Part shown: piece by piece, positions 1-44,871 of the stretch
Numbering within the stretch: the first letter of the stretch is position 1
How the letters are laid out: every line of letters starts with the position of its first letter
Origin: a virus
IMG/VR virus record: IMGVR_UViG_3300044446_000014
Location: 1-44,871 of that record
DNA: 44,871 nucleotides
Direction: 5' to 3' (one strand)
Notes under the pieces: generated by a model
Database searches by the model: none
What the model was told of the DNA's origin: nothing
What the model saw: the letters and a program-made list of their open reading frames with translations, nothing else
Position numbers and translations under genes: made by a program

Positions 1-12
1 CGAGCGCCAAAC
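1..12. repeat. 12-base direct terminal repeat, left copy (possible cos overhang)
   Basis: CGAGCGCCAAAC is repeated exactly at 44860-44871. A 12-base match of prefix to suffix is very unlikely by chance, and a reading frame crosses it intact. It is either a filled-in cohesive end (lambda cos is also 12 bases) or an assembly overlap of a circular molecule. Confidence 0.85.
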
Positions 13-817
13 CCCCGTCCATCGGGCCGCACATTCGCCCGCAAGTTTCAACGACGGGGCCAAACTATGGCCAGCAGATCGGCCGGAACGGCGTCGCGTC
101 GGCGCGCTGCGGCCTTTTCCGCGCAATGCCCGGCTGCACAGTCCGGAACAGATCCAGCAAGTCGCCAATTCGATCAGCGAATGGGGCTGGACCAACGCAG
201 TGCTGATCGATGAGGATGGAGAAATCATCGCGGGCCATGCGCGCGTGCTAGCAGCGCAGCTGCTCGGGCTCGACGACGTGCCCTGCATCGTGGCGCGCGG
301 CTGGACCGATATTCAGAAGCGCGCCTACATCATCGCCGACAACAAACTCGGCCTGAACGCGAGCTGGGACGATGCTCTGCTAAAACTCGAGATCGGCGAT
401 CTCAAGGAATTGGGGGCCGACATCGGCCTGACCGGCTTCAGCACGGGCGATCTCGCGCAGCTCTTTCTCGAACGCGAGGATGGCCGAACCGACGTGCGCG
501 GCGAGTGGCAGGGCATGCCCGGCTACGAAATGAAGGATGTTTCCGGCACGAAAGTCACGGTGCATTTCGAGAGCGAGGCCGATATCGTGGCATTCGAGGC
601 GCTGATCGGGCAGCACATTCCGCGCAACGTCATGGCGATCTGGTATCCCTACAAGCCGCCGGCCGATGCCAAGTCGCTGGTGTGGGAAGGCGAAGATGGA
701 TCCGCAGTTTCCGCTCTACATCCCGAGCAAGGGCCGCAGCCAGTTCATGATGACTTCGAGGGCACTCACGCAAATGAGGCTGCATCATCGCGTGGTGGTC
801 GAGCCGCAGGAGGTTGA
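1..817 (+). CDS. ParB-like (ParB/Srx fold) protein, C-terminal part; the gene begins at 44780 across the join
   Basis: The frame is open from the first base of the window and is in register with the ATG at 44780, giving a 298-residue protein over the joined ends. It shows the ParB N-domain pattern: RNARLHSPEQ near residues 69-78, then VLIDEDGEIIAGHAR at about 94-108, matching the GEIIAGHxR box of phage ParB-like nucleases/NTPases. In phages such proteins often sit beside terminase genes; their role there is unsettled (DNA binding, nicking or CTP use). An internal GTG at 200 is not the true start, because it would cut off half of the conserved domain. The last 40 or so residues overlap the next gene by 122 bases and look like out-of-frame sequence, so the functional protein may end near residue 255. 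Confidence 0.85.
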   Translation, partial: ERQTPVHRAAHSPASFNDGAKLWPADRPERRRVGALRPFPRNARLHSPEQIQQVANSISEWGWTNAVLIDEDGEIIAGHARVLAAQLLGLDDVPCIVARGWTDIQKRAYIIADNKLGLNASWDDALLKLEIGDLKELGADIGLTGFSTGDLAQLFLEREDGRTDVRGEWQGMPGYEMKDVSGTKVTVHFESEADIVAFEALIGQHIPRNVMAIWYPYKPPADAKSLVWEGEDGSAVSALHPEQGPQPVHDDFEGTHANEAASSRGGRAAGG

Positions 818-1628
818 TGCTTACCGCGCTGCCATCGCCGAGCACAGCATTGCCGCCGAGGTGGTCGTGCTCGATATGGCCTACAAGCGAAAGTACGATC
901 TGTGCGACGAGCACGGCTTGAGCAAGACTACCGGCTCAGGACCGGCCCGAAATTTTATCTGGGACCATGCCGTCGCTAGCGGTGCCGAGTGGCATTGGAT
1001 CATGGACGACAACATCCGCTGCTTCGGCCGCCTGCAGCACAACGAGAAGCATCGCGTGAACAGCGGCGCCGTCTTTGCGGCAATGGAGGATTTCACGCTG
1101 CGCTACAGCAACGTCGCCATGGCGGGGCCTCAGTACGACTACTTCGTGCCGCGCAAGAAACGCACGCCGCCGTTCTCGCCCAACCAGCGTATCTACAGCT
1201 GCAACCTGATCCGCAACGACGTGCCGTTTCGCTGGCGCGGCCGCTACAACGAGGACACTATCCTGTCGCTCGATATGCTCAAGGCGGGCTGGTGCACGAT
1301 CCTGTTCAACGCATTTCTGCAGTTCAAGACGCCGACGCAAGTGATGAAAGGCGGCAACACCGACGAGCTATATGCCGGTGATGGCATCCGGCCCGACGGC
1401 TCGCGCTATGCCGCCAACGGCACGACGGCCAAATCCGAAATGCTGGCGCGGCTCCATCCCGACTGTGCCGAAGTGATCTGGAAATACGGCCGGGTCCACC
1501 ATTGGGTCGACTACTCCCGCTTCAAGCGGCAGAAACTGATCAGGCGGCCGGGCGTTGATCTGGCATCGCGACCCGACGAATACGGGATGAAGCTGGTCAC
1601 AGCTCGTTCCGCGCAGGAGGCACGATAG
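696..1628 (+). CDS. TAGT-like glycosyltransferase (TET-associated glycosyltransferase family)
   Basis: A 310-residue protein with a GT-A style nucleotide-sugar transferase pattern: LYIPSKGR near residues 7-14, VVVEPQE at about 33-39, TGSGPARNFIWDHA at about 79-92 and the metal-binding-like MDDN at about 103-106. This matches the TAGT family, which is found in phages and predicted to glycosylate modified bases. The ATG at 696 follows a GGAAGG box and precedes the conserved LYIPSKGR. An upstream ATG at 666 would only add out-of-family residues. It overlaps the ParB-like gene by 122 bases, and TerS follows directly. No TET/JBP oxygenase is obvious here; the only 2OG oxygenase is at 21869-22579. 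The acceptor (base, protein or lipid) is unknown. Confidence 0.8.
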   Translation: MDPQFPLYIPSKGRSQFMMTSRALTQMRLHHRVVVEPQEVDAYRAAIAEHSIAAEVVVLDMAYKRKYDLCDEHGLSKTTGSGPARNFIWDHAVASGAEWHWIMDDNIRCFGRLQHNEKHRVNSGAVFAAMEDFTLRYSNVAMAGPQYDYFVPRKKRTPPFSPNQRIYSCNLIRNDVPFRWRGRYNEDTILSLDMLKAGWCTILFNAFLQFKTPTQVMKGGNTDELYAGDGIRPDGSRYAANGTTAKSEMLARLHPDCAEVIWKYGRVHHWVDYSRFKRQKLIRRPGVDLASRPDEYGMKLVTARSAQEAR

Positions 1629-2135
1629 ATGGCACGAGGTCCGAAGCCGATGCCCGCGGCGCTAGCCAAGCTGCACGGCAATCCCGGCAAGCGCGCCGTC
1701 GTCCTCGATGAGCCCGAAGGTCGTGGCGGTCCGCTGTGGGCAGCACCGCCATGGCTCGACGACGAGCAGCGCGCCCAGTGGGCCTACGCCCTAGAGTGCG
1801 CACCGCTCGGCCTGCTGACGGCGACCGACCGCGAATTGCTGGCGATCTGGGTCGTCGCCTCGGTCGAATACGCCCGCGCCATCTCGGAGGTGCGCAAGCT
1901 CGGACAGGTCGTGCGCTCCAAGGAGGGCGTGGCTTTCCAAAATCCGTTTCTCGGCATCGCCAACCGGCAGGCGTTGATCATGATGCGGGCGGGCAACGAG
2001 ATGGGCTTCAGTCCCGTATCGCGCGCCGCGCTCGGCCGTATCTCGGGAGAAATCCATGGCGCCACGGGCGCACCGGCTGCCAGCTCGCGGCTCGCGCAGT
2101 ACCTCGCGCAAAAACCGGATCGGCTCGACAGCTGA
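1629..2135 (+). CDS. terS: Terminase small subunit (P27 family)
   Basis: A 168-residue DNA-recognition subunit of the packaging motor. The N-terminus MARGPKPMPAALAKLHGNPG is the signature of P27-type small terminases. It is followed by a helical region with WLDDEQRAQWAYAL and a C-terminal stretch FQNPFLGIANRQALIMMRAGNE typical of the family. The ATG directly follows the stop of the glycosyltransferase gene, with GGAGG 8-12 bases upstream. It overlaps terL by 80 bases, as is common for this pair. It should bind near cos and hand the DNA to TerL. Confidence 0.93.
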   Translation: MARGPKPMPAALAKLHGNPGKRAVVLDEPEGRGGPLWAAPPWLDDEQRAQWAYALECAPLGLLTATDRELLAIWVVASVEYARAISEVRKLGQVVRSKEGVAFQNPFLGIANRQALIMMRAGNEMGFSPVSRAALGRISGEIHGATGAPAASSRLAQYLAQKPDRLDS

Positions 2136-3792
2136 CCAGCTCGACGAGACAACCGCCTATGCGCGGGCGGTGATCGCGGGCGAGATCGCAGCTGCTCGGC
2201 TGGTGCGCCTGGCCTGTGAGCGCCACCTGCGTGATCTCAAGACAGGGCGCAAGCGCGGCCTGTGGTTCGATGTCGACGCGGCGCAATTCAGGATCAACTT
2301 TTATCCGGCGTTTCTGCGCCACTCGAAAGGCGAATGGGCAGGCAAGGCAATCACGCTTGGGCCGTGGCAGAAATTCGTGGTCGGCAACGTGTTCGGCTGG
2401 AAGCGCAAGGACGGGACGCGCCGCTATCGCTACATCTACGAGGAGGTGCCGCGCAAAAACGGCAAGTCGACCAAGCTGGCAGGCGTCGGCCTCGACATGC
2501 TGGTGTGCGACGGCGAGCTGGGCGCTGAAATCTACGCCGCTGCCACGAAGCGCGATCAGGCCCGCATCATCTTCGATGAGGCCAAGCGCATGGTCGCTGC
2601 CTCGCCTGACCTTGCCGCCGAGGTGCGGCGGTTCAAGCTCAACCTCTCCATCGACCGCACCGGCAGCAAGTTCGAGCCCCTGTCATCCGACGAGCGCACG
2701 CTGGACGGCCTCAATCCCCACTGCGTGCTGATCGATGAGCTGCATCGCCATCGCACGCGCCACCTGCTCGATGTGCTCGACACCGCGCTGGGCTCGCGCC
2801 GTCAGCCGCTGTTGTGGATCATCACCACGGCAGGCGATGATGATCCGCAGTCGGTCTACAATTCGGAAAACGACTACGCGACCAAGGTGCTGGAAGGCGT
2901 CATCGAGGATGACAACGTGTTCGCCTTCATCGCCACCATCGACAAGGATGATCGGTGGGATGATCCGCTGGCGTGGGCCAAGGCCAACCCGAACCTCGGC
3001 ATATCGGTGAAGCTGGCAGACCTTGAGCGACAGGCACAGAAGGCGGCGCGCTCGCCCATGGCGCTGTCGGCGTTCAAGCGGCTGCGGCTCAACGTGAGGA
3101 GTGCCGTCGCAGAGCGCGCCATCGACATGGACATGTGGCACCAGAATTCGCGCGGCGCGTTCGACCCTGACAAGCTGGGCCGCATCAGGTGCTGGGGCGG
3201 CCTCGACCTCAGCAGCAAGATCGACATATCGGCCTTCGTCCAGCTGTTCGAGCCCGACGACGACGGCATCATGCGCGTGGCCTGCCGTTTCTGGATGCCG
3301 GGAGAGACCATCGAGGAGCGCGCTGACAGGGACCGCATGCCGTACCGGCGCTGGGTCGAGGAGGGCTGGATCGAGGCCACGCCCGGCAACGTCATCGACC
3401 ATGCTTCTATCAGGGATGCCGTCATCGCCACCAACAGCCGCTTCGAGCTGCACGATGTGGCCTTCGATCCGTGGAACGCCACGCAGCTCGCGGTGGAGTG
3501 CAACGAGCACGGCGTGAACATGTTCGAGTTTATTCAGGGCATCAAGTCGTACACCATGCCGACGAAAGAGCTGGCCAACCTGCTGCACGCCCGCCGCCTC
3601 GACCATGGCGGCAACCCCGTGCTGGCGGTGATGGCCTCGAACCTCAAGGTGCAGCGCGACAAAAATCTCAACGAGATGCCGCACAAGTCTCACAGCACCG
3701 GCCGCATCGACGGCATGACGGCCCTCATCATGGCCATCGGCCGCTACACGTCGAGCCAGTCCGAGCCGCAGCCCGGCGTGTTCGTGATCTAG
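2056..3792 (+). CDS. terL: Terminase large subunit (HK97/Terminase_1 type)
   Basis: A 578-residue packaging ATPase-nuclease. The adaptive Walker A is PRKNGKST (about 132-139) and the Walker B is VLIDELH (about 224-230) with D227 and E228. The C-terminal RNase H-like nuclease starts with GGLDLSSK (D384) and ends with the characteristic DGMTALIMAIGRY segment. Length and order fit HK97-type TerL. The ATG at 2056 lies inside terS and has GGGAGAAAT upstream. No later ATG keeps the N-terminal helix. The stop overlaps the end of a convergent small gene by four bases. Confidence 0.95.
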   Translation: MAPRAHRLPARGSRSTSRKNRIGSTADQLDETTAYARAVIAGEIAAARLVRLACERHLRDLKTGRKRGLWFDVDAAQFRINFYPAFLRHSKGEWAGKAITLGPWQKFVVGNVFGWKRKDGTRRYRYIYEEVPRKNGKSTKLAGVGLDMLVCDGELGAEIYAAATKRDQARIIFDEAKRMVAASPDLAAEVRRFKLNLSIDRTGSKFEPLSSDERTLDGLNPHCVLIDELHRHRTRHLLDVLDTALGSRRQPLLWIITTAGDDDPQSVYNSENDYATKVLEGVIEDDNVFAFIATIDKDDRWDDPLAWAKANPNLGISVKLADLERQAQKAARSPMALSAFKRLRLNVRSAVAERAIDMDMWHQNSRGAFDPDKLGRIRCWGGLDLSSKIDISAFVQLFEPDDDGIMRVACRFWMPGETIEERADRDRMPYRRWVEEGWIEATPGNVIDHASIRDAVIATNSRFELHDVAFDPWNATQLAVECNEHGVNMFEFIQGIKSYTMPTKELANLLHARRLDHGGNPVLAVMASNLKVQRDKNLNEMPHKSHSTGRIDGMTALIMAIGRYTSSQSEPQPGVFVI

Positions 3793-4085
3793 TGCAAGGT
3801 CTCGCAGCGGCCGATGAGCAGCCTGAACTTGAGCAGCCAGCCGCCGTCGTCGTCCCGGCTCATCATCGCCGGGCCGATGTGCTTCGCCAGTCGTTTGAAA
3901 CTCGGCTGCGCCATGAGCGCAATCATCTTGCGCACCAGCAAGCGCTGGTCAGCTGCACACAGGGCCACGCAGTAGCAACCGGGCCGCACCTCCACCACGG
4001 CCAGCGGCAGACCTGTTGCCCTGAGCAGATCGACCGATGCGCGCTGCGCGCAGTTGTCGAACGTGACGTGAGCAAAGTCAGTCAT
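3789..4085 (-). CDS. Hypothetical protein on the opposite strand, between terL and the protease
   Basis: 98 residues starting MTDFAHVTFDNC. On the minus strand the ATG is preceded by GGAGGAGTTACTG, a near-perfect ribosome binding site, which fixes this start over an in-frame ATG 14 codons earlier. The protein contains SFKRLAKHIGPAMM and no family I recognise. It is the only leftward gene in the head region and is convergent with terL, so it is probably a moron-type insertion with its own promoter, possibly controlled by the palindromic site at 4188. Confidence 0.72.
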   Translation of the reverse strand: MTDFAHVTFDNCAQRASVDLLRATGLPLAVVEVRPGCYCVALCAADQRLLVRKMIALMAQPSFKRLAKHIGPAMMSRDDDGGWLLKFRLLIGRCETLH

Positions 4086-4187
4086 CAGTAACTCCTCCCC
4101 TACGTGACCTTCGCTAGCTGTAAACACGGGCGGCTCGCCGCCACGCTTTCCTCAGCGAACGGATCCTTCTGATCGTCGGCGGGAACA

Positions 4188-4201
4188 TTAACGCCGCGTG
4201 A
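4188..4201. promoter_or_regulatory. Operator-like site, family TTAACGC-C-GCGTGA
   Basis: TTAACGCCGCGTGA occurs exactly here and at 26350-26363, with a degenerate copy at 22592-22605. All three copies lie in intergenic space next to the starts of leftward genes. Here it sits between the leftward gene starting at 4085 and the rightward small frame at 4235. The repeated element is an imperfect 8-1-8 palindrome, as expected for a dimeric repressor. Confidence 0.5.
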
Positions 4202-4234
4202 CAGTCGCGCGACACCCACAAAAGAGCACATCAC

Positions 4235-4405
4235 ATGATTGCGAAAAACATCCGGCCACGCGCTGGTCACGGCTTCGCGAGCGATATGCCTGCCGATGAA
4301 ACAGTCACCAAACCGGCCCGAAGCGCGAAGCCAGTGCGCCACCGCACCCGAGTGACCAGCAGCAAACCTGCAGCAGTCGCGCAGCGAATTCCCCGCAAGC
4401 AGTGA
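4235..4405 (+). CDS. Possible small basic protein upstream of the protease
   Basis: 56 codons, MIAKNIRPRAGHGFASDMP to IPRKQ, rich in Arg/Lys and without a recognised family. Its ribosome site is weak (AAGAG 10 bases upstream). The stop sits just before the GAGGAGC box that serves the protease. It fills most of a 330-base gap (4086-4417) that otherwise holds only the operator-like site. It could equally be untranslated leader. Confidence 0.35.
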   Translation: MIAKNIRPRAGHGFASDMPADETVTKPARSAKPVRHRTRVTSSKPAAVAQRIPRKQ

Positions 4406-4417
4406 GGAGCCCGAGCC

Positions 4418-5035
4418 ATGGCCAACCGCATGCCGCCCAAGGCGGGCGAAAAGCAAACCCGCGACGTCGACATCACCAAGGCAGGCAACCGCACCATCCG
4501 CTTCGTCGCGAGCGACGAGACCGTGGACCGATACGGCGACATCATCAGGGTCGACGGCTGGCAGCTCGACAACTTCGCCAAGAATGGCCCGCTGCTGTTC
4601 GGCCATGCCAGCCGGGAGCCACCCATCGGCACCGCCAAGGCGTGGGTCGAGGGCAAGCAGCTGCTGGCCGACGCCACGTTCCTGCCTGAGGGCGTCTCTG
4701 ACTTTGCCGATGAGGTGTGGCGCATCACCGATGCTGGTGCCCTCAAGTCGGTGTCGGTCGGCTTCCTGCCTACCAAGGCCCCGAATTACCTCTGGGCCGA
4801 CGACGATCCTGACCACGAGGAGTGGCCAATCGGGTTCGAGTTCGTCGGTCAGGAGCTGCTTGAATTGAGCGTCGTGCCCGTGCCTGCCAACCCGGCTGCA
4901 CTCGCCCTCGCCCGGTCTGTCGCAAGCGAACAGACCACCCGCCGACTGTTCATCCCTGACGCGCGGGCATCTGCCCACGTCGCGGCTGAGACACGGCGTC
5001 GAACCATCAATCTTGCCCGGCTCCGCGCCGGGTAA
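4418..5035 (+). CDS. Prohead maturation protease (HK97 family serine protease)
   Basis: 205 residues. The enzyme cleaves the capsid scaffold (delta) domain inside the prohead. Conserved blocks: NGPLLFGHASREPPIG with catalytic His63, LKSVSVGFLP with the nucleophile Ser (about 113), and QELLELSVVPVPANP near 152-166, all diagnostic of Peptidase_U35/HK97 proteases. The start ATG follows TGAGGAGC. The next gene begins 19 bases downstream. Confidence 0.93.
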   Translation: MANRMPPKAGEKQTRDVDITKAGNRTIRFVASDETVDRYGDIIRVDGWQLDNFAKNGPLLFGHASREPPIGTAKAWVEGKQLLADATFLPEGVSDFADEVWRITDAGALKSVSVGFLPTKAPNYLWADDDPDHEEWPIGFEFVGQELLELSVVPVPANPAALALARSVASEQTTRRLFIPDARASAHVAAETRRRTINLARLRAG

Positions 5036-5054
5036 TTCATGGGGAGACCATCCC

Positions 5055-6452
5055 ATGCGAAAGCACATCGAGGCGCTGCGCAAAAAGCGCAACGCGCATC
5101 TGGACGCCATGACGGCCCTGTCCGAGCTGGCGGCCAACGATAATCGGCTGTTCACCGAGGAGGAGCAGAAGGCGTTCGACAAGGATCAGCAGGAGCTGAC
5201 CGACATCGACGCGCAGATCGTGCGGCTTGAGGCAGTGGAGCGGCAGACCGCGTTGCAGGCCAAGCCTGCACCGAACCCGCTCAACCCGACGCCGAGCGCC
5301 GAGGTCATCCCGTTTAAGGCGTTCAAGGGGCAGGCGTTCACCCGCTTCGTCGGCGCACTGGCCATGGCCAAGGGCAACCTGCAGCAGGCCATCGAGCTGG
5401 CCAAGCGATGGGAACACCAGACGCCGGACGTGCTGACCGTCTTGCGCCATGCCCAGACACTCGGCTCGACCAACGATGCGCGCTGGCTGGAAAAGGCAGC
5501 CGTCGCTGTCGGCAATACCACCGACCCTGCGTGGGCGGCTCCACTGGTGGCCTACACGCGCATGACGGCGGAATTCATCGAGCTGCTGAGGGCCGAGACC
5601 ATCTTCGGCAAGCTGACCGGCTACGTCACGGTGCCGTTCAACGTGAAAATTCCGAGGCAGACTGCAGGAGCCTCGGCGGGTTGGGTCGGTGAAGGGCTGA
5701 GCAAGCCCGTCAGCCGTCTCAGCTTCGATGACGTCACCATCCCGTGGGCCAAGATCGCCGTGATCGTGGTGATCACGCAGGAGCTTGCAAGGTTCAGCAC
5801 ACCCGCCGCCGAGATGCTGGTGCGCAATGACCTGATCGCAACGATTGCCGAATTCATCGACAAGCAGCTGCTCGATGACACCGTGACGGCGATTGCAGGT
5901 GTGCGGCCTGCCTCGATCACCAACGCCGCGCACAAGGTGCCGTCGACCGGCAGCACCGTGGCAGCAGTGACCACCGACCTTGCGGCGGCAATGCTCTACA
6001 TGACCTCGAACAACATCCAGCTGCGCAACCCGGTGTGGCTGATGACACCGTCTGAGGCCATGTTCCTCGCCACGCTCAGGACCGCACAGGACATCTTCGC
6101 CTTTCCCGGCATGGGTGTCGGTCCTGCCACGGCCTCGAACCTCAATCAGGGGCAGACAGGTCAGAGCCTGATGGGCATTCCCGTGATCACCTCGGGCAAC
6201 GTGCCGACTGGCGTCATCGACCTGCTTGAGCAGTCGCAGCTCATGGTGGCCGACGATGGCGAGGTGCTGATCGACACCTCGACCGAGGCCTCGGTGCAGA
6301 TGGACAGCGCACCAGCCACGCCACCGACGCCGCTGGTTTCGTTCTGGCAACAGAACCTGCTGGGCATCAAGGCCGAGCGGTTCATCTACTGGATGATGCG
6401 CCGCGCTGCCGGGATCGTGGAGATCACCGGCTTCCCGGCACCGACGCCTTAA
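5055..6452 (+). CDS. Major capsid protein (HK97 fold)
   Basis: 465 residues. An N-terminal coiled-coil delta/scaffold domain (MRKHIEALRKKRNAHLDAM through about residue 75, with EEEQKAFDKDQQEL) is followed by the mature capsid domain with GWVGEGLSKPVS, VVITQELARFS and the C-terminal WQQNLLGIKAERFIYW. GGGGAGA precedes the ATG at 5055; an upstream in-frame ATG at 5013 would lie inside the protease gene. The substrate of the upstream protease is expected to be the first ~100 residues. A strong terminator follows, consistent with high-level expression. Confidence 0.93.
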   Translation: MRKHIEALRKKRNAHLDAMTALSELAANDNRLFTEEEQKAFDKDQQELTDIDAQIVRLEAVERQTALQAKPAPNPLNPTPSAEVIPFKAFKGQAFTRFVGALAMAKGNLQQAIELAKRWEHQTPDVLTVLRHAQTLGSTNDARWLEKAAVAVGNTTDPAWAAPLVAYTRMTAEFIELLRAETIFGKLTGYVTVPFNVKIPRQTAGASAGWVGEGLSKPVSRLSFDDVTIPWAKIAVIVVITQELARFSTPAAEMLVRNDLIATIAEFIDKQLLDDTVTAIAGVRPASITNAAHKVPSTGSTVAAVTTDLAAAMLYMTSNNIQLRNPVWLMTPSEAMFLATLRTAQDIFAFPGMGVGPATASNLNQGQTGQSLMGIPVITSGNVPTGVIDLLEQSQLMVADDGEVLIDTSTEASVQMDSAPATPPTPLVSFWQQNLLGIKAERFIYWMMRRAAGIVEITGFPAPTP

Positions 6453-6509
6453 GAGGGGCAGCCGGGCGGTCGGCGCTTTCCCATCCCATCAACCGGCCGT
6501 TCGACACTT

Positions 6510-6546
6510 GGGCGAGTGCAGGTCACCTGTGCTCGCCCTCTTTTTT
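6510..6546 (+). terminator. Rho-independent terminator after the capsid gene
   Basis: A 7-bp perfect stem GGGCGAG/CTCGCCC (6510-6516 with 6532-6538), an inner CAGG/CCTG pairing, then TCTTTTTT. It lies between the capsid stop and the ribosome site of the next gene. It probably lowers read-through into the portal gene. Confidence 0.85.
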
Positions 6547-6559
6547 CGGAGGCATCGCC

Positions 6560-6754
6560 ATGGCCAAGCGCAAGGTCGAAGCGAAGGACGAAATCATGGT
6601 CATGGCGACCAAGCGTTTTCGTCATCGCGCCGTCTACGTGAACTTGGGCGAGACACTGCACATGAGCCGCGCCGAGGCCGCCGACATGGTGGCACTGGGC
6701 TTCGTGCATGCGGTCGAGGCCCTGACACCATCGCGCGAGCCGGCCAATGGCTGA
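6560..6754 (+). CDS. Small hypothetical protein between capsid and portal
   Basis: 64 residues, MAKRKVEAKDEIMVMATKRF start, with GGAGG nine bases upstream. It has the look of the short beta-rich accessory proteins often encoded in head modules (VYVNLGETLHMSRAEAADMVALGFV), but I assign no function. It overlaps the portal start by eight bases, suggesting translational coupling. Confidence 0.7.
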   Translation: MAKRKVEAKDEIMVMATKRFRHRAVYVNLGETLHMSRAEAADMVALGFVHAVEALTPSREPANG

Positions 6755-8138
6755 CGACAAGCGCGGCCTGCTGCAGGTGCTGGGCAGTTGGGCCATCGGA
6801 GCCATCGAGCGCGCCACCGGCAGCGTTGCCCCTGCTTGGCACTGGCCGTCGAACCAAGGCATGCCGGGCTGGTGGGGCAATGGAGACCGAGGCCCCGTCG
6901 GCAGCTGGCAGATGAACCGCAACGCGCCGCAGGCTGGGCTTGAGCTGCTGGCGTTCAGCGCCGTGTATGCCTGCATCAATACCATCGCGTCCGACCTGTC
7001 GAAGCTGCCGTTGCAGGTGTTCGAGGTGGACATGGAAAGCGGCGCGCGAAAGCTGCGACGGACCGACTACTACGCCCAGCTGATGCGCGAGCCGAACACC
7101 TATCAGACGGCCAGCGATTTCATGTTCGCCTTCGTGCAGTCCTACCTCCTGCAGGGCAATACCTACTGCTACTGCGGCAAGCGCAACCGGCGCGGCGAGA
7201 TCACCGAGCTGCATGTGCTCAGGCCCTACAACGTGCGGCCGCTGATCCTGCAGGACGGCACGGGGCAGATTTTCTACGAGATCAACGAGGACTGGCTGGC
7301 GGGCATCACGCTGCCTGATCAGCGCATCCCCGAGCGCGACATCATCCACCATCGCCTGCCCCTGCTGCCGGGCTATCCGCTGGTCGGTGTCACGCCGATC
7401 TTCGCTGCCGCTGCCAGCTCGGCGGTGGGCCTGCAGATTTTGCGCGAGAGCCAGCAGTTTTTCGGCAATGCCTCGCGGCCCTCGGGTCTGCTGTCGACCG
7501 AGCAGCACATGAGCGACGACCTCAAGGCCCGCTACAAGCAGGAATGGGACCTCGCCTATCGCGGCGCGGAGTTCGGCAAGACAGCCGTGCTGTCGGGCGG
7601 CATGAAGTGGCAGCCGCTGACCATCACCGCACAGGATGCCCAGCTGATCGAGCAGCTGCGCTATTCGGTCGAGGATGTGGCGCGCGTGTTCCGCGTTCCG
7701 CCGTTCATGCTGGGTGACCTCAGCAAGGTGACATACCGCAACAACGAAACGCTGGTGCGCATCTACATGTCGAACTGCCTCGGCTTCCACATCGAGGCCC
7801 TTGAGCAGCGCCTGTCGCGCGCCTTCGACTTCCCGCAGAATTTTGAAATCCGCTTCGACCTGTCAGGTTTCCTGCGCACCGAGATCGACGTGCGCTTCGA
7901 TGCCTACGCCAAGGGCCTCAACGGTGGCTGGATCAGTGCCAACGAGGTGCGGGCACAGGAGGGCCTTGAACCCGTCGAGGGCGGTGACGAGCCGCGCGTG
8001 CAGATGCAGTACGTGCCCCTCAGTGACGCGACCGGACCACCGCCTGCACCAGCTGCACCACCACCGCCACCTGAGGCCACGATTGATCCGTCGCGCGTGC
8101 GGTCACTGCTGCGCGAGCGGATGCGGAGGGCAGCATGA
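6747..8138 (+). CDS. Portal protein (HK97 family)
   Basis: 463 residues forming the dodecameric DNA gate at the capsid vertex. Family features include the N-terminal helix AVYACINTIASDLSKLPLQVFE, the core LLQGNTYCYCGKRNRRGEITELHVLRP-type region, and VEDVARVFRVPPFMLGDLSKVTYRNNE near residues 310-335. The C-terminus is proline-rich (PAAPPPPPEATI). The gene follows the capsid gene instead of preceding the protease, which departs from the usual terL-portal-protease-capsid order. Confidence 0.93.
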   Translation: MADDKRGLLQVLGSWAIGAIERATGSVAPAWHWPSNQGMPGWWGNGDRGPVGSWQMNRNAPQAGLELLAFSAVYACINTIASDLSKLPLQVFEVDMESGARKLRRTDYYAQLMREPNTYQTASDFMFAFVQSYLLQGNTYCYCGKRNRRGEITELHVLRPYNVRPLILQDGTGQIFYEINEDWLAGITLPDQRIPERDIIHHRLPLLPGYPLVGVTPIFAAAASSAVGLQILRESQQFFGNASRPSGLLSTEQHMSDDLKARYKQEWDLAYRGAEFGKTAVLSGGMKWQPLTITAQDAQLIEQLRYSVEDVARVFRVPPFMLGDLSKVTYRNNETLVRIYMSNCLGFHIEALEQRLSRAFDFPQNFEIRFDLSGFLRTEIDVRFDAYAKGLNGGWISANEVRAQEGLEPVEGGDEPRVQMQYVPLSDATGPPPAPAAPPPPPEATIDPSRVRSLLRERMRRAA

Positions 8139-8338
8139 AACTTCGCATCCACCTCACGCGCGATGCGCGCGGCAGCACTGTCACCGATACCGAGACCGGG
8201 CATGAGTTCGAGCGCCTGACTGCCATCGAGGTGCGCGCCGCCATGGGCGAACCGACGACAGTGGTGCTGACCATGCTGGCCGAGGTGGAGATCGAGGCCG
8301 ACGCCGATGTGCAGCCGAAAGTCGGAGGCGCGACATGA
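8135..8338 (+). CDS. Small hypothetical protein in the head module
   Basis: 67 residues, MKLRIHLTRDARGSTVTDTE. It overlaps both neighbours by four bases (ATGA), so it is part of a coupled string. Acidic C-terminal half; no recognised domain. Confidence 0.7.
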   Translation: MKLRIHLTRDARGSTVTDTETGHEFERLTAIEVRAAMGEPTTVVLTMLAEVEIEADADVQPKVGGAT

Positions 8339-8964
8339 TGAATTCCGAGGAGCTGAACGCCTTTCTCGCTGACCTGCTGGGCGAACACCTCGAAAAATTC
8401 CGCGCCGAGATCGCGAGCATGGTGGCAGCCATTGCCCTGCCGCCGTTCCTGCCGCCGCCCGTGTGGACCGAGGGCCGCCATGCTGCTGGTGTCACCGTGC
8501 GCCACCGCAACGGCCTGTTCACCGCGCGCCGCGACACGTCAGATGAGCCGCCGACCGAGGCATGGTTGCCGGTGCTGGTGGGCATCGCGACCGTCGGTGT
8601 GGAGTGGCCCAACGACCGCCGCATGGTCATGCGCATCGAGCTGAGCGACGGCACGATGGTGGAGACCGAGCGCGATTTTCTGGTGCCCATCGCGCGTGGT
8701 TTCTGGAAGGCCGAGGAAACCTACAACGAGGGCGACCGCGTGCTGCGCTTCGGTGACTGGCAGGCGGCCAAGCCCTCGACCGGCATCGATCCCAACGGCG
8801 CGGCCAACGAGGGCCACTGGCTCAAGGTGACCGGCAAGCAGCACCGCGAGGTGTCGTTCAAGCTGGATGATGACGGGCGCATGTTCGAGAACGGCCACCA
8901 GATCGGCAGCATCAAGCCCATGGTGGCCCAGCTGCTCGGCAGCCTGATAGGCGCGGCTCGATGA
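8335..8964 (+). CDS. Hypothetical virion protein with two carbohydrate-binding-like modules
   Basis: 209 residues. An N-terminal helix is followed by a proline-rich linker (LPPFLPPPVW). Then come two segments resembling small ChtBD3/carbohydrate-binding-like modules: GVTVRHRNGLFTARRDTSDEP (about 56-76), and EETYNEGDRVLRFGDWQAAK (about 124-143) ending in GHWLKVTG. Similar modules recur in structural proteins of alphaproteobacterial phages. Its place between portal and connector suggests a capsid decoration or head-associated protein, but this is inference. Confidence 0.65.
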   Translation: MMNSEELNAFLADLLGEHLEKFRAEIASMVAAIALPPFLPPPVWTEGRHAAGVTVRHRNGLFTARRDTSDEPPTEAWLPVLVGIATVGVEWPNDRRMVMRIELSDGTMVETERDFLVPIARGFWKAEETYNEGDRVLRFGDWQAAKPSTGIDPNGAANEGHWLKVTGKQHREVSFKLDDDGRMFENGHQIGSIKPMVAQLLGSLIGAAR

Positions 8965-9689
8965 GCGCGCCCGCCGCGCTGCTCGACAACATCAAGGATG
9001 ATCTCGGCATCACCGACACCGCCAGTGATGCGTGGTTGCAGCGCCGCCTCGACGGCATCTGGTCACGCATCGAGCACTACACCTCGCGCGTGCTGGCCAG
9101 CCCGCCTGCGGCCTTCATCGATGACTGGTCACGCATGGTGATCAACGACCCGCAGCAGCCCTTGCCGCCGCCGCTCTACTTCGCGCCGCGCGCCACGGTG
9201 TTCCTGCGCTACTTCCCCGTAGCCTCCATCGAGGCGGTCGAGCTGGATGGACAAACAGGCGTGCCAGGCGATGTGAGGTTCGATCCGCGCACCGGCAAGC
9301 TGTTCAACCTCGACGGCAGCAGCTTCGCGCAAGACTTGTCATCGCGGCTGTTCATGGCGCAGACCCGCATCACCTACAAGGCCGGGTGGGATGAGGTGCC
9401 GGGCGATCTCTACGAGATCGTGCTGGGCGCAATGCAAACCCTGTGGGAAGGCAGGGGCGGCTCTGCTGGTGGTGGAGGCCTCACGGGCACCGTCTCCGAA
9501 ATCAGCGTCATCGACGTGGGCTCGGTGCAGATGAGTGCGGGCAATGCCTTCGTCAACGCCACCATGAAAGGCGTGGGCACGACGGATCCTCTGCTCGGCC
9601 CGTACCTCAACATGCTCGACCTCTACGTCGACCATCGCAGCCTGATCGGGCACGCGCTGCTGCCTGTCACTGAGCCCGTCCCGCCGTGA
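8961..9689 (+). CDS. Head-tail connector (gp6-like adaptor)
   Basis: 242 residues. The N-terminal helical bundle starting LLDNIKDDLGITDTASDAWLQRRLDGIW, the central APRATVFLRYFPVASIEAVELDG strand pattern and the ITYKAGWDEVPGDLYEIVLGAMQTLWE helix are characteristic of gp6/gp15-type connector proteins that sit beneath the portal. It overlaps both neighbours by four bases. Confidence 0.82.
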   Translation: MSAPAALLDNIKDDLGITDTASDAWLQRRLDGIWSRIEHYTSRVLASPPAAFIDDWSRMVINDPQQPLPPPLYFAPRATVFLRYFPVASIEAVELDGQTGVPGDVRFDPRTGKLFNLDGSSFAQDLSSRLFMAQTRITYKAGWDEVPGDLYEIVLGAMQTLWEGRGGSAGGGGLTGTVSEISVIDVGSVQMSAGNAFVNATMKGVGTTDPLLGPYLNMLDLYVDHRSLIGHALLPVTEPVPP

Positions 9690-10033
9690 GCCAGCTTGTC
9701 GAGACCGGCCGACCGAAATGGCGATGGCTGTTCCGGCGGACGGCAAATCCTGTCTCGTATCTGCCTGCAGGCGGCGCATCGGCGGTGCCGGTGCTCGCCT
9801 TCATTCGCGGCGTGCGCTCCGATGACCTGTTCGCCGCAGCGATGCAGCAGGACGTGGCAGGCGTGCTGGATGCCATCGACTTCGCGGCGGCCTTCCCTGT
9901 CAGGCCAAGGCCGACACGCTACGACCGGCTGCGCACCGCGACCACGAGCTATTCGGTGGAGGAGTGGCGCGGCTCGCCCAACGACGACGCCCCGGTGTTT
10001 TTCAAGCTGCTGCTGCGCGGGGGCCAGCAATGA
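9686..10033 (+). CDS. Probable head closure / head-tail joining protein
   Basis: 115 residues with a GTG start that overlaps the previous stop (GTGA). The position after the gp6-like connector and before the terminator-like gene is where the head-closure protein is normally encoded. Sequence features (TSYSVEEWRGSPNDDAPVFFKLLLRGGQQ) are compatible, but the family is not clear by eye. Confidence 0.6.
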   Translation: MSQLVETGRPKWRWLFRRTANPVSYLPAGGASAVPVLAFIRGVRSDDLFAAAMQQDVAGVLDAIDFAAAFPVRPRPTRYDRLRTATTSYSVEEWRGSPNDDAPVFFKLLLRGGQQ

Positions 10034-10506
10034 CGCCGCTCGAAATTTTCCTGCAGGTCTGGCAGCAGAAAATTCCGGTGGCGGTGGTGGAGTATGTCGA
10101 GGCCGTCAACAGCGGCGTCGACACCGATGGGCTGGCCGATGTGTGGGGCGCTGTCATCCAGCAGTCGAACACGCGCACCGACGTGACACTCGGCAGCAAG
10201 CCATGGGTCGAGGAGACGGGGCAATTTCTCATCGGCCTGTTCACCCGCTCAGGCCGAGGGCCTGCAGCTCTGGATCAGGCCATCGACTACGTGCGCACGA
10301 CCTTCCACGGCATGGCCTACGGCGGGCTGATCATCCAGCAGGTTGACGGGCCGCACGATGTCGACCCCGAGGGCGTGGGCGAGTGGTGGCAGATGGCGAT
10401 GACGGCTGAGTACAAATTCCAGACCCGGCGCGATGCCACGGGGCCACTGTACGGCGACTGGGAAAATTTCCCGACGACGCCGCCGCCACCGCTGGCGGGC
10501 CCCTGA
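10030..10506 (+). CDS. Probable tail terminator / tail completion protein
   Basis: 158 residues, MTPLEIFLQVWQQKIPVAV start, overlapping the previous stop as ATGA. The alpha/beta pattern, and a C-terminal WWQMAMTAEYKFQTRR strand like those of gpU-type terminators, support the call. An upstream in-frame ATG at 9964 only reads the previous gene out of frame. Confidence 0.6.
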   Translation: MTPLEIFLQVWQQKIPVAVVEYVEAVNSGVDTDGLADVWGAVIQQSNTRTDVTLGSKPWVEETGQFLIGLFTRSGRGPAALDQAIDYVRTTFHGMAYGGLIIQQVDGPHDVDPEGVGEWWQMAMTAEYKFQTRRDATGPLYGDWENFPTTPPPPLAGP

Positions 10507-10507
10507 G

Positions 10508-11080
10508 ATGGCCACCGACCGCATCGAGGTGAAAGGCCTCGATCAGGCCCTCACCAACATAAAATCGCTGGCCGGGGATGTGCAAACCAAGATCACGCGC
10601 GATGCGTTGCGGACTGCTCTGTGGGTGATCGCGCGGCGCATGAGGGCTGGCACCTATTCCACGTTCATTCGCAGGTCAGGAGCCATTCAGCGCGGCTTCG
10701 GCGTGGCCGTGCAGCGCGATCCCAAAAATGACGAGCTGAAGGGCTACGTCACCCAGTATCCGCAGAACCTTCGCCGTCTCGGCAAGCCTGGCCTGCAGAT
10801 CGCCCATTGGTGGCGCTACCTCGAATTCGGCACGGGCGAGCGTCGTGCCTCCCGCACTCCCAACTTTTTGCGCACGGGCAGTTTCAGCAAGAGCAGCCGC
10901 GTCGTGGTCAGGCAGGCCACCGCGCTGTCGCGTTGGGCCGCTGCTGGCAATCGCGGCTCGGTCAAAGAACGCAAGTGGGTGCGCCCTGCTGCAGCTGCCA
11001 CCACGCCCGAGAGCATCGAGACGTTCCGGCGTGAGGTGCTCGAGGAAATCGAAAAGGCCGTGACCAATTACCCGAAGTGA
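10508..11080 (+). CDS. HK97 gp10-like neck / minor tail protein
   Basis: 190 residues. IEVKGLDQALTNIKSLAGDVQTKITRDALRTALWVIARRMRA is the typical N-terminal helix of the HK97-gp10 family. It is followed by a beta region with WWRYLEFGTGERRASRTPNFLR, in which the (Y/L)EFGT motif is the family hallmark. Located just before the tail tube gene, as in other HK97-like phages. Confidence 0.85.
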   Translation: MATDRIEVKGLDQALTNIKSLAGDVQTKITRDALRTALWVIARRMRAGTYSTFIRRSGAIQRGFGVAVQRDPKNDELKGYVTQYPQNLRRLGKPGLQIAHWWRYLEFGTGERRASRTPNFLRTGSFSKSSRVVVRQATALSRWAAAGNRGSVKERKWVRPAAAATTPESIETFRREVLEEIEKAVTNYPK

Positions 11081-11092
11081 GAGGAGCCCGCC

Positions 11093-11857
11093 ATGTCTGG
11101 TCGTATCTCGTCGCAAGGTTCTGTGATCATGATTTCGGATGACCTCGATGCGGTCACCGCCGACATCGCCAGCGCCACCAAGGCCAAGCCCTGCGTGATC
11201 ACGCTCGACGTTGGCGCGACTGCGCCAGTGGTGGGCGAGATCGTGGTGCCGCGCGGCATGGGCTGGAATTCACTCGACGGCATGCCGTTCAAGGTGAGTG
11301 CCGTCACAGGTCAGGCAGTGACGCTGGAGGATAGCGACACCACCCGCGAGACTGCCACGCTACCTGTTGCACCTGCCGACTTGGCCACACTCAGCACGCC
11401 GACGTGGCTTGAGCTGTGCCGGTCCAATTTCAACGCCAACAATCCTGCGGGCGCGACGCTCGATGTGACCACGCTGTGCGACACCGCGCATCGCATCGTG
11501 GCGGGCCTGCCTGCCATCGGCACATGGACCGCTGCGGGCTTCTACGACTGCAGCGATACCGCCATGTTCCGCGCCCGCGATGCCTACCGCTCGGGCGAGG
11601 ATGTGGCCATCGACGTGCGCGTGCGCGACGGCTGCGGCTGGACCTTCATGGCGATCGTCAACACGTTCGACCTGACACTGGGTGTCAACGCTCCGGTGGC
11701 GAACAACATCGGCGGCCAGATCGACGGCATGATCCACTTCTACAAGACGCCGCCTGTCGGCTTCGTGCCGCTCGAAACCATGGTGCGGGGCATCAAGCCC
11801 GCGACCAACGTAGGGGCGCAGCCCTCAGGCCCTGCCCCTGAGCTGGTGCCCGCATGA
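11093..11857 (+). CDS. Major tail (tube) protein
   Basis: 254 residues. Beta-rich sequence with a central WLELCRSNFNANNPAGATLDVTTLCDTAHRI block, DVAIDVRVRDGCGWTFMAIVNTF and a C-terminal GFVPLETMVRG, as in siphovirus tail tube proteins. An AGAGGAG ribosome site precedes the ATG. It is followed immediately by the tail chaperone genes, which supports the assignment. Confidence 0.85.
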   Translation: MSGRISSQGSVIMISDDLDAVTADIASATKAKPCVITLDVGATAPVVGEIVVPRGMGWNSLDGMPFKVSAVTGQAVTLEDSDTTRETATLPVAPADLATLSTPTWLELCRSNFNANNPAGATLDVTTLCDTAHRIVAGLPAIGTWTAAGFYDCSDTAMFRARDAYRSGEDVAIDVRVRDGCGWTFMAIVNTFDLTLGVNAPVANNIGGQIDGMIHFYKTPPVGFVPLETMVRGIKPATNVGAQPSGPAPELVPA

Positions 11858-12186
11858 GTTTTGACCGCAAGCAGTGGAATGACCGGCCCGTCATCTTCGG
11901 TGAATTCAACATCAAGCAGGGCCGTGCTGCTCGGCAGGCCTTCCGCGAGGATGGCGAGGCGGGCCTGTATGTCTGCCTCGTGCTGTCGCTGCGCTATGCC
12001 GACGACAACGAGCTGGTGTTCCAGTCGGTCGATGAGGTGGAGGCCCAGCCGATGCGCCTGCAGCAGCGCATCATCTACCTCGCGGGCGAAGCGGCACGGC
12101 TCAACGGCATGCTGGGCGATGATCCTGACGAGCCACCAGCTCAGGCCAATGGCCACGCAGCCGAGCCGCCCGGCCCTTCCCACTAA
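11854..12186 (+). CDS. Tail assembly chaperone (gpG-like)
   Basis: 110 residues, overlapping the tube gene by four bases. Position and size match lambda gpG, the chaperone that coats the tape measure before tube polymerisation. Its C-terminal tail is Pro/Ala-rich. No clear -1 slippery heptamer (X XXY YYZ) is visible near the stop, so whether it is extended into the next frame is unresolved. Confidence 0.7.
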   Translation: MSFDRKQWNDRPVIFGEFNIKQGRAARQAFREDGEAGLYVCLVLSLRYADDNELVFQSVDEVEAQPMRLQQRIIYLAGEAARLNGMLGDDPDEPPAQANGHAAEPPGPSH

Positions 12187-12197
12187 AGCCGGAGCGG

Positions 12198-12506
12198 GTG
12201 TTCCTGCATCGCCTCGCTCTGGCGCTCCACCGCCCTGTCGGTGAAATCGAAACCTCGATGAGCAATCGCGAGCTGATGGACTGGCAACGGTTCGAGGAGC
12301 TGCACGAGCCGCTGCCTGATCGGCTGACTGATCAACATGGCGGCCTGCTGTGCTCGCTCATCGTCAACCTCGTTCGCTCTGCCGAGGCCACGCCGATGCG
12401 GCCTGCCGATTTCTATTTCATCCGTGACCACCAGCCCGCGCCGCCTGCCGAGGATGGCATGAGCGAGGTCGACCGGCAGATGATGAACTGGCGGGGAGGT
12501 TCCTGA
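12198..12506 (+). CDS. Tail assembly chaperone (gpT-like, DUF4035-like)
   Basis: 102 residues from a GTG with GGAG four bases upstream. FLHRLALALHRPVGEIETSM followed by SNRELMDWQRFEELHEPLPD matches the DUF4035-type T segment of tail chaperones. The frame stays open for a short way upstream (LKPERV), so either independent initiation at the GTG or a frameshift from the G gene is possible. Confidence 0.72.
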   Translation: MFLHRLALALHRPVGEIETSMSNRELMDWQRFEELHEPLPDRLTDQHGGLLCSLIVNLVRSAEATPMRPADFYFIRDHQPAPPAEDGMSEVDRQMMNWRGGS

Positions 12507-14497
12507 TGGCCGAGATCGGTGACGTCCTCATCAAATTCGTCGCGAACTTTGCCGAGTTCACGAAGAACATGGAGGACGGTCAGCAGCAGCTGGTGAAATT
12601 CGGTGAGCAGGCTGCATCGACGGGCAGCAAGCTGGAAGGCTTCATCGGCCTCGCGAAAAATCTGCTCGGTGGACTGGCCATCGGCGCGGTGGTGCAGCAG
12701 ATCACCGCCTATGCCGACAAGGTGCAACAGTCGGCCGTCAAGACTGCCGATCTCGCGAGGGCGGTCAACCTCACGACGAGCGAGGTGCAGGGCCTGCAGG
12801 CACTCGCGGACAAGACTGGCGACAGCTTTTCCGAGCTGGCGAAAAAGGGAATAGCGAACCGCGACTGGCTGGCACAGGTGACCGCCGACGCCGAGCGTGC
12901 TGGTCAGGTGATGGACAGCAGCGTCGTGCAGACGCTCAAGCGAATTCAGGTGGAGAGCGACGAGGCCGCGCGCCGACTGCAGGTGTTTTTCTCCCCGGCA
13001 ATCGCGGCCACGAAATCGTGGCTGGCAGACCAGTTCGAGCGCATCGCCAACGATCTCAAAACCATCGGTGCGCAACAGGGCATAATCGACAAGATCATCG
13101 CGCTGGCTCAGATGCTGGGCTACGGCAGCGGCGCGGGCGCGAGCGGCCAGTTCAGGATCGACAGCCTGACTGATCAGGTCACACGGCGCGAGCAGGCACT
13201 GGCCGACCTTGAGAGGCGAGCAGCACAGGGACCGAGCCCGCGTGAAATCGGCCTCGGTGTTCAGGGCGTCTCACCTGCTCAGGTTGCCGAGGCGAGAAAG
13301 GACCTTGACGACGCGCGGGTGCTCCTCGGGCAGGCCAAGGATGCGGCAGCGCGAGCAGCCTACGGCACCACCACGCTCGACCCGAAATCGCTGCCTGATC
13401 CTGCCAAGACGACGACGGGAGGCGGTGGCAAGACCGACGCGGACAACATCGAGGCACAGATCAGGCGCTACGATGCGCTCGGCCGAAACGCCAAGGAAGC
13501 CTACGATAAGATCACCGGCAGTCATGCCGAGTTCGTTGACGATCTTCGTCGAGAGATCACCGTCCAGCAGCAGGTTGCCGATATCGTCGAGAAGCTGCGG
13601 GCGAAAAACCAGAATGTGAGCGACGAGCAGATCAAGCGACTGACCGCCGTTGTCGAACTCAATCAGCAGCAGCGCGACCAGAACGCACAGCTTTTTCAGG
13701 ACGCGCAGCGCGCCGAGCAAATAGAACTGAAGCTTGGTGACGGTACCCGTGCGCGTGAGAAGGCCGAGCGCGATCTCGCCCGCGCACAGGCGGCAAGCCG
13801 AGGCACGTTGTCGCCTGAAGCGAGGGCGCGGCAGCAAAAGCAGGAGGGCGAACAGATCGATGCTGCTGCCAATTCGGCCGCTCGATATGACGACAACCTC
13901 GGCTCGCTGGCAGCTGGTTTTGCCAATGCAGGGAACGCCTCAGCGCGTGCGCATGACCTGTTCTCGACGGGCAGTCAGGTATTCGAAGGCCTAATGGGTT
14001 CGATGGGTGAGGCCATCGACGCTCTCGTGGGCGTGAGCAACAAGGGCTTCGGAGAGATCGCGCGCGACTTCGCCCTGATGTTGTCCAAGATGGCGGCACA
14101 GGCCGCGCTTTCGCAAATTTTTAAGTATGTGATCGACCTCGCGAAAATAGGTGCAAGCGCGGCGAGTGCGAGTGGAGCGAGCGCAGGTTTCACCACTGGC
14201 GACGCTGTCGTGAACCTGATCCCGCCCGGCCGAGCCGCTGGTGGTCCTGTCAGTCCGGGCAGCCCCTACATCGTGGGCGAGCGCGGGCCTGAATTTTTCG
14301 TGCCCCATGCTGCAGGCAGCATCGTGCCGATGGGCCAGATGGGTGGCGGCGGTGTCACCGTCAACGTCGACATGGGGCAAACCGTCGGCGCATCCAATCC
14401 ATCGCAGGCGCTCGACTTCGGCCGCAAAGTGCGCGCTGCCGTGGTGGCTGTGATCCAGAACGAGAAACGCCCCGGCGGCACTTTACAGAACGCGTGA
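12506..14497 (+). CDS. Tape measure protein
   Basis: 663 residues setting tail length; roughly 100 nm of tail would be expected at 1.5 angstrom per residue. It has an N-terminal helical start (IGDVLIKFVANFAEFTKNMEDGQ-type), long Gln/Ala-rich coiled-coil stretches (about 220-430), a hydrophobic segment (LSQIFKYVIDLAKIGAS) near residue 530, and the C-terminal signature SPYIVGERGPEFFVP near 590 shared by many tape measures. Located between the chaperones and the lambda M homologue. Confidence 0.92.
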   Translation: MAEIGDVLIKFVANFAEFTKNMEDGQQQLVKFGEQAASTGSKLEGFIGLAKNLLGGLAIGAVVQQITAYADKVQQSAVKTADLARAVNLTTSEVQGLQALADKTGDSFSELAKKGIANRDWLAQVTADAERAGQVMDSSVVQTLKRIQVESDEAARRLQVFFSPAIAATKSWLADQFERIANDLKTIGAQQGIIDKIIALAQMLGYGSGAGASGQFRIDSLTDQVTRREQALADLERRAAQGPSPREIGLGVQGVSPAQVAEARKDLDDARVLLGQAKDAAARAAYGTTTLDPKSLPDPAKTTTGGGGKTDADNIEAQIRRYDALGRNAKEAYDKITGSHAEFVDDLRREITVQQQVADIVEKLRAKNQNVSDEQIKRLTAVVELNQQQRDQNAQLFQDAQRAEQIELKLGDGTRAREKAERDLARAQAASRGTLSPEARARQQKQEGEQIDAAANSAARYDDNLGSLAAGFANAGNASARAHDLFSTGSQVFEGLMGSMGEAIDALVGVSNKGFGEIARDFALMLSKMAAQAALSQIFKYVIDLAKIGASAASASGASAGFTTGDAVVNLIPPGRAAGGPVSPGSPYIVGERGPEFFVPHAAGSIVPMGQMGGGGVTVNVDMGQTVGASNPSQALDFGRKVRAAVVAVIQNEKRPGGTLQNA

Positions 14498-14504
14498 GGC
14501 CCAC

Positions 14505-14882
14505 ATGCCGCACTCCTCTCCGTACTGGCCATGGTGTGTCATGCCGGGAGCCTCGCGCTCGACCAAGCTGCGCGTCGACCAGACCGACTACGGCGACGGC
14601 TACACCTACCGGCTGACGCGCGGTCTCAATCCGGCAAGGCCGAGCTGGTCAATACAGGTGCCGTTTGTCGGGCTGACTGAGCTGGGCACCTACGATGCAT
14701 TCCTCGTGGCGAATGCAGCGCGCGGTTTCTGGTTTACGCCACCTGATGCCACTGCCGACGTGTTCGTCACTGCCGATGAGTGGTCAGCTTCGATCACCGA
14801 CCGCAACCAGACCGATGTGGTGGGCACGCTGCAGGCGACCTTCACCCGCCAGTTCAATCCGCAGCCCCTCAATCCAACATGA
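14505..14882 (+). CDS. Minor tail protein M (lambda gpM-like)
   Basis: 125 residues. WPWCVMPGASRSTKLRVDQTDYGDGYTYR-type N-terminus and GFWFTPPDATADVFVT match Phage_min_tail (gpM). It acts in tail-tip assembly with L, K, I and J, which follow in canonical order. Confidence 0.88.
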   Translation: MPHSSPYWPWCVMPGASRSTKLRVDQTDYGDGYTYRLTRGLNPARPSWSIQVPFVGLTELGTYDAFLVANAARGFWFTPPDATADVFVTADEWSASITDRNQTDVVGTLQATFTRQFNPQPLNPT

Positions 14883-15568
14883 GCCAGCTCGTCACCGAAG
14901 GACTGGTCACGCTCTACCAGCTCGACACCACGCGCGCGGGCGGCCCGGTGTTCTACTTCACGAGCGCGACAGACTTCGATCACGAAATCTACTGGGGCGG
15001 CCAGCTCTATTCGCCCGTACCGATGACGGCTGCCGGGTTTGAAATGACCACCAAGGGCTCGCCGCCGACGCCCGGTGTCACGATCAGCAACCTCTACGGC
15101 GCGGGCAACCTGCTGCTCGACAGCTATCTCGGGCTGATCGGCTCGGACTTCATTCGCATCCTGACCTTGCGCCGGTTCCTCGATGACGGCGCGACGCCTG
15201 ATCCGAATGCCATGATCACGCGCGAGAAATTCGTGGTGGCACAGAAGACGGCGCACAACGCCAAGGAAATTGTTTTCAAGCTGGCCACGCGCATGGATCA
15301 GGAGGGCACCAAGCTGCCGCGCCGCCAATATCTCCGCGACGTGTGCAACCATACCTATCGCTTCTGGGACGATAGCATCGGCGCGTTCAACTACAGCAAG
15401 GCGACCTGCCCCTACACCGGCGGCAATTTCTTCGACACCAATGACAACTATGTGGGCCTCAACATGCGGCTCGACATGTGCTCGCGCACGATGCGCGGCT
15501 GCACGCTGCGCTTCGGTGGTGGGCCATTGCCTGCGCGATTTTTCCCCGGCGTCGGAAAGGTCAAATGA
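14879..15568 (+). CDS. Minor tail protein L (lambda gpL-like, Fe-S type)
   Basis: 229 residues from the ATG overlapping the M stop; a longer in-frame start at 14780 would run through gene M. Cys156, Cys177, Cys201 and Cys208 are spaced like the four cysteines that bind an iron-sulfur cluster in lambda gpL. The core YLRDVCNHTYRFWDDSIGAFN is diagnostic. Confidence 0.9.
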   Translation: MSQLVTEGLVTLYQLDTTRAGGPVFYFTSATDFDHEIYWGGQLYSPVPMTAAGFEMTTKGSPPTPGVTISNLYGAGNLLLDSYLGLIGSDFIRILTLRRFLDDGATPDPNAMITREKFVVAQKTAHNAKEIVFKLATRMDQEGTKLPRRQYLRDVCNHTYRFWDDSIGAFNYSKATCPYTGGNFFDTNDNYVGLNMRLDMCSRTMRGCTLRFGGGPLPARFFPGVGKVK

Positions 15569-16344
15569 TGGACACGCTGCCAACCCGCCGCGACTTGGTG
15601 CCGATGTCGCCTGCCTTCCCCGAGGCATGGACGCATGCTGTGGCCGAGGCAGCCTACAGCCATGCCGTGGAGGTGTACCCGCGCGAGGCGGCAGGCGTGG
15701 TCGAGGTTGGTGCCTATCAGCGGCTCGACAACGTGAGCAGGACACCCGAGCAGGATGTGCTGCTCAGCGATGCCGACCTCGTGCGTGTCGGAGCTGCCGA
15801 GCTGTTCTTTCACAGTCACCCGGACGGGCTGGGCTGCCCCTCCGAGCACGACATGATTTATCAGCAGCAGCTGGGCATCCCGTTCGTCGTGATGGTGCTG
15901 CCGCATTACGACGTGTTCTGCTTCGGTGACATGCTGGCTCGCGCGCCGCTGATCGGGCGCGGCTTCCGCCATGGCGTCCATGACTGCTACGCCGTGATGC
16001 GTGACTGGTTTGCCGAGGCAGGCATGACCGGCTTCCCTGACCAGCCGCGCGGCTGGGAATGGTGGACGAAGCAGGGCGGCAAAAATCTCTACATGGCGTT
16101 CGAGGAGCACGGCTTCGAGCGCATTGACCTCAGCGAGCCACCCAAGCGCGGCGACGTGGCGCTGTTCAAGTTTCGCTTCGAGGTGCCGATGCACGGTGCA
16201 GTGGTCATCGACCGCGACCTCCTGTTGCAGCATGTCTCGGGTATCAACGCAGTCGATGCGACGCGGCTCTCGTCACTGGTGCCGCGTGCCCGACTGGCCC
16301 GCCACATCACCATGGCCCTGCGCCACCGGACATTCACGCCATGA
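15565..16344 (+). CDS. Tail tip hydrolase K (JAMM metalloprotease plus NlpC/P60)
   Basis: 259 residues. The N-terminal MPN+/JAMM domain has Glu41 and HSHPDGLGCPSEHD (about 83-96: His83, His85, Ser93, Asp96). The C-terminal NlpC/P60 domain has Cys141 in HGVHDCYAVMRDW and His210 in PMHGAVVID. The protein resembles lambda gpK and probably cuts peptidoglycan during entry. It overlaps genes L and I by four bases each. Confidence 0.92.
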   Translation: MMDTLPTRRDLVPMSPAFPEAWTHAVAEAAYSHAVEVYPREAAGVVEVGAYQRLDNVSRTPEQDVLLSDADLVRVGAAELFFHSHPDGLGCPSEHDMIYQQQLGIPFVVMVLPHYDVFCFGDMLARAPLIGRGFRHGVHDCYAVMRDWFAEAGMTGFPDQPRGWEWWTKQGGKNLYMAFEEHGFERIDLSEPPKRGDVALFKFRFEVPMHGAVVIDRDLLLQHVSGINAVDATRLSSLVPRARLARHITMALRHRTFTP

Positions 16345-16940
16345 TGCGCGACATATTTCTGCACGGCTCCATCGGCCGCGCCTTCGGTCGGCACTTCCGG
16401 CTGGATGTGCAGACCCCGTCCGAGGCAGTGCGTGCTCTGATGATGCTGCGCCCCGGTCTGCGTGCAGCCCTGCGGCCGGGCTGGTGGCGCGTCATCGTTG
16501 GTCCGCCGCGCATCCGCAATGGCGTGACCGCTGAACAGCTCAGCATGAGCATGGGCAGCCAGCCCCTGCACCTCGTGCCAGCGACGCCACCGCAAGGCGG
16601 CGGGCAAGGCAAGAATATCGGCTCGATCATCCTCGGCACGGTGCTGATCATCGCGGGCACACTCATGACGGTGTTCAGCTGGGGCACTCTCGGGCCGGTT
16701 GGCGTGTCGCTGATCCTGTCAGGCATCTCGATGGTGGCGGGCGGCGTGGCTGGCCTGCTGACCACTCCACCGTCACAACCAGATGCCACTGAGCAGACGC
16801 GGCCTGATGATCGTCCGTCGTTCCTGTTCAACGGCGTGACCAACAATTCGCAGCAGGGTGCCCCTGTGCCTCTTATCTTCGGCACGCATCTGGTGGGCTC
16901 GACCGTCATATCGGCGGGCCTCAATGTCGAGCAGATATGA
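16341..16940 (+). CDS. Tail assembly protein I (lambda gpI-like)
   Basis: 199 residues. The N-terminal beta-grasp-like segment has FLHGSIGRAFGRHFRLDVQTPSEAVRAL. Two hydrophobic stretches follow (GSIILGTVLIIAGTLMTVFSW and VGVSLILSGISMVAGGVAGLL, about 95-140), and the conserved C-terminal GAPVPLIFGTHLVGSTVISAGL. Order K-I-J is canonical. Confidence 0.9.
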   Translation: MMRDIFLHGSIGRAFGRHFRLDVQTPSEAVRALMMLRPGLRAALRPGWWRVIVGPPRIRNGVTAEQLSMSMGSQPLHLVPATPPQGGGQGKNIGSIILGTVLIIAGTLMTVFSWGTLGPVGVSLILSGISMVAGGVAGLLTTPPSQPDATEQTRPDDRPSFLFNGVTNNSQQGAPVPLIFGTHLVGSTVISAGLNVEQI

Positions 16941-19900
16941 GCAGGCGCGGCCGCGACCCGGACGGCATCCTCACGGTGCGGCCGATCCCCGACCCGCGCC
17001 CGCGCGGCGAGGTGGCGGCACGCAAGGATGCTGGCAAGGGCATGCCGCCACAGACCAGCTCGCAGCCGGTGCAGTATCCCAACACGCTGCGCAGTCGAGG
17101 CACAGCGCGCATCCTTGAGGCAATAGGCGAAGGCATCATCAAGGGCTTTCATCAGGGCACGTTCGAGAGCGTGTTCCTTGATGACACGCCGGTCATTGCC
17201 GCCAACGGCGTGCCGAACTTCTACGTGCCCGAGGGCCACTTCCGCGCAGGCTATCCCAGTCAGGACCCGGTGCCGGGCTATCCGATCTCGGAGGTCGAGG
17301 TCAACGTCAGCCACGAACTCACGCCGTTCGCCTATGTCATCAGGCGCACCAGCCAGCCCGGCCTGTCTGCCATCCGGTTCAAACTGCGCGTCGCTGCGCT
17401 GTTCATGACCGAGACCGACGGCGACTTGAATTCGACCGGCATCGATTATGCCTTCGACTATCGAGTGGACAACGGGCCGTGGATCAACTTCACCACCTCA
17501 ATGATGTACGGCAAGACGATGTCGCCCTACGAGTGGGCGTCACTGGTGCAGATACCGCCCTCGACAGACTTCATCGAGCTGCGCGCGATCCGTCTTGAAG
17601 GCCCAGCCCAGCAAGGCGAGAGCAATACGATTTTCTGGTCATCGTTCACCGAGATCATCGACGGCCAGCTGAGCTACGATGACACCGCGCTGGTGGGCAT
17701 GGTGGTCGATGCGCAGGCCTTCCCTGTCCTGCCCAAGCGGTCGTATTGGATCGATGGCCTCATCGTCAAAATCCCCTCGAACTACAACGGCGAGACGCAC
17801 GGCTATGTCGGCGACTGGGACGGCACGTTCAAGGATGGATGGACCAACAATCCGGCGTGGGTGCTCTACGCGCTGCTGACAAATGAACGCTGGGGCATCG
17901 GTCGCGACATCGATGCGATAGCGGTCGACAAGTGGAGTTTCTACGAGGCGGCGGCATGGAATGATGGCGCGGTCTCTGATGGCAAGGGCGGCGTCGAGCC
18001 ACGCCACACCTGCAATTGCATTATCAACACGCAGCAGGATGCGTGGACGACCTTGACCGCCGTGGCCTCCTCGATGCTGGCCACGCTCTACTATGCAAAC
18101 GGCACAGTGTTCATCGCGCAGGACAGGCTCATCGGCACCGTCGAGCGGCTGTTCGGCCCGGCCGATGTGGAGAACGGAATTTTTGAGTATGTCGGCACCG
18201 ACTACCGCTCGCGCTGGACAGCGGCGGCGATCCAGTGGAACGACCCCGACGACAAGTACAATGCGGCGGTCGAGCTGGTGCAGGATCCGACGCTGCTCGC
18301 GCAGCAGGGCTACCGAGAGACGCAGCAACCTGCCTTCGGCTGCACCTCACGCGCGCAGGCCATGCGCTTCGGTCGCTGGCTGATTTACACGTCGCAGTAT
18401 GAGACCGAGGTGGTGAGTTTCACCGTCGCGCTGGAAAATGCCGACCTCCGGCCGGGTGACCGCATCGCCATCTCTGATCCCAACCGCGCGGGCGTGCGCC
18501 TCGCTGGCCGCCTGCTGCACGATGATGGTCCTGACACCGTGACGCTCGATCAGGTGCCGGGCGTGATGATCAACCACCCGCAGATCGGCTGGCAGCTGTT
18601 CATCAATGCAGGCACGGCCGAGGATCCGCAGAACCCGCCGGTCGTGACCTTCGTCACCGTGCTCGACGTGCTGCCCAACCAGCAGCAGCTCCGCGTGGCG
18701 GGCAAGACCGGGCCGATATTCGAGGGCTGGATGTGGCTCGCGAGTGCCACCAACGCGGTCGAACCCACGCCGTGGCGGGTCGGCAGCATCGCGGACAAGG
18801 GCGAAGGCAAGTACGAGGTGATGGCCACCGAGTATGATCAACAGAAGTGGGCCTACATCGAGCAGGGCATCACGATCCCTGATCCACCGTTCTCGCAGAT
18901 ACCGAGCGGGCCACTGATCGGCCCCACGAACCTGACCTTCCGCGAATTCATTTACCTCGATGGCGTGGGCATGCCGCAGTTCGGTGTGGTGATCTCGTGG
19001 TCAGCCTCCATCGACCCGCGCGTGGCGAACTACATCCTCGAAATGTCGGGCCCCTCGGGTGACTACCGCCAGTTCAATCGCGTGACCGGCGTCGCGCAGG
19101 AGGTGCTGGCGATGCGGCAGGGGCCGTGGCACATCGTGGTGACTGCCTTCGACAATCTCGGCCGCCGCGCGATCCCGGTGGTGCTCGACTTCATTCCCAT
19201 CGGCCTCACCGAAAAGCCGCTGCCACCGTCTGCCCTCTACATCACGCCACAGGGCGGCAACCTGACCACGCTCACATGGACGCCGACCGCCGAGATCGAC
19301 GTGCTGTTCTACTGGGTGAAGTGGACAAGCAATCTCGTCGGCGCGACATGGGACCGCGCGACCACCAGCATCGCCCGCGTCGACCGCAACACGACACAGG
19401 TCAACACGCCGACCCGCAGCGGCACCTTCATGGTCAAGAGCATCGACAGCCTCGGGCAGGAAAGCGATGCGTGGGCAGAGGCCATCCTTGAGGCGCAGCA
19501 GACCGAGCGCTCGATCTTCCTCAACCGCTTTGAGCAGCCAGCGTGGGCGGGCAACCTCAACATGCTGTGGCATCACAACGTCACAGAGCTGTGGCTGCCG
19601 CCGCCAGTCGAACCCGAGGACGTGCCGCCGGGCGTGTTTCCCGGCGAGCGTGGCATCGCCCTGAACAAGACGCCGACCCGCATTGGCGTGTACGACTTCG
19701 CGCTGCCCTTCGATCTCGGCGCGGTGACGCTCGTCACCATGACCGCGATTGTCGAGGGCTACGGCACGCGGCTCGGCCGCACCATGAACCTCTGGGTCCC
19801 GCTCGCCTCAGCGACGCCACTGGCCATGGGCACGCACAACTCGATCTCGAACTGGATACCGCTGGCCATGGCCGTGCCGATGGCCATGGGCAGCAGCAAG

Positions 19901-20335
19901 GAATGGGATGCCCACATCGAGGCAGCAGTCAGTCAGGACGGCGTGACGTTCGATGATTACTTCCCACTCAAGTCGACCGTCATCACAGGCCGCGCTTTCA
20001 AGTGGCGCATGGTGGGCACGCTCTACGATCTGCTGACCACGCTGCGCGCCCTGCAGGCAGGCGTCATCATCGAGGTGCCGCTGCGCTCGATCCAAGGCAA
20101 CGACGTGGTGCTCGATGGCACCGGGCACCTCACCGTGACCTACGTCGCGCCGTTCCTCGTCACGCCGACCGTGCAGCTCACCGCAAGGCAGTCCCTCGCA
20201 CCGGGTGGCAACATCGTGATCGTCGAGAGCGACCGCAACCACTTCCGGGTCGAGCATCGGAGCGCGACCAACACCGTCGTCACTACGGCGGCATCCATCG
20301 ACTACTTCGTCCAAGGTTACGGTGGTCACTCATGA
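16937..20335 (+). CDS. Central tail fibre / host specificity protein J
   Basis: 1132 residues. It begins with a basic leader, then the tail-hub start NTLRSRGTARILEAIGEGIIKGF (about 50-75), the TTP-like hub with WAVYALLTNERWGIG-type sequence (WVLYALLTNERWGIGRDID), and fibronectin-III-like repeats around residues 750-860. The C-terminal ~250 residues are variable and carry a repeated PLAMG/PMAMG motif. It forms the tail tip and contacts the receptor. It overlaps gpI and the downstream HNH gene by four bases each. Confidence 0.92.
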   Translation: MSRRGRDPDGILTVRPIPDPRPRGEVAARKDAGKGMPPQTSSQPVQYPNTLRSRGTARILEAIGEGIIKGFHQGTFESVFLDDTPVIAANGVPNFYVPEGHFRAGYPSQDPVPGYPISEVEVNVSHELTPFAYVIRRTSQPGLSAIRFKLRVAALFMTETDGDLNSTGIDYAFDYRVDNGPWINFTTSMMYGKTMSPYEWASLVQIPPSTDFIELRAIRLEGPAQQGESNTIFWSSFTEIIDGQLSYDDTALVGMVVDAQAFPVLPKRSYWIDGLIVKIPSNYNGETHGYVGDWDGTFKDGWTNNPAWVLYALLTNERWGIGRDIDAIAVDKWSFYEAAAWNDGAVSDGKGGVEPRHTCNCIINTQQDAWTTLTAVASSMLATLYYANGTVFIAQDRLIGTVERLFGPADVENGIFEYVGTDYRSRWTAAAIQWNDPDDKYNAAVELVQDPTLLAQQGYRETQQPAFGCTSRAQAMRFGRWLIYTSQYETEVVSFTVALENADLRPGDRIAISDPNRAGVRLAGRLLHDDGPDTVTLDQVPGVMINHPQIGWQLFINAGTAEDPQNPPVVTFVTVLDVLPNQQQLRVAGKTGPIFEGWMWLASATNAVEPTPWRVGSIADKGEGKYEVMATEYDQQKWAYIEQGITIPDPPFSQIPSGPLIGPTNLTFREFIYLDGVGMPQFGVVISWSASIDPRVANYILEMSGPSGDYRQFNRVTGVAQEVLAMRQGPWHIVVTAFDNLGRRAIPVVLDFIPIGLTEKPLPPSALYITPQGGNLTTLTWTPTAEIDVLFYWVKWTSNLVGATWDRATTSIARVDRNTTQVNTPTRSGTFMVKSIDSLGQESDAWAEAILEAQQTERSIFLNRFEQPAWAGNLNMLWHHNVTELWLPPPVEPEDVPPGVFPGERGIALNKTPTRIGVYDFALPFDLGAVTLVTMTAIVEGYGTRLGRTMNLWVPLASATPLAMGTHNSISNWIPLAMAVPMAMGSSKEWDAHIEAAVSQDGVTFDDYFPLKSTVITGRAFKWRMVGTLYDLLTTLRALQAGVIIEVPLRSIQGNDVVLDGTGHLTVTYVAPFLVTPTVQLTARQSLAPGGNIVIVESDRNHFRVEHRSATNTVVTTAASIDYFVQGYGGHS

Positions 20336-20847
20336 GTAGAGAAATCTGGAAATCAATCGCCGGACACTTAGGATACGAGGTGTCAAACCGAGGACGCGTG
20401 CGCAGCGTCTCACGCACGATCAGAGGTCGATTTTGGCATGGGCAAATCATCCAGCCATGGGTGAAAGCGTGCGGCCATCTGCTCGTGCATCTAGAATTGA
20501 AGGCGTCGGGTAAGCGCGGCAGGGCAATGGTCCATCGTCTGGTGCTGGAGGCCTTCGCCGGTCCGTCGCCGTCGCGTCATGTCTGCCGACACCTGAACGG
20601 AAACCCAACCGACAATCGCTGGCCTGAAAATCTCGAATGGAATACGCGCCGCCGCAACTTGCAGGACATCAAGTGGCATGGCGGTCATCGCCAGCAGAGG
20701 CTGACCGTCGAAGACGTGAAGGCGATCAAGCACGTGCTGGGCGGTCCCCTGCGGTGGGGTGACAAGGCGCGTCTTGCCGAACGGCATGGCGTGGCGCGGA
20801 CGACGATTACCGAACTCTCGTCTGGGCGCACACACGCCGACGTCTAG
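20332..20847 (+). CDS. NUMOD4/HNH homing endonuclease
   Basis: 171 residues. The NUMOD4 motif EIWKSIAGHLGYEVSNRGRVRS opens the protein. The HNH_3 core follows: VHRLVLEAFAGP, then CRHLNGNPTDNRWPENLEWNT. A C-terminal helix-turn-helix (DKARLAERHGVARTTITELSSG) would bind DNA. Stand-alone homing endonucleases of this kind cut intron-less or endonuclease-less alleles. It sits between J and the fibre gene and its ATG overlaps the J stop, so it rides on late transcription. Composition looks slightly less GC-rich than its neighbours. Confidence 0.9.
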   Translation: MSREIWKSIAGHLGYEVSNRGRVRSVSRTIRGRFWHGQIIQPWVKACGHLLVHLELKASGKRGRAMVHRLVLEAFAGPSPSRHVCRHLNGNPTDNRWPENLEWNTRRRNLQDIKWHGGHRQQRLTVEDVKAIKHVLGGPLRWGDKARLAERHGVARTTITELSSGRTHADV

Positions 20848-20895
20848 GGCGGCCAGGACCGCCTAACCCAATCTGAACAAGCGGGGCAGACCCTC

Positions 20896-21867
20896 ATGAG
20901 CCAGTTCGATTTCGGCACAATCGATCCGTATGTCGTCGACGGCGTGCAGCTCGCGGACATGCTGAACAACTGGCGCAACGCGGTCCACTCGTGGCATCGC
21001 GGCGGCGTGCGCCCGCCCTACGTCGTGCCCGGCATGATGTGGATCAACGACAGCGGCGGCGCGACGAACTGGGTGGTCAACGTCTACATGTCGCCTACCG
21101 TCGGCGACGTGGCGATGTTCACCTACAATACCAGCACAGGCGGGGTCACGCTGAACGCGGCGGCAGGCGGCACGCTGGCGGCGGCGATCCTGCTGGCCCA
21201 GGCGGCGGCGAGCCCGAGCGTCCGCTGGAGCGCGACCGGCAATCCCATCGACCAGAAAAACTGGCGCGCCACTGTCATGCCAAACGGCGCGTTGAGGTTC
21301 AGCCAGTACAACGATGCCGGGGCCGAGGTCGCGTGGACCGAATTGCCCGCAGGCGGCGCGGGCGCGCAGCCGCTCGTAAAACTGTTCAGCGAAGTCGTCT
21401 CGACTGCGGGCGCTAATGTGTTGCGCGTGCCCATCCCCGCCGCGCAGAAGAAAATCGAGCTTCAGTTCCAAATCGGTTTGCAGGCCGCATTTCCGGCGGC
21501 CGATCAGCCGGTCGTGGTCCAAATGGTGCAAGGCACCACGGTCGTCGGCGGTTCGACCTACGGCACCACGTCAGGCGTGTCGACCGGCGCGGCGATGATC
21601 CCGGGCCAAGCATTGAACCAAGCCTACTGGAACCTCGGAGCGTGCAATAATTGCATTGGGAAAGCGGACCTCTACATCAACCCGCCAGCGGGCTCCATCT
21701 ACATGACCGCGCAATATTGGATGTTTCCTCAGTCGGGCAGCCGTCTCGCGTTGTTCGCTTCGTGCGATGTTAGTTTGTCGGCCTCAATCCCCAACGCCGT
21801 GCAGCTCGTCATGGGCGGATCGCAGGCGTTGGTGGCAAACTCGTTCCTGCGATGCTTCGCTGGCTGA
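20896..21867 (+). CDS. Tail fibre / receptor-binding protein candidate
   Basis: 323 residues. The N-terminal TIDPYVVDGVQLADMLNNWRNAVHSWHRGGVRPPYVVPGMMWINDSGG pattern is common in distal tail proteins that attach to the tail tip. A Gly/Ala/Ser-rich beta-structured C-terminal half with FSEVVSTAGANVLRVPIP follows. Its position downstream of J and the sequence character point to host recognition. It converges with the dioxygenase gene, one base separating the stops. Confidence 0.72.
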   Translation: MSQFDFGTIDPYVVDGVQLADMLNNWRNAVHSWHRGGVRPPYVVPGMMWINDSGGATNWVVNVYMSPTVGDVAMFTYNTSTGGVTLNAAAGGTLAAAILLAQAAASPSVRWSATGNPIDQKNWRATVMPNGALRFSQYNDAGAEVAWTELPAGGAGAQPLVKLFSEVVSTAGANVLRVPIPAAQKKIELQFQIGLQAAFPAADQPVVVQMVQGTTVVGGSTYGTTSGVSTGAAMIPGQALNQAYWNLGACNNCIGKADLYINPPAGSIYMTAQYWMFPQSGSRLALFASCDVSLSASIPNAVQLVMGGSQALVANSFLRCFAG

Positions 21868-21868
21868 T

Positions 21869-22579
21869 TTACAGGCGGCCCAGCGGCTCGCTGTAGCCCA
21901 CCGCATCGAGCGCGCCGCCCAACCGCATCTCGACGCTCAGGCGCGTCTTGGGACGTGGCTCGAAGAACCCGCCGTGGATCGTGTAGCGGTGGAATATCAG
22001 CAGGTCGCCGGGCTCCATGGCAGGCGTCCAGACCTTGCCGCCGTCGAGCGCCAGGTGCTCGTCGATGGGCAGCGGCAGCTTGTAGACCTTGCGCGAGTGC
22101 GGGAAGGCGAACGACAGGCCCTCGCACTCAGCATCGACCACCGACAGAGGCAGCCACATGTTGAGCGGGAAAATCGCAGGCACGAGGTCGTGGTCCTGAT
22201 GGAAGTTGTGCGCGCTGCCCTTGGCCAGCTCACTGACGGTGCGGTCGCGCAATCGAAACAGCAGATGATTGAGCGGCACCACTGCATCGCTGCCCAAGTA
22301 GCAGGAGGCCACGCGGCCTGCGATTGAGGAGGCCAGCACGGCGAACAGTGTGGGCAGATGGGTGTCGAGGTTGGGACCGCTCAGGCCGTTGAGCATGATC
22401 CACTCCCGCCGCTCTGCTTCCATCGGCCGGGCATAGAACGCCGCGACAGTGCTGCCGAGCATCACCATGCCAGCAGCAGGCAGCGCGCGGCGCACCAAGG
22501 CAACGCCATGCTGGCGCACAGCTGCAGTGATGGTGGCGGGGTCGGCAGTGGCTGCGAACACCACATCGGGAAGTGACAT
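21869..22579 (-). CDS. PhyH-like 2-oxoglutarate/Fe(II) dioxygenase
   Basis: 236 residues on the opposite strand. The metal triad is His127-Gln-Asp129 (NFHQDHD) and His202 (FHRYTIHGG), with Arg213 in KTRLSVEMR as the likely 2-oxoglutarate ligand. GDLLIFH is typical of PhyH/hydroxylase folds. Substrate unknown: it could hydroxylate a nucleobase, the neighbouring fibre, or a host metabolite. Divergent from 22664, with an operator-like palindrome directly upstream of its start. Its isolated orientation suggests a moron gene expressed apart from the late operon. Confidence 0.82.
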   Translation of the reverse strand: MSLPDVVFAATADPATITAAVRQHGVALVRRALPAAGMVMLGSTVAAFYARPMEAERREWIMLNGLSGPNLDTHLPTLFAVLASSIAGRVASCYLGSDAVVPLNHLLFRLRDRTVSELAKGSAHNFHQDHDLVPAIFPLNMWLPLSVVDAECEGLSFAFPHSRKVYKLPLPIDEHLALDGGKVWTPAMEPGDLLIFHRYTIHGGFFEPRPKTRLSVEMRLGGALDAVGYSEPLGRL

Positions 22580-22590
22580 GCGACCTCCTG

Positions 22591-22607
22591 TTTAACGCGG
22601 TGTGAAC
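22591..22607. promoter_or_regulatory. Operator-like site, TTTAACGCGGTGTGAAC
   Basis: Degenerate copy of the element at 26349-26365 (GTTAACGCCGCGTGAAC). It lies 12 bases upstream of the dioxygenase start, within the 84-base divergent gap to 22664. Confidence 0.45.
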
Positions 22608-22663
22608 AATGACCGATCAGCACCCGCCTGCACAAGTCATCGTCGCGCCCTCGGGATGATGCG

Positions 22664-22915
22664 ATGGACGCAATCGTGCTTGCCTTGGCATTGGTGCAGG
22701 TGACGACGGCTGACGGCGCGCGGGTGTTCATCAATCCCGAGTTCGTCACGAAACTCTATCCGACCAAGGAGGCCACGCAGCGTGGGCCGAACGAGCTGGT
22801 GGTCAAGGGCGCGCGTTGCGTCGTGACACTAAGCGACGGCAAGTTTCTCTCGGTGCTGGAGGATTGCGACTATCTGCGCAGCCTGCTCGAACAGCCACAG
22901 CCAAGGCGTCGCTGA
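22664..22915 (+). CDS. FlbD-like small protein, paralogue 1
   Basis: 83 residues. A short hydrophobic start is followed by VTTADGARVFINPEFVTKLYP and VVTLSDGKFLSVLEDCDYLRSLLE. The INPE...NG(K)...V.E pattern resembles the short FlbD/SwrD family known from flagellar operons. Clearly homologous to the next gene. No function is established for such proteins in phages. Confidence 0.68.
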   Translation: MDAIVLALALVQVTTADGARVFINPEFVTKLYPTKEATQRGPNELVVKGARCVVTLSDGKFLSVLEDCDYLRSLLEQPQPRRR

Positions 22916-22916
22916 C

Positions 22917-23162
22917 ATGAACACCGTCGCCGCCCTCATCCTCATCGTGCTGCACTCGGTCGAGGGCCACGAGATCACGATTAACACCGAGCAGATAACG
23001 AGCTTGGTTCCCAGCAGGGAGACCGAGGGCGCGGCCAATGAACTGTTCGTCGGCGGCGTGCACTGCGTCGTCGGAATGACCAACGGCAAGTATCACACCG
23101 TCATCGAGGATTGCGCGACGATCCGCAAGCAGCTCACCAACCGTGAAGGGATTACGCCATGA
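22917..23162 (+). CDS. FlbD-like small protein, paralogue 2
   Basis: 81 residues, aligned end to end with the preceding protein: LHSVEGHEITINTEQITSLVP and CVVGMTNGKYHTVIEDCATIRKQL. Both keep NEL(V/F)V, a Cys before the VV strand, and VIEDC/VLEDC. A tandem duplication that has diverged. Hydrophobic N-terminus (NTVAALILIVL) may be a membrane anchor or just a first strand. Confidence 0.68.
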   Translation: MNTVAALILIVLHSVEGHEITINTEQITSLVPSRETEGAANELFVGGVHCVVGMTNGKYHTVIEDCATIRKQLTNREGITP

Positions 23163-23326
23163 CACGAGGTCTCGCGTTCTGGGTGCTCATGCTCATCTGG
23201 CTCGTCATCGGCATCGCTTGGCACTTCGCGCTGATCGGTGGTGTCGCCATCTTCGGCGTGGCCCTGATCCCGTTCCTGCTGTTCGCCCTGCTGGGCTGGC
23301 AGACATTCGGGCCACCGCTCCGATGA
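23159..23326 (+). CDS. Small two-span membrane protein (holin candidate)
   Basis: 55 residues, MTRGLAFWVLMLIWLVIGIA followed by HFALIGGVAIFGVALIPFLLFALLGW. Two transmembrane helices fill almost the whole chain. It overlaps both neighbours by four bases (ATGA). Lying shortly upstream of the endolysin, it is a reasonable holin or antiholin candidate. Confidence 0.68.
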   Translation: MTRGLAFWVLMLIWLVIGIAWHFALIGGVAIFGVALIPFLLFALLGWQTFGPPLR

Positions 23327-23550
23327 AATCCCGCGACGTGCCAGTCGATGAGGGCGTTGCCCCTGAGGCTCGCCTGCGGCCGGTGGTGGTGTGTGCGCCG
23401 TTCATCACTGGCGACGGCTACTATGCCCGGCCCGGCGACAGGCTGCGCATGACACCTGAGGAGATTGCCGAACGGGTGGCAGCTCACCAAGTCCGACCGC
23501 TGGCAGGTGATGCCACCCGTCCCGTGCGGCGGTTCATCCGTCGCACATGA
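23323..23550 (+). CDS. Hypothetical protein of the lysis region
   Basis: 75 residues, MKSRDVPVDEGVAPEARLRP. Contains GDGYYARPGDRLRMTPEEIAERVAAHQVRPL. No recognised family; coupled by ATGA overlaps on both sides. Confidence 0.62.
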   Translation: MKSRDVPVDEGVAPEARLRPVVVCAPFITGDGYYARPGDRLRMTPEEIAERVAAHQVRPLAGDATRPVRRFIRRT

Positions 23551-23813
23551 AAGAACGCCAGCCGTTCGATGCGACGCGGGCATCCTTCATGCTGCTCGCC
23601 TTCGTCATCGGCATCCATGCGCTTGTCGTTCTCGCCGGTGTGGTGGTGTGCTTCATCGGCAACGAGGAAGTCATCGCCGGGAAATTCACCTGCGACCAGC
23701 ACGATAAGCTGCGTGACCTGTTGACCGAGGCAATGGCCGCCGCGCTGGCGTTCCTTGGCTACAGCCGATCTGACCGCTCGCCTCCTCCTCCACCACCGCC
23801 ACAACGGGAGTGA
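23547..23813 (+). CDS. Small membrane protein (alternative holin candidate)
   Basis: 88 residues. One clear membrane span (FMLLAFVIGIHALVVLAGVVV, about 14-34), a second amphipathic/hydrophobic helix (LTEAMAAALAFLGY) and a charged, proline-rich tail. The pattern fits a small membrane protein of the lysis cassette. Which of this and the 23159 gene is the holin cannot be decided by sequence. Confidence 0.66.
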   Translation: MKERQPFDATRASFMLLAFVIGIHALVVLAGVVVCFIGNEEVIAGKFTCDQHDKLRDLLTEAMAAALAFLGYSRSDRSPPPPPPPQRE

Positions 23814-23818
23814 TTGCC

Positions 23819-24151
23819 ATGCCAGTGACCACCACAGAGGCCCGCGCCATTGCCGCGCGCATGTCCAGTATCTCGAACGTCGGCGGAAATATGCAGGTGT
23901 TGCGGCAGATCGCCTACGAGGACAGCGCTCAGCTCGATGAGCTGCGCCAGCAGGTGCAGGGCAGCGCCAGCCCGCCCGCTGGCATGGTCGCCTCGCTGGT
24001 GGTCGCGCACTCGCGGACCGTGAGCGCGGTGGCCTACGAGGGCAATGTGGCCTTGCATCCGCTGATCATCGCGTCGGCGGCCGATGTGGTGGCTGCTGCA
24101 GATTTCCTCGACACGCCGCCACCTGAGCCCCCACCCGAGGAGGAGCCATGA
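23819..24151 (+). CDS. Hypothetical protein upstream of the endolysin
   Basis: 110 residues, MPVTTTEARAIAARMSSISN. The ATG at 23819 is preferred over the GTG at 23810 because GGGAG lies about nine bases before it. Ala-rich helical core and acidic Pro/Glu tail (PPPEPPPEEEP). It overlaps the endolysin start by four bases. Confidence 0.65.
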   Translation: MPVTTTEARAIAARMSSISNVGGNMQVLRQIAYEDSAQLDELRQQVQGSASPPAGMVASLVVAHSRTVSAVAYEGNVALHPLIIASAADVVAAADFLDTPPPEPPPEEEP

Positions 24152-24594
24152 CCACCAAGCTGACTGAACATTTCACGCTCGAAGAATTCATCGCCTCACA
24201 GACGGCGGCGCGGATGGGACTATCGAACATGCCGCAGGGCGAGAGCCTCGCCAATGTCGAGCGTACGGCGCAGACCATGGAGAAAGTCCGCACGATCCTC
24301 GGCAGCAAGCCGATCCTGATCTCGTCAGGCTATCGCTCGCCGCAGGTCAACTCAGCGGTCGGCGGCGCGTCGAGCAGTGCCCACATGAGCGGGCTCGCTG
24401 TTGACTTCACGTGCCCGGGCTTCGGAGATCCGATCTCCATCTGCCATGCCCTCTCGCCGCACATGGCCGAGCTCGGCGTCGATCAGCTGATCCACGAGTT
24501 CGGCTCGTGGGTGCATCTGGGTTTGTCAGCCGGTGCACCGCGCGCGATGGCGCTCACCATCGACAGTGGCGGCACGCGCCACGGCTTCGCATAG
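24148..24594 (+). CDS. Endolysin, peptidase M15 family (D-Ala-D-Ala carboxypeptidase type)
   Basis: 148 residues. Zinc ligands of the M15_3 fold are His79 and Asp86 in SSAHMSGLAVDF, and His123 in WVHLG; SGYRSPQVN precedes them. It should cleave the peptide cross-links of peptidoglycan to release progeny. No signal peptide, so a holin is expected for export. Confidence 0.9.
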   Translation: MTTKLTEHFTLEEFIASQTAARMGLSNMPQGESLANVERTAQTMEKVRTILGSKPILISSGYRSPQVNSAVGGASSSAHMSGLAVDFTCPGFGDPISICHALSPHMAELGVDQLIHEFGSWVHLGLSAGAPRAMALTIDSGGTRHGFA

Positions 24595-24628
24595 TGTCAA
24601 CGTCGTTCAACAGAGGAGGAGGAAACCC

Positions 24629-24952
24629 ATGGCTGACCAGAAACCGATGAGCACCACCGACACCAGCGGGCCAGTACCCGGGCAGGCACAGCAGCCCGTC
24701 AGCGCCGCCGCTGCTGCCGCCGACGCGGCCAAGGCTGCCGCTGAGGAGGGACAGAAGGCCTACGATGAGGCTGTCAAGCAGATGATCGACCGGCACATCC
24801 ACGACCGCGTGCTGGCCTACCATCCCCACGCCAACGCCAACCCGGACACCGCCAAGGCGATGCTTGAGGATTACAACAGGCTCAAGGCTGAGGCTGACAA
24901 GGCGGCTGCGGATGCCGAGGCCGCAAAGGCGGAGGCCAGCAAGCCCGCCTGA
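24629..24952 (+). CDS. Ala-rich coiled-coil protein
   Basis: 107 residues behind a strong GAGGAGGAGG site. Sequence is dominated by Ala/Lys/Glu helices (AAAAADAAKAAAEEGQKAYDEAVKQM and LKAEADKAAADAEAAKAEA). Last gene before the late terminator. It could be a lysis accessory or minor virion component; no spanin signal peptide or lipobox is present. Confidence 0.72.
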   Translation: MADQKPMSTTDTSGPVPGQAQQPVSAAAAAADAAKAAAEEGQKAYDEAVKQMIDRHIHDRVLAYHPHANANPDTAKAMLEDYNRLKAEADKAAADAEAAKAEASKPA

Positions 24953-24979
24953 CAGTTCTTACCCAGCTCGACCCAAGGT

Positions 24980-25009
24980 GCCCGTCCCTCAGGGGCGGGC
25001 CCTTTTTTT
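24980..25009 (+). terminator. Rho-independent terminator closing the late region
   Basis: Nine-pair stem GCCCGTCCC/GGGGCGGGC (one G-T pair) with a TCA loop, followed by CCTTTTTTT. Only the plus strand has the T-run, so it stops rightward transcription. Confidence 0.92.
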
Positions 25010-25018
25010 GTGCGCGTT

Positions 25019-25055
25019 CGCTAGGCCGGTAAATCTGCCCACGGAGAGTGGACAG
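25019..25055 (+). repeat. Composite repeat: CGCTAGGCCGGTAAATCT plus repressor-like half
   Basis: CGCTAGGCCGGTAAATCT (25019-25036) recurs exactly at 43748-43765. It runs into CCCACGGAGAGTGGACA (25038-25054), similar to the operator at 39422-39442 (about 16 of 21 positions). A degenerate version of the same two-part element is at 25350-25382, on the other side of the small gene 25120-25320. Confidence 0.6.
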
Positions 25056-25119
25056 GGCAGCGCGGGTGGTTATGACCAGCGATCGCCCGATCCTGCTCAG
25101 CGGCCAGCTGTGGGCATCC

Positions 25120-25320
25120 TCAATTGAACGGAACCTTGACGCTCCCGCGTTGGGCGAACAGCCCGCTATCCCGGATGACCTGAGCCCGGGCCTTGCGCCA
25201 TGCTCGCTGATAGGCCGCATGGCACGCCGCACACCACTGCTGGCCCGGCCGCCGTCTGGCGGCCTGACAGCGGATGCACACCCCGGCCAGTTTCTTGTGG
25301 TAGAGCCCGCGCTTGCGCAT
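25120..25320 (-). CDS. Small CxxC...CxxC zinc-finger-like protein
   Basis: 66 residues, MRKRGLYHKKLAGVCIRCQA. Two pairs, CIRC (about 15-18) and CAAC (about 30-33), plus basic residues, form a likely zinc ribbon of the short type common in phage early regions. Flanked by the two composite repeats. The ribosome site is weak. Confidence 0.65.
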   Translation of the reverse strand: MRKRGLYHKKLAGVCIRCQAARRRPGQQWCAACHAAYQRAWRKARAQVIRDSGLFAQRGSVKVPFN

Positions 25321-25349
25321 GAAACATTTTCACGGGAAACACGGCCGCC

Positions 25350-25382
25350 CGCTAGGTCAAATTGTCCACCGACAGATGACAG
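25350..25382 (+). repeat. Degenerate copy of the composite repeat
   Basis: CGCTAGGTCAAATT (25350-25363) followed by GTCCACCGACAGATGACA (25364-25381), the latter matching about 15 of 21 positions of the operator at 39422-39442. Same order and orientation as at 25019-25055. Confidence 0.5.
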
Positions 25383-25386
25383 GGGC

Positions 25387-25887
25387 TTACTTGCTCGCGA
25401 CTGATCCTGTGCCGTTGAGAAGGCCCTTCGGCAGGCTCAGCACCTCGGTGAGCCGGTCGCGCAGGCGGGGCGTGACGTTCTTGCCCTTCTGCCACGCGCT
25501 GACAGTCGCGCCCGATATGCCGATCTTCTGGCCAACCTCGTCGTCGGACAGCTGGGCCTTGAGACGGGCGGCGCGGATCGCCTTGCCGACCTTGCCCTTG
25601 GCTGGTTTCAGCATGTGCGCGCCCAGCAGGATGTTGCCGCGCTTGGCCTTGGTGGCCACTGGCACGCCTGTGCCCCTGTCCCGGCCCATCGACTTGGCCA
25701 CTGCCTTGAGGTCGTCGGTCGTCAGGTAGGGCCGCTTGGCCACGAAGGCGACCAGCTGGGCTCGCTGCTTGTCGTGGATTTTCTCGGCATCGAGGCGGGC
25801 CTGCAGCTCGGCCATCTTTTCGAGCAGCAGCTTGGTGTTCGAGCTGGGGCCAAGGCCCTGCAGCAACCGCTTGGTGTTCGCGTCCAT
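25387..25887 (-). CDS. XRE-family helix-turn-helix regulator
   Basis: 166 residues. The N-terminal half is helical/coiled (LLLEKMAELQARLDAEKIHDKQR). The C-terminal half holds an HTH_3 domain, IRAARLKAQLSDDEVGQKIGISGATVSAWQKGKNVTP (about 104-140). The unusual layout, HTH at the C-terminus, is seen in some antitoxins and phage regulators. GGGGAGATAGGCC precedes the start. It follows the 26319 gene at three bases' distance, so they are co-transcribed. Confidence 0.8.
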   Translation of the reverse strand: MDANTKRLLQGLGPSSNTKLLLEKMAELQARLDAEKIHDKQRAQLVAFVAKRPYLTTDDLKAVAKSMGRDRGTGVPVATKAKRGNILLGAHMLKPAKGKVGKAIRAARLKAQLSDDEVGQKIGISGATVSAWQKGKNVTPRLRDRLTEVLSLPKGLLNGTGSVASK

Positions 25888-25890
25888 GGC

Positions 25891-26319
25891 CTATCTCCCC
25901 TCGGGCAGATTTTTCATCGAGCTGTCGCGCAGCTCTGGCGTGCGGTGCATGACCAGCTTGCGCACGGGTGCCGTCCGCCTGCGCGGGCTCTGTGCCCTGA
26001 TGACCTTGGCGAGCTGACTGACAGGAGGCGGCAGCAGCTCGATCTCCTGAGGCACGAACTTGCCGCCTCGATCAAAGGCCACGATCTCGTCGCGGGCATA
26101 GCGCGGCACCACTCGCCGCTCCCACTTGCCCCGGCGCAGCAGGAAGGCCGTGCCCCGGTGGATGTAAACATCATCGGCCAAGCCAAGCCGTCGGCAGGCC
26201 ACGGCGATGGCACAGGAATTCGGATCCATCGGCGTGCCCTTCTCGATGTCTGCCTTGGTGACCTGCACCCGCAGGCGCGTGGTGCCGTTGGCTACTAGAT
26301 TGCCGTCGATGCTTCGCAT
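25891..26319 (-). CDS. Hypothetical leftward protein
   Basis: 142 residues, MRSIDGNLVANGTTRLRVQV; GAGAGGAGCAAC precedes the ATG. Contains PNSCAIAVACRRLGLADDVYIHRG and a basic C-terminal part. No family recognised. First gene of a two-gene leftward unit whose upstream region carries the palindrome at 26349. Confidence 0.65.
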   Translation of the reverse strand: MRSIDGNLVANGTTRLRVQVTKADIEKGTPMDPNSCAIAVACRRLGLADDVYIHRGTAFLLRRGKWERRVVPRYARDEIVAFDRGGKFVPQEIELLPPPVSQLAKVIRAQSPRRRTAPVRKLVMHRTPELRDSSMKNLPEGR

Positions 26320-26348
26320 GTTGCTCCTCTCAACTGGGGGCGCTAAAT

Positions 26349-26365
26349 GTTAACGCCGCGTGAAC
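26349..26365. promoter_or_regulatory. Operator-like palindrome GTTAACGCCGCGTGAAC
   Basis: 8-1-8 inverted repeat with one mismatch (GTTAACGC / GCGTGAAC), 30 bases upstream of the leftward gene starting at 26319. The 14-base core is identical at 4188-4201, and a related copy is at 22591-22607. Confidence 0.55.
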
Positions 26366-26647
26366 GTTACGCCTGAGAGTAACACTTCGCCAGTGCGGTG
26401 GGTGCCCGAGAATGGATCATTAACGCATCTCTAGGTGCTAAAGTGGGTGCTACCCCGCACTTGAAATGCAACCATAACCAGATACTGGGACAGTCTATGG
26501 TGTCGCAATGATTTCAATGGGTTGGAAACGGTGGGCGCTAAGGTGGGTGCAACCGTTGCTACGGGTCGGCCCTCACCCTCCGACGCCTCACTGTTGACCC
26601 GGCGACCACCGGAAGGATTGCCGTAGCAAGGCGGGGAGACTGAGACC

Positions 26648-26658
26648 GAGGTCTAGTC
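26648..26658 (+). repeat. GAGGTCTAGTC element, plus-strand copy without a following start codon
   Basis: Exact copy of the start-associated repeat found before five leftward genes, here on the other strand and embedded in nested inverted repeats: AGACC-GA-GGTCT and ACCGA-ggtctag-TCGGT. Confidence 0.7.
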
Positions 26659-26752
26659 GGTTTGCCCCAGCCTCCCCTGAGCGACGGGCCGCTGTCGTGA
26701 CCTGCCGCCCGTCTCCGATGTAGTCCACCGGCAGGGCAATCGCAACGAGGCG

Positions 26753-26992
26753 TTAATTCACCTCGCGGCCGATCTCCTCCTGCAGCACATAGCGCCGCAG
26801 CCAGACTTTCTGCTTGAGCGCGGCACCATGCGCCACGGCGAGGCGGCCCATCTGCTGCACGGTCGACCTGTCCCGTCCGATCAGAGGTGTGTGGCCCAGC
26901 CCCGGCATCGCGACACCGATCAAGCTGATGGCCCCGTCTGGTGTCTGCGTCACCCACGCCCACAGCGTGTCGCCCATGTTCAGGTCGGTCAT
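26753..26992 (-). CDS. Hypothetical leftward protein
   Basis: 79 residues from the ATG overlapping the previous stop (ATGA), MTDLNMGDTLWAWVTQTPDG. Contains LIGVAMPGLGHTPLIGRDRSTVQQMGRLAVAHGAALKQKVWL, alpha/beta in appearance. A longer in-frame start at 27073 would run through the upstream gene. Family unknown; last gene of the 28.9-26.7 kb leftward string. Confidence 0.7.
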   Translation of the reverse strand: MTDLNMGDTLWAWVTQTPDGAISLIGVAMPGLGHTPLIGRDRSTVQQMGRLAVAHGAALKQKVWLRRYVLQEEIGREVN

Positions 26993-27174
26993 ATGCCTTC
27001 TCGTGGTGCGAACACTGCTGCCTGCTTCACCTCGAAATTGACCAGCGCGGTGGCCTGCTCGACCGTCTGCCATTCTAGCTCGCGGTCACCGAACTCGCGC
27101 ACGATCATGTGCAAGATGGCGTCTTTCAATTCATCGACGCCGACTGGGCCGGGATAGTTTCGGCCCCGCTTCAT
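26989..27174 (-). CDS. Small hypothetical leftward protein
   Basis: 61 residues, MKRGRNYPGPVGVDELKDAI. Helical middle (ILHMIVREFGDRELEWQTVEQATALVNFEV). Overlaps both neighbours by four bases. No known family. Confidence 0.7.
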   Translation of the reverse strand: MKRGRNYPGPVGVDELKDAILHMIVREFGDRELEWQTVEQATALVNFEVKQAAVFAPREGI

Positions 27175-27821
27175 GGCTGCCGCCGCTTGTCGAGCACGAC
27201 CATCTCCACCTTCGTCGTGGCGGCAATGGTGTGAGAGGTGCCGTCAGGCAAGGTGAGCGTGACGGCGGCGTATTCTCCGACGGGCGGCCTCTCGCTCAAT
27301 GTGCCGCCCAGTGCTGCCGCCTTCTCGCGTAGCGTCCTCGGCATGTCACTGCCCAGCTGGCTCTCGTGCCAGATGATCTCATCATGGCCTGTGGTGGCTG
27401 GCGGGAACAACGCGCCCCCGCCCTCGCTGCTGCTGTAGCGGATGAGCACGGGCACCTTTTGCCGTCTGACGTAGCGGCGAAAGGCAGGCGTGTCGTAGGC
27501 CTTGCGATGCTGTGGATCGATCCACACCACGATCACGGGCAAGGTCTCTACCTCGCCCGTCTCGTTGTTTTTCATCCTGATGACGTCGGGCATCATGTCG
27601 ACCACGATGTGCGAGCGGTCGGGCCGTGGCTGGTCTGCCATGTCATCATCGAGCAGCCAGCGGCAGCTCCACAGCTGGCAGGACATGGGCCGGCTGCTGT
27701 AGATGCGGCAGCCCTTCGAGCACTGGTGAGGGCAACGCTCGTTCGCAGGCTTGCTGATTTCCTCAGTCGGCAGCAGGCGACAGCACAGGGTGCAGCTGCC
27801 GCAGGTTCGGGCACTACTCAT
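27171..27821 (-). CDS. Cys-rich YkgJ-like (CxxCxxCC) protein
   Basis: 216 residues. The N-terminus has CGSCTLCC (about 7-14), then CPHQCSKGCRIYSSRPMSCQLWSC (about 32-55). This is the pattern of the YkgJ-type zinc/iron-chelating domain. A C-terminal half with VIVVWIDPQHRKAYDTPAFRRYVRRQKVPVLIRYS follows. GAGGAGG eight bases upstream fixes the start; an upstream ATG at 27992 belongs to a different gene's frame. Probable metal-cluster protein of unknown substrate, in an ATGA-linked operon. Confidence 0.78.
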   Translation of the reverse strand: MSSARTCGSCTLCCRLLPTEEISKPANERCPHQCSKGCRIYSSRPMSCQLWSCRWLLDDDMADQPRPDRSHIVVDMMPDVIRMKNNETGEVETLPVIVVWIDPQHRKAYDTPAFRRYVRRQKVPVLIRYSSSEGGGALFPPATTGHDEIIWHESQLGSDMPRTLREKAAALGGTLSERPPVGEYAAVTLTLPDGTSHTIAATTKVEMVVLDKRRQP

Positions 27822-28053
27822 CTTCGTCGCCCTCCTCGCGCAGCAGGGCCAGTGCCTCTCGGATGAACCGCTGAGCCATCTGCGACCGTGTTGGCTGGTG
27901 GTCCTGCAGCCGGTCCAGCTTGGCAAGCAGAGGGCGCAGCCTTGCGACAACGTCTCTGACCACCGCTGAATTTCGGCGGGTCGGATGCTCACCTGCCTCG
28001 ATGGCCATGCTGAGCAAGGCCGCCATCATCGCCCCTGTTGGAATTCGCTTCAC
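27814..28053 (-). CDS. Small hypothetical helical protein
   Basis: 79 residues from a GTG overlapping the previous stop (GTGA). Sequence is helical and charged (VVRDVVARLRPLLAKLDRLQDHQPTRSQMAQRFIREALALLREE). No known family. It overlaps the YkgJ-like gene by eight bases. Confidence 0.68.
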   Translation of the reverse strand: MKRIPTGAMMAALLSMAIEAGEHPTRRNSAVVRDVVARLRPLLAKLDRLQDHQPTRSQMAQRFIREALALLREEGDEDE

Positions 28054-28148
28054 TGGTGCGCCTCCACCACTATGGCTGCGATGGATCCGTAGACCAGCTC
28101 AGCAACAGCCGCCGCGCCGATCACGATGCCGATGAGGAGGCCCTTCAT
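28050..28148 (-). CDS. 32-residue membrane microprotein
   Basis: MKGLLIGIVIGAAAVAELVY to VEAHQ: a single transmembrane helix. Overlaps the upstream stop as ATGA and the downstream GTG as GTGA, so it fits exactly between two genes. Small enough to be missed by automatic callers. Confidence 0.65.
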   Translation of the reverse strand: MKGLLIGIVIGAAAVAELVYGSIAAIVVEAHQ

Positions 28149-28366
28149 GGTATGGCCCTCGCGTCGCGCAGGTCGAGCCGTGTCTCAAGTCTCGCGACCC
28201 GCTCATCGAGATTGCTGATGTCTTTGCGCAGGGCTGCAAGGCCATCCTCGATGGCGATGCTGTGCGCCTTGAGGGCTTGCACCTCACGCAGGATGCGCTC
28301 GGTCTTGATGTCCATCGAGCGCAGCTGGCGCAGGATGATGCTCTCGGGTTGATCGTTGTCAGCCAT
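28145..28366 (-). CDS. Short coiled-coil protein
   Basis: 73 residues, MADNDQPESIILRQLRSMDI. A heptad pattern runs through ILREVQALKAHSIAIEDGLAALRKDISNLDERVARLETRL, as in small phage coiled-coil or membrane-tethered accessory proteins. Preceded directly by the GAGGTCTAGTC element. Confidence 0.75.
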   Translation of the reverse strand: MADNDQPESIILRQLRSMDIKTERILREVQALKAHSIAIEDGLAALRKDISNLDERVARLETRLDLRDARAIP

Positions 28367-28377
28367 GACTAGACCTC
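28367..28377 (-). promoter_or_regulatory. Start-associated repeat GAGGTCTAGTC (copy 1)
   Basis: Minus strand GAGGTCTAGTC directly abuts the ATG of the coiled-coil gene. GAGG acts as Shine-Dalgarno and TAG is the stop codon of the upstream DUF3846-like gene. Confidence 0.85.
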
Positions 28378-28692
28378 GTCGTCGTCGTTGTTGTTGTCGG
28401 GAAGATTGACCAGCAGCACCACGTTGCCGACCAGCACGTCATTGACGCGCTGGCCGAGCACGTTCCACCACATCAGCGTGGCGCGGTCGTTGATAGGCAG
28501 TTCGTTCAGTTTGCCTTCCTCGTTGCAGTAGACGACGCACGGCTCGCCGTTGTGGTCGTCCCAGTGGGGCACGACCTCGATGTAGCCACCGACGATGGCG
28601 TGCAGCTCCTGCAGGGTGGGCTGCTTCTCGGCCAGCATCTGCGTCAGCGGCTGACTGGCGTCGGCCGGAATGATGATCACGGAACCCTTCAT
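28369..28692 (-). CDS. DUF3846-like protein
   Basis: 107 residues. LQELHAIVGGYIEVVP, VVYCNEEGKLNELPINDRATLMWW and NDVLVGNVVLL reproduce the conserved blocks of the DUF3846 family found in phages and mobile elements. Acidic Asn/Asp tail. Function unknown. Linked by four-base overlap to the XRE gene upstream. Confidence 0.82.
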   Translation of the reverse strand: MKGSVIIIPADASQPLTQMLAEKQPTLQELHAIVGGYIEVVPHWDDHNGEPCVVYCNEEGKLNELPINDRATLMWWNVLGQRVNDVLVGNVVLLVNLPDNNNDDDEV

Positions 28693-28925
28693 CGTGCCCG
28701 CCTCGGCCTGAACCCGTACAGCCAGTTAAGGTCGACGTGGTGGATGCGGGCGAGCTTGAACGCCACCTCGACAGGAAGCAGCCTGCGGCCGCACTCGTAG
28801 TGCGACAGCACGATGGGCGTGATGTCGAGTGACTGGGCGAGCTCGACCTGCGTCAGCTTATTCTGCTGGCGGGCTTTTTTGACCCGCTGCCCGATGGTCA
28901 CAGGATCGACGTGCGCATCGCTCAT
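28689..28925 (-). CDS. Small XRE-family regulator
   Basis: 78 residues. A helix-turn-helix occupies IGQRVKKARQQNKLTQVELAQSLDITPIVLSHYECGRRLLP (about 11-51), followed by FKLARIHHVDLNWLYG, as in Cro/CI-type proteins. The ATG at 28925 with GGAGAATGG is chosen over one 13 codons upstream. Candidate regulator of the lysogeny/integration genes. Confidence 0.85.
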   Translation of the reverse strand: MSDAHVDPVTIGQRVKKARQQNKLTQVELAQSLDITPIVLSHYECGRRLLPVEVAFKLARIHHVDLNWLYGFRPRRAR

Positions 28926-28967
28926 AATCCATTCTCCGTTGTGGTGTGTGGTGGTGGTGGCCATGGC

Positions 28968-29366
28968 TCAGCCCCACTCGGCTTCGTCGTAGGCGGCCTT
29001 GGTGGCCACGCTGTCCCACCGCTTGCCGTCGCGGTGGCCCACTGCCTCAGCCATGTTGTCGCGTGCCTCTGCAACGTGGGCGTAGAGAGTTTCGTCGGGC
29101 ACATCGCCCTCGCTGCACTGGTAGATGAAACAGCGCAGCGACTTGTAAGCCTGCAGCGATACCCTGTTGGTCAGCAGTGGCTCGACGTAGCGGTAGGGTT
29201 CGACCTCAGGCAGCTCGCCGTAGCGGGCCTTGATGGCGCGGCGGTTCAGCTCGATCAGCTGCATGCCGAGTAGGTCGCGGTCCTGCTCGGCATAACCGGC
29301 ATGGAACGCGCGCATCGAAAGCACGACGCGAGTGATGCAGTCGTGGGAGACCATGAAAGCAGACAT
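28968..29366 (-). CDS. Hypothetical leftward protein
   Basis: 132 residues, MSAFMVSHDCITRVVLSMRA. Mostly helical with AYKSLRCFIYQCSEGDVPDETLYAHVAEARDNMAEAVGH. Same short family appearance as other phage early proteins; no function assigned. Its start is preceded by the GAGGTCTAGTC element, and a longer frame reaching 29495 is not supported by a ribosome site. Confidence 0.72.
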   Translation of the reverse strand: MSAFMVSHDCITRVVLSMRAFHAGYAEQDRDLLGMQLIELNRRAIKARYGELPEVEPYRYVEPLLTNRVSLQAYKSLRCFIYQCSEGDVPDETLYAHVAEARDNMAEAVGHRDGKRWDSVATKAAYDEAEWG

Positions 29367-29369
29367 TGT

Positions 29370-29380
29370 GACTAGACCTC
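29370..29380 (-). promoter_or_regulatory. Start-associated repeat GAGGTCTAGTC (copy 2)
   Basis: Three bases before the ATG at 29366 on the minus strand. Here TAG is not the stop of an upstream gene. Confidence 0.85.
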
Positions 29381-29390
29381 TTTGTTGAGC

Positions 29391-29454
29391 GGGCAAGGAT
29401 TGCCCGTGTGCGACATCGCACAGGAGAGGGGCGCAGGGATTGCCCACGCCCCTC
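29391..29454. other. Three consecutive perfect stem-loops after the integrase gene
   Basis: GGGCAA-gga-TTGCCC (29391-29405), TGTGCGA-ca-TCGCACA (29407-29422) and GAGGGGCG-13 nt-CGCCCCTC (29426-29454). GGATTGCCC occurs twice (29397 and 29437). No T-run on either strand. Possible attP core, recombination directionality site or factor-assisted terminator for the integrase transcript. Confidence 0.55.
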
Positions 29455-29469
29455 ATGCTGTGCGGTGCC

Positions 29470-30645
29470 TCAGTCAGCCGCGCCGAACACGGCATCCATG
29501 CCCAGCTCGAAAAGGCCGACCTTGTTCACTTTCTTGGTGTACTTGCCGACGTTCTTGGTGCCGGTGTGGCCCAGCAGCTCGGCGATCACGAGATCGCCCT
29601 TGCCCTTGTTCCCGGCCTCGGTCGCGACGTGCTTGCGCACACCATGGGGCGAGCAGTGCGGCAGCCCTGCCTCGACGCACCACTTTTTGAACGTGTGCGA
29701 GAAGGCATCCTTCGAGAAGGCCTTGCCCGTCACCGTGGTCAGGTAGGTCGGTGAGCTGGTCGCACCCGGTGTGGCTGCGATGGCCAGCAGCACAGCCTGC
29801 CGCAGCCGGATGGCCCGATCCTTGGGCTTTTTCTCCCGGCCCTTGGTCTCGGTGAAGTGGAGGCGGCCGTCGCTTTTCATCATCGGCGCGCCCAGCCTGA
29901 CCACATCGGAGCGGCGCACCACCGTGTGCAGCAGGAGCATGATGGCCAGATGAGCCATCGAGCCGACGCGGTGCCTGTCCAGAAACTTCTGCACCTCCTC
30001 GGTGGTCCAGACATGCCAGCCGTCGCTCTCGGTCCGCAGCTTCTCGATGTGGGCTGCCGGGTTCAGCTTGATCGCCGTGGCCTCATCATCAGGGTCGCTC
30101 TGCCAGCCGTTGCGCATGGCCCAATTGAACATCGCGCGCATGGCCCACACGTGGTTGTCGAGGTAGGCCGCCTTGCCGCTGTTGCTCAAGGTCCGTACTG
30201 GCTCAGGAGCATGGTCGCGCACGAGGATCATGCGCCGCACCGACAGGTTCTCGACGGCCCACTTGCCCACCGCGTACCCATCGCGCTCGCCTGCGATGGT
30301 GACCTGCAGGCACTGCTCGATGTAGCGGCGGCGGTCCCGCTGGTCACGCAGGCTGAGCTGCTGAAACTTCGGGCTGGCAAAGTAGTCGCGGGCCAGCTGG
30401 CCCACGGATCCGTAGTGCTCATCGATGTGGCCCTTGAGTGGCCTTCGCACAGGGGCTGCCAGCGTCTTGTTCGCAGCTCCTGCCATCAGGTGATGATGCT
30501 CGCCAGCAAACCCCGGCTCGCCGGGCTGGTGCTGCATCCAGACTTTCGAGAAACCGCGCTTGTGAAAGCGAGCCTGCAGCGGCTTGCCTTTCCACCTCGG
30601 GTGCAGGGTGACGTAATCGTATCCTGTGGTGTTGATCCTTGGCAT
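29470..30645 (-). CDS. int: Tyrosine integrase
   Basis: 391 residues. The catalytic set is Arg244 (TVVRRSDVVRL), Lys268 (FTETKGRE), His334-x-x-Arg337 (PHGVRKH), His360 (LLGHTG) and the nucleophile Tyr369 (VGKYTKK). A SAM-like core-binding domain lies around residues 75-175. Length and motifs fit phage integrases that insert into the host chromosome, which makes this phage temperate. The start follows GAGGTCTAGTCAT. Confidence 0.95.
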   Translation of the reverse strand: MPRINTTGYDYVTLHPRWKGKPLQARFHKRGFSKVWMQHQPGEPGFAGEHHHLMAGAANKTLAAPVRRPLKGHIDEHYGSVGQLARDYFASPKFQQLSLRDQRDRRRYIEQCLQVTIAGERDGYAVGKWAVENLSVRRMILVRDHAPEPVRTLSNSGKAAYLDNHVWAMRAMFNWAMRNGWQSDPDDEATAIKLNPAAHIEKLRTESDGWHVWTTEEVQKFLDRHRVGSMAHLAIMLLLHTVVRRSDVVRLGAPMMKSDGRLHFTETKGREKKPKDRAIRLRQAVLLAIAATPGATSSPTYLTTVTGKAFSKDAFSHTFKKWCVEAGLPHCSPHGVRKHVATEAGNKGKGDLVIAELLGHTGTKNVGKYTKKVNKVGLFELGMDAVFGAAD

Positions 30646-30647
30646 AT

Positions 30648-30658
30648 GACTAGACCTC
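30648..30658 (-). promoter_or_regulatory. Start-associated repeat GAGGTCTAGTC (copy 3, integrase)
   Basis: Two bases before the integrase ATG, minus strand. Confidence 0.85.
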
Positions 30659-30668
30659 GTTGGTGGAG

Positions 30669-30953
30669 TTAAAACAGCTTGCAGCGCTTGTCGAAACTGT
30701 CCATCGCCTCTTTCAGGTTGGCCTGCACCTGCACGAGACGATCAACAGCTTTCGCGCCACGGTAGGCCACGCCCGCAACTTTTATTTCTCGTCCTGCCTT
30801 CACAGCAGCAATCGCTGTCTGGATGTCGGCATTTTGTGCCGCATTCGCAGCCAGCTCGTTCTTGCACTGCTCCGTCATAAGATCGACCGGCCGCAGGTTG
30901 ATCGCCTGCCACGCCAAAAATGCGAGGGCGATGCCGCCAAATACTTTCCACAT
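30669..30953 (-). CDS. Membrane-anchored small protein
   Basis: 94 residues. The N-terminal hydrophobic segment (FGGIALAFLAWQAI) is a likely signal anchor. The remainder is helical with two cysteines (EQCKNELAANAAQ, DKRCKLF), probably outside the cytoplasm. No lipobox. Function unknown; preceded by the GAGGTCTAGTC element. Confidence 0.72.
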   Translation of the reverse strand: MWKVFGGIALAFLAWQAINLRPVDLMTEQCKNELAANAAQNADIQTAIAAVKAGREIKVAGVAYRGAKAVDRLVQVQANLKEAMDSFDKRCKLF

Positions 30954-30955
30954 GT

Positions 30956-30966
30956 GACTAGACCTC
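30956..30966 (-). promoter_or_regulatory. Start-associated repeat GAGGTCTAGTC (copy 4)
   Basis: Two bases before the ATG at 30953, minus strand; preceded by AAAA. Confidence 0.85.
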
Positions 30967-30977
30967 TTTTGATGTTG

Positions 30978-31535
30978 TTAAGCGTTGCAGATGTCAGAGC
31001 GTTGATCGGCCAGCGCGGTGGAGCTGCGCCGCACGCGGGCGATGGCCTGCTTGGCAGTGGCCGCATCACCGATGCACTCGATGATGTCCTGATCAGACCA
31101 GCACTCGACAATGAAATCCCAGCCCTCGCGGCCGTTATAGTTGTTCATCGCGTGCTGCTTCACTGCCTCGACCAGCTGCTCAGTGGTCGGGGCCTTGGGC
31201 TGATCCTCCTCGAACTCGTCAGCCAGCACCTGCGATGCGCCGGGCGTGGCTCCGTCCACATTCTCGCGGTCGAGCTGGCTGATCACCTTGCCCAGCTGCT
31301 CTGTGTCGAGCTGCGCGGCCATGGCCGTCAGTGCCTGCTTGCCGACCTCGCGCTGGCGCTCGACCTTGACTGCCTGCCGCTTGGCGCACCGTTTGCAGAT
31401 GCGCAGCTTGCTCGCAGCGGCATCAGCTGGGGTCGCACAGAAAAGTGCGTTGCGAGCCCGGCAGAAGGGATTGCCTCCGGCAGTGTTCGCAAGGTGGTAG
31501 ACCAGACCTTCGTTCGTGTGTGTTCCGTAAGACAT
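30978..31535 (-). CDS. Hypothetical protein with a CxxC motif
   Basis: 185 residues, MSYGTHTNEGLVYHLANTAG. The N-terminal part has CRARNALFC and CKRC (about residues 25-52), a possible zinc site. The rest is helical with LVEAVKQHAMNNYNGREGWDFIVECWSDQDIIECI. The GAGGTCTAGTC element and the two TATACAA operators lie upstream, so this is likely the first gene of the integration operon. Family unknown. Confidence 0.72.
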   Translation of the reverse strand: MSYGTHTNEGLVYHLANTAGGNPFCRARNALFCATPADAAASKLRICKRCAKRQAVKVERQREVGKQALTAMAAQLDTEQLGKVISQLDRENVDGATPGASQVLADEFEEDQPKAPTTEQLVEAVKQHAMNNYNGREGWDFIVECWSDQDIIECIGDAATAKQAIARVRRSSTALADQRSDICNA

Positions 31536-31537
31536 TT

Positions 31538-31548
31538 GACTAGACCTC
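31538..31548 (-). promoter_or_regulatory. Start-associated repeat GAGGTCTAGTC (copy 5)
   Basis: Two bases before the ATG at 31535, minus strand. Confidence 0.85.
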
Positions 31549-31584
31549 GTGTGCCCCCGACCTGAATTGATCAGGGGCCATAAA

Positions 31585-31599
31585 TATACAATTTGTATA
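31585..31599. promoter_or_regulatory. Operator TATACAATTTGTATA
   Basis: Perfect 7-1-7 palindrome, nested in a larger inverted repeat GATCAGGG (31569-31576) / CCCTGATC (31602-31609). AT-rich against a GC-rich background, about 50 bases upstream of the gene starting at 31535. Confidence 0.7.
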
Positions 31600-31650
31600 G
31601 TCCCTGATCCAGCAAAACTGGCTTCGGAAAACGATGCTAGATCAACCGCA

Positions 31651-31665
31651 TATACGAATTGTATA
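31651..31665. promoter_or_regulatory. Operator TATACGAATTGTATA
   Basis: Second copy of the same palindrome with one mismatch, 66 bases from the first. Two spaced copies suggest cooperative binding by a phage regulator, for example the adjacent AlpA-like protein or one of the XRE proteins. Confidence 0.68.
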
Positions 31666-31687
31666 GGCCAAAGCCCAGTAAAGAGCC

Positions 31688-31951
31688 TCAAACCGGCGGC
31701 AGCTGGCCAGCTCGACGGGCTGCTGGGTTTCTCTGGCTGGGTGTCCGCTGGTCTCGCGGCATGGCCTCGAAATACACGTCGAGCTCTTTCACATCCCACA
31801 CGCGCACGTCATCGATGATGCGCGGCTGCGGCATGCGACCGCTGTCCATCAGTGCAGTGAACTTGTGAGGTGACACGCGCACGTAGACGGCGGCCTCGAT
31901 CAAGGTGAGGCCGCGTCGAGGTTGTGCAACGTCCACCGTCGTGCGCCTCAT
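31688..31951 (-). CDS. AlpA/excisionase-like helix-turn-helix protein
   Basis: 87 residues. LTLIEAAVYVRVSPHKFTALMDSGRMPQPRIIDDVRVWDVKELDVYFEAMP (about 16-64) has the winged-helix layout of AlpA/MerR-type phage regulators and excisionases. The start overlaps the upstream stop (ATGA). It lies just upstream of the twin TATACAA operators and the integrase operon, so it could be the recombination directionality factor. Confidence 0.78.
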   Translation of the reverse strand: MRRTTVDVAQPRRGLTLIEAAVYVRVSPHKFTALMDSGRMPQPRIIDDVRVWDVKELDVYFEAMPRDQRTPSQRNPAARRAGQLPPV

Positions 31952-32157
31952 GTCGGCGCGTCGGGATGGTGCAGGGCATCGATCAGCATCGAGCGTGCCC
32001 GCTCGGCCTGCACGTCGGTCATCACATAGCTCGGCTGGTTGCCACAGCGCACCACCAGCACGAAATCGAATTCGGGGCCCGCCTCTTGCGCCACGATGGC
32101 CACCATCTGCCGCACCAGCTGGTGGCGTGCGCTGGCCGACAGGGGAGCCGCCATCAT
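31948..32157 (-). CDS. Small hypothetical protein
   Basis: 69 residues, MMAAPLSASARHQLVRQMVA. FDFVLVVRCGNQPSYVMTDVQAERARSMLIDAL suggests an alpha/beta fold. ATGA overlaps with both neighbours. Confidence 0.68.
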   Translation of the reverse strand: MMAAPLSASARHQLVRQMVAIVAQEAGPEFDFVLVVRCGNQPSYVMTDVQAERARSMLIDALHHPDAPT

Positions 32158-32327
32158 CGCCTGCTCCTGCGGTAGCGCCCCAGCTTGGCAATGCGCCGCG
32201 CCGCACGCTGGGCAGGAGCCCGCGAGCGGAACGGGCCCTCGACCATGACAGGGCCAGCGGCACCATCGTAGAAGGCCACGATGAACTGGCGGGGGATTTT
32301 TCGTTCATTGCACAGCACGCGGAACAT
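32154..32327 (-). CDS. Small basic hypothetical protein
   Basis: 57 residues, MFRVLCNERKIPRQFIVAFY, ending in an Arg-rich tail (RRIAKLGRYRRSRR). AGGAGGAGC precedes the start. Overlaps the next gene start by four bases. Family unknown. Confidence 0.68.
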   Translation of the reverse strand: MFRVLCNERKIPRQFIVAFYDGAAGPVMVEGPFRSRAPAQRAARRIAKLGRYRRSRR

Positions 32328-32342
32328 GTCGGCTCCTCCTGT

Positions 32343-32519
32343 TCATTCAAACCAGTCGCGCGTCATTTTGTCGAAGCGGTCCTCGAGCTGGCGCGACAGG
32401 TCGAGGGCCTTGCGCTTCTCGGTGGTGCCGTGCATGGCGCGAAAAAACCTGCGCTGCGTGTCAAGCATCTGCCGCGCCAGCTGCACTGCGACTTTCAATT
32501 CCTGCGGGCTCGGCTCCAT
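32343..32519 (-). CDS. Small helical hypothetical protein
   Basis: 58 residues, MEPSPQELKVAVQLARQMLD; mostly charged helix. ACAGGAGC precedes the ATG. Overlaps the end of the 32712 gene by 59 bases in another frame. Confidence 0.6.
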   Translation of the reverse strand: MEPSPQELKVAVQLARQMLDTQRRFFRAMHGTTEKRKALDLSRQLEDRFDKMTRDWFE

Positions 32520-32712
32520 CGTGCTGCTCCTGTCCTGTCACCCGTTGCCATCGCCAGCCCTTCGCCCTGCAGTAGCGCGCGACATGGGCACCGTGCCAGC
32601 CGACCATAAAGGCGATGATCGGCGCGGCCCTGATCACCTTGCCCTCAGCTGCCACTAGCCCAGCCACAAAATTCGGGCCGGTGACGCTGATCAGATGTTC
32701 ACGTCGTGCCAT
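32461..32712 (-). CDS. Conserved phage small protein (TGPNFVAGLV type)
   Basis: 83 residues. VTGPNFVAGLVAAEGKVIRAAPIIAFMVGWHGAHVARYCRAKGWRW reproduces a short protein repeatedly seen in early regions of alphaproteobacterial phages, function unknown. The ATG at 32712 is preceded by GAGG; an adjacent ATG at 32715 is possible. The last 20 residues overlap the next gene in another frame and may be dispensable. Confidence 0.72.
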   Translation of the reverse strand: MARREHLISVTGPNFVAGLVAAEGKVIRAAPIIAFMVGWHGAHVARYCRAKGWRWQRVTGQEQHDGAEPAGIESRSAAGAADA

Positions 32713-33724
32713 CATCCTCAGGTGGCTTCGGCTTGTTCAAATCGGCTGACCGCCTCAGTGCCTCGGCAGTGGTAGAAGTCGGCGGCACAGCCGCCCCGGG
32801 GGAGAGTGGGGCATCTGGCTGCGCCGCCGTCCCGCCATGTTCACTGGTCTGCACGCCAGCTGCGGCGGAAGTATCAGCATCGCTGCGGCGCGGCTCGGGC
32901 GGTGCCTCCACAGGCCAGCTCTCGCTGGCGAGTGCCATGCCGTCGACCACAGCTTTGATTTCGGTAATGACGCGAGCGATGTCGGCGGCCAACCACTCAG
33001 CCAAGGGCTTGCCGAGTTGGCGCTCGACGCGCGGGAGGGCCACCTCGATCTCAGCCAGCCGCTTCGCCACGCGCTCGCGATAGTGGTTCACGTTCTTGCC
33101 GATGCGGGCCACGAGGTTCTGTCGAGCCACGTCTGTCATGTAGACCACGAAGGGCAGCTCAAGGTGCGCCACGATGGCGTTGCGGATCGCCTTCGACTGG
33201 CCAATCTGGAAACTCATGTCGAGGCGGCGTGCATCATCCTCGCCGCCGATCTTGGCCACCCCCTTATGCTGCTGGAAAAGGCGCGCAGTCTGCACACCCG
33301 CCTCGAAGTCCGAAAATACTGCTTTGAAAATCCATGCCGGGCCGATGTCCACAGAGGCGATATCGGTGCGGCTGTTGCCGTAGCACCTCTGGATCGCATA
33401 GGCGGCTTTCACGGTCGGCCCCTCGACGGTGTCCGTCTTGCCTGTCCGGCGATTGCGCACCGGCCAGCGATAGAGCAGCACCTCGTCGCCTGCGAACGCT
33501 GCCACGCTGGCCAGCTTCTGCAAAATTTTCGCCTCGTCGCGCGGCACCTCCACGCGAACCGCCGTCACGATGTCCCTGATGAGCAGCTCGGCACCGCCAC
33601 CCAAATCCCGGCCGCGCGGCTGCGGTGGTATCAGCTCGCCCTTGCTCGCGGGCGATTGAAACATCTCGTTCAGCTCCTCCTGCGTCATCGCAGGCGGGTC
33701 GAGATAGTCAGGTTCGGGTGCCAT
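32699..33724 (-). CDS. Conserved phage early protein, possibly recombination-associated
   Basis: 341 residues. Core blocks VEVPRDEAKILQKLASVAAFAGDEVLLYRW, VEGPTVKAAYAIQRCYGN, FKAVFSDFEAGVQTARLFQQHKG and DMSFQIGQSKAIRNAIVAHL are those of a widespread phage family usually found beside recombination genes. I do not know an experimentally proved function. The C-terminal ~100 residues are Pro/Ala/Ser-rich and disordered. It starts 60 bases downstream of a GGCNN satellite array. Confidence 0.75.
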   Translation of the reverse strand: MAPEPDYLDPPAMTQEELNEMFQSPASKGELIPPQPRGRDLGGGAELLIRDIVTAVRVEVPRDEAKILQKLASVAAFAGDEVLLYRWPVRNRRTGKTDTVEGPTVKAAYAIQRCYGNSRTDIASVDIGPAWIFKAVFSDFEAGVQTARLFQQHKGVAKIGGEDDARRLDMSFQIGQSKAIRNAIVAHLELPFVVYMTDVARQNLVARIGKNVNHYRERVAKRLAEIEVALPRVERQLGKPLAEWLAADIARVITEIKAVVDGMALASESWPVEAPPEPRRSDADTSAAAGVQTSEHGGTAAQPDAPLSPGAAVPPTSTTAEALRRSADLNKPKPPEDDGTT

Positions 33725-33745
33725 GGTTCGATTGATCCTTTCCTA

Positions 33746-33805
33746 CGTGCCGTGCCTTGCCTTGGCTTGCCACGCCGGTCGAAACTCGGCCTAGCCTAGC
33801 CAAGC
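33746..33805 (-). repeat. GGCNN pentanucleotide satellite 1
   Basis: Plus-strand reading GTGCC GTGCC TTGCC, then TTGCC ACGCC and CGGCC TAGCC TAGCC: GCC every five bases. On the transcribed (minus) strand this is GGCNN repeats. It fills the gap between the genes at 33724 and 33810. Confidence 0.75.
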
Positions 33806-33809
33806 GGTC

Positions 33810-34586
33810 TCATGTGGGTGTCTCGTCGTTGTAGAATTCGCAGCCGGGCGGCGGCGTGCCTGTGCCCTTCACCGACTTGGCGTGGTCGCTGGCCACCTTA
33901 GCGATGGCCTTTAGCGCCGCCTCGCGGATGGCTGGGTGCTTGGCATAGTGCTTGAGCGCCAGCTGCGGATCCGTGACGCGGGCTTTCCAGTTCGAGCGCA
34001 GCGACATCGCGCGCTTGGCGTAGTCGCCTTTCACCTGTGGCCTATCGGGCACAGCGTTGGCCTGCTTAACGCTGGCATTGGCCGAGCGCATGGCCTGATC
34101 CGCCTGCTGCTGTTGCTCCACCGTGGCCCCTGTCTGATCGGCCTCACGCCGCAGCCGCTCGGCGTGGGCAATGGCATCGGCGGCGGCCTTGGCCTTGGCT
34201 GCCCTCTCATCGGCCAGCCGGTGGCGCTCGCGCTGCAGCCAGTCCGACATCTTGCTCAGCATCGCCCGGAGGCCGATGTCGACGCGCTCGACATGAGGAG
34301 TAAAGCGGGCGCGGATCAGAAATATCGCGGCCTCGTAGGGCTTACGGTCAGCCTTGGCGGTGGTGTCGAGATCGAGCGCTGTCACCCGCAGCTGATCAAT
34401 CAGGAGCTGAGCCGCAGCAGCCTGCTCGCTGTCGGCAATCTGCGGCCGCTCAGCCAGCCAGCGATTAACGGTGGCCGTCAGCTGGTCACTGCGGGCCAGT
34501 GCCGCGATGGCCTCGGGAGAGGCCTCGGCGGGCGGCATGTTGTGGCCGATGGGAGGCAGGCCCAGTTCATCGAAGCCGTCTGTCAT
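33810..34586 (-). CDS. Coiled-coil early phage protein
   Basis: 258 residues, start MTDGFDELGLPPIGHNMPPA behind GCAGGAGAGGAAACC. A long charged coiled coil (about 60-170; WLQRERHRLADERAAKAKAAADAIAHAERLRREAD) and a conserved C-terminal module (YAKRAMSLRSNWKARVTDPQLALKHYAKHP, ending PPPGCEFYND). This architecture belongs to a common phage family encoded near recombination genes. It is compatible with a Gam-like or nuclease-accessory role, not demonstrated. Confidence 0.78.
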   Translation of the reverse strand: MTDGFDELGLPPIGHNMPPAEASPEAIAALARSDQLTATVNRWLAERPQIADSEQAAAAQLLIDQLRVTALDLDTTAKADRKPYEAAIFLIRARFTPHVERVDIGLRAMLSKMSDWLQRERHRLADERAAKAKAAADAIAHAERLRREADQTGATVEQQQQADQAMRSANASVKQANAVPDRPQVKGDYAKRAMSLRSNWKARVTDPQLALKHYAKHPAIREAALKAIAKVASDHAKSVKGTGTPPPGCEFYNDETPT

Positions 34587-34750
34587 GGTTTCCTCTCCTG
34601 CAGCCACCGCCGCAGCTTGTCGCGCTCGGCAGGATCATCGATGTCGCGCAGCCATGTGCACTCGATGCAGAGGTCGTCATCGTTGGCGGCTGCGACGTAG
34701 CAATAGACGCGCGTGCCACAGTCCCGGCAGGTGAATTGCCGCGGCCTCAT
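34583..34750 (-). CDS. Small zinc-ribbon protein
   Basis: 55 residues. CRDCG (8-12) and LCIEC (27-31) form a likely four-cysteine zinc site. ATGA overlaps with both neighbours. Confidence 0.72.
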   Translation of the reverse strand: MRPRQFTCRDCGTRVYCYVAAANDDDLCIECTWLRDIDDPAERDKLRRWLQERKP

Positions 34751-34980
34751 CGCTGCGGCTCTTTCCAGAATGGCTCGATCTCGGCCTGCCACTGGTCGAG
34801 CTGCTTGTGTGCACGCTCGACCGGCAATGCGGCGACGCACATGCCGAGGTTGAGACCGGCAGCGAATGCGCCCTTGAGCTGGGCGAAGGCGGTCACATCG
34901 AGGCCGCCCACGTCGGGCACGTACAATGTGCAATACCTCGCGAAGGCCTCCGACATGCTGAGCAGTCCACCGTCAGCCAT
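34747..34980 (-). CDS. Small hypothetical protein
   Basis: 77 residues, MADGGLLSMSEAFARYCTLY. Contains AQLKGAFAAGLNLGMCVAALPVERAHKQLDQWQ; seen as a short family in phage early regions, function unknown. Overlaps neighbours by four and eight bases. Confidence 0.68.
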   Translation of the reverse strand: MADGGLLSMSEAFARYCTLYVPDVGGLDVTAFAQLKGAFAAGLNLGMCVAALPVERAHKQLDQWQAEIEPFWKEPQR

Positions 34981-35197
34981 TCTTGCCTCCGATCTTTTTC
35001 AATTCCTTCCAACCTGCCTCGGTCAGCGACACGCGGTCGTGGTCAGGGATGCGGCCAGACTTCACGCGGCGCACCAGCCCGGCAGCAGCCAGCCGGTCGA
35101 AGGATGGACCGGCACATGCGCCGTATTCGCAGTCATCCTCTTTGCCGAGCCAGCGCAGCAGGTGCACGTCAGTCGGTTTCCATGGCGGCTTCGTCAT
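34973..35197 (-). CDS. Small winged-helix-like protein
   Basis: 74 residues. DVHLLRWLGKEDDCEYG then FDRLAAAGLVRRVKSGRIPDHDRVSLTEAGWKELKKIG reads as a helix-turn-helix with a wing. The ATG at 35197 (AGGAG upstream) is preferred over a start at 35260 that lies inside the repeat array. First gene after the ~1 kb array. Confidence 0.72.
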   Translation of the reverse strand: MTKPPWKPTDVHLLRWLGKEDDCEYGACAGPSFDRLAAAGLVRRVKSGRIPDHDRVSLTEAGWKELKKIGGKNG

Positions 35198-35209
35198 CCT
35201 GCTGCGCTC

Positions 35210-36236
35210 CTCGTTGCCTGCCGTGCCGCTTCCTGCGGCACCGAGCCTAGTCGTGCACACCTGCCCCTGCCGAGCCGGGCCTGCCTTGCCTGTGCCTTGC
35301 CGAGCTGAGCCTAGTCCTGTCGTTCGCGACCAAACCCCGCCGAGCCAAGGCCTTCCCCGCCTGCCTTGCCTTGCATCGCCAACCCAAGGCCAGCGACGCC
35401 TCTGCTTGCCTGCCCAGTCAAACCACGCCTCGCCATTGCTCCACTTGCCAGTGCGGGCAGTGACGTGCCTGCCTTGTCGCGCCAGTCCGAGCCCTTCCGG
35501 GCGCTAGTACGCCCCGTCGTATCTCACCCGGCCGCGCCGTCGTCATGCCGCGCCTCGCCTGCCGTGCTCCGTCCCGCCGATGTCCGGCTGTGCCGCACCT
35601 CGCCAGTCCGTGCCAGCCACCGCCGTGCCCTTCCATGCCTGCCGTGCCCTTGGCAGGCCAATGCAGGTCGCGCCGAACCGAATTGGGCTCTGCCATGTCA
35701 TGCCCAGCCGTGCCTGCCTTGCCTTGCCAGTGGCCGCCAAGCCAAGCGATGCAGAGCACCGCCTTGCCCAGCCCGTCGTGCCTGCCTCGCCGTGCCTCGC
35801 CGTGCCCAGCCCGGACTGCCCGACCCATGCCCTCGCCCTCCGCGCCTGACCGCGCCAGAACTTGGCCCGCCCTGCCGTGCCTGCCGTGCCTTGCCTTTGC
35901 TGGCCATGTCTCAGCTCGCCAACGCTGGCAACGCCCGGCCTTGTCAGTCCGTGCCTGCCTGCCGCTGCTTGCCGCGCCTCCCCGACCAAGCCCATGCCGT
36001 GCCCTTCCGCGATCCACCACGCACGCCTGCCTTGCCTTCGTCATGTCAGGCCAGTCGTTCCCCCGCCTGATCAAGGCTGCCCATGCCTGCCGTGTCATGC
36101 GCCGCCCGGCCTTGCCAAACCCGGCGAGACCAGACCTCGCACTGCCATGGCTGGCCTGCCGTGCCCTACCAACGCCGTGCGCTGGCCCCGCGCTGGCCGG
36201 TGATGCCGGGCCGAGCATTGCCCTGCCTGCCATTGC
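35210..36236 (-). repeat. ~1 kb degenerate GGCNN pentanucleotide array
   Basis: Almost the whole stretch reads NNGCC on the plus strand (for example ctGCC gtGCC ttGCC), that is GGCNN on the transcribed strand, with a period of five bases. At full occupancy it holds about 200 units, with frequent single-base slips. No credible gene is present: frames open on both strands exist only because the unit rarely forms a stop, and they translate to Pro/Ala/Leu/Cys or Gly/Arg/Ala/His low-complexity sequence. It starts right at the stop of the 36237 gene and ends about 15 bases before the start of the 35197 gene. Confidence 0.88.
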
Positions 36237-36767
36237 CTATGCCCTCGCTTCCGGCCGAGGAGGCCGACGACGCGGCGGCTTGCGCGTCGCTCGGTCCTTG
36301 GCTGCTGCTCGCCGCTCGGCCTTCGACTTGAGGGCCAGCACATCATCGAGCAGTTCTTCGAGCTTGGCGGTGAGGCCGAGCACTGCAGCAACATCGTGCG
36401 CACGCTTGAGCGCGGCGGCGACACGATCCAGCTCATCGAGCAACACGCGCTCGGCAATCTCCCGGTCGCGAGCTGCACGGGTCAGGGCCACGTATCGCTT
36501 CGACCGCGAAGGTCGGTCAGGATCGACCACGTAGTAGGGCGCGACGATGCGCTCACTCTCGATGGTCACCTCTAGCCGAACGAAGCGGATCAAGGTGCGC
36601 GCGGTGTCGAGCCAGTGTTCCTGTGCCGCCGCCGACACGTCCCATTCAAACTCGTGATGAATGGGGCTTTTTGGATCGCGTGCCGCCTCGACCACGGCAG
36701 TGGGCTCGATGTGGCCATCGCGCGTGCCCAACGACCGAATGTAGCTGGCCTTTTCTTTCGAGATCAT
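36237..36767 (-). CDS. Conserved phage early protein
   Basis: 176 residues. IEPTAVVEAARDPKSPIHHEFEWDVSAAAQEHWLDTARTLIRFVRLEVTIE (about 20-70), YYVVDPDRPSRSKRYVAL and ERVLLDELDRVAAALKRAHDVAAVLGL are typical of a small-protein family common in siphovirus recombination/early modules. The C-terminus is very basic (RRAAAKDRATRKPPRRRPPR), suggesting nucleic acid contact. Function unknown. ATGA-coupled to the upstream gene. Confidence 0.75.
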   Translation of the reverse strand: MISKEKASYIRSLGTRDGHIEPTAVVEAARDPKSPIHHEFEWDVSAAAQEHWLDTARTLIRFVRLEVTIESERIVAPYYVVDPDRPSRSKRYVALTRAARDREIAERVLLDELDRVAAALKRAHDVAAVLGLTAKLEELLDDVLALKSKAERRAAAKDRATRKPPRRRPPRPEARA

Positions 36768-37633
36768 GTGCGGGCCTCAGGGGCATGGCCGTTGCGCTTG
36801 CTGACTGTGCCAGCTGCTCGGCGGCGGCGACCGCGCGGCTCGTCAGCAACCAGCCCTTGCGGTGTCCGGTCATGCTCGCGGCGCACGATCTCTCCGTGAT
36901 ACCAGCTCAGCATTTCCTCGGTGTCGGCATCGACTGCCTCAGGCTTGGCCATCGCCGCCTCCTGCACCTTGCGATGCCCGCTGCGCGCGATCTCATGCCA
37001 TTCCTTGTCATCCTTGCTGACCAGCTTCCACGAGCCGTTGTTGAATGTGCCCTTCTCGGTGCGCCCGTCACCGATGCCGACGATGTCGCCCGCCGCGTCG
37101 AGCAGATTGATCACGTCCTGCTCGCGGATTTTGTTGCTGATCATCTGCACGGTGATCTTGCAACACCACCGGGGGAATTTGGCGCGCGTGCGGATGTCAG
37201 GCACTTTGCTGAACCCGGCCAGTCGCACCACGTCCATGTAGAGAAACGGCTTGCCGAACAGGTGCACCGTCTCGTCGAGAATTTTGATCAGCCTGCCGAC
37301 CTCGGCCTTGGTCGCGCCTTCCATGTCAATGGCGGCCTGCGCCATGGCCTTCTTGATGGCGTTGCTCGGAATGTGGATCAGCGTCGGCGCGCTGTGGTCT
37401 CGGCAGCGATAAACGCTGTCGCGGTATTCGTCGGGCGGATTGTGCTTGAGAGTGGCAGCGCGCGCCGCCTTGTTCATCGCGCGCCTCGGCATCAGCAACT
37501 CCTCCTTGGCCTTCTTCGGCATGCGGTTCATCACCAGCGGCGAGGTGCCGAGGATGTAGAACGTGGTCGAGCGCCGTTCGAGGCGTTGGATCGATACGTA
37601 GGTTTCCTCTTTCGTCAGTTTCTTGGCAGCCAT
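36764..37633 (-). CDS. Conserved phage protein, family with GIGDGR C-terminal motif
   Basis: 289 residues. YILGTSPLVMNRMPKKAKEEL near the N-terminus, PSNAIKKAMAQAAIDM in the middle, and KITVQMISNKIREQDVINLLDAAGDIVGIGDGRTEKG near 190-230 match a widespread phage early family of unknown role. The C-terminal ~55 residues are basic. GGAGACTAAC precedes the ATG at 37633; an ATG four codons earlier has no site. Probably the partner of the 36237 gene. Confidence 0.74.
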   Translation of the reverse strand: MAAKKLTKEETYVSIQRLERRSTTFYILGTSPLVMNRMPKKAKEELLMPRRAMNKAARAATLKHNPPDEYRDSVYRCRDHSAPTLIHIPSNAIKKAMAQAAIDMEGATKAEVGRLIKILDETVHLFGKPFLYMDVVRLAGFSKVPDIRTRAKFPRWCCKITVQMISNKIREQDVINLLDAAGDIVGIGDGRTEKGTFNNGSWKLVSKDDKEWHEIARSGHRKVQEAAMAKPEAVDADTEEMLSWYHGEIVRREHDRTPQGLVADEPRGRRRRAAGTVSKRNGHAPEART

Positions 37634-37665
37634 GTTAGTCTCCATTGTTGCTTAGGTTGAACGCG

Positions 37666-37768
37666 AACGCTTACGCTGAACGCTACTGAGTTGCCTGCCG
37701 TGCCTCGTACTTCCTCGTTAAGCCATGCCGGGTCTGCGCTCCGTAGAGCCCAGCCAAGCCCGGCCACG
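37666..37768 (-). repeat. Upstream region with GAACGC repeats and GGCNN satellite 2
   Basis: 37670-37695 contains GAACGC, GAACGC, TTACGC and GAACGC in tight succession. From 37691 on, TTGCC TGCCG and later GAGCC CAGCC AAGCC CGGCC resume the five-base GCC rhythm. It lies upstream of the start at 37633 and downstream of the gene ending at 37769. Confidence 0.6.
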
Positions 37769-38206
37769 TCACCATCCCGGCTGCAATTTCCTGATGTCGA
37801 TTGCTCGACTAGGTTGTGCAGCGGGATGGGTCTCATCGTGCGCAAGCGCCCATTCGCGACGCCGCGCCAAAAATGCAAACTCGGCCGACGTGATGTGATT
37901 GCCGCAGGCGTAGGGCCACACCTCGAACGGATCGAGCAGCTCGCGCACGCCGGTGTCGTTGCCCTCGGCATCCTTGATTGGCCGCGTCGTCTTGCCATCG
38001 ACCTCGACACACCAGCGCGGAGAGCGATCCAGCTCCTCACCATCATCGAGGCGCGGCTGGCCGAACCAAAATCTCACGCCGACATGGATGCCGTTGCGGA
38101 TCAGGCGCACGCGATAGGTGCCCGCCACGATCTCATCGACCTGCTTGGCATCATCAGGCCACCGCGATGGGCGCACCGTGCCAGTGCGCAGGCGCTTGTC
38201 CGTCAT
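37769..38206 (-). CDS. Hypothetical early protein
   Basis: 145 residues, MTDKRLRTGTVRPSRWPDDA. VAGTYRVRLIRNGIHVGVRFWFGQP, then WCVEVDGKTTRPIKDAEGN, and GNHITSAEFAFLARRREWALAH near the end; this resembles a recurrent phage protein of unknown function. Ribosome site weak, but the start overlaps the upstream stop by four bases. Confidence 0.72.
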   Translation of the reverse strand: MTDKRLRTGTVRPSRWPDDAKQVDEIVAGTYRVRLIRNGIHVGVRFWFGQPRLDDGEELDRSPRWCVEVDGKTTRPIKDAEGNDTGVRELLDPFEVWPYACGNHITSAEFAFLARRREWALAHDETHPAAQPSRAIDIRKLQPGW

Positions 38207-38403
38207 GGCTTGCGCCGCTGCAGTTCGATTGTGATGGATTCGTTCCAACCTGCCGCAAGCTCCTCAGGGCGGCGGGAATAGCCGAGGCGGCCACACATCG
38301 GGCAGCGGTAAGAGCTGAGCAGCGAGTGCGGGCCACGACGCCACAGCACAGGCCGCTGCTTGGTGCCGCACACGCAGGGCAGCAGGGCAGCGCACCGGCT
38401 CAT
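38203..38403 (-). CDS. Lar-like zinc-ribbon protein
   Basis: 66 residues. LPCVCGTKQRPVLW, then YRCPMCGRLGYSRRPEELAAGWNESI: two CxCG/CxxCG knuckles followed by the A..WN motif typical of the Lar restriction-alleviation-like family. Lar-type proteins modulate host type I restriction in lambdoid phages; most family members are untested. GAGGAG lies eight bases before the ATG; a GTG one codon earlier is also possible. Confidence 0.72.
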   Translation of the reverse strand: MSRCAALLPCVCGTKQRPVLWRRGPHSLLSSYRCPMCGRLGYSRRPEELAAGWNESITIELQRRKP

Positions 38404-38669
38404 CACTCGCGCTCCTCAGTGAACGGGGCGAAGGCCTCGCGCATCTGGGCGCGTGCCTGCTGCTTGGTCATGCGAGCGGCCCGCCGCTGATCAGGCGACA
38501 GGCCGACCATGCGGTCCGGCTTGACCAGCGCCACCTTGACGGTGAAGCCGAGTGCGTCGGACAGGATGGATGAGACCTCGCGCAGGAATGCCAGCTTGCG
38601 CTGCTTGATGTCGACCAGCGTGCGTTGCGCGACAATCTGGCTGGCGCTGCGGCGGCGACGGCGCTTCAT
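38403..38669 (-). CDS. Small basic hypothetical protein
   Basis: 88 residues, MKRRRRRSASQIVAQRTLVD. Basic N-terminus, then helices (LAFLREVSSILSDALGFTVKVALVKPD). Overlaps both neighbours. Family unknown. Confidence 0.68.
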   Translation of the reverse strand: MKRRRRRSASQIVAQRTLVDIKQRKLAFLREVSSILSDALGFTVKVALVKPDRMVGLSPDQRRAARMTKQQARAQMREAFAPFTEERE

Positions 38670-38791
38670 GGCTTGAGGCCCATCATGTCGGCAGCGACCA
38701 CGATGGCGGCACAGATGGTAAACCAGAAACCGAGGGCCAGAATGGAGTGGAAGCGGCGGCGTTGACGGCGCTTGGCGGCGGGTGCGGTCAT
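38666..38791 (-). CDS. 41-residue membrane microprotein, first gene of the leftward operon
   Basis: MTAPAAKRRQRRRFHSILAL followed by a single membrane helix (LGFWFTICAAIVVAAD). GAGGACACGCAG precedes the ATG, and this ribosome site lies inside the operator at 38796-38816. First gene after the left operator. Confidence 0.7.
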   Translation of the reverse strand: MTAPAAKRRQRRRFHSILALGFWFTICAAIVVAADMMGLKP

Positions 38792-38795
38792 CTGC

Positions 38796-38816
38796 GTGTC
38801 CTCAGTGAGTGGACAC
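38796..38816. promoter_or_regulatory. Left operator candidate GTGTCC-9-GGACAC
   Basis: 21-base element with perfect six-base outer arms, related to the element at 39422-39442. It covers the ribosome site of the first leftward gene, so binding there would block the leftward early operon, like an OL site. Confidence 0.65.
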
Positions 38817-38829
38817 ACGATACGACGCG

Positions 38830-38853
38830 CTTCGCGTTCACCGCAACGCGAAG
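38830..38853. promoter_or_regulatory. Perfect inverted repeat CTTCGCGTT-6-AACGCGAAG
   Basis: Nine-base arms with a CACCGC spacer, between the repressor gene and the left operator. No T-run follows on the minus strand, so it is more likely an operator, or a terminator of unusual type, than a classic terminator. Confidence 0.6.
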
Positions 38854-38914
38854 TTAATTCCTCCCATGGTGTTAATGTTTGCTCGCAGTGGCCATACGTT
38901 GATCAGTGCGCGAC

Positions 38915-39292
38915 TTATCCCCTGCGCGATGACCACACACGATGCTGACCATCGATCACAGCGCGCACGCCTTCGAGCCTCAGCTTGTCCTCGATCATCC
39001 TGATGCGCCCTTTGACGTTGGGCTCAAGGTGCTCGTCGAAGCCGATCAGAATGTAATTCGCATCGACTTCGCAGATCATCGCGATGTGACAAGCGACCTC
39101 CCAATTGAGCAGCCGCTGGCCCTTCTCGTACTGGCTCCATCGGCCCCGCGTCATCCTCAGCTCGCGGGCCATGTCGGCGCGCGTCTTGCCGGATGCCTCG
39201 CGCGCAATGCGCAGTCTGATCGGCGCGTGCTTGGCCAACCTCTCCACCCGCTTGCGGGTGATCTCAGCGAACGTCTTTTTCTTTTTTGCCAT
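38915..39292 (-). CDS. XRE-family repressor (CI candidate)
   Basis: 125 residues. A Lys-rich start is followed by the HTH, IRLRIAREASGKTRADMARELRMTRGRWSQYEKGQRLLNWEVA (about 25-67), then HIAMICEVDANYILIG. There is no LexA-like self-cleavage domain. It is transcribed divergently from the Cro/YdaS-like gene, and its gene is bracketed by the two GTGTCC operators, so it is the best candidate for the lysogeny repressor. Confidence 0.82.
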   Translation of the reverse strand: MAKKKKTFAEITRKRVERLAKHAPIRLRIAREASGKTRADMARELRMTRGRWSQYEKGQRLLNWEVACHIAMICEVDANYILIGFDEHLEPNVKGRIRMIEDKLRLEGVRAVIDGQHRVWSSRRG

Positions 39293-39472
39293 TCGTGCCC
39301 CGTGTCATCGATTAGTAGACCCCCGGCTCGGAAATACTTTAACAAGATGTTGAGGTTTTCGCCCAACTCTTTCGGAAACCACGCTCGATCTATAACCCCC
39401 GTGAGCTTACGCACCGCTGACGTGTCCACTGAGAGTAGACACGGCCCCGGCCGCAGATTTAGTGTCCGCCGC
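39293..39472. promoter_or_regulatory. Divergent switch region between repressor and Cro-like gene
   Basis: 180 bases holding the two early promoters. A TATAAC sequence near 39391 could be the rightward -10 box. The operator at 39422-39442 lies about 20 bases downstream of the expected start point. No strong -35 match is evident. Confidence 0.6.
39422..39442. promoter_or_regulatory. Right operator candidate GTGTCCACT-GAG-AGTAGACAC
   Basis: 9-3-9 inverted repeat with one mismatch. It shares arms with 38796-38816 and is resembled by 25035-25055 and 25362-25382. Located between the repressor and Cro-like genes, like an OR site. Confidence 0.72.
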
Positions 39473-39883
39473 ATGCGCGACACGCAAGCCATCGATTTTC
39501 TGCTCCGGCAGATGGGAACGAAGCACGGCCGCCTGACCAAGCTGGGCCAGCTGCTTGGCCTCAGTGCGGCCCGGCTCGCGATGTGGCGCAAAAGAGGTAT
39601 CCCGTTGGCGCAGCGGCCAGCGGTGCTTCGATTGCTCAACAGCCACGGCTGCGACTTGCCGGATGACTGGGCGCTCCCGCCGTGGCTCAAGAATGGGAGA
39701 GCGGGCAATGGCGGAACGCGCAAGTCTCAACCGAAAAAAGTCAAACGGCCGGGCAAGGGCAGGCCACAACAGCGGCGAGCTGCCCCGCGAAGTGGTCGAC
39801 AGGTGGTGGGCAAAGATCGTGGCCGGACAGGCCGCAGTCGAGCGCGCGACCAAGCCGCTGAAGGCGCGCAAGGGCGAGCTTAA
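39473..39883 (+). CDS. Cro/YdaS-like helix-turn-helix regulator
   Basis: 136 residues, MRDTQAIDFLLRQMGTKHGR. LTKLGQLLGLSAARLAMWRKRGIPLAQRPAVLRLLNSHGCDLPDDW (about 21-66) is a YdaS/Cro-type HTH. First rightward early gene. After about residue 78 the sequence is strongly basic and overlaps the next gene by 176 bases, which suggests that the ancestral stop was lost or that the frame is just open. Confidence 0.8.
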   Translation: MRDTQAIDFLLRQMGTKHGRLTKLGQLLGLSAARLAMWRKRGIPLAQRPAVLRLLNSHGCDLPDDWALPPWLKNGRAGNGGTRKSQPKKVKRPGKGRPQQRRAAPRSGRQVVGKDRGRTGRSRARDQAAEGAQGRA

Positions 39884-40220
39884 GGGCATCTACGACGCCG
39901 CGAAGGCCGATGGCATTGATGTCGAGGCCATCAAGGATGCCATCAGGGCCGACGCCGATGATCACCTTGAGGTGGTCACCCGCTACGCCAACACGGGCAA
40001 GTATTTGCGCGCACACCGCAGCCCGCTCGGTGAGCAGATGAACCTGTTTCCGCTCGACCCGATCCCCGAGACCATGCGCGCGGCGATTGCTGGCAAGCGT
40101 GGCGGCCTGCGCGGCGGATCCGTCGACGAAAATCCCTACACGCCGGGCAGCGAGCCGTTCGCTGCCTATGCCGAGCACTGGCACAAGGGGCAGCAGGAGC
40201 TGCACGAAGGTCTGCGCTGA
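39708..40220 (+). CDS. GapR-like (DUF2312-like) protein
   Basis: 170 residues from the ATG with GGGAGA upstream. KARKGELKGIYDAAKADGIDVEAIKDAIRADADDH (about 52-86) resembles the GapR/DUF2312 signature, where helical dimers clamp overtwisted DNA in alphaproteobacteria. The C-terminal half (NPYTPGSEPFAAYAEHWHKGQQEL) is the tail often seen in phage versions. Possible role in replication or nucleoid takeover, by inference. Confidence 0.65.
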   Translation: MAERASLNRKKSNGRARAGHNSGELPREVVDRWWAKIVAGQAAVERATKPLKARKGELKGIYDAAKADGIDVEAIKDAIRADADDHLEVVTRYANTGKYLRAHRSPLGEQMNLFPLDPIPETMRAAIAGKRGGLRGGSVDENPYTPGSEPFAAYAEHWHKGQQELHEGLR

Positions 40221-40429
40221 TGGCAGACCCCGGCCTCACACCCGCGCAAGCCCTGCGGGCTGCGGTGGCCCACCTTGATGGTGGCGTCGATCAGTTTCAG
40301 ATCGCGTTCCTGTTCGGCGTCAATCAGGGTCGCGTCGCGGAGGCCTGCAAAGGCCTGCGCATCGCGGCACAAAATCCGAAACTCGCGATGGAAGTTTTGC
40401 TCGCCTCGGGGAAGTTCGTGGAGGATTGA
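40220..40429 (+). CDS. Small helix-turn-helix-like protein
   Basis: 69 residues, MADPGLTPAQALRAAVAHLD. QFQIAFLFGVNQGRVAEACKGLRIAAQNP looks like a short HTH that recognises DNA. TGATG overlap with the previous gene. Confidence 0.7.
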   Translation: MADPGLTPAQALRAAVAHLDGGVDQFQIAFLFGVNQGRVAEACKGLRIAAQNPKLAMEVLLASGKFVED

Positions 40430-40432
40430 GCA

Positions 40433-40909
40433 ATGCGCGTGCTGGCGTTCGATGCCGCCACAGAAACCGGGTGGGCATCGTTCGCTGACGCACGTTCCCT
40501 TCCCGTTCTCGGCACCTTCACGCTGCCCGCCTGCGGCACCAACTACGGGCGGCGCAATCTCCTGATGTTGCGCGAGGTGGCGGCACTGGTGGACCGCTTC
40601 ACGCCGCAGGTCGTGGCCTACGAGGCACCGTTTTTCAAGTTTCGCGACCGCTGGCACACGCGCCGTCTGCTGACAGGTCTGGTCAACATGATCGAGGTCG
40701 CAGCCGACCGGCGCGGCGCACGCTGCATCGAGGTCGAGGTGTGCGACGCCAAGGAATGTCTGACGGGCGAGCGGCGTGCCAGCAAGGCGATGATGGTGAA
40801 CGCCGCCAAGGGCATGGGCTGGCAGGTGATGGACGACCATCAGGCCGACGCCTGTGCTGTGGCGCTGGTGGCCTACGGTCACCTGCAACGCAATGCGAGG
40901 GTGGCATGA
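40433..40909 (+). CDS. RuvC-like Holliday junction resolvase
   Basis: 158 residues with RNase H-like motifs: Asp7 in LAFDAATETGW, Glu64 in VAYEAPF, and DDHQADACAVAL (134-145) carrying the C-terminal aspartates. Phage RuvC-type enzymes resolve replication and recombination intermediates before packaging. Good fit with a replication operon. Confidence 0.88.
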   Translation: MRVLAFDAATETGWASFADARSLPVLGTFTLPACGTNYGRRNLLMLREVAALVDRFTPQVVAYEAPFFKFRDRWHTRRLLTGLVNMIEVAADRRGARCIEVEVCDAKECLTGERRASKAMMVNAAKGMGWQVMDDHQADACAVALVAYGHLQRNARVA

Positions 40910-41178
40910 GGCAACATGGGCTGCGCCTGCCTGATTGCACGTCGTGCGGTCGCGATGGTCGCCTCCTCACCTTGGGCGACATCAAAGCCATCGTGCAGGG
41001 CGACAGGCTCTATCGGATCGCGGAGAGGCTGCAGGATGTCGACTGCATCCAATGCAGCCAGCGCATCGTAAGGCATGGGCTGGCCTTCAGCTGGGTGAAC
41101 ATCCCACCGCATGAGGCGAGCGTCCCAGCACACAAGCGCCGCCGTCGCAGCAGGCGCAGCCGTCAGGTGACACCATGA
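40906..41178 (+). CDS. Four-cysteine small protein
   Basis: 90 residues. CTSC (11-14) and CIQC (47-50) pairs may bind zinc; the C-terminus is strongly basic (KRRRRSRRSRQ). ATGA overlaps on both sides. Confidence 0.68.
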   Translation: MRQHGLRLPDCTSCGRDGRLLTLGDIKAIVQGDRLYRIAERLQDVDCIQCSQRIVRHGLAFSWVNIPPHEASVPAHKRRRRSRRSRQVTP

Positions 41179-41711
41179 ATACCATCGACATCGAGGGCGA
41201 ATTCTGGCGCGCCATCCGCTTCGCCAAGGCCACCGGCTTCGACTTTCCATTGTCCAATCGCGTGCAATGGGGCTGCGCATCGGTCAGCTTCTACGGTGCC
41301 GAGCGCGAGCTGTACGAGCCCGACCCTGCTGGCCGTTGCATGGCCTTCATCGCGCCCGTCGTCGAGGGCGGCGAGCTGCTTGACCTGTGCGCCATCGATG
41401 CCCGCACCGATCACTGTGCCACGAGGATGGGCCTTGGCCATGGGCTGGGCCTTGATGCCATCGAGAAGGCCCGCATGCGCTGCTGCGACCTCCACCTCCT
41501 GACCAGTGCGATGGCATGGCTGCGCTACCCGCTGGCCAGCAACGTGGCGGCACAGGCGCGTGCCGAACCTGTCTACCTGTTCAACCTGTCCGAGATCAGC
41601 CGGGCCCTCGATGAGGTGCCGAAATTCACCTGCGACAGTATCGAGCTGATGGAACGTGTCGTGGCCCTGCTGCCGCCATCCCAGCGTGAACGAGTGCAAT
41701 TCGATGGCTGA
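41175..41711 (+). CDS. Hypothetical protein upstream of the helicase
   Basis: 178 residues, MNTIDIEGEFWRAIRFAKAT. LDLCAIDARTDHCATRMGLGHGLGLDAIEKA and AMAWLRYPLASNVAAQARAEPVYLFNL blocks are conserved-looking but the family is unknown to me. Overlaps the RepA-like gene by eight bases, so probably works with it in replication. Confidence 0.72.
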   Translation: MNTIDIEGEFWRAIRFAKATGFDFPLSNRVQWGCASVSFYGAERELYEPDPAGRCMAFIAPVVEGGELLDLCAIDARTDHCATRMGLGHGLGLDAIEKARMRCCDLHLLTSAMAWLRYPLASNVAAQARAEPVYLFNLSEISRALDEVPKFTCDSIELMERVVALLPPSQRERVQFDG

Positions 41712-42894
41712 GAAAATCACCCTAGACGAAGCCAAGCGGCGGCGTCGCGAGCGCGAAATGCTGCTGCCGATTAAAGGCAGCAAGCCGCCCGAGGAACAGC
41801 AGCACGTCAACGGTAAGCTGCGTGAGATCGCCGTTGCAGGCTGGAATGATCTCGGAGACACCACCGAGGCACAGGATAACCTTGTCGCTGGCATCATTGG
41901 CGAGCAGCAGCTGGCCATGGTCTACGGCGAGAGCGGCAGCGGAAAATCATTCCTGACGTTCGACATGTGCGCTCACTTCGCACTGGGTCGCGAGTGGCTG
42001 GGCCACAAGGTGAAAGGCGGAGGCGTGCTCTACATCGCCGCCGAAGGCCGAGGCGGCTGGCACAACAGGGTCGAGGCCTTCTGTCGGCACTACCAGCTCG
42101 ATGAGGAGGCCCGCGCGGTCGCGCCGTTCGGTTTCATCCTTGAGAGCGTGAACCTCGGGCGCACCGGCAACGGCGACGTGGCTGCAGTCATCCGCGCTGC
42201 TGAACGCTTCGCCCAGCACATCAACCAGCCAATCAGCCTGATCGCCATCGACACGATGGCGCGGGCCACGCCGGGCAGCAACGAGAACGATGCCGGAGAC
42301 ATGGGTGCCTTCGTAGCCAACGTCGATGCGATCAGGCATGCCACCAACGCCACGCAGCTGATTGTCCACCACAGCGGCAAGAACGCCGCACTGGGTGCCC
42401 GTGGCCACAGCTCACTCAGAGCTGCAGTCGACTGCGAACTTGAGGTGGAGCGAAGCGATGCCGGGCGCGTGCTGAGGTTGCGCAAGAGCCGCGACGGCAA
42501 CGATGGTGCAGAGCAGGCCTTCGCCCTGCAGGTCGTGGAGATCGGCGCCGACGCCGAGGGCCAGCCCATCACCTCGTGCGTCGTGGCCTCGACCGAGCTG
42601 GTGGCCAATGCCAAAAAGGGCCAGGGCCGCGATCAACAAAACTGGCAGCTCGCCATGCCATACCTCGACAACACGCTGATCGACCACGGCGAGAATGGGC
42701 CGCGCAATTCCAAGTTGCCGAACGTGCCGATGACCACCGTCGACAGGTTCAAGCAGGCGCTTGAGCGGGCCAGCATCATCGATGGTGAGACGCCTGGCAC
42801 GCGCCGTCAGCAGTGGAAGCGCATCAAGGATAAGCTGATCGCCAAGGGCATCCTGCGGATCGATGGCGAGCTGTGCTGGCGCGCTGATGTGTGA
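41704..42894 (+). CDS. RepA-like replicative helicase / AAA ATPase
   Basis: 396 residues. RecA-fold ATPase with Walker A GESGSGKS (75-82), Walker B LIAIDTMARA (Asp183) and the sensor VHHSGKN (221-227), as in the RSF1010-RepA/AAA_25 group of plasmid and phage helicases. A C-terminal winged helix (RRQQWKRIKDKLIAKGILRI) may contact the origin. The true start is the ATG at 41704; an upstream ATG at 41656 only reads the previous gene out of frame. The candidate origin follows directly. Confidence 0.88.
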   Translation: MAEKITLDEAKRRRREREMLLPIKGSKPPEEQQHVNGKLREIAVAGWNDLGDTTEAQDNLVAGIIGEQQLAMVYGESGSGKSFLTFDMCAHFALGREWLGHKVKGGGVLYIAAEGRGGWHNRVEAFCRHYQLDEEARAVAPFGFILESVNLGRTGNGDVAAVIRAAERFAQHINQPISLIAIDTMARATPGSNENDAGDMGAFVANVDAIRHATNATQLIVHHSGKNAALGARGHSSLRAAVDCELEVERSDAGRVLRLRKSRDGNDGAEQAFALQVVEIGADAEGQPITSCVVASTELVANAKKGQGRDQQNWQLAMPYLDNTLIDHGENGPRNSKLPNVPMTTVDRFKQALERASIIDGETPGTRRQQWKRIKDKLIAKGILRIDGELCWRADV

Positions 42895-43026
42895 CGCGAA
42901 CCGTGACAGCGTTACATCTGTAACGGCCTCTCGTGTCACGCCGAGGGTATGGGTGGGCGTTACAGCGTTACACCCACCCTATAAGGGGTGGGTGTGTAAC
43001 GCCCTCCCTGTCACGGGCCCGACGCC
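42895..43026. other. Candidate replication origin: GTTACA repeats and palindromes
   Basis: Five GTTACA/TGTAAC hexamers lie within 90 bases (42911, 42919, 42959, 42967, 42995). CGTTACA-TC-TGTAACG is a perfect inverted repeat (42910-42925) enclosed by GTGACA (42903) and TGTCAC (42934). ACACCCACCC-TATAAG-GGGTGGGTGT is a 10-bp hairpin (42970-42995), itself flanked by GGGCGTTAC and GTAACGCCC. The location after the helicase gene and the iteron-like repeats suggest an origin or the target of a replication regulator. Confidence 0.55.
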
Positions 43027-43212
43027 ATGGCCCTGACCGTTGCTTTGATCCTGCTGAGCCTCGGTGTAACGGTCGGCGGCTGGTGCCTGTTCACTGGCCT
43101 CTACGGCATGCCGTGGCGTGCCGAGGTGAGGTTCGGCTGCATCGGCGCCGTCCTGCTGATCCTCGGTGCCATGTGCTTCGCGTTCGCTGCTGCAATGGAG
43201 ATCGGCCCATGA
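43027..43212 (+). CDS. Two-span membrane protein
   Basis: 61 residues with two transmembrane helices (TVALILLSLGVTVGGWCLF and IGAVLLILGAMCFAFAAAM). Overlaps the next gene by four bases. Function unknown; a holin-like or superinfection-exclusion role is possible but unsupported. Confidence 0.68.
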   Translation: MALTVALILLSLGVTVGGWCLFTGLYGMPWRAEVRFGCIGAVLLILGAMCFAFAAAMEIGP

Positions 43213-43898
43213 GCAATGCCAGCCGCAAACGACGTGCCCAAAAAGCCCGACGCCGCCAAGTCGACCGCACCGAACGCATCAAGCCGCCACCTGAGGCTGC
43301 GCAGCACCATCGACCGTGGCCGATGCAGCTCCTGCTCGCCGCTGGTCCTGAGCATGGCGGCATCGACAGCGACGAATTCGAGGCGGCGCTGCAGATCGTG
43401 GAGACATATCGCGCGCTCACGCAGGGCCTCGGCGTTGCTGGTCTGTCGTTCGAGCTGGAAAAAATCGCAGCGAATTATTCCGGTGGCATGTCCGACCGCG
43501 ATGCCGAGCGGTGCGCCGTCTGGTTCCGCTGGGCCATGCGCCTGCCTGTGGGCCTGCCTGCTCGCCTCGTGGCGTGGATCGAGGATGAACAGACCATCGC
43601 CTCGGTCGCTGTGCTGCGTCGAGCCTGCCACCTGTGGGACCGCGAGCGCAGCCAACGCGCGAAACAAAATTGCCCACTCCCCGTTGACACCTCACCGGCC
43701 GTCGTGCGATTGACGAAATCGTCATGGCTTCCCTATGAGGAAACGGCCGCTAGGCCGGTAAATCTTCCCGTACGGCAGCATCGGCCCCCGAACCCTTCCC
43801 CGACTGTCGAGTGCCGCTCATCCCCCGGTGACGGCCAAATTAACCGGCCTAGCGGTCGCGTTCTGTCTCCTCACAGTGGACGCCTTCGTCGGAGCTGA
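43209..43898 (+). CDS. Hypothetical early protein with repeat-containing tail
   Basis: 229 residues, start MSNASRKRRAQKARRRQVDR after GGAGATCGG. The helical core runs through residue 160 (FEAALQIVETYRALTQGLG, DAERCAVWFRWAMRLPVGLPARL). The last ~55 residues read across the two CGCTAGG repeats and are Pro-rich, so they may be non-functional extension. The family of the core is unknown to me. Confidence 0.68.
   Translation: MSNASRKRRAQKARRRQVDRTERIKPPPEAAQHHRPWPMQLLLAAGPEHGGIDSDEFEAALQIVETYRALTQGLGVAGLSFELEKIAANYSGGMSDRDAERCAVWFRWAMRLPVGLPARLVAWIEDEQTIASVAVLRRACHLWDRERSQRAKQNCPLPVDTSPAVVRLTKSSWLPYEETAARPVNLPVRQHRPPNPSPTVECRSSPGDGQINRPSGRVLSPHSGRLRRS
43748..43765 (+). repeat. CGCTAGGCCGGTAAATCT repeat, copy 2
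   Basis: Exact 18-base match to 25019-25036. Confidence 0.85.
43837..43854 (-). repeat. CGCTAGGCCGGTTAATTT repeat, inverted copy 3
   Basis: 16 of 18 positions match copy 2 on the opposite strand, 72 bases downstream of it. TCCTCACAGTGGACG, weakly like the repressor site, lies next to it. Confidence 0.7.
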
Positions 43899-43902
43899 TC
43901 GC

Positions 43903-44787
43903 ATGCCGAGCCGTCTGCCGCAGCACAGACCAGCAGGCCATGGTGCTGCCCAGCGTGCCCACGCCGTGCGAGATCGCGAGCGCCAAGCCCTGAGGCCCAG
44001 CCCTGCGGATCGTGGCTACGATGCCCAGTGGCAGCAGCTGCGCGCGGCTCATCTGGCCAATCATCCGAGCTGCGTGATCGAGGGCTGCAACCTCCCGGCC
44101 ACCGACGTCGACCACATTGCCGACATTCGCCACCATCCCGAGCGGCGGCTCGATCCTGCCAACCTGCGCTCGATGTGCCATGCCCATCACGCGCAACGCA
44201 CTGCCCGTGACCAAGGCTTTGCCCGCAGCGGCAGTACGCCCGACGAAGCACCATTGCGGGGAGCGCGCCATCCCCAGTGGCTGCGCAAGGTCGTGGTGCC
44301 TCTCACGGTGGTGTGTGGGCCACCAGCCTCGGGCAAGTCGCACTACGTGGAGCACAGGGCAGGACCGAGGGACATGGTGCTCGACCTCGGCGTGATCCTG
44401 TCCCAGCTGTCCCGCTTCCCGCTCTACTCGGTGCCCAGCTCATTCGATGATCAGGCCCTGCGCTGGCGCAACAGCAGGCTCGCCCTGCTTGACCACATCC
44501 ACCATCGCTGGCCTGCCGCATGGCTGATCGTCAATGAACCTCGCCCCATGTGGCGGCAGTGGTGGCTCGACCATGTCGGTGCCCTGCGTGTCGTGGTCAT
44601 GGAGACCGAGCCAAGCATCTGCTTCGACCGCATCGACGCCGATGAGCGCAGGCCGGGCAAGGTGCACGAGCGACAGCGTGATGGTGTGGTGAGCTGGTGG
44701 AGCCGCTACACGCGGCGCGATGGCGACATGATCATCAGACCAACCGGTCGGCCCTTCATCGTGCACGGAGGCCATGGCCATGCCTGA
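43903..44787 (+). CDS. HNH endonuclease fused to a P-loop kinase-like domain
   Basis: 294 residues. The N-terminal HNH domain has RGYDAQWQQLRAAHLANHPSC (Cys57), Cys62, Asp70-His71-Ile, Asn87, and Cys92/His95-96. HNH proteins beside terminase genes take part in cos cleavage and packaging in HK97-type phages. A second domain begins VVCGPPASGKSHYVEH (Walker A at 139-146) and resembles small AAA/kinase-like P-loop proteins. The ATG at 43903 has GGAGCTGATCGC upstream; the more distal ATG at 43828 overlaps the preceding gene. Overlaps the ParB-like start by eight bases. Confidence 0.85.
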   Translation: MPSRLPQHRPAGHGAAQRAHAVRDRERQALRPSPADRGYDAQWQQLRAAHLANHPSCVIEGCNLPATDVDHIADIRHHPERRLDPANLRSMCHAHHAQRTARDQGFARSGSTPDEAPLRGARHPQWLRKVVVPLTVVCGPPASGKSHYVEHRAGPRDMVLDLGVILSQLSRFPLYSVPSSFDDQALRWRNSRLALLDHIHHRWPAAWLIVNEPRPMWRQWWLDHVGALRVVVMETEPSICFDRIDADERRPGKVHERQRDGVVSWWSRYTRRDGDMIIRPTGRPFIVHGGHGHA

Positions 44788-44871
44788 CGATGGAACGAAG
44801 CGACAGGACAGGGGCACCGCCCCGGCATCGGGTAGGGGGGGTACCGCGCCGACCCCAGCCGAGCGCCAAAC
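44780..44871 (+). CDS. ParB-like protein, N-terminal part (continues at base 1)
   Basis: ATG at 44780 with GGAGG nine bases upstream (44767-44771), MPDDGTKRQD start. The frame runs through the terminal repeat: base 44861 corresponds to base 2 of the window. The N-terminal ~60 residues are polar and disordered; the conserved domain lies beyond the join. Confidence 0.85.
   Translation, partial: MPDDGTKRQDRGTAPASGRGGTAPTPAERQ
44860..44871. repeat. 12-base direct terminal repeat, right copy
   Basis: Identical to 1-12 (CGAGCGCCAAAC). About 15 bases upstream is GGTAGGGGGGGTACC, a short inverted repeat around a seven-G run. Confidence 0.85.

Follow-up and report, generated by a model that had tools for sequence, protein, structure and literature searches.

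The 85 bp gap at positions 33725-33809 of the 44,871-nucleotide viral sequence analysed here in full (hereafter the window) very probably encodes a vrRNA, the guide of a VIPR (Viral Interference Programmable Repeat) system carried by the phage itself; as judged from sequence comparisons, this guide would be directed against the recombination gene of rival phages and would spare the phage's own allele of that gene. As described in the main text of a 2026 preprint, VIPR combines RAMP-type Vipr proteins with vrRNAs in which GGY and NN elements alternate as 9-16 repeats flanking vipr, and the NN letters read double-stranded DNA with one base skipped per unit, usually at the codon wobble position, the targets being competing phages or mobile elements (PMC13142463). 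According to the same text, Vipr is a RAMP with an RRM core and a G-rich loop, the accessory genes vap1-6 and seven types are distinguished, and the vrRNA has a conserved 3′ tail, is expressed and is co-purified with Vipr (PMC13142463). The guide-RNA reading of the gap is the product of the present analysis together with this preprint (PMC13142463), and the function is absent from the original prediction made for this sequence.

The gap is flanked by the genes 33810-34589 and 32699-33724, both of which run leftward. On the minus strand, positions 33806-33747 can be parsed into 12 pentamers in a single phase (CGC.TT GGC.TA GGC.TA GGC.CG AGT.TT CGA.CC GGC.GT GGC.AA GCC.AA GGC.AA GGC.AC GGC.AC), of which eight carry a perfect GGC and four depart from GGY (CGC, AGT, CGA and GCC). 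The number of GGC pairs at a spacing of five is five, compared with a mean of 0.12 in shuffled sequences, none of 2000 shuffles being as high. The eight in-phase GGY per 12 units likewise exceed the maximum of six that was found both elsewhere in the window (about 86,700 windows on both strands of the 44.9-kb sequence minus the arrays) and in 20,000 dinucleotide shuffles, so that the GGCNN phase stands above a coding-like background as the original prediction had required. The five-base rhythm, which had been claimed to run in the same orientation as that of the large array, is also confirmed, with 12 of 12 pentamers in phase. What had to be given up is the notion that this is the only such gap, as GGCNN units are also present at 37646-37768, upstream of the Vipr gene. 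Neither an Rfam family nor a tRNA was found in the searched sequence.

The Vipr gene itself is located at 36764-37645 on the minus strand. A family profile built from 79 homologues including the window gene matches PDB entry 36pp, 'SUSP1 Vipr protein', with E = 1e-42; 78 of the 79 members match phrog_4652, and the family has a conserved AG...G.GD.RP motif. The window protein is predicted (pLDDT 89.5) to adopt the RAMP fold known from Csm3/Cas7, and the best 50 rows of a VIA-align comparison were all CRISPR RAMP-type entries (Z 8.0-9.5), in a fold library that ends in April 2026 and among whose rows the presumably newer 36pp does not appear. Next to it at 36237-36767 (minus strand) lies a probable accessory (Vap) gene belonging to phrog_15946, homologues of which are found next to vipr in many contigs, among them those of Mycobacterium and Gordonia phages. 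By phase and unit parse, three stretches of the minus strand can be assigned to vrRNAs: an array upstream of vipr (37646-37768), the main array of about 1 kb with 118 GGC (35198-36236), and the 12 pentamers of the gap (33747-33806), the last also by its target matches. The main array consists of about 14 segments of 49-99 nt each with GGCA|GGC junctions between them; the segment ends share a GGCA[AC]GGCA element, and a structured 3′ tail was not found. Taken together, the profile match to 36pp, the RAMP fold and the vrRNA-type arrays identify this region, at the level of sequence and predicted structure, as a VIPR locus comprising an array, vipr, a probable vap, the main array and the gap array.

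An open reading frame of 271 codons (35418-36233, minus strand) sits wholly inside the main guide array; Pfam and PHROGs contain no homologue of it, and it is probably spurious. Since GGCNN repeats leave all frames fairly open, array reading frames are easily mis-annotated as genes, and gp48 of Mycobacterium phage Donkeykong is an array reading frame that has likewise been called a gene. Elsewhere in the window, the plus-strand gene 666-1628 is similar to phrog_842, beta-glucosyl-HMC-alpha-glucosyltransferase (E = 2e-42), and glycosylation of DNA bases is possible in the phage carrying it. The comparison of the terminase pointed to no host for the phage; relatives of the integrase found in plasmids were mostly from Alphaproteobacteria.

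The gene downstream of the gap (32699-33724, minus strand, phrog_3657) was described in the original prediction as recombination-like, and the predicted fold as well as the position of a homologue adjoining recE indeed suggest a recombination protein of the single-strand-annealing type. The AlphaFold model of its product (pLDDT 62.6) aligned best with human RAD52 (VIA-align Z 7.3), followed by Red-beta (5.8) and Mgm101 (5.3), and the best nine rows were made up of RAD52 and Red-beta (Z 5.8-7.3). A search of the PDB by sequence profile with this protein gave no match, and a Rad52/Red-beta-like fold is assigned to it with modest confidence, the Z scores being modest as well.

Decoding followed the published 1-nt-skip rule, by which the NN letters pair and one target base is skipped per unit (PMC13142463). 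The gap array thereby yields the guide TT TA TA CG TT CC GT AA AA AA, followed by the units GGC.AC GGC.AC. Among the loci compared first, the best skip-1 matches listed reached 17 of the 20 letters of units 2-11 and were located, L153 and L154 apart, in homologues of the gene 32699-33724; these 17/20 sites keep the reading frame, the third codon position being the one that is skipped, and within units 3-10 the target sites of L005 and L008 differ from each other at skipped bases only. When eight guide units were compared with all of IMG/VR, 15 stretches matched in total, 12 of them in homologues of the same gene (E 1e-56 to 1e-189), in every case in frame and with the skip at the codon wobble position; the 12 contigs include near duplicates and represent about nine lineages. 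A complete match (20/20) is found in L161 and L165, two contigs which are 99.5% identical and have, like the window, a GC content of 0.63-0.64, while 19/20 letters fit in L155 and 18/20 in the remaining contigs of the gene family. Because the NN letters fit homologues of the neighbouring gene in codon phase, slippage fails as an explanation of the array.

The phage's own allele, in turn, matches at 12 of 20 letters only, and its eight mismatches make it the poorest fit among 14 homologues. Its site in 32699-33724 reads LLYRWPVRNR, whereas the conserved motif of the rivals is [FW][FY]YRFPV[KN][KN][KN]. With up to three mismatches allowed, a search of 44 array- or target-bearing contigs gave a single match in each of 12 contigs, always in this gene, and no match at all with reversed patterns as a control; nor did the gap-array guide match the window itself. 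Outside the recombination gene, L153 (4225-4254) and L154, two nearly identical contigs of one unrelated virus with 47% GC, fit units 2-11 at 20/20 with the skip at codon position 1, a match that may be due to chance or may mark a second target.

For the guides of the main array, no target was found in IMG/VR or in the 44 contigs, and the array guides of the window hit the window itself no more often than shuffled guides do. An early, underpowered test of 593 ten-unit guides against loci that were mostly VIPR carriers gave no excess at skip 1. When the guides from seven VIPR loci were compared with shuffled ones, matches of 17 or 18 letters out of 18, counted as strong, were in excess at skip 1 only (30 as compared to 8), and skips 0, 2 and 3 gave 0, 2 and 5 of them, respectively; the excess relies on contigs that had been fetched as targets with the gap-array guide, the earlier test without such preselection having shown none.

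One of the target contigs, G045, is itself a VIPR phage, with identities to the window of 45% for Vipr, 38% for vap and 42% for the recombination protein, and with the gene order exonuclease-like gene, array, vipr, array, vap, array, recombination gene. The homologous gap before its recombination gene also holds a vrRNA, and in relatives arrays are spread over several gaps of the same operon, which speaks for the dispersed functional element proposed in the original prediction and not for a slippage accident. The guide letters of this vrRNA (AT GC AT AT AA TC AT GC GA GG AT, first 11 units) match the recombination gene of L159 at 22 of 22 positions, in wobble phase, at the motif IAMMKSIADGM; the corresponding motif of the contig's own allele, IAMAKAVSDGM, mismatches the guide, and the site is a different motif of the same gene family than the one matched by the guide of the window. 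As far as can be read from the sequences, G045 is an independent recurrence of a guide placed before the phage's own mismatched allele. A guide combined with a mismatched own allele is accordingly found in two phages that share 45% identity in Vipr, and at different sites of the same gene, and there is a reasonable case, if not a strong one, that such a cassette of guide plus spared allele exists in this VIPR clade, is inherited as a linked unit and can spread by replacing the alleles of rivals at the recombination locus.

Since in G045 the array lies immediately between vap and the recombination gene, the gap array of the window may be a split-off part, and it is conceivable, if rather unlikely, that it is a relic of the main array that is dead or not transcribed, having been cut off from it by the insertion of four genes, and that its guide was functional formerly. 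The four of 12 units that lack GGY would fit such a decay. Against it, the NN letters match present-day targets at 18/20 to 20/20 even when the degenerate units are included, and the units of the main array are relaxed from GGY just as much, so that relaxed GGY looks like the norm in this phage. 

A second alternative takes up the position of the array, which lies just 5′ of the gene 32699-33724 in mRNA sense: as an autoregulatory leader with a TRAP-like 5-nt period, the repeats of the mRNA would bind Vipr or the adjacent protein and control the phage's own recombination gene. This appears improbable, as eight of the 20 guide letters mismatch this very gene, and it is the gene of rivals that the letters fit.

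Arrays of this kind are not confined to the window. By blastn, the large array matched only in Mycobacterium F1 phages, where it adjoins a gene similar to the window gene 36764-37645; tblastn with the latter retrieved those Mycobacterium phages as well as Gordonia phages. In nine loci and additionally in Donkeykong and Quico, an array lies directly beside the Vipr homologue, upstream of it in Mycobacterium phages and downstream in Gordonia phages. Runs of eight consecutive GGCNN units were found in at least 120 stretches of IMG/VR, and 85 of those listed have a Vipr-family gene within 1 kb of the array (median distance 38 bp), a distribution which again favours a dispersed functional element. 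In these 85 stretches 171 of 174 arrays are on the strand of the Vipr gene, and three further array stretches have a Vipr-family gene elsewhere on the whole contig. That the arrays are a functionless pentanucleotide satellite spread by slippage can be practically dismissed, since the NN positions vary freely with the GGC phase kept, the arrays are linked to the Vipr gene and its strand, and the decoded target match contradicts it, even if pentanucleotide arrays with no detected Vipr gene do exist (L100 and L108).

Several of these loci have peculiarities of their own. L116 and L062 are the only ones of the 85 with a Vipr gene opposite in strand to a GGC array, and the near-perfect GGCAA or GGCAC runs of L100 and L108, where no Vipr gene was detected, are probably ordinary satellites. 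In L007 (9690-10170) and L006 (7100-9990), a near-constant spacer (AGGGATACTTTGTGGATTTCCGAATGC), possibly a vrRNA tail or processing signal, separates strict GGCNN blocks of 50-90 bp. L083 (8000-8110 and 9450-9860) has a different junction type, in which a GGCGGTC element every ~35-60 bp replaces GGCA|GGC. In L043 (2600-3760, minus strand), which carries a close Vipr relative, the order is array, HTH gene, array, and a hairpin followed by a T run, which together resemble an intrinsic terminator. A search of the literature on pentanucleotide or GGCA repeats in phages found nothing relevant.

With regard to the mode of action of a guide in the gap, we infer by analogy with the preprint (PMC13142463) that the vrRNA would be transcribed as part of the leftward operon and then processed, whereupon Vipr subunits would assemble on it, one on each GGY-NN pentamer. 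Of every three bases of the double-stranded DNA target, two would pair with the NN letters and the third would be skipped, and the complex of Vipr and vrRNA would bind and silence the recombination gene of a competing phage. As the skipped base is the codon wobble position, synonymous changes in the target would leave the match intact. Given the Rad52/Red-beta-like fold and the homologue beside recE, silencing would be expected to hurt the recombination-dependent replication of the rival, from which the phage might benefit. Attack and self-exemption would moreover be genetically linked, because the guide sits directly before the phage's own divergent allele, indicating a simple logic of self and non-self. 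The natural guide of an environmental VIPR phage could thus be decoded from sequence alone, and the match indicates a new class of target, a phage annealing recombinase. The logic of a 1-nt skip at the wobble position receives support outside the two clades treated in the main text of the preprint (PMC13142463), and GGY can evidently relax while the guide letters keep fitting their target.

As in the SUSP1 and P. fulva type II VIPR systems described in that main text, the window combines a Vipr RAMP, an accessory gene beside vipr, intergenic GGY/NN vrRNAs and a 1-nt skip at the wobble position, with competing mobile elements as targets. It differs from them by its relaxed GGY (CGC, AGT, CGA, GCC and GAC units), by its 4-nt GGCA|GGC junctions, which give the array a staggered look, and by a structured tail not having been found. 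It also differs by a guide against a recombination gene that is placed before the phage's own divergent allele; the main text of the preprint does not report a guide located next to a spared allele of the phage itself (PMC13142463).

In structure comparison, the RAMPs of class 1 CRISPR systems (Csm3/Cas7) have the same fold as the Vipr of the window, and their arrangement of one subunit per RNA repeat is presumed to apply to Vipr likewise. In contrast to these systems, the window has a single small RAMP encoded by a phage and a noncontiguous guide made of pentamers, and no CRISPR repeats or cas genes, cas1 included, were noted in the examined genes near the array. The binding sites of TRAP, the trp RNA-binding attenuation protein, are also triplets with variable spacers of 2 nt. 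TRAP acts by mRNA attenuation and its spacers are not read, whereas in the array of the window it is the spacers that carry the information. A further parallel is offered by the Mycobacterium phages of cluster F1 (Cheoctovirus) and by Gordonia phages, in which a GGCNN array lies beside a homologous Vipr gene and on the same strand. The Vipr homologues of these phages are annotated as 'hypothetical protein', and the array of Donkeykong as gene 48; arrays beside phrog_4652 genes, including those of well-studied mycobacteriophages, are probably guide arrays as well.

What the first reader, a model, noticed from the sequence alone, without database searches (positions are those of the whole stretch)
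35210..36236. A ~1 kb GGCNN pentanucleotide array inside an operon
Seen directly: GCC recurs every five bases over roughly a kilobase (GGCNN on the transcribed strand), with no gene structure. A period of five cannot be a codon repeat, and the start/end coincide with gene boundaries. Packed phage genomes rarely spend 2 percent of their length on non-coding DNA, so it should do something. Inferred options: a transcript spacer with regulatory structure, a landing pad for the phage recombination proteins (the neighbours look recombination-associated), or a hypervariable junction created by replication slippage.
Basis: seen in the sequence. Interest (0 to 1): 0.9.

Follow-up and report, generated by a model that had tools for sequence, protein, structure and literature searches.

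The report
Phage guide-RNA array against sister phages
The odd five-base repeat is very probably a row of about 14 guide RNAs of a newly described phage weapon (VIPR, a relative of CRISPR), and two of the guides read as addresses in the DNA-packaging gene of closely related, competing phages.

Summary
The repeat is real. On the minus strand, 36237-35217 is a GGCNN array: lag-5 autocorrelation is 0.456 against 0.308±0.014 in shuffles. It starts at the stop codon of 36237-36767(-), which overlaps 36764-37645(-).

That second gene is a Vipr, the RAMP protein of the VIPR systems described in a 2026 preprint (PMC13142463), whose guide RNAs alternate GGY with NN. Evidence: a profile match to the solved SUSP1 Vipr (E=1.7e-6), a conserved G-loop, and an AlphaFold model whose only PDB hits at E≤1e-3 are CRISPR RAMPs. 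In 74 of 80 related vipr loci a GGYNN array lies beside the gene on the same strand; the other six contigs end nearby. Units measure 5n+4 nt, split by a 4-nt GGCA phase slip.

Decoded by the published rule (NN pairs, one target base skipped), two of 13 units match the terminase small-subunit gene of this phage's close relatives, skipped base at codon position 3. A scan of all IMG/VR with one decoded pattern gave four hits; three are such relatives at the same site. Other skip lengths and shuffled guides do not reproduce this.

Not shown: expression, RNA processing, binding, or a perfect target. New member of a known kind.

The parts
35217..36237 (-). vrRNA (guide) array, about 14 units of GGYNN pentamers; units are 5n+4 nt and end in a 4-nt GGCA phase slip (junction consensus RGCAMGGCA|GGC)
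36237..36767 (-). accessory gene (vap candidate), 176 aa; next to vipr in Mycobacterium and Gordonia phages as well
36764..37645 (-). vipr, 293 aa RAMP protein with conserved G-loop; ATGA overlap with the accessory gene
35293..35361 (-). guide unit u12 (13 pentamers + GGCA): decodes to the 3' end of terS of sister phages
35470..35538 (-). guide unit u9 (13 pentamers + GGCA): decodes to a second site in terS
35882..35955 (-). guide unit u5 (14 pentamers + GGCA): weaker match to the 5' part of gene 20896-21867 and of its homologue in L230; tentative
1629..2135 (+). this phage's own terS, homologue of the predicted target; imperfect matches at 1988-2026 (u9, 19/26) and 2090-2128 (u12, 17/26)

Best explanation
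A phage-borne VIPR locus. The operon vipr-vap-array is read on the minus strand. The array RNA is cut into, or used as, about 14 guides. Copies of the Vipr protein coat each guide in 5-nt steps, holding GGY and exposing NN. Each NN pairs with DNA, skipping one target base per step, here the codon wobble base, and the complex silences the bound gene. At least two guides are aimed at the terminase small-subunit gene of close relatives, so the locus most likely stops sister phages from packaging their DNA in a shared host. Shown here by computation: the array, the protein family and fold, the conserved linkage, and the decoded match to terS at two sites. Inferred from the preprint's experiments on other VIPRs: RNA processing, Vipr coating, DNA binding and silencing. 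Inferred by me: the competitive benefit.
For: Repeat chemistry GGY/NN. Vipr family: profile vs SUSP1 Vipr in the PDB E=1.7e-6, vipr gene found in the SUSP1 genome E=1.2e-8, profile comparison 95%; RAMP fold; G-loop. Linkage: 74 of 80 loci have a same-strand array, the rest end nearby; vipr-vap-array order, as in SUSP1. Code: u12 17/18 at skip 1 and at most 15 at other skips in sister phages; IMG/VR scan, 3 of 4 hits are sister phages at the same terS site; u12 and u9 each exceed 1000 of 1000 shuffles on aligned terS; only skip 1 raises them.
Against: No perfect target found: the best relatives match u12 at 21/26 and u9 at 19/26. Only 2 of 13 units have a convincing target. GGY is perfect in only 54% of pentamers. 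No 3' tail like that of SUSP1 guides was seen, and no Rfam match. The pooled skip-rule excess over all guides is small, and two mycobacteriophage guides found no mycobacteriophage target. The accessory protein is unrelated to the SUSP1 one. No RNA or binding data.
Confidence: 0.88

Rival explanations
1. A VIPR locus whose array has decayed and is no longer functional, or only a few units still are.
For: GGY is perfect in 54% of pentamers here, against 92-98% in L007, L029 and Cheoctovirus arrays; 11 of 13 units have no convincing target.
Against: Similar degeneracy (49-58%) is common in the same clade, e.g. L008, L010, L013, L017, L026. vipr and vap are intact and the NN order of u9 and u12 still carries terS information. 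Missing targets are expected when the target phages are unsequenced.
Confidence: 0.08
2. A structural or recombinogenic DNA/RNA element (R-loop former, recombinase landing pad, transcript spacer) unrelated to guides.
For: G-rich sense strand (GC skew -0.207 on the plus strand at 35001-36000); an exonuclease-like neighbour at 33810-34607.
Against: Arrays are tied to vipr and vap, not to recombination genes, across phages with different neighbours. NN order matches terS in codon phase far above shuffles.
Confidence: 0.02
3. A translated low-complexity protein (e.g. the 271-aa ORF 35418-36233 on the minus strand).
For: Open frames exist on both strands, and such ORFs are annotated in Gordonia phage Pipp (gene 43).
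Against: A GGCNN tract can be stopped only by TAG, so open frames are expected on either strand. Unit length 5n+4 changes frame between units and NN is hypervariable. No Pfam or PHROG query was made of these ORFs.
Confidence: 0.01
4. A microsatellite-like tract grown by replication slippage, of no function.
For: Strict 5-nt period.
Against: No tandem copies detected; the same architecture recurs in 74 of 80 divergent vipr loci.
Confidence: 0.01

Closest known systems
VIPR system of Escherichia phage SUSP1 (PMC13142463; vipr ALH47069, PDB 36pp)
   Same: RAMP protein of the same family, gene order vipr-accessory-guides, GGY/NN guide RNAs on the same strand, one-base-skip code fits the predicted targets.
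   Different: SUSP1 has four separate ~100-nt guides with tails and a 195-aa Vipr; here about 14 units lie head to tail in 1 kb with 4-nt separators and no recognised tail, Vipr is 293 aa with a C-terminal extension, and the accessory protein is unrelated. SUSP1-clade guides mostly target a satellite phage (preprint); here two target terS of sister phages.
VIPR-like loci of Mycobacterium phages (Cheoctovirus, e.g. Quico) and Gordonia phages (ODay, Pipp), unannotated as such
   Same: Homologous vipr and accessory genes with GGYNN arrays.
   Different: The array lies upstream of vipr in Cheoctovirus and between the two genes in ODay and Pipp; here it is downstream of both.
Class 1 CRISPR-Cas effectors (Csm3/Cas7-type RAMPs)
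   Same: Fold of the protein. Their oligomerisation along a guide RNA, with periodically unpaired positions, is known for that family.
   Different: No repeat-spacer array; non-contiguous guide; no Cas gene found among the window genes scanned.

Membership tests
VIPR system | Vipr protein: RAMP homologue with RRM core and G-loop | tested here: met
   Profile vs SUSP1 Vipr E=1.7e-6, 95% probability; CRISPR RAMPs as the only PDB fold matches at E<=1e-3; conserved GxGD-R-P-x-KG loop
VIPR system | Guide RNAs of alternating GGY and NN (YNNGG repeats), 9-16 per guide | tested here: met
   Pentamer array with typical units of 8-14 pentamers; GGY imperfect in this window
VIPR system | Accessory (vap) gene next to vipr | tested here: met
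   Conserved neighbour; not homologous to the SUSP1 vap by profile; whether it is one of the six named vaps is unknown
VIPR system | Invariable structured 3' tail on each guide | tested here: inconclusive
   Only a 4-nt separator and short junction consensus seen; no tail was recognised, but the preprint's other types differ in architecture
VIPR system | One-base-skip recognition, skipped base mostly at the wobble position | tested here: met
   By sequence match only: u9 and u12 on terS; no binding assay
VIPR system | Guides expressed and bound by Vipr | not testable with these tools
   Needs small-RNA sequencing and pull-down
CRISPR-Cas (class 1) | Array of identical repeats with unique spacers | tested here: not met
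   No tandem repeat found in the window; periodic pentamers instead
CRISPR-Cas (class 1) | Adaptation genes cas1/cas2 and other cas genes nearby | tested here: not met
   No cas family among the window proteins scanned with Pfam and PHROGs; not every small ORF was scanned

The most novel reading that the evidence does not exclude
A distinct VIPR type: a continuous guide array in which a 4-nt phase slip, instead of a tail, marks guide ends, carried by temperate phages and aimed at late packaging genes of their own sister phages rather than at regulators or satellites.
Probability: 0.35. Interest if true: 0.82.

Novelty: new member of a known kind. Interest (0 to 1): 0.72.

Why it matters
VIPR was described only in 2026, with experiments on a few systems. 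This locus supports its protein family, array chemistry and reading code from unrelated phages and without the authors' data. It shows about 14 guides stored in 1 kb, and it gives concrete, testable targets in sister phages, which makes the proposed phage-against-phage role directly testable. It also warns annotators that such arrays are miscalled as protein genes.

Tried and rejected
Exact IMG/VR scans with guides u2 (no hit) and u5 (one hit, a 40% GC phage where the match does not extend; chance). Two mycobacteriophage guides: two hits in contigs of 37-49% GC, judged chance (one search gives their GC).

Pooled skip-rule test over 1226 guides: only a small excess at skip 1. Own-contig resemblance over 51 loci: none. 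For the window alone, own sites at 15/18 or better were not significant with automatic units (165 of 1000 shuffles); with hand-set units three sites all fell at wobble positions and 0 of 60 shuffles did as well. I do not lean on either.

NN composition fits codon positions 1-2 best; kept only as weak support because base composition confounds it. Unit u8a against the tail-terminator gene: 17/26 in the window but not at the homologous place in relatives, dropped. Rfam: nothing. Accessory-protein fold search: nothing better than E=0.13, a winged-helix protein. Search for vipr in 15 sister-phage records: none, but most are fragments. Host: not identified; the closest TerL in named phages is 43% identical and there is no megablast match for 1-15000.

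Full report
Observation. The minus strand from 36237 to 35217 is a GGCNN array. Lag-5 identity is 0.456 against 0.308±0.014 in 1000 shuffles. A phase-aware scan scores it 214.7; shuffled loci reach at most 13.4, and the rest of the window has nothing above 25. It consists of runs of pentamers divided by a 4-nt GGCA, with junction consensus RGCAMGGCA|GGC (exact 9 times; order-4 Markov sequences average 2.0, maximum 8). Across all arrays the gap after a run is most often 4 nt (293 cases), and unit lengths pile up at 44, 49, 54, 59, 64, 69, 74 and 79, i.e. 5n+4. Position usage over 6561 pentamers is G 94%, G 78%, C/T 93%, then two nearly free bases.

Lead. A full-text search turned up a preprint (PMC13142463) on VIPR systems: a small RAMP protein, Vipr, plus RNAs of alternating GGY and NN, in which NN pairs with DNA while one target base is skipped per step. 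SUSP1 guides have 9-16 pentamers and a tail. Seven types are claimed, some with 'staggered' arrays. Its supplement was not available to me.

The neighbours. 36764-37645(-) has no significant Pfam family and one PHROG of unknown function. Relatives sit in Mycobacterium phages (Cheoctovirus) and Gordonia phages, beside relatives of 36237-36767(-), and the array itself finds Cheoctovirus arrays by blastn. A profile of five such proteins has one significant match in the PDB: 36pp, SUSP1 Vipr, E=1.7e-6 (E=1.8e-5 with a second profile). The first profile finds the vipr gene in the SUSP1 genome at E=1.2e-8, and profile comparison gives 95% probability over the G-loop region. The AlphaFold model (pLDDT 75, pTM 0.70) matches only CRISPR RAMPs at E≤1e-3, best 7.7e-5. 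The accessory protein is well modelled (pLDDT 91), resembles winged-helix proteins only weakly, and is unrelated by profile to the SUSP1 accessory protein.

Linkage. Of 80 IMG/VR loci found by the profile, 74 carry a same-strand GGYNN array close to vipr; the other six contigs end soon after the gene. In most loci of the window's clade the order is vipr, accessory gene, array, the array starting within about 20 nt of the accessory stop codon. In about 2 Mb of these phages' contigs nearly all arrays lie at vipr; a 108-kb contig with several more is the exception. As a positive control, the scanner finds three of the four SUSP1 guides, at a lower score.

Decoding. Thirteen window units were read as NN with one skipped base. 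In close relatives of this phage (TerL 73-79% identical), unit u12 matched 17 of 18 bases over nine NN in three relatives, while skips 0, 2, 3 and 4 reached 15; 8 of 2000 shuffled arrays reach 17. The site is the 3' end of terS (PHROG terminase small subunit), and the skipped base is codon position 3 of that gene. A scan of all IMG/VR with a 17-base version of the pattern returned four contigs: the two known relatives, a third relative not seen before (L227), and one apparent chance hit in a tail-type gene. The first two were already known when the pattern was written, so L227 is the independent part of that result.

Two sites in one gene. u12's best site is this same place in all ten terS genes examined; u9's best site is a second place, gene position 392-398, in eight of nine (in L204 the match there is only 14/26). 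On a codon alignment of eight terS genes u12 scores 0.723 and u9 0.639, each above all 1000 shuffles; the other eleven units score 0.43-0.56. No other skip length raises either unit. The phage's own terS matches less well for u12 (17/26, against up to 21/26) and equally for u9 (19/26), so self-avoidance is plausible but not shown. The exact target allele was not found.

Related arrays give similar hints. A guide in L066 matches the vipr gene region of L083 at 25/28, and one in L078 matches the vipr of L066. Guides in L071 and L055 match the ParB-like gene of this window at 317-349, the first ten NN of L071 perfectly. Pooled over all guides the excess is small, so these are leads rather than proof.

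Conclusion. This is a VIPR locus by protein family, fold, gene order, repeat chemistry and predicted code. The likely role is competition with sister phages by silencing terS. Expression, processing and silencing are taken from the preprint's experiments on other VIPRs and are not shown here.

Noticed in passing
window 317-349 (+), ParB-like gene 2-817: Guides in two other arrays (L071 5857, L055 5880) match this site under the one-base-skip rule, the first ten NN of L071 perfectly: this phage or a relative may itself be a target.
   Followed up: partly
L066 4618-4690; vipr of L083, L034, L035, L049, L075; L078 4617 against the vipr of L066: Arrays that appear to aim at the vipr genes of other phages (25/28 for L066 against L083), as the preprint reports for some systems.
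   Followed up: partly
L004 4569-4838 (Gordonia phage Pipp gene 43): An annotated 'hypothetical protein' is a reading frame inside a guide array; arrays also lie under annotated genes in Florinda, Donkeykong and BobaPhett.
   Followed up: partly
G015, 108-kb contig (L115, L118, L119, L037): At least seven GGYNN arrays spread over one contig, some far from vipr.
   Followed up: no
L063 4586-7129: A 2.5-kb array (413 pentamers parsed) in which many units begin with GTC instead of GGC, a possible start mark.
   Followed up: no
window 666-1628 (+): Strong match (2.3e-42) to a PHROG annotated as a DNA-hydroxymethylcytosine glucosyltransferase, beside a ParB-like gene that also resembles DNA methyltransferase fusions: possible DNA modification.
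   Followed up: no
L217 15348-15424 and L223 7808-7884 (minus strand): Short GGYNN arrays (score 40) in more distant TerL relatives; not checked for vipr.
   Followed up: no
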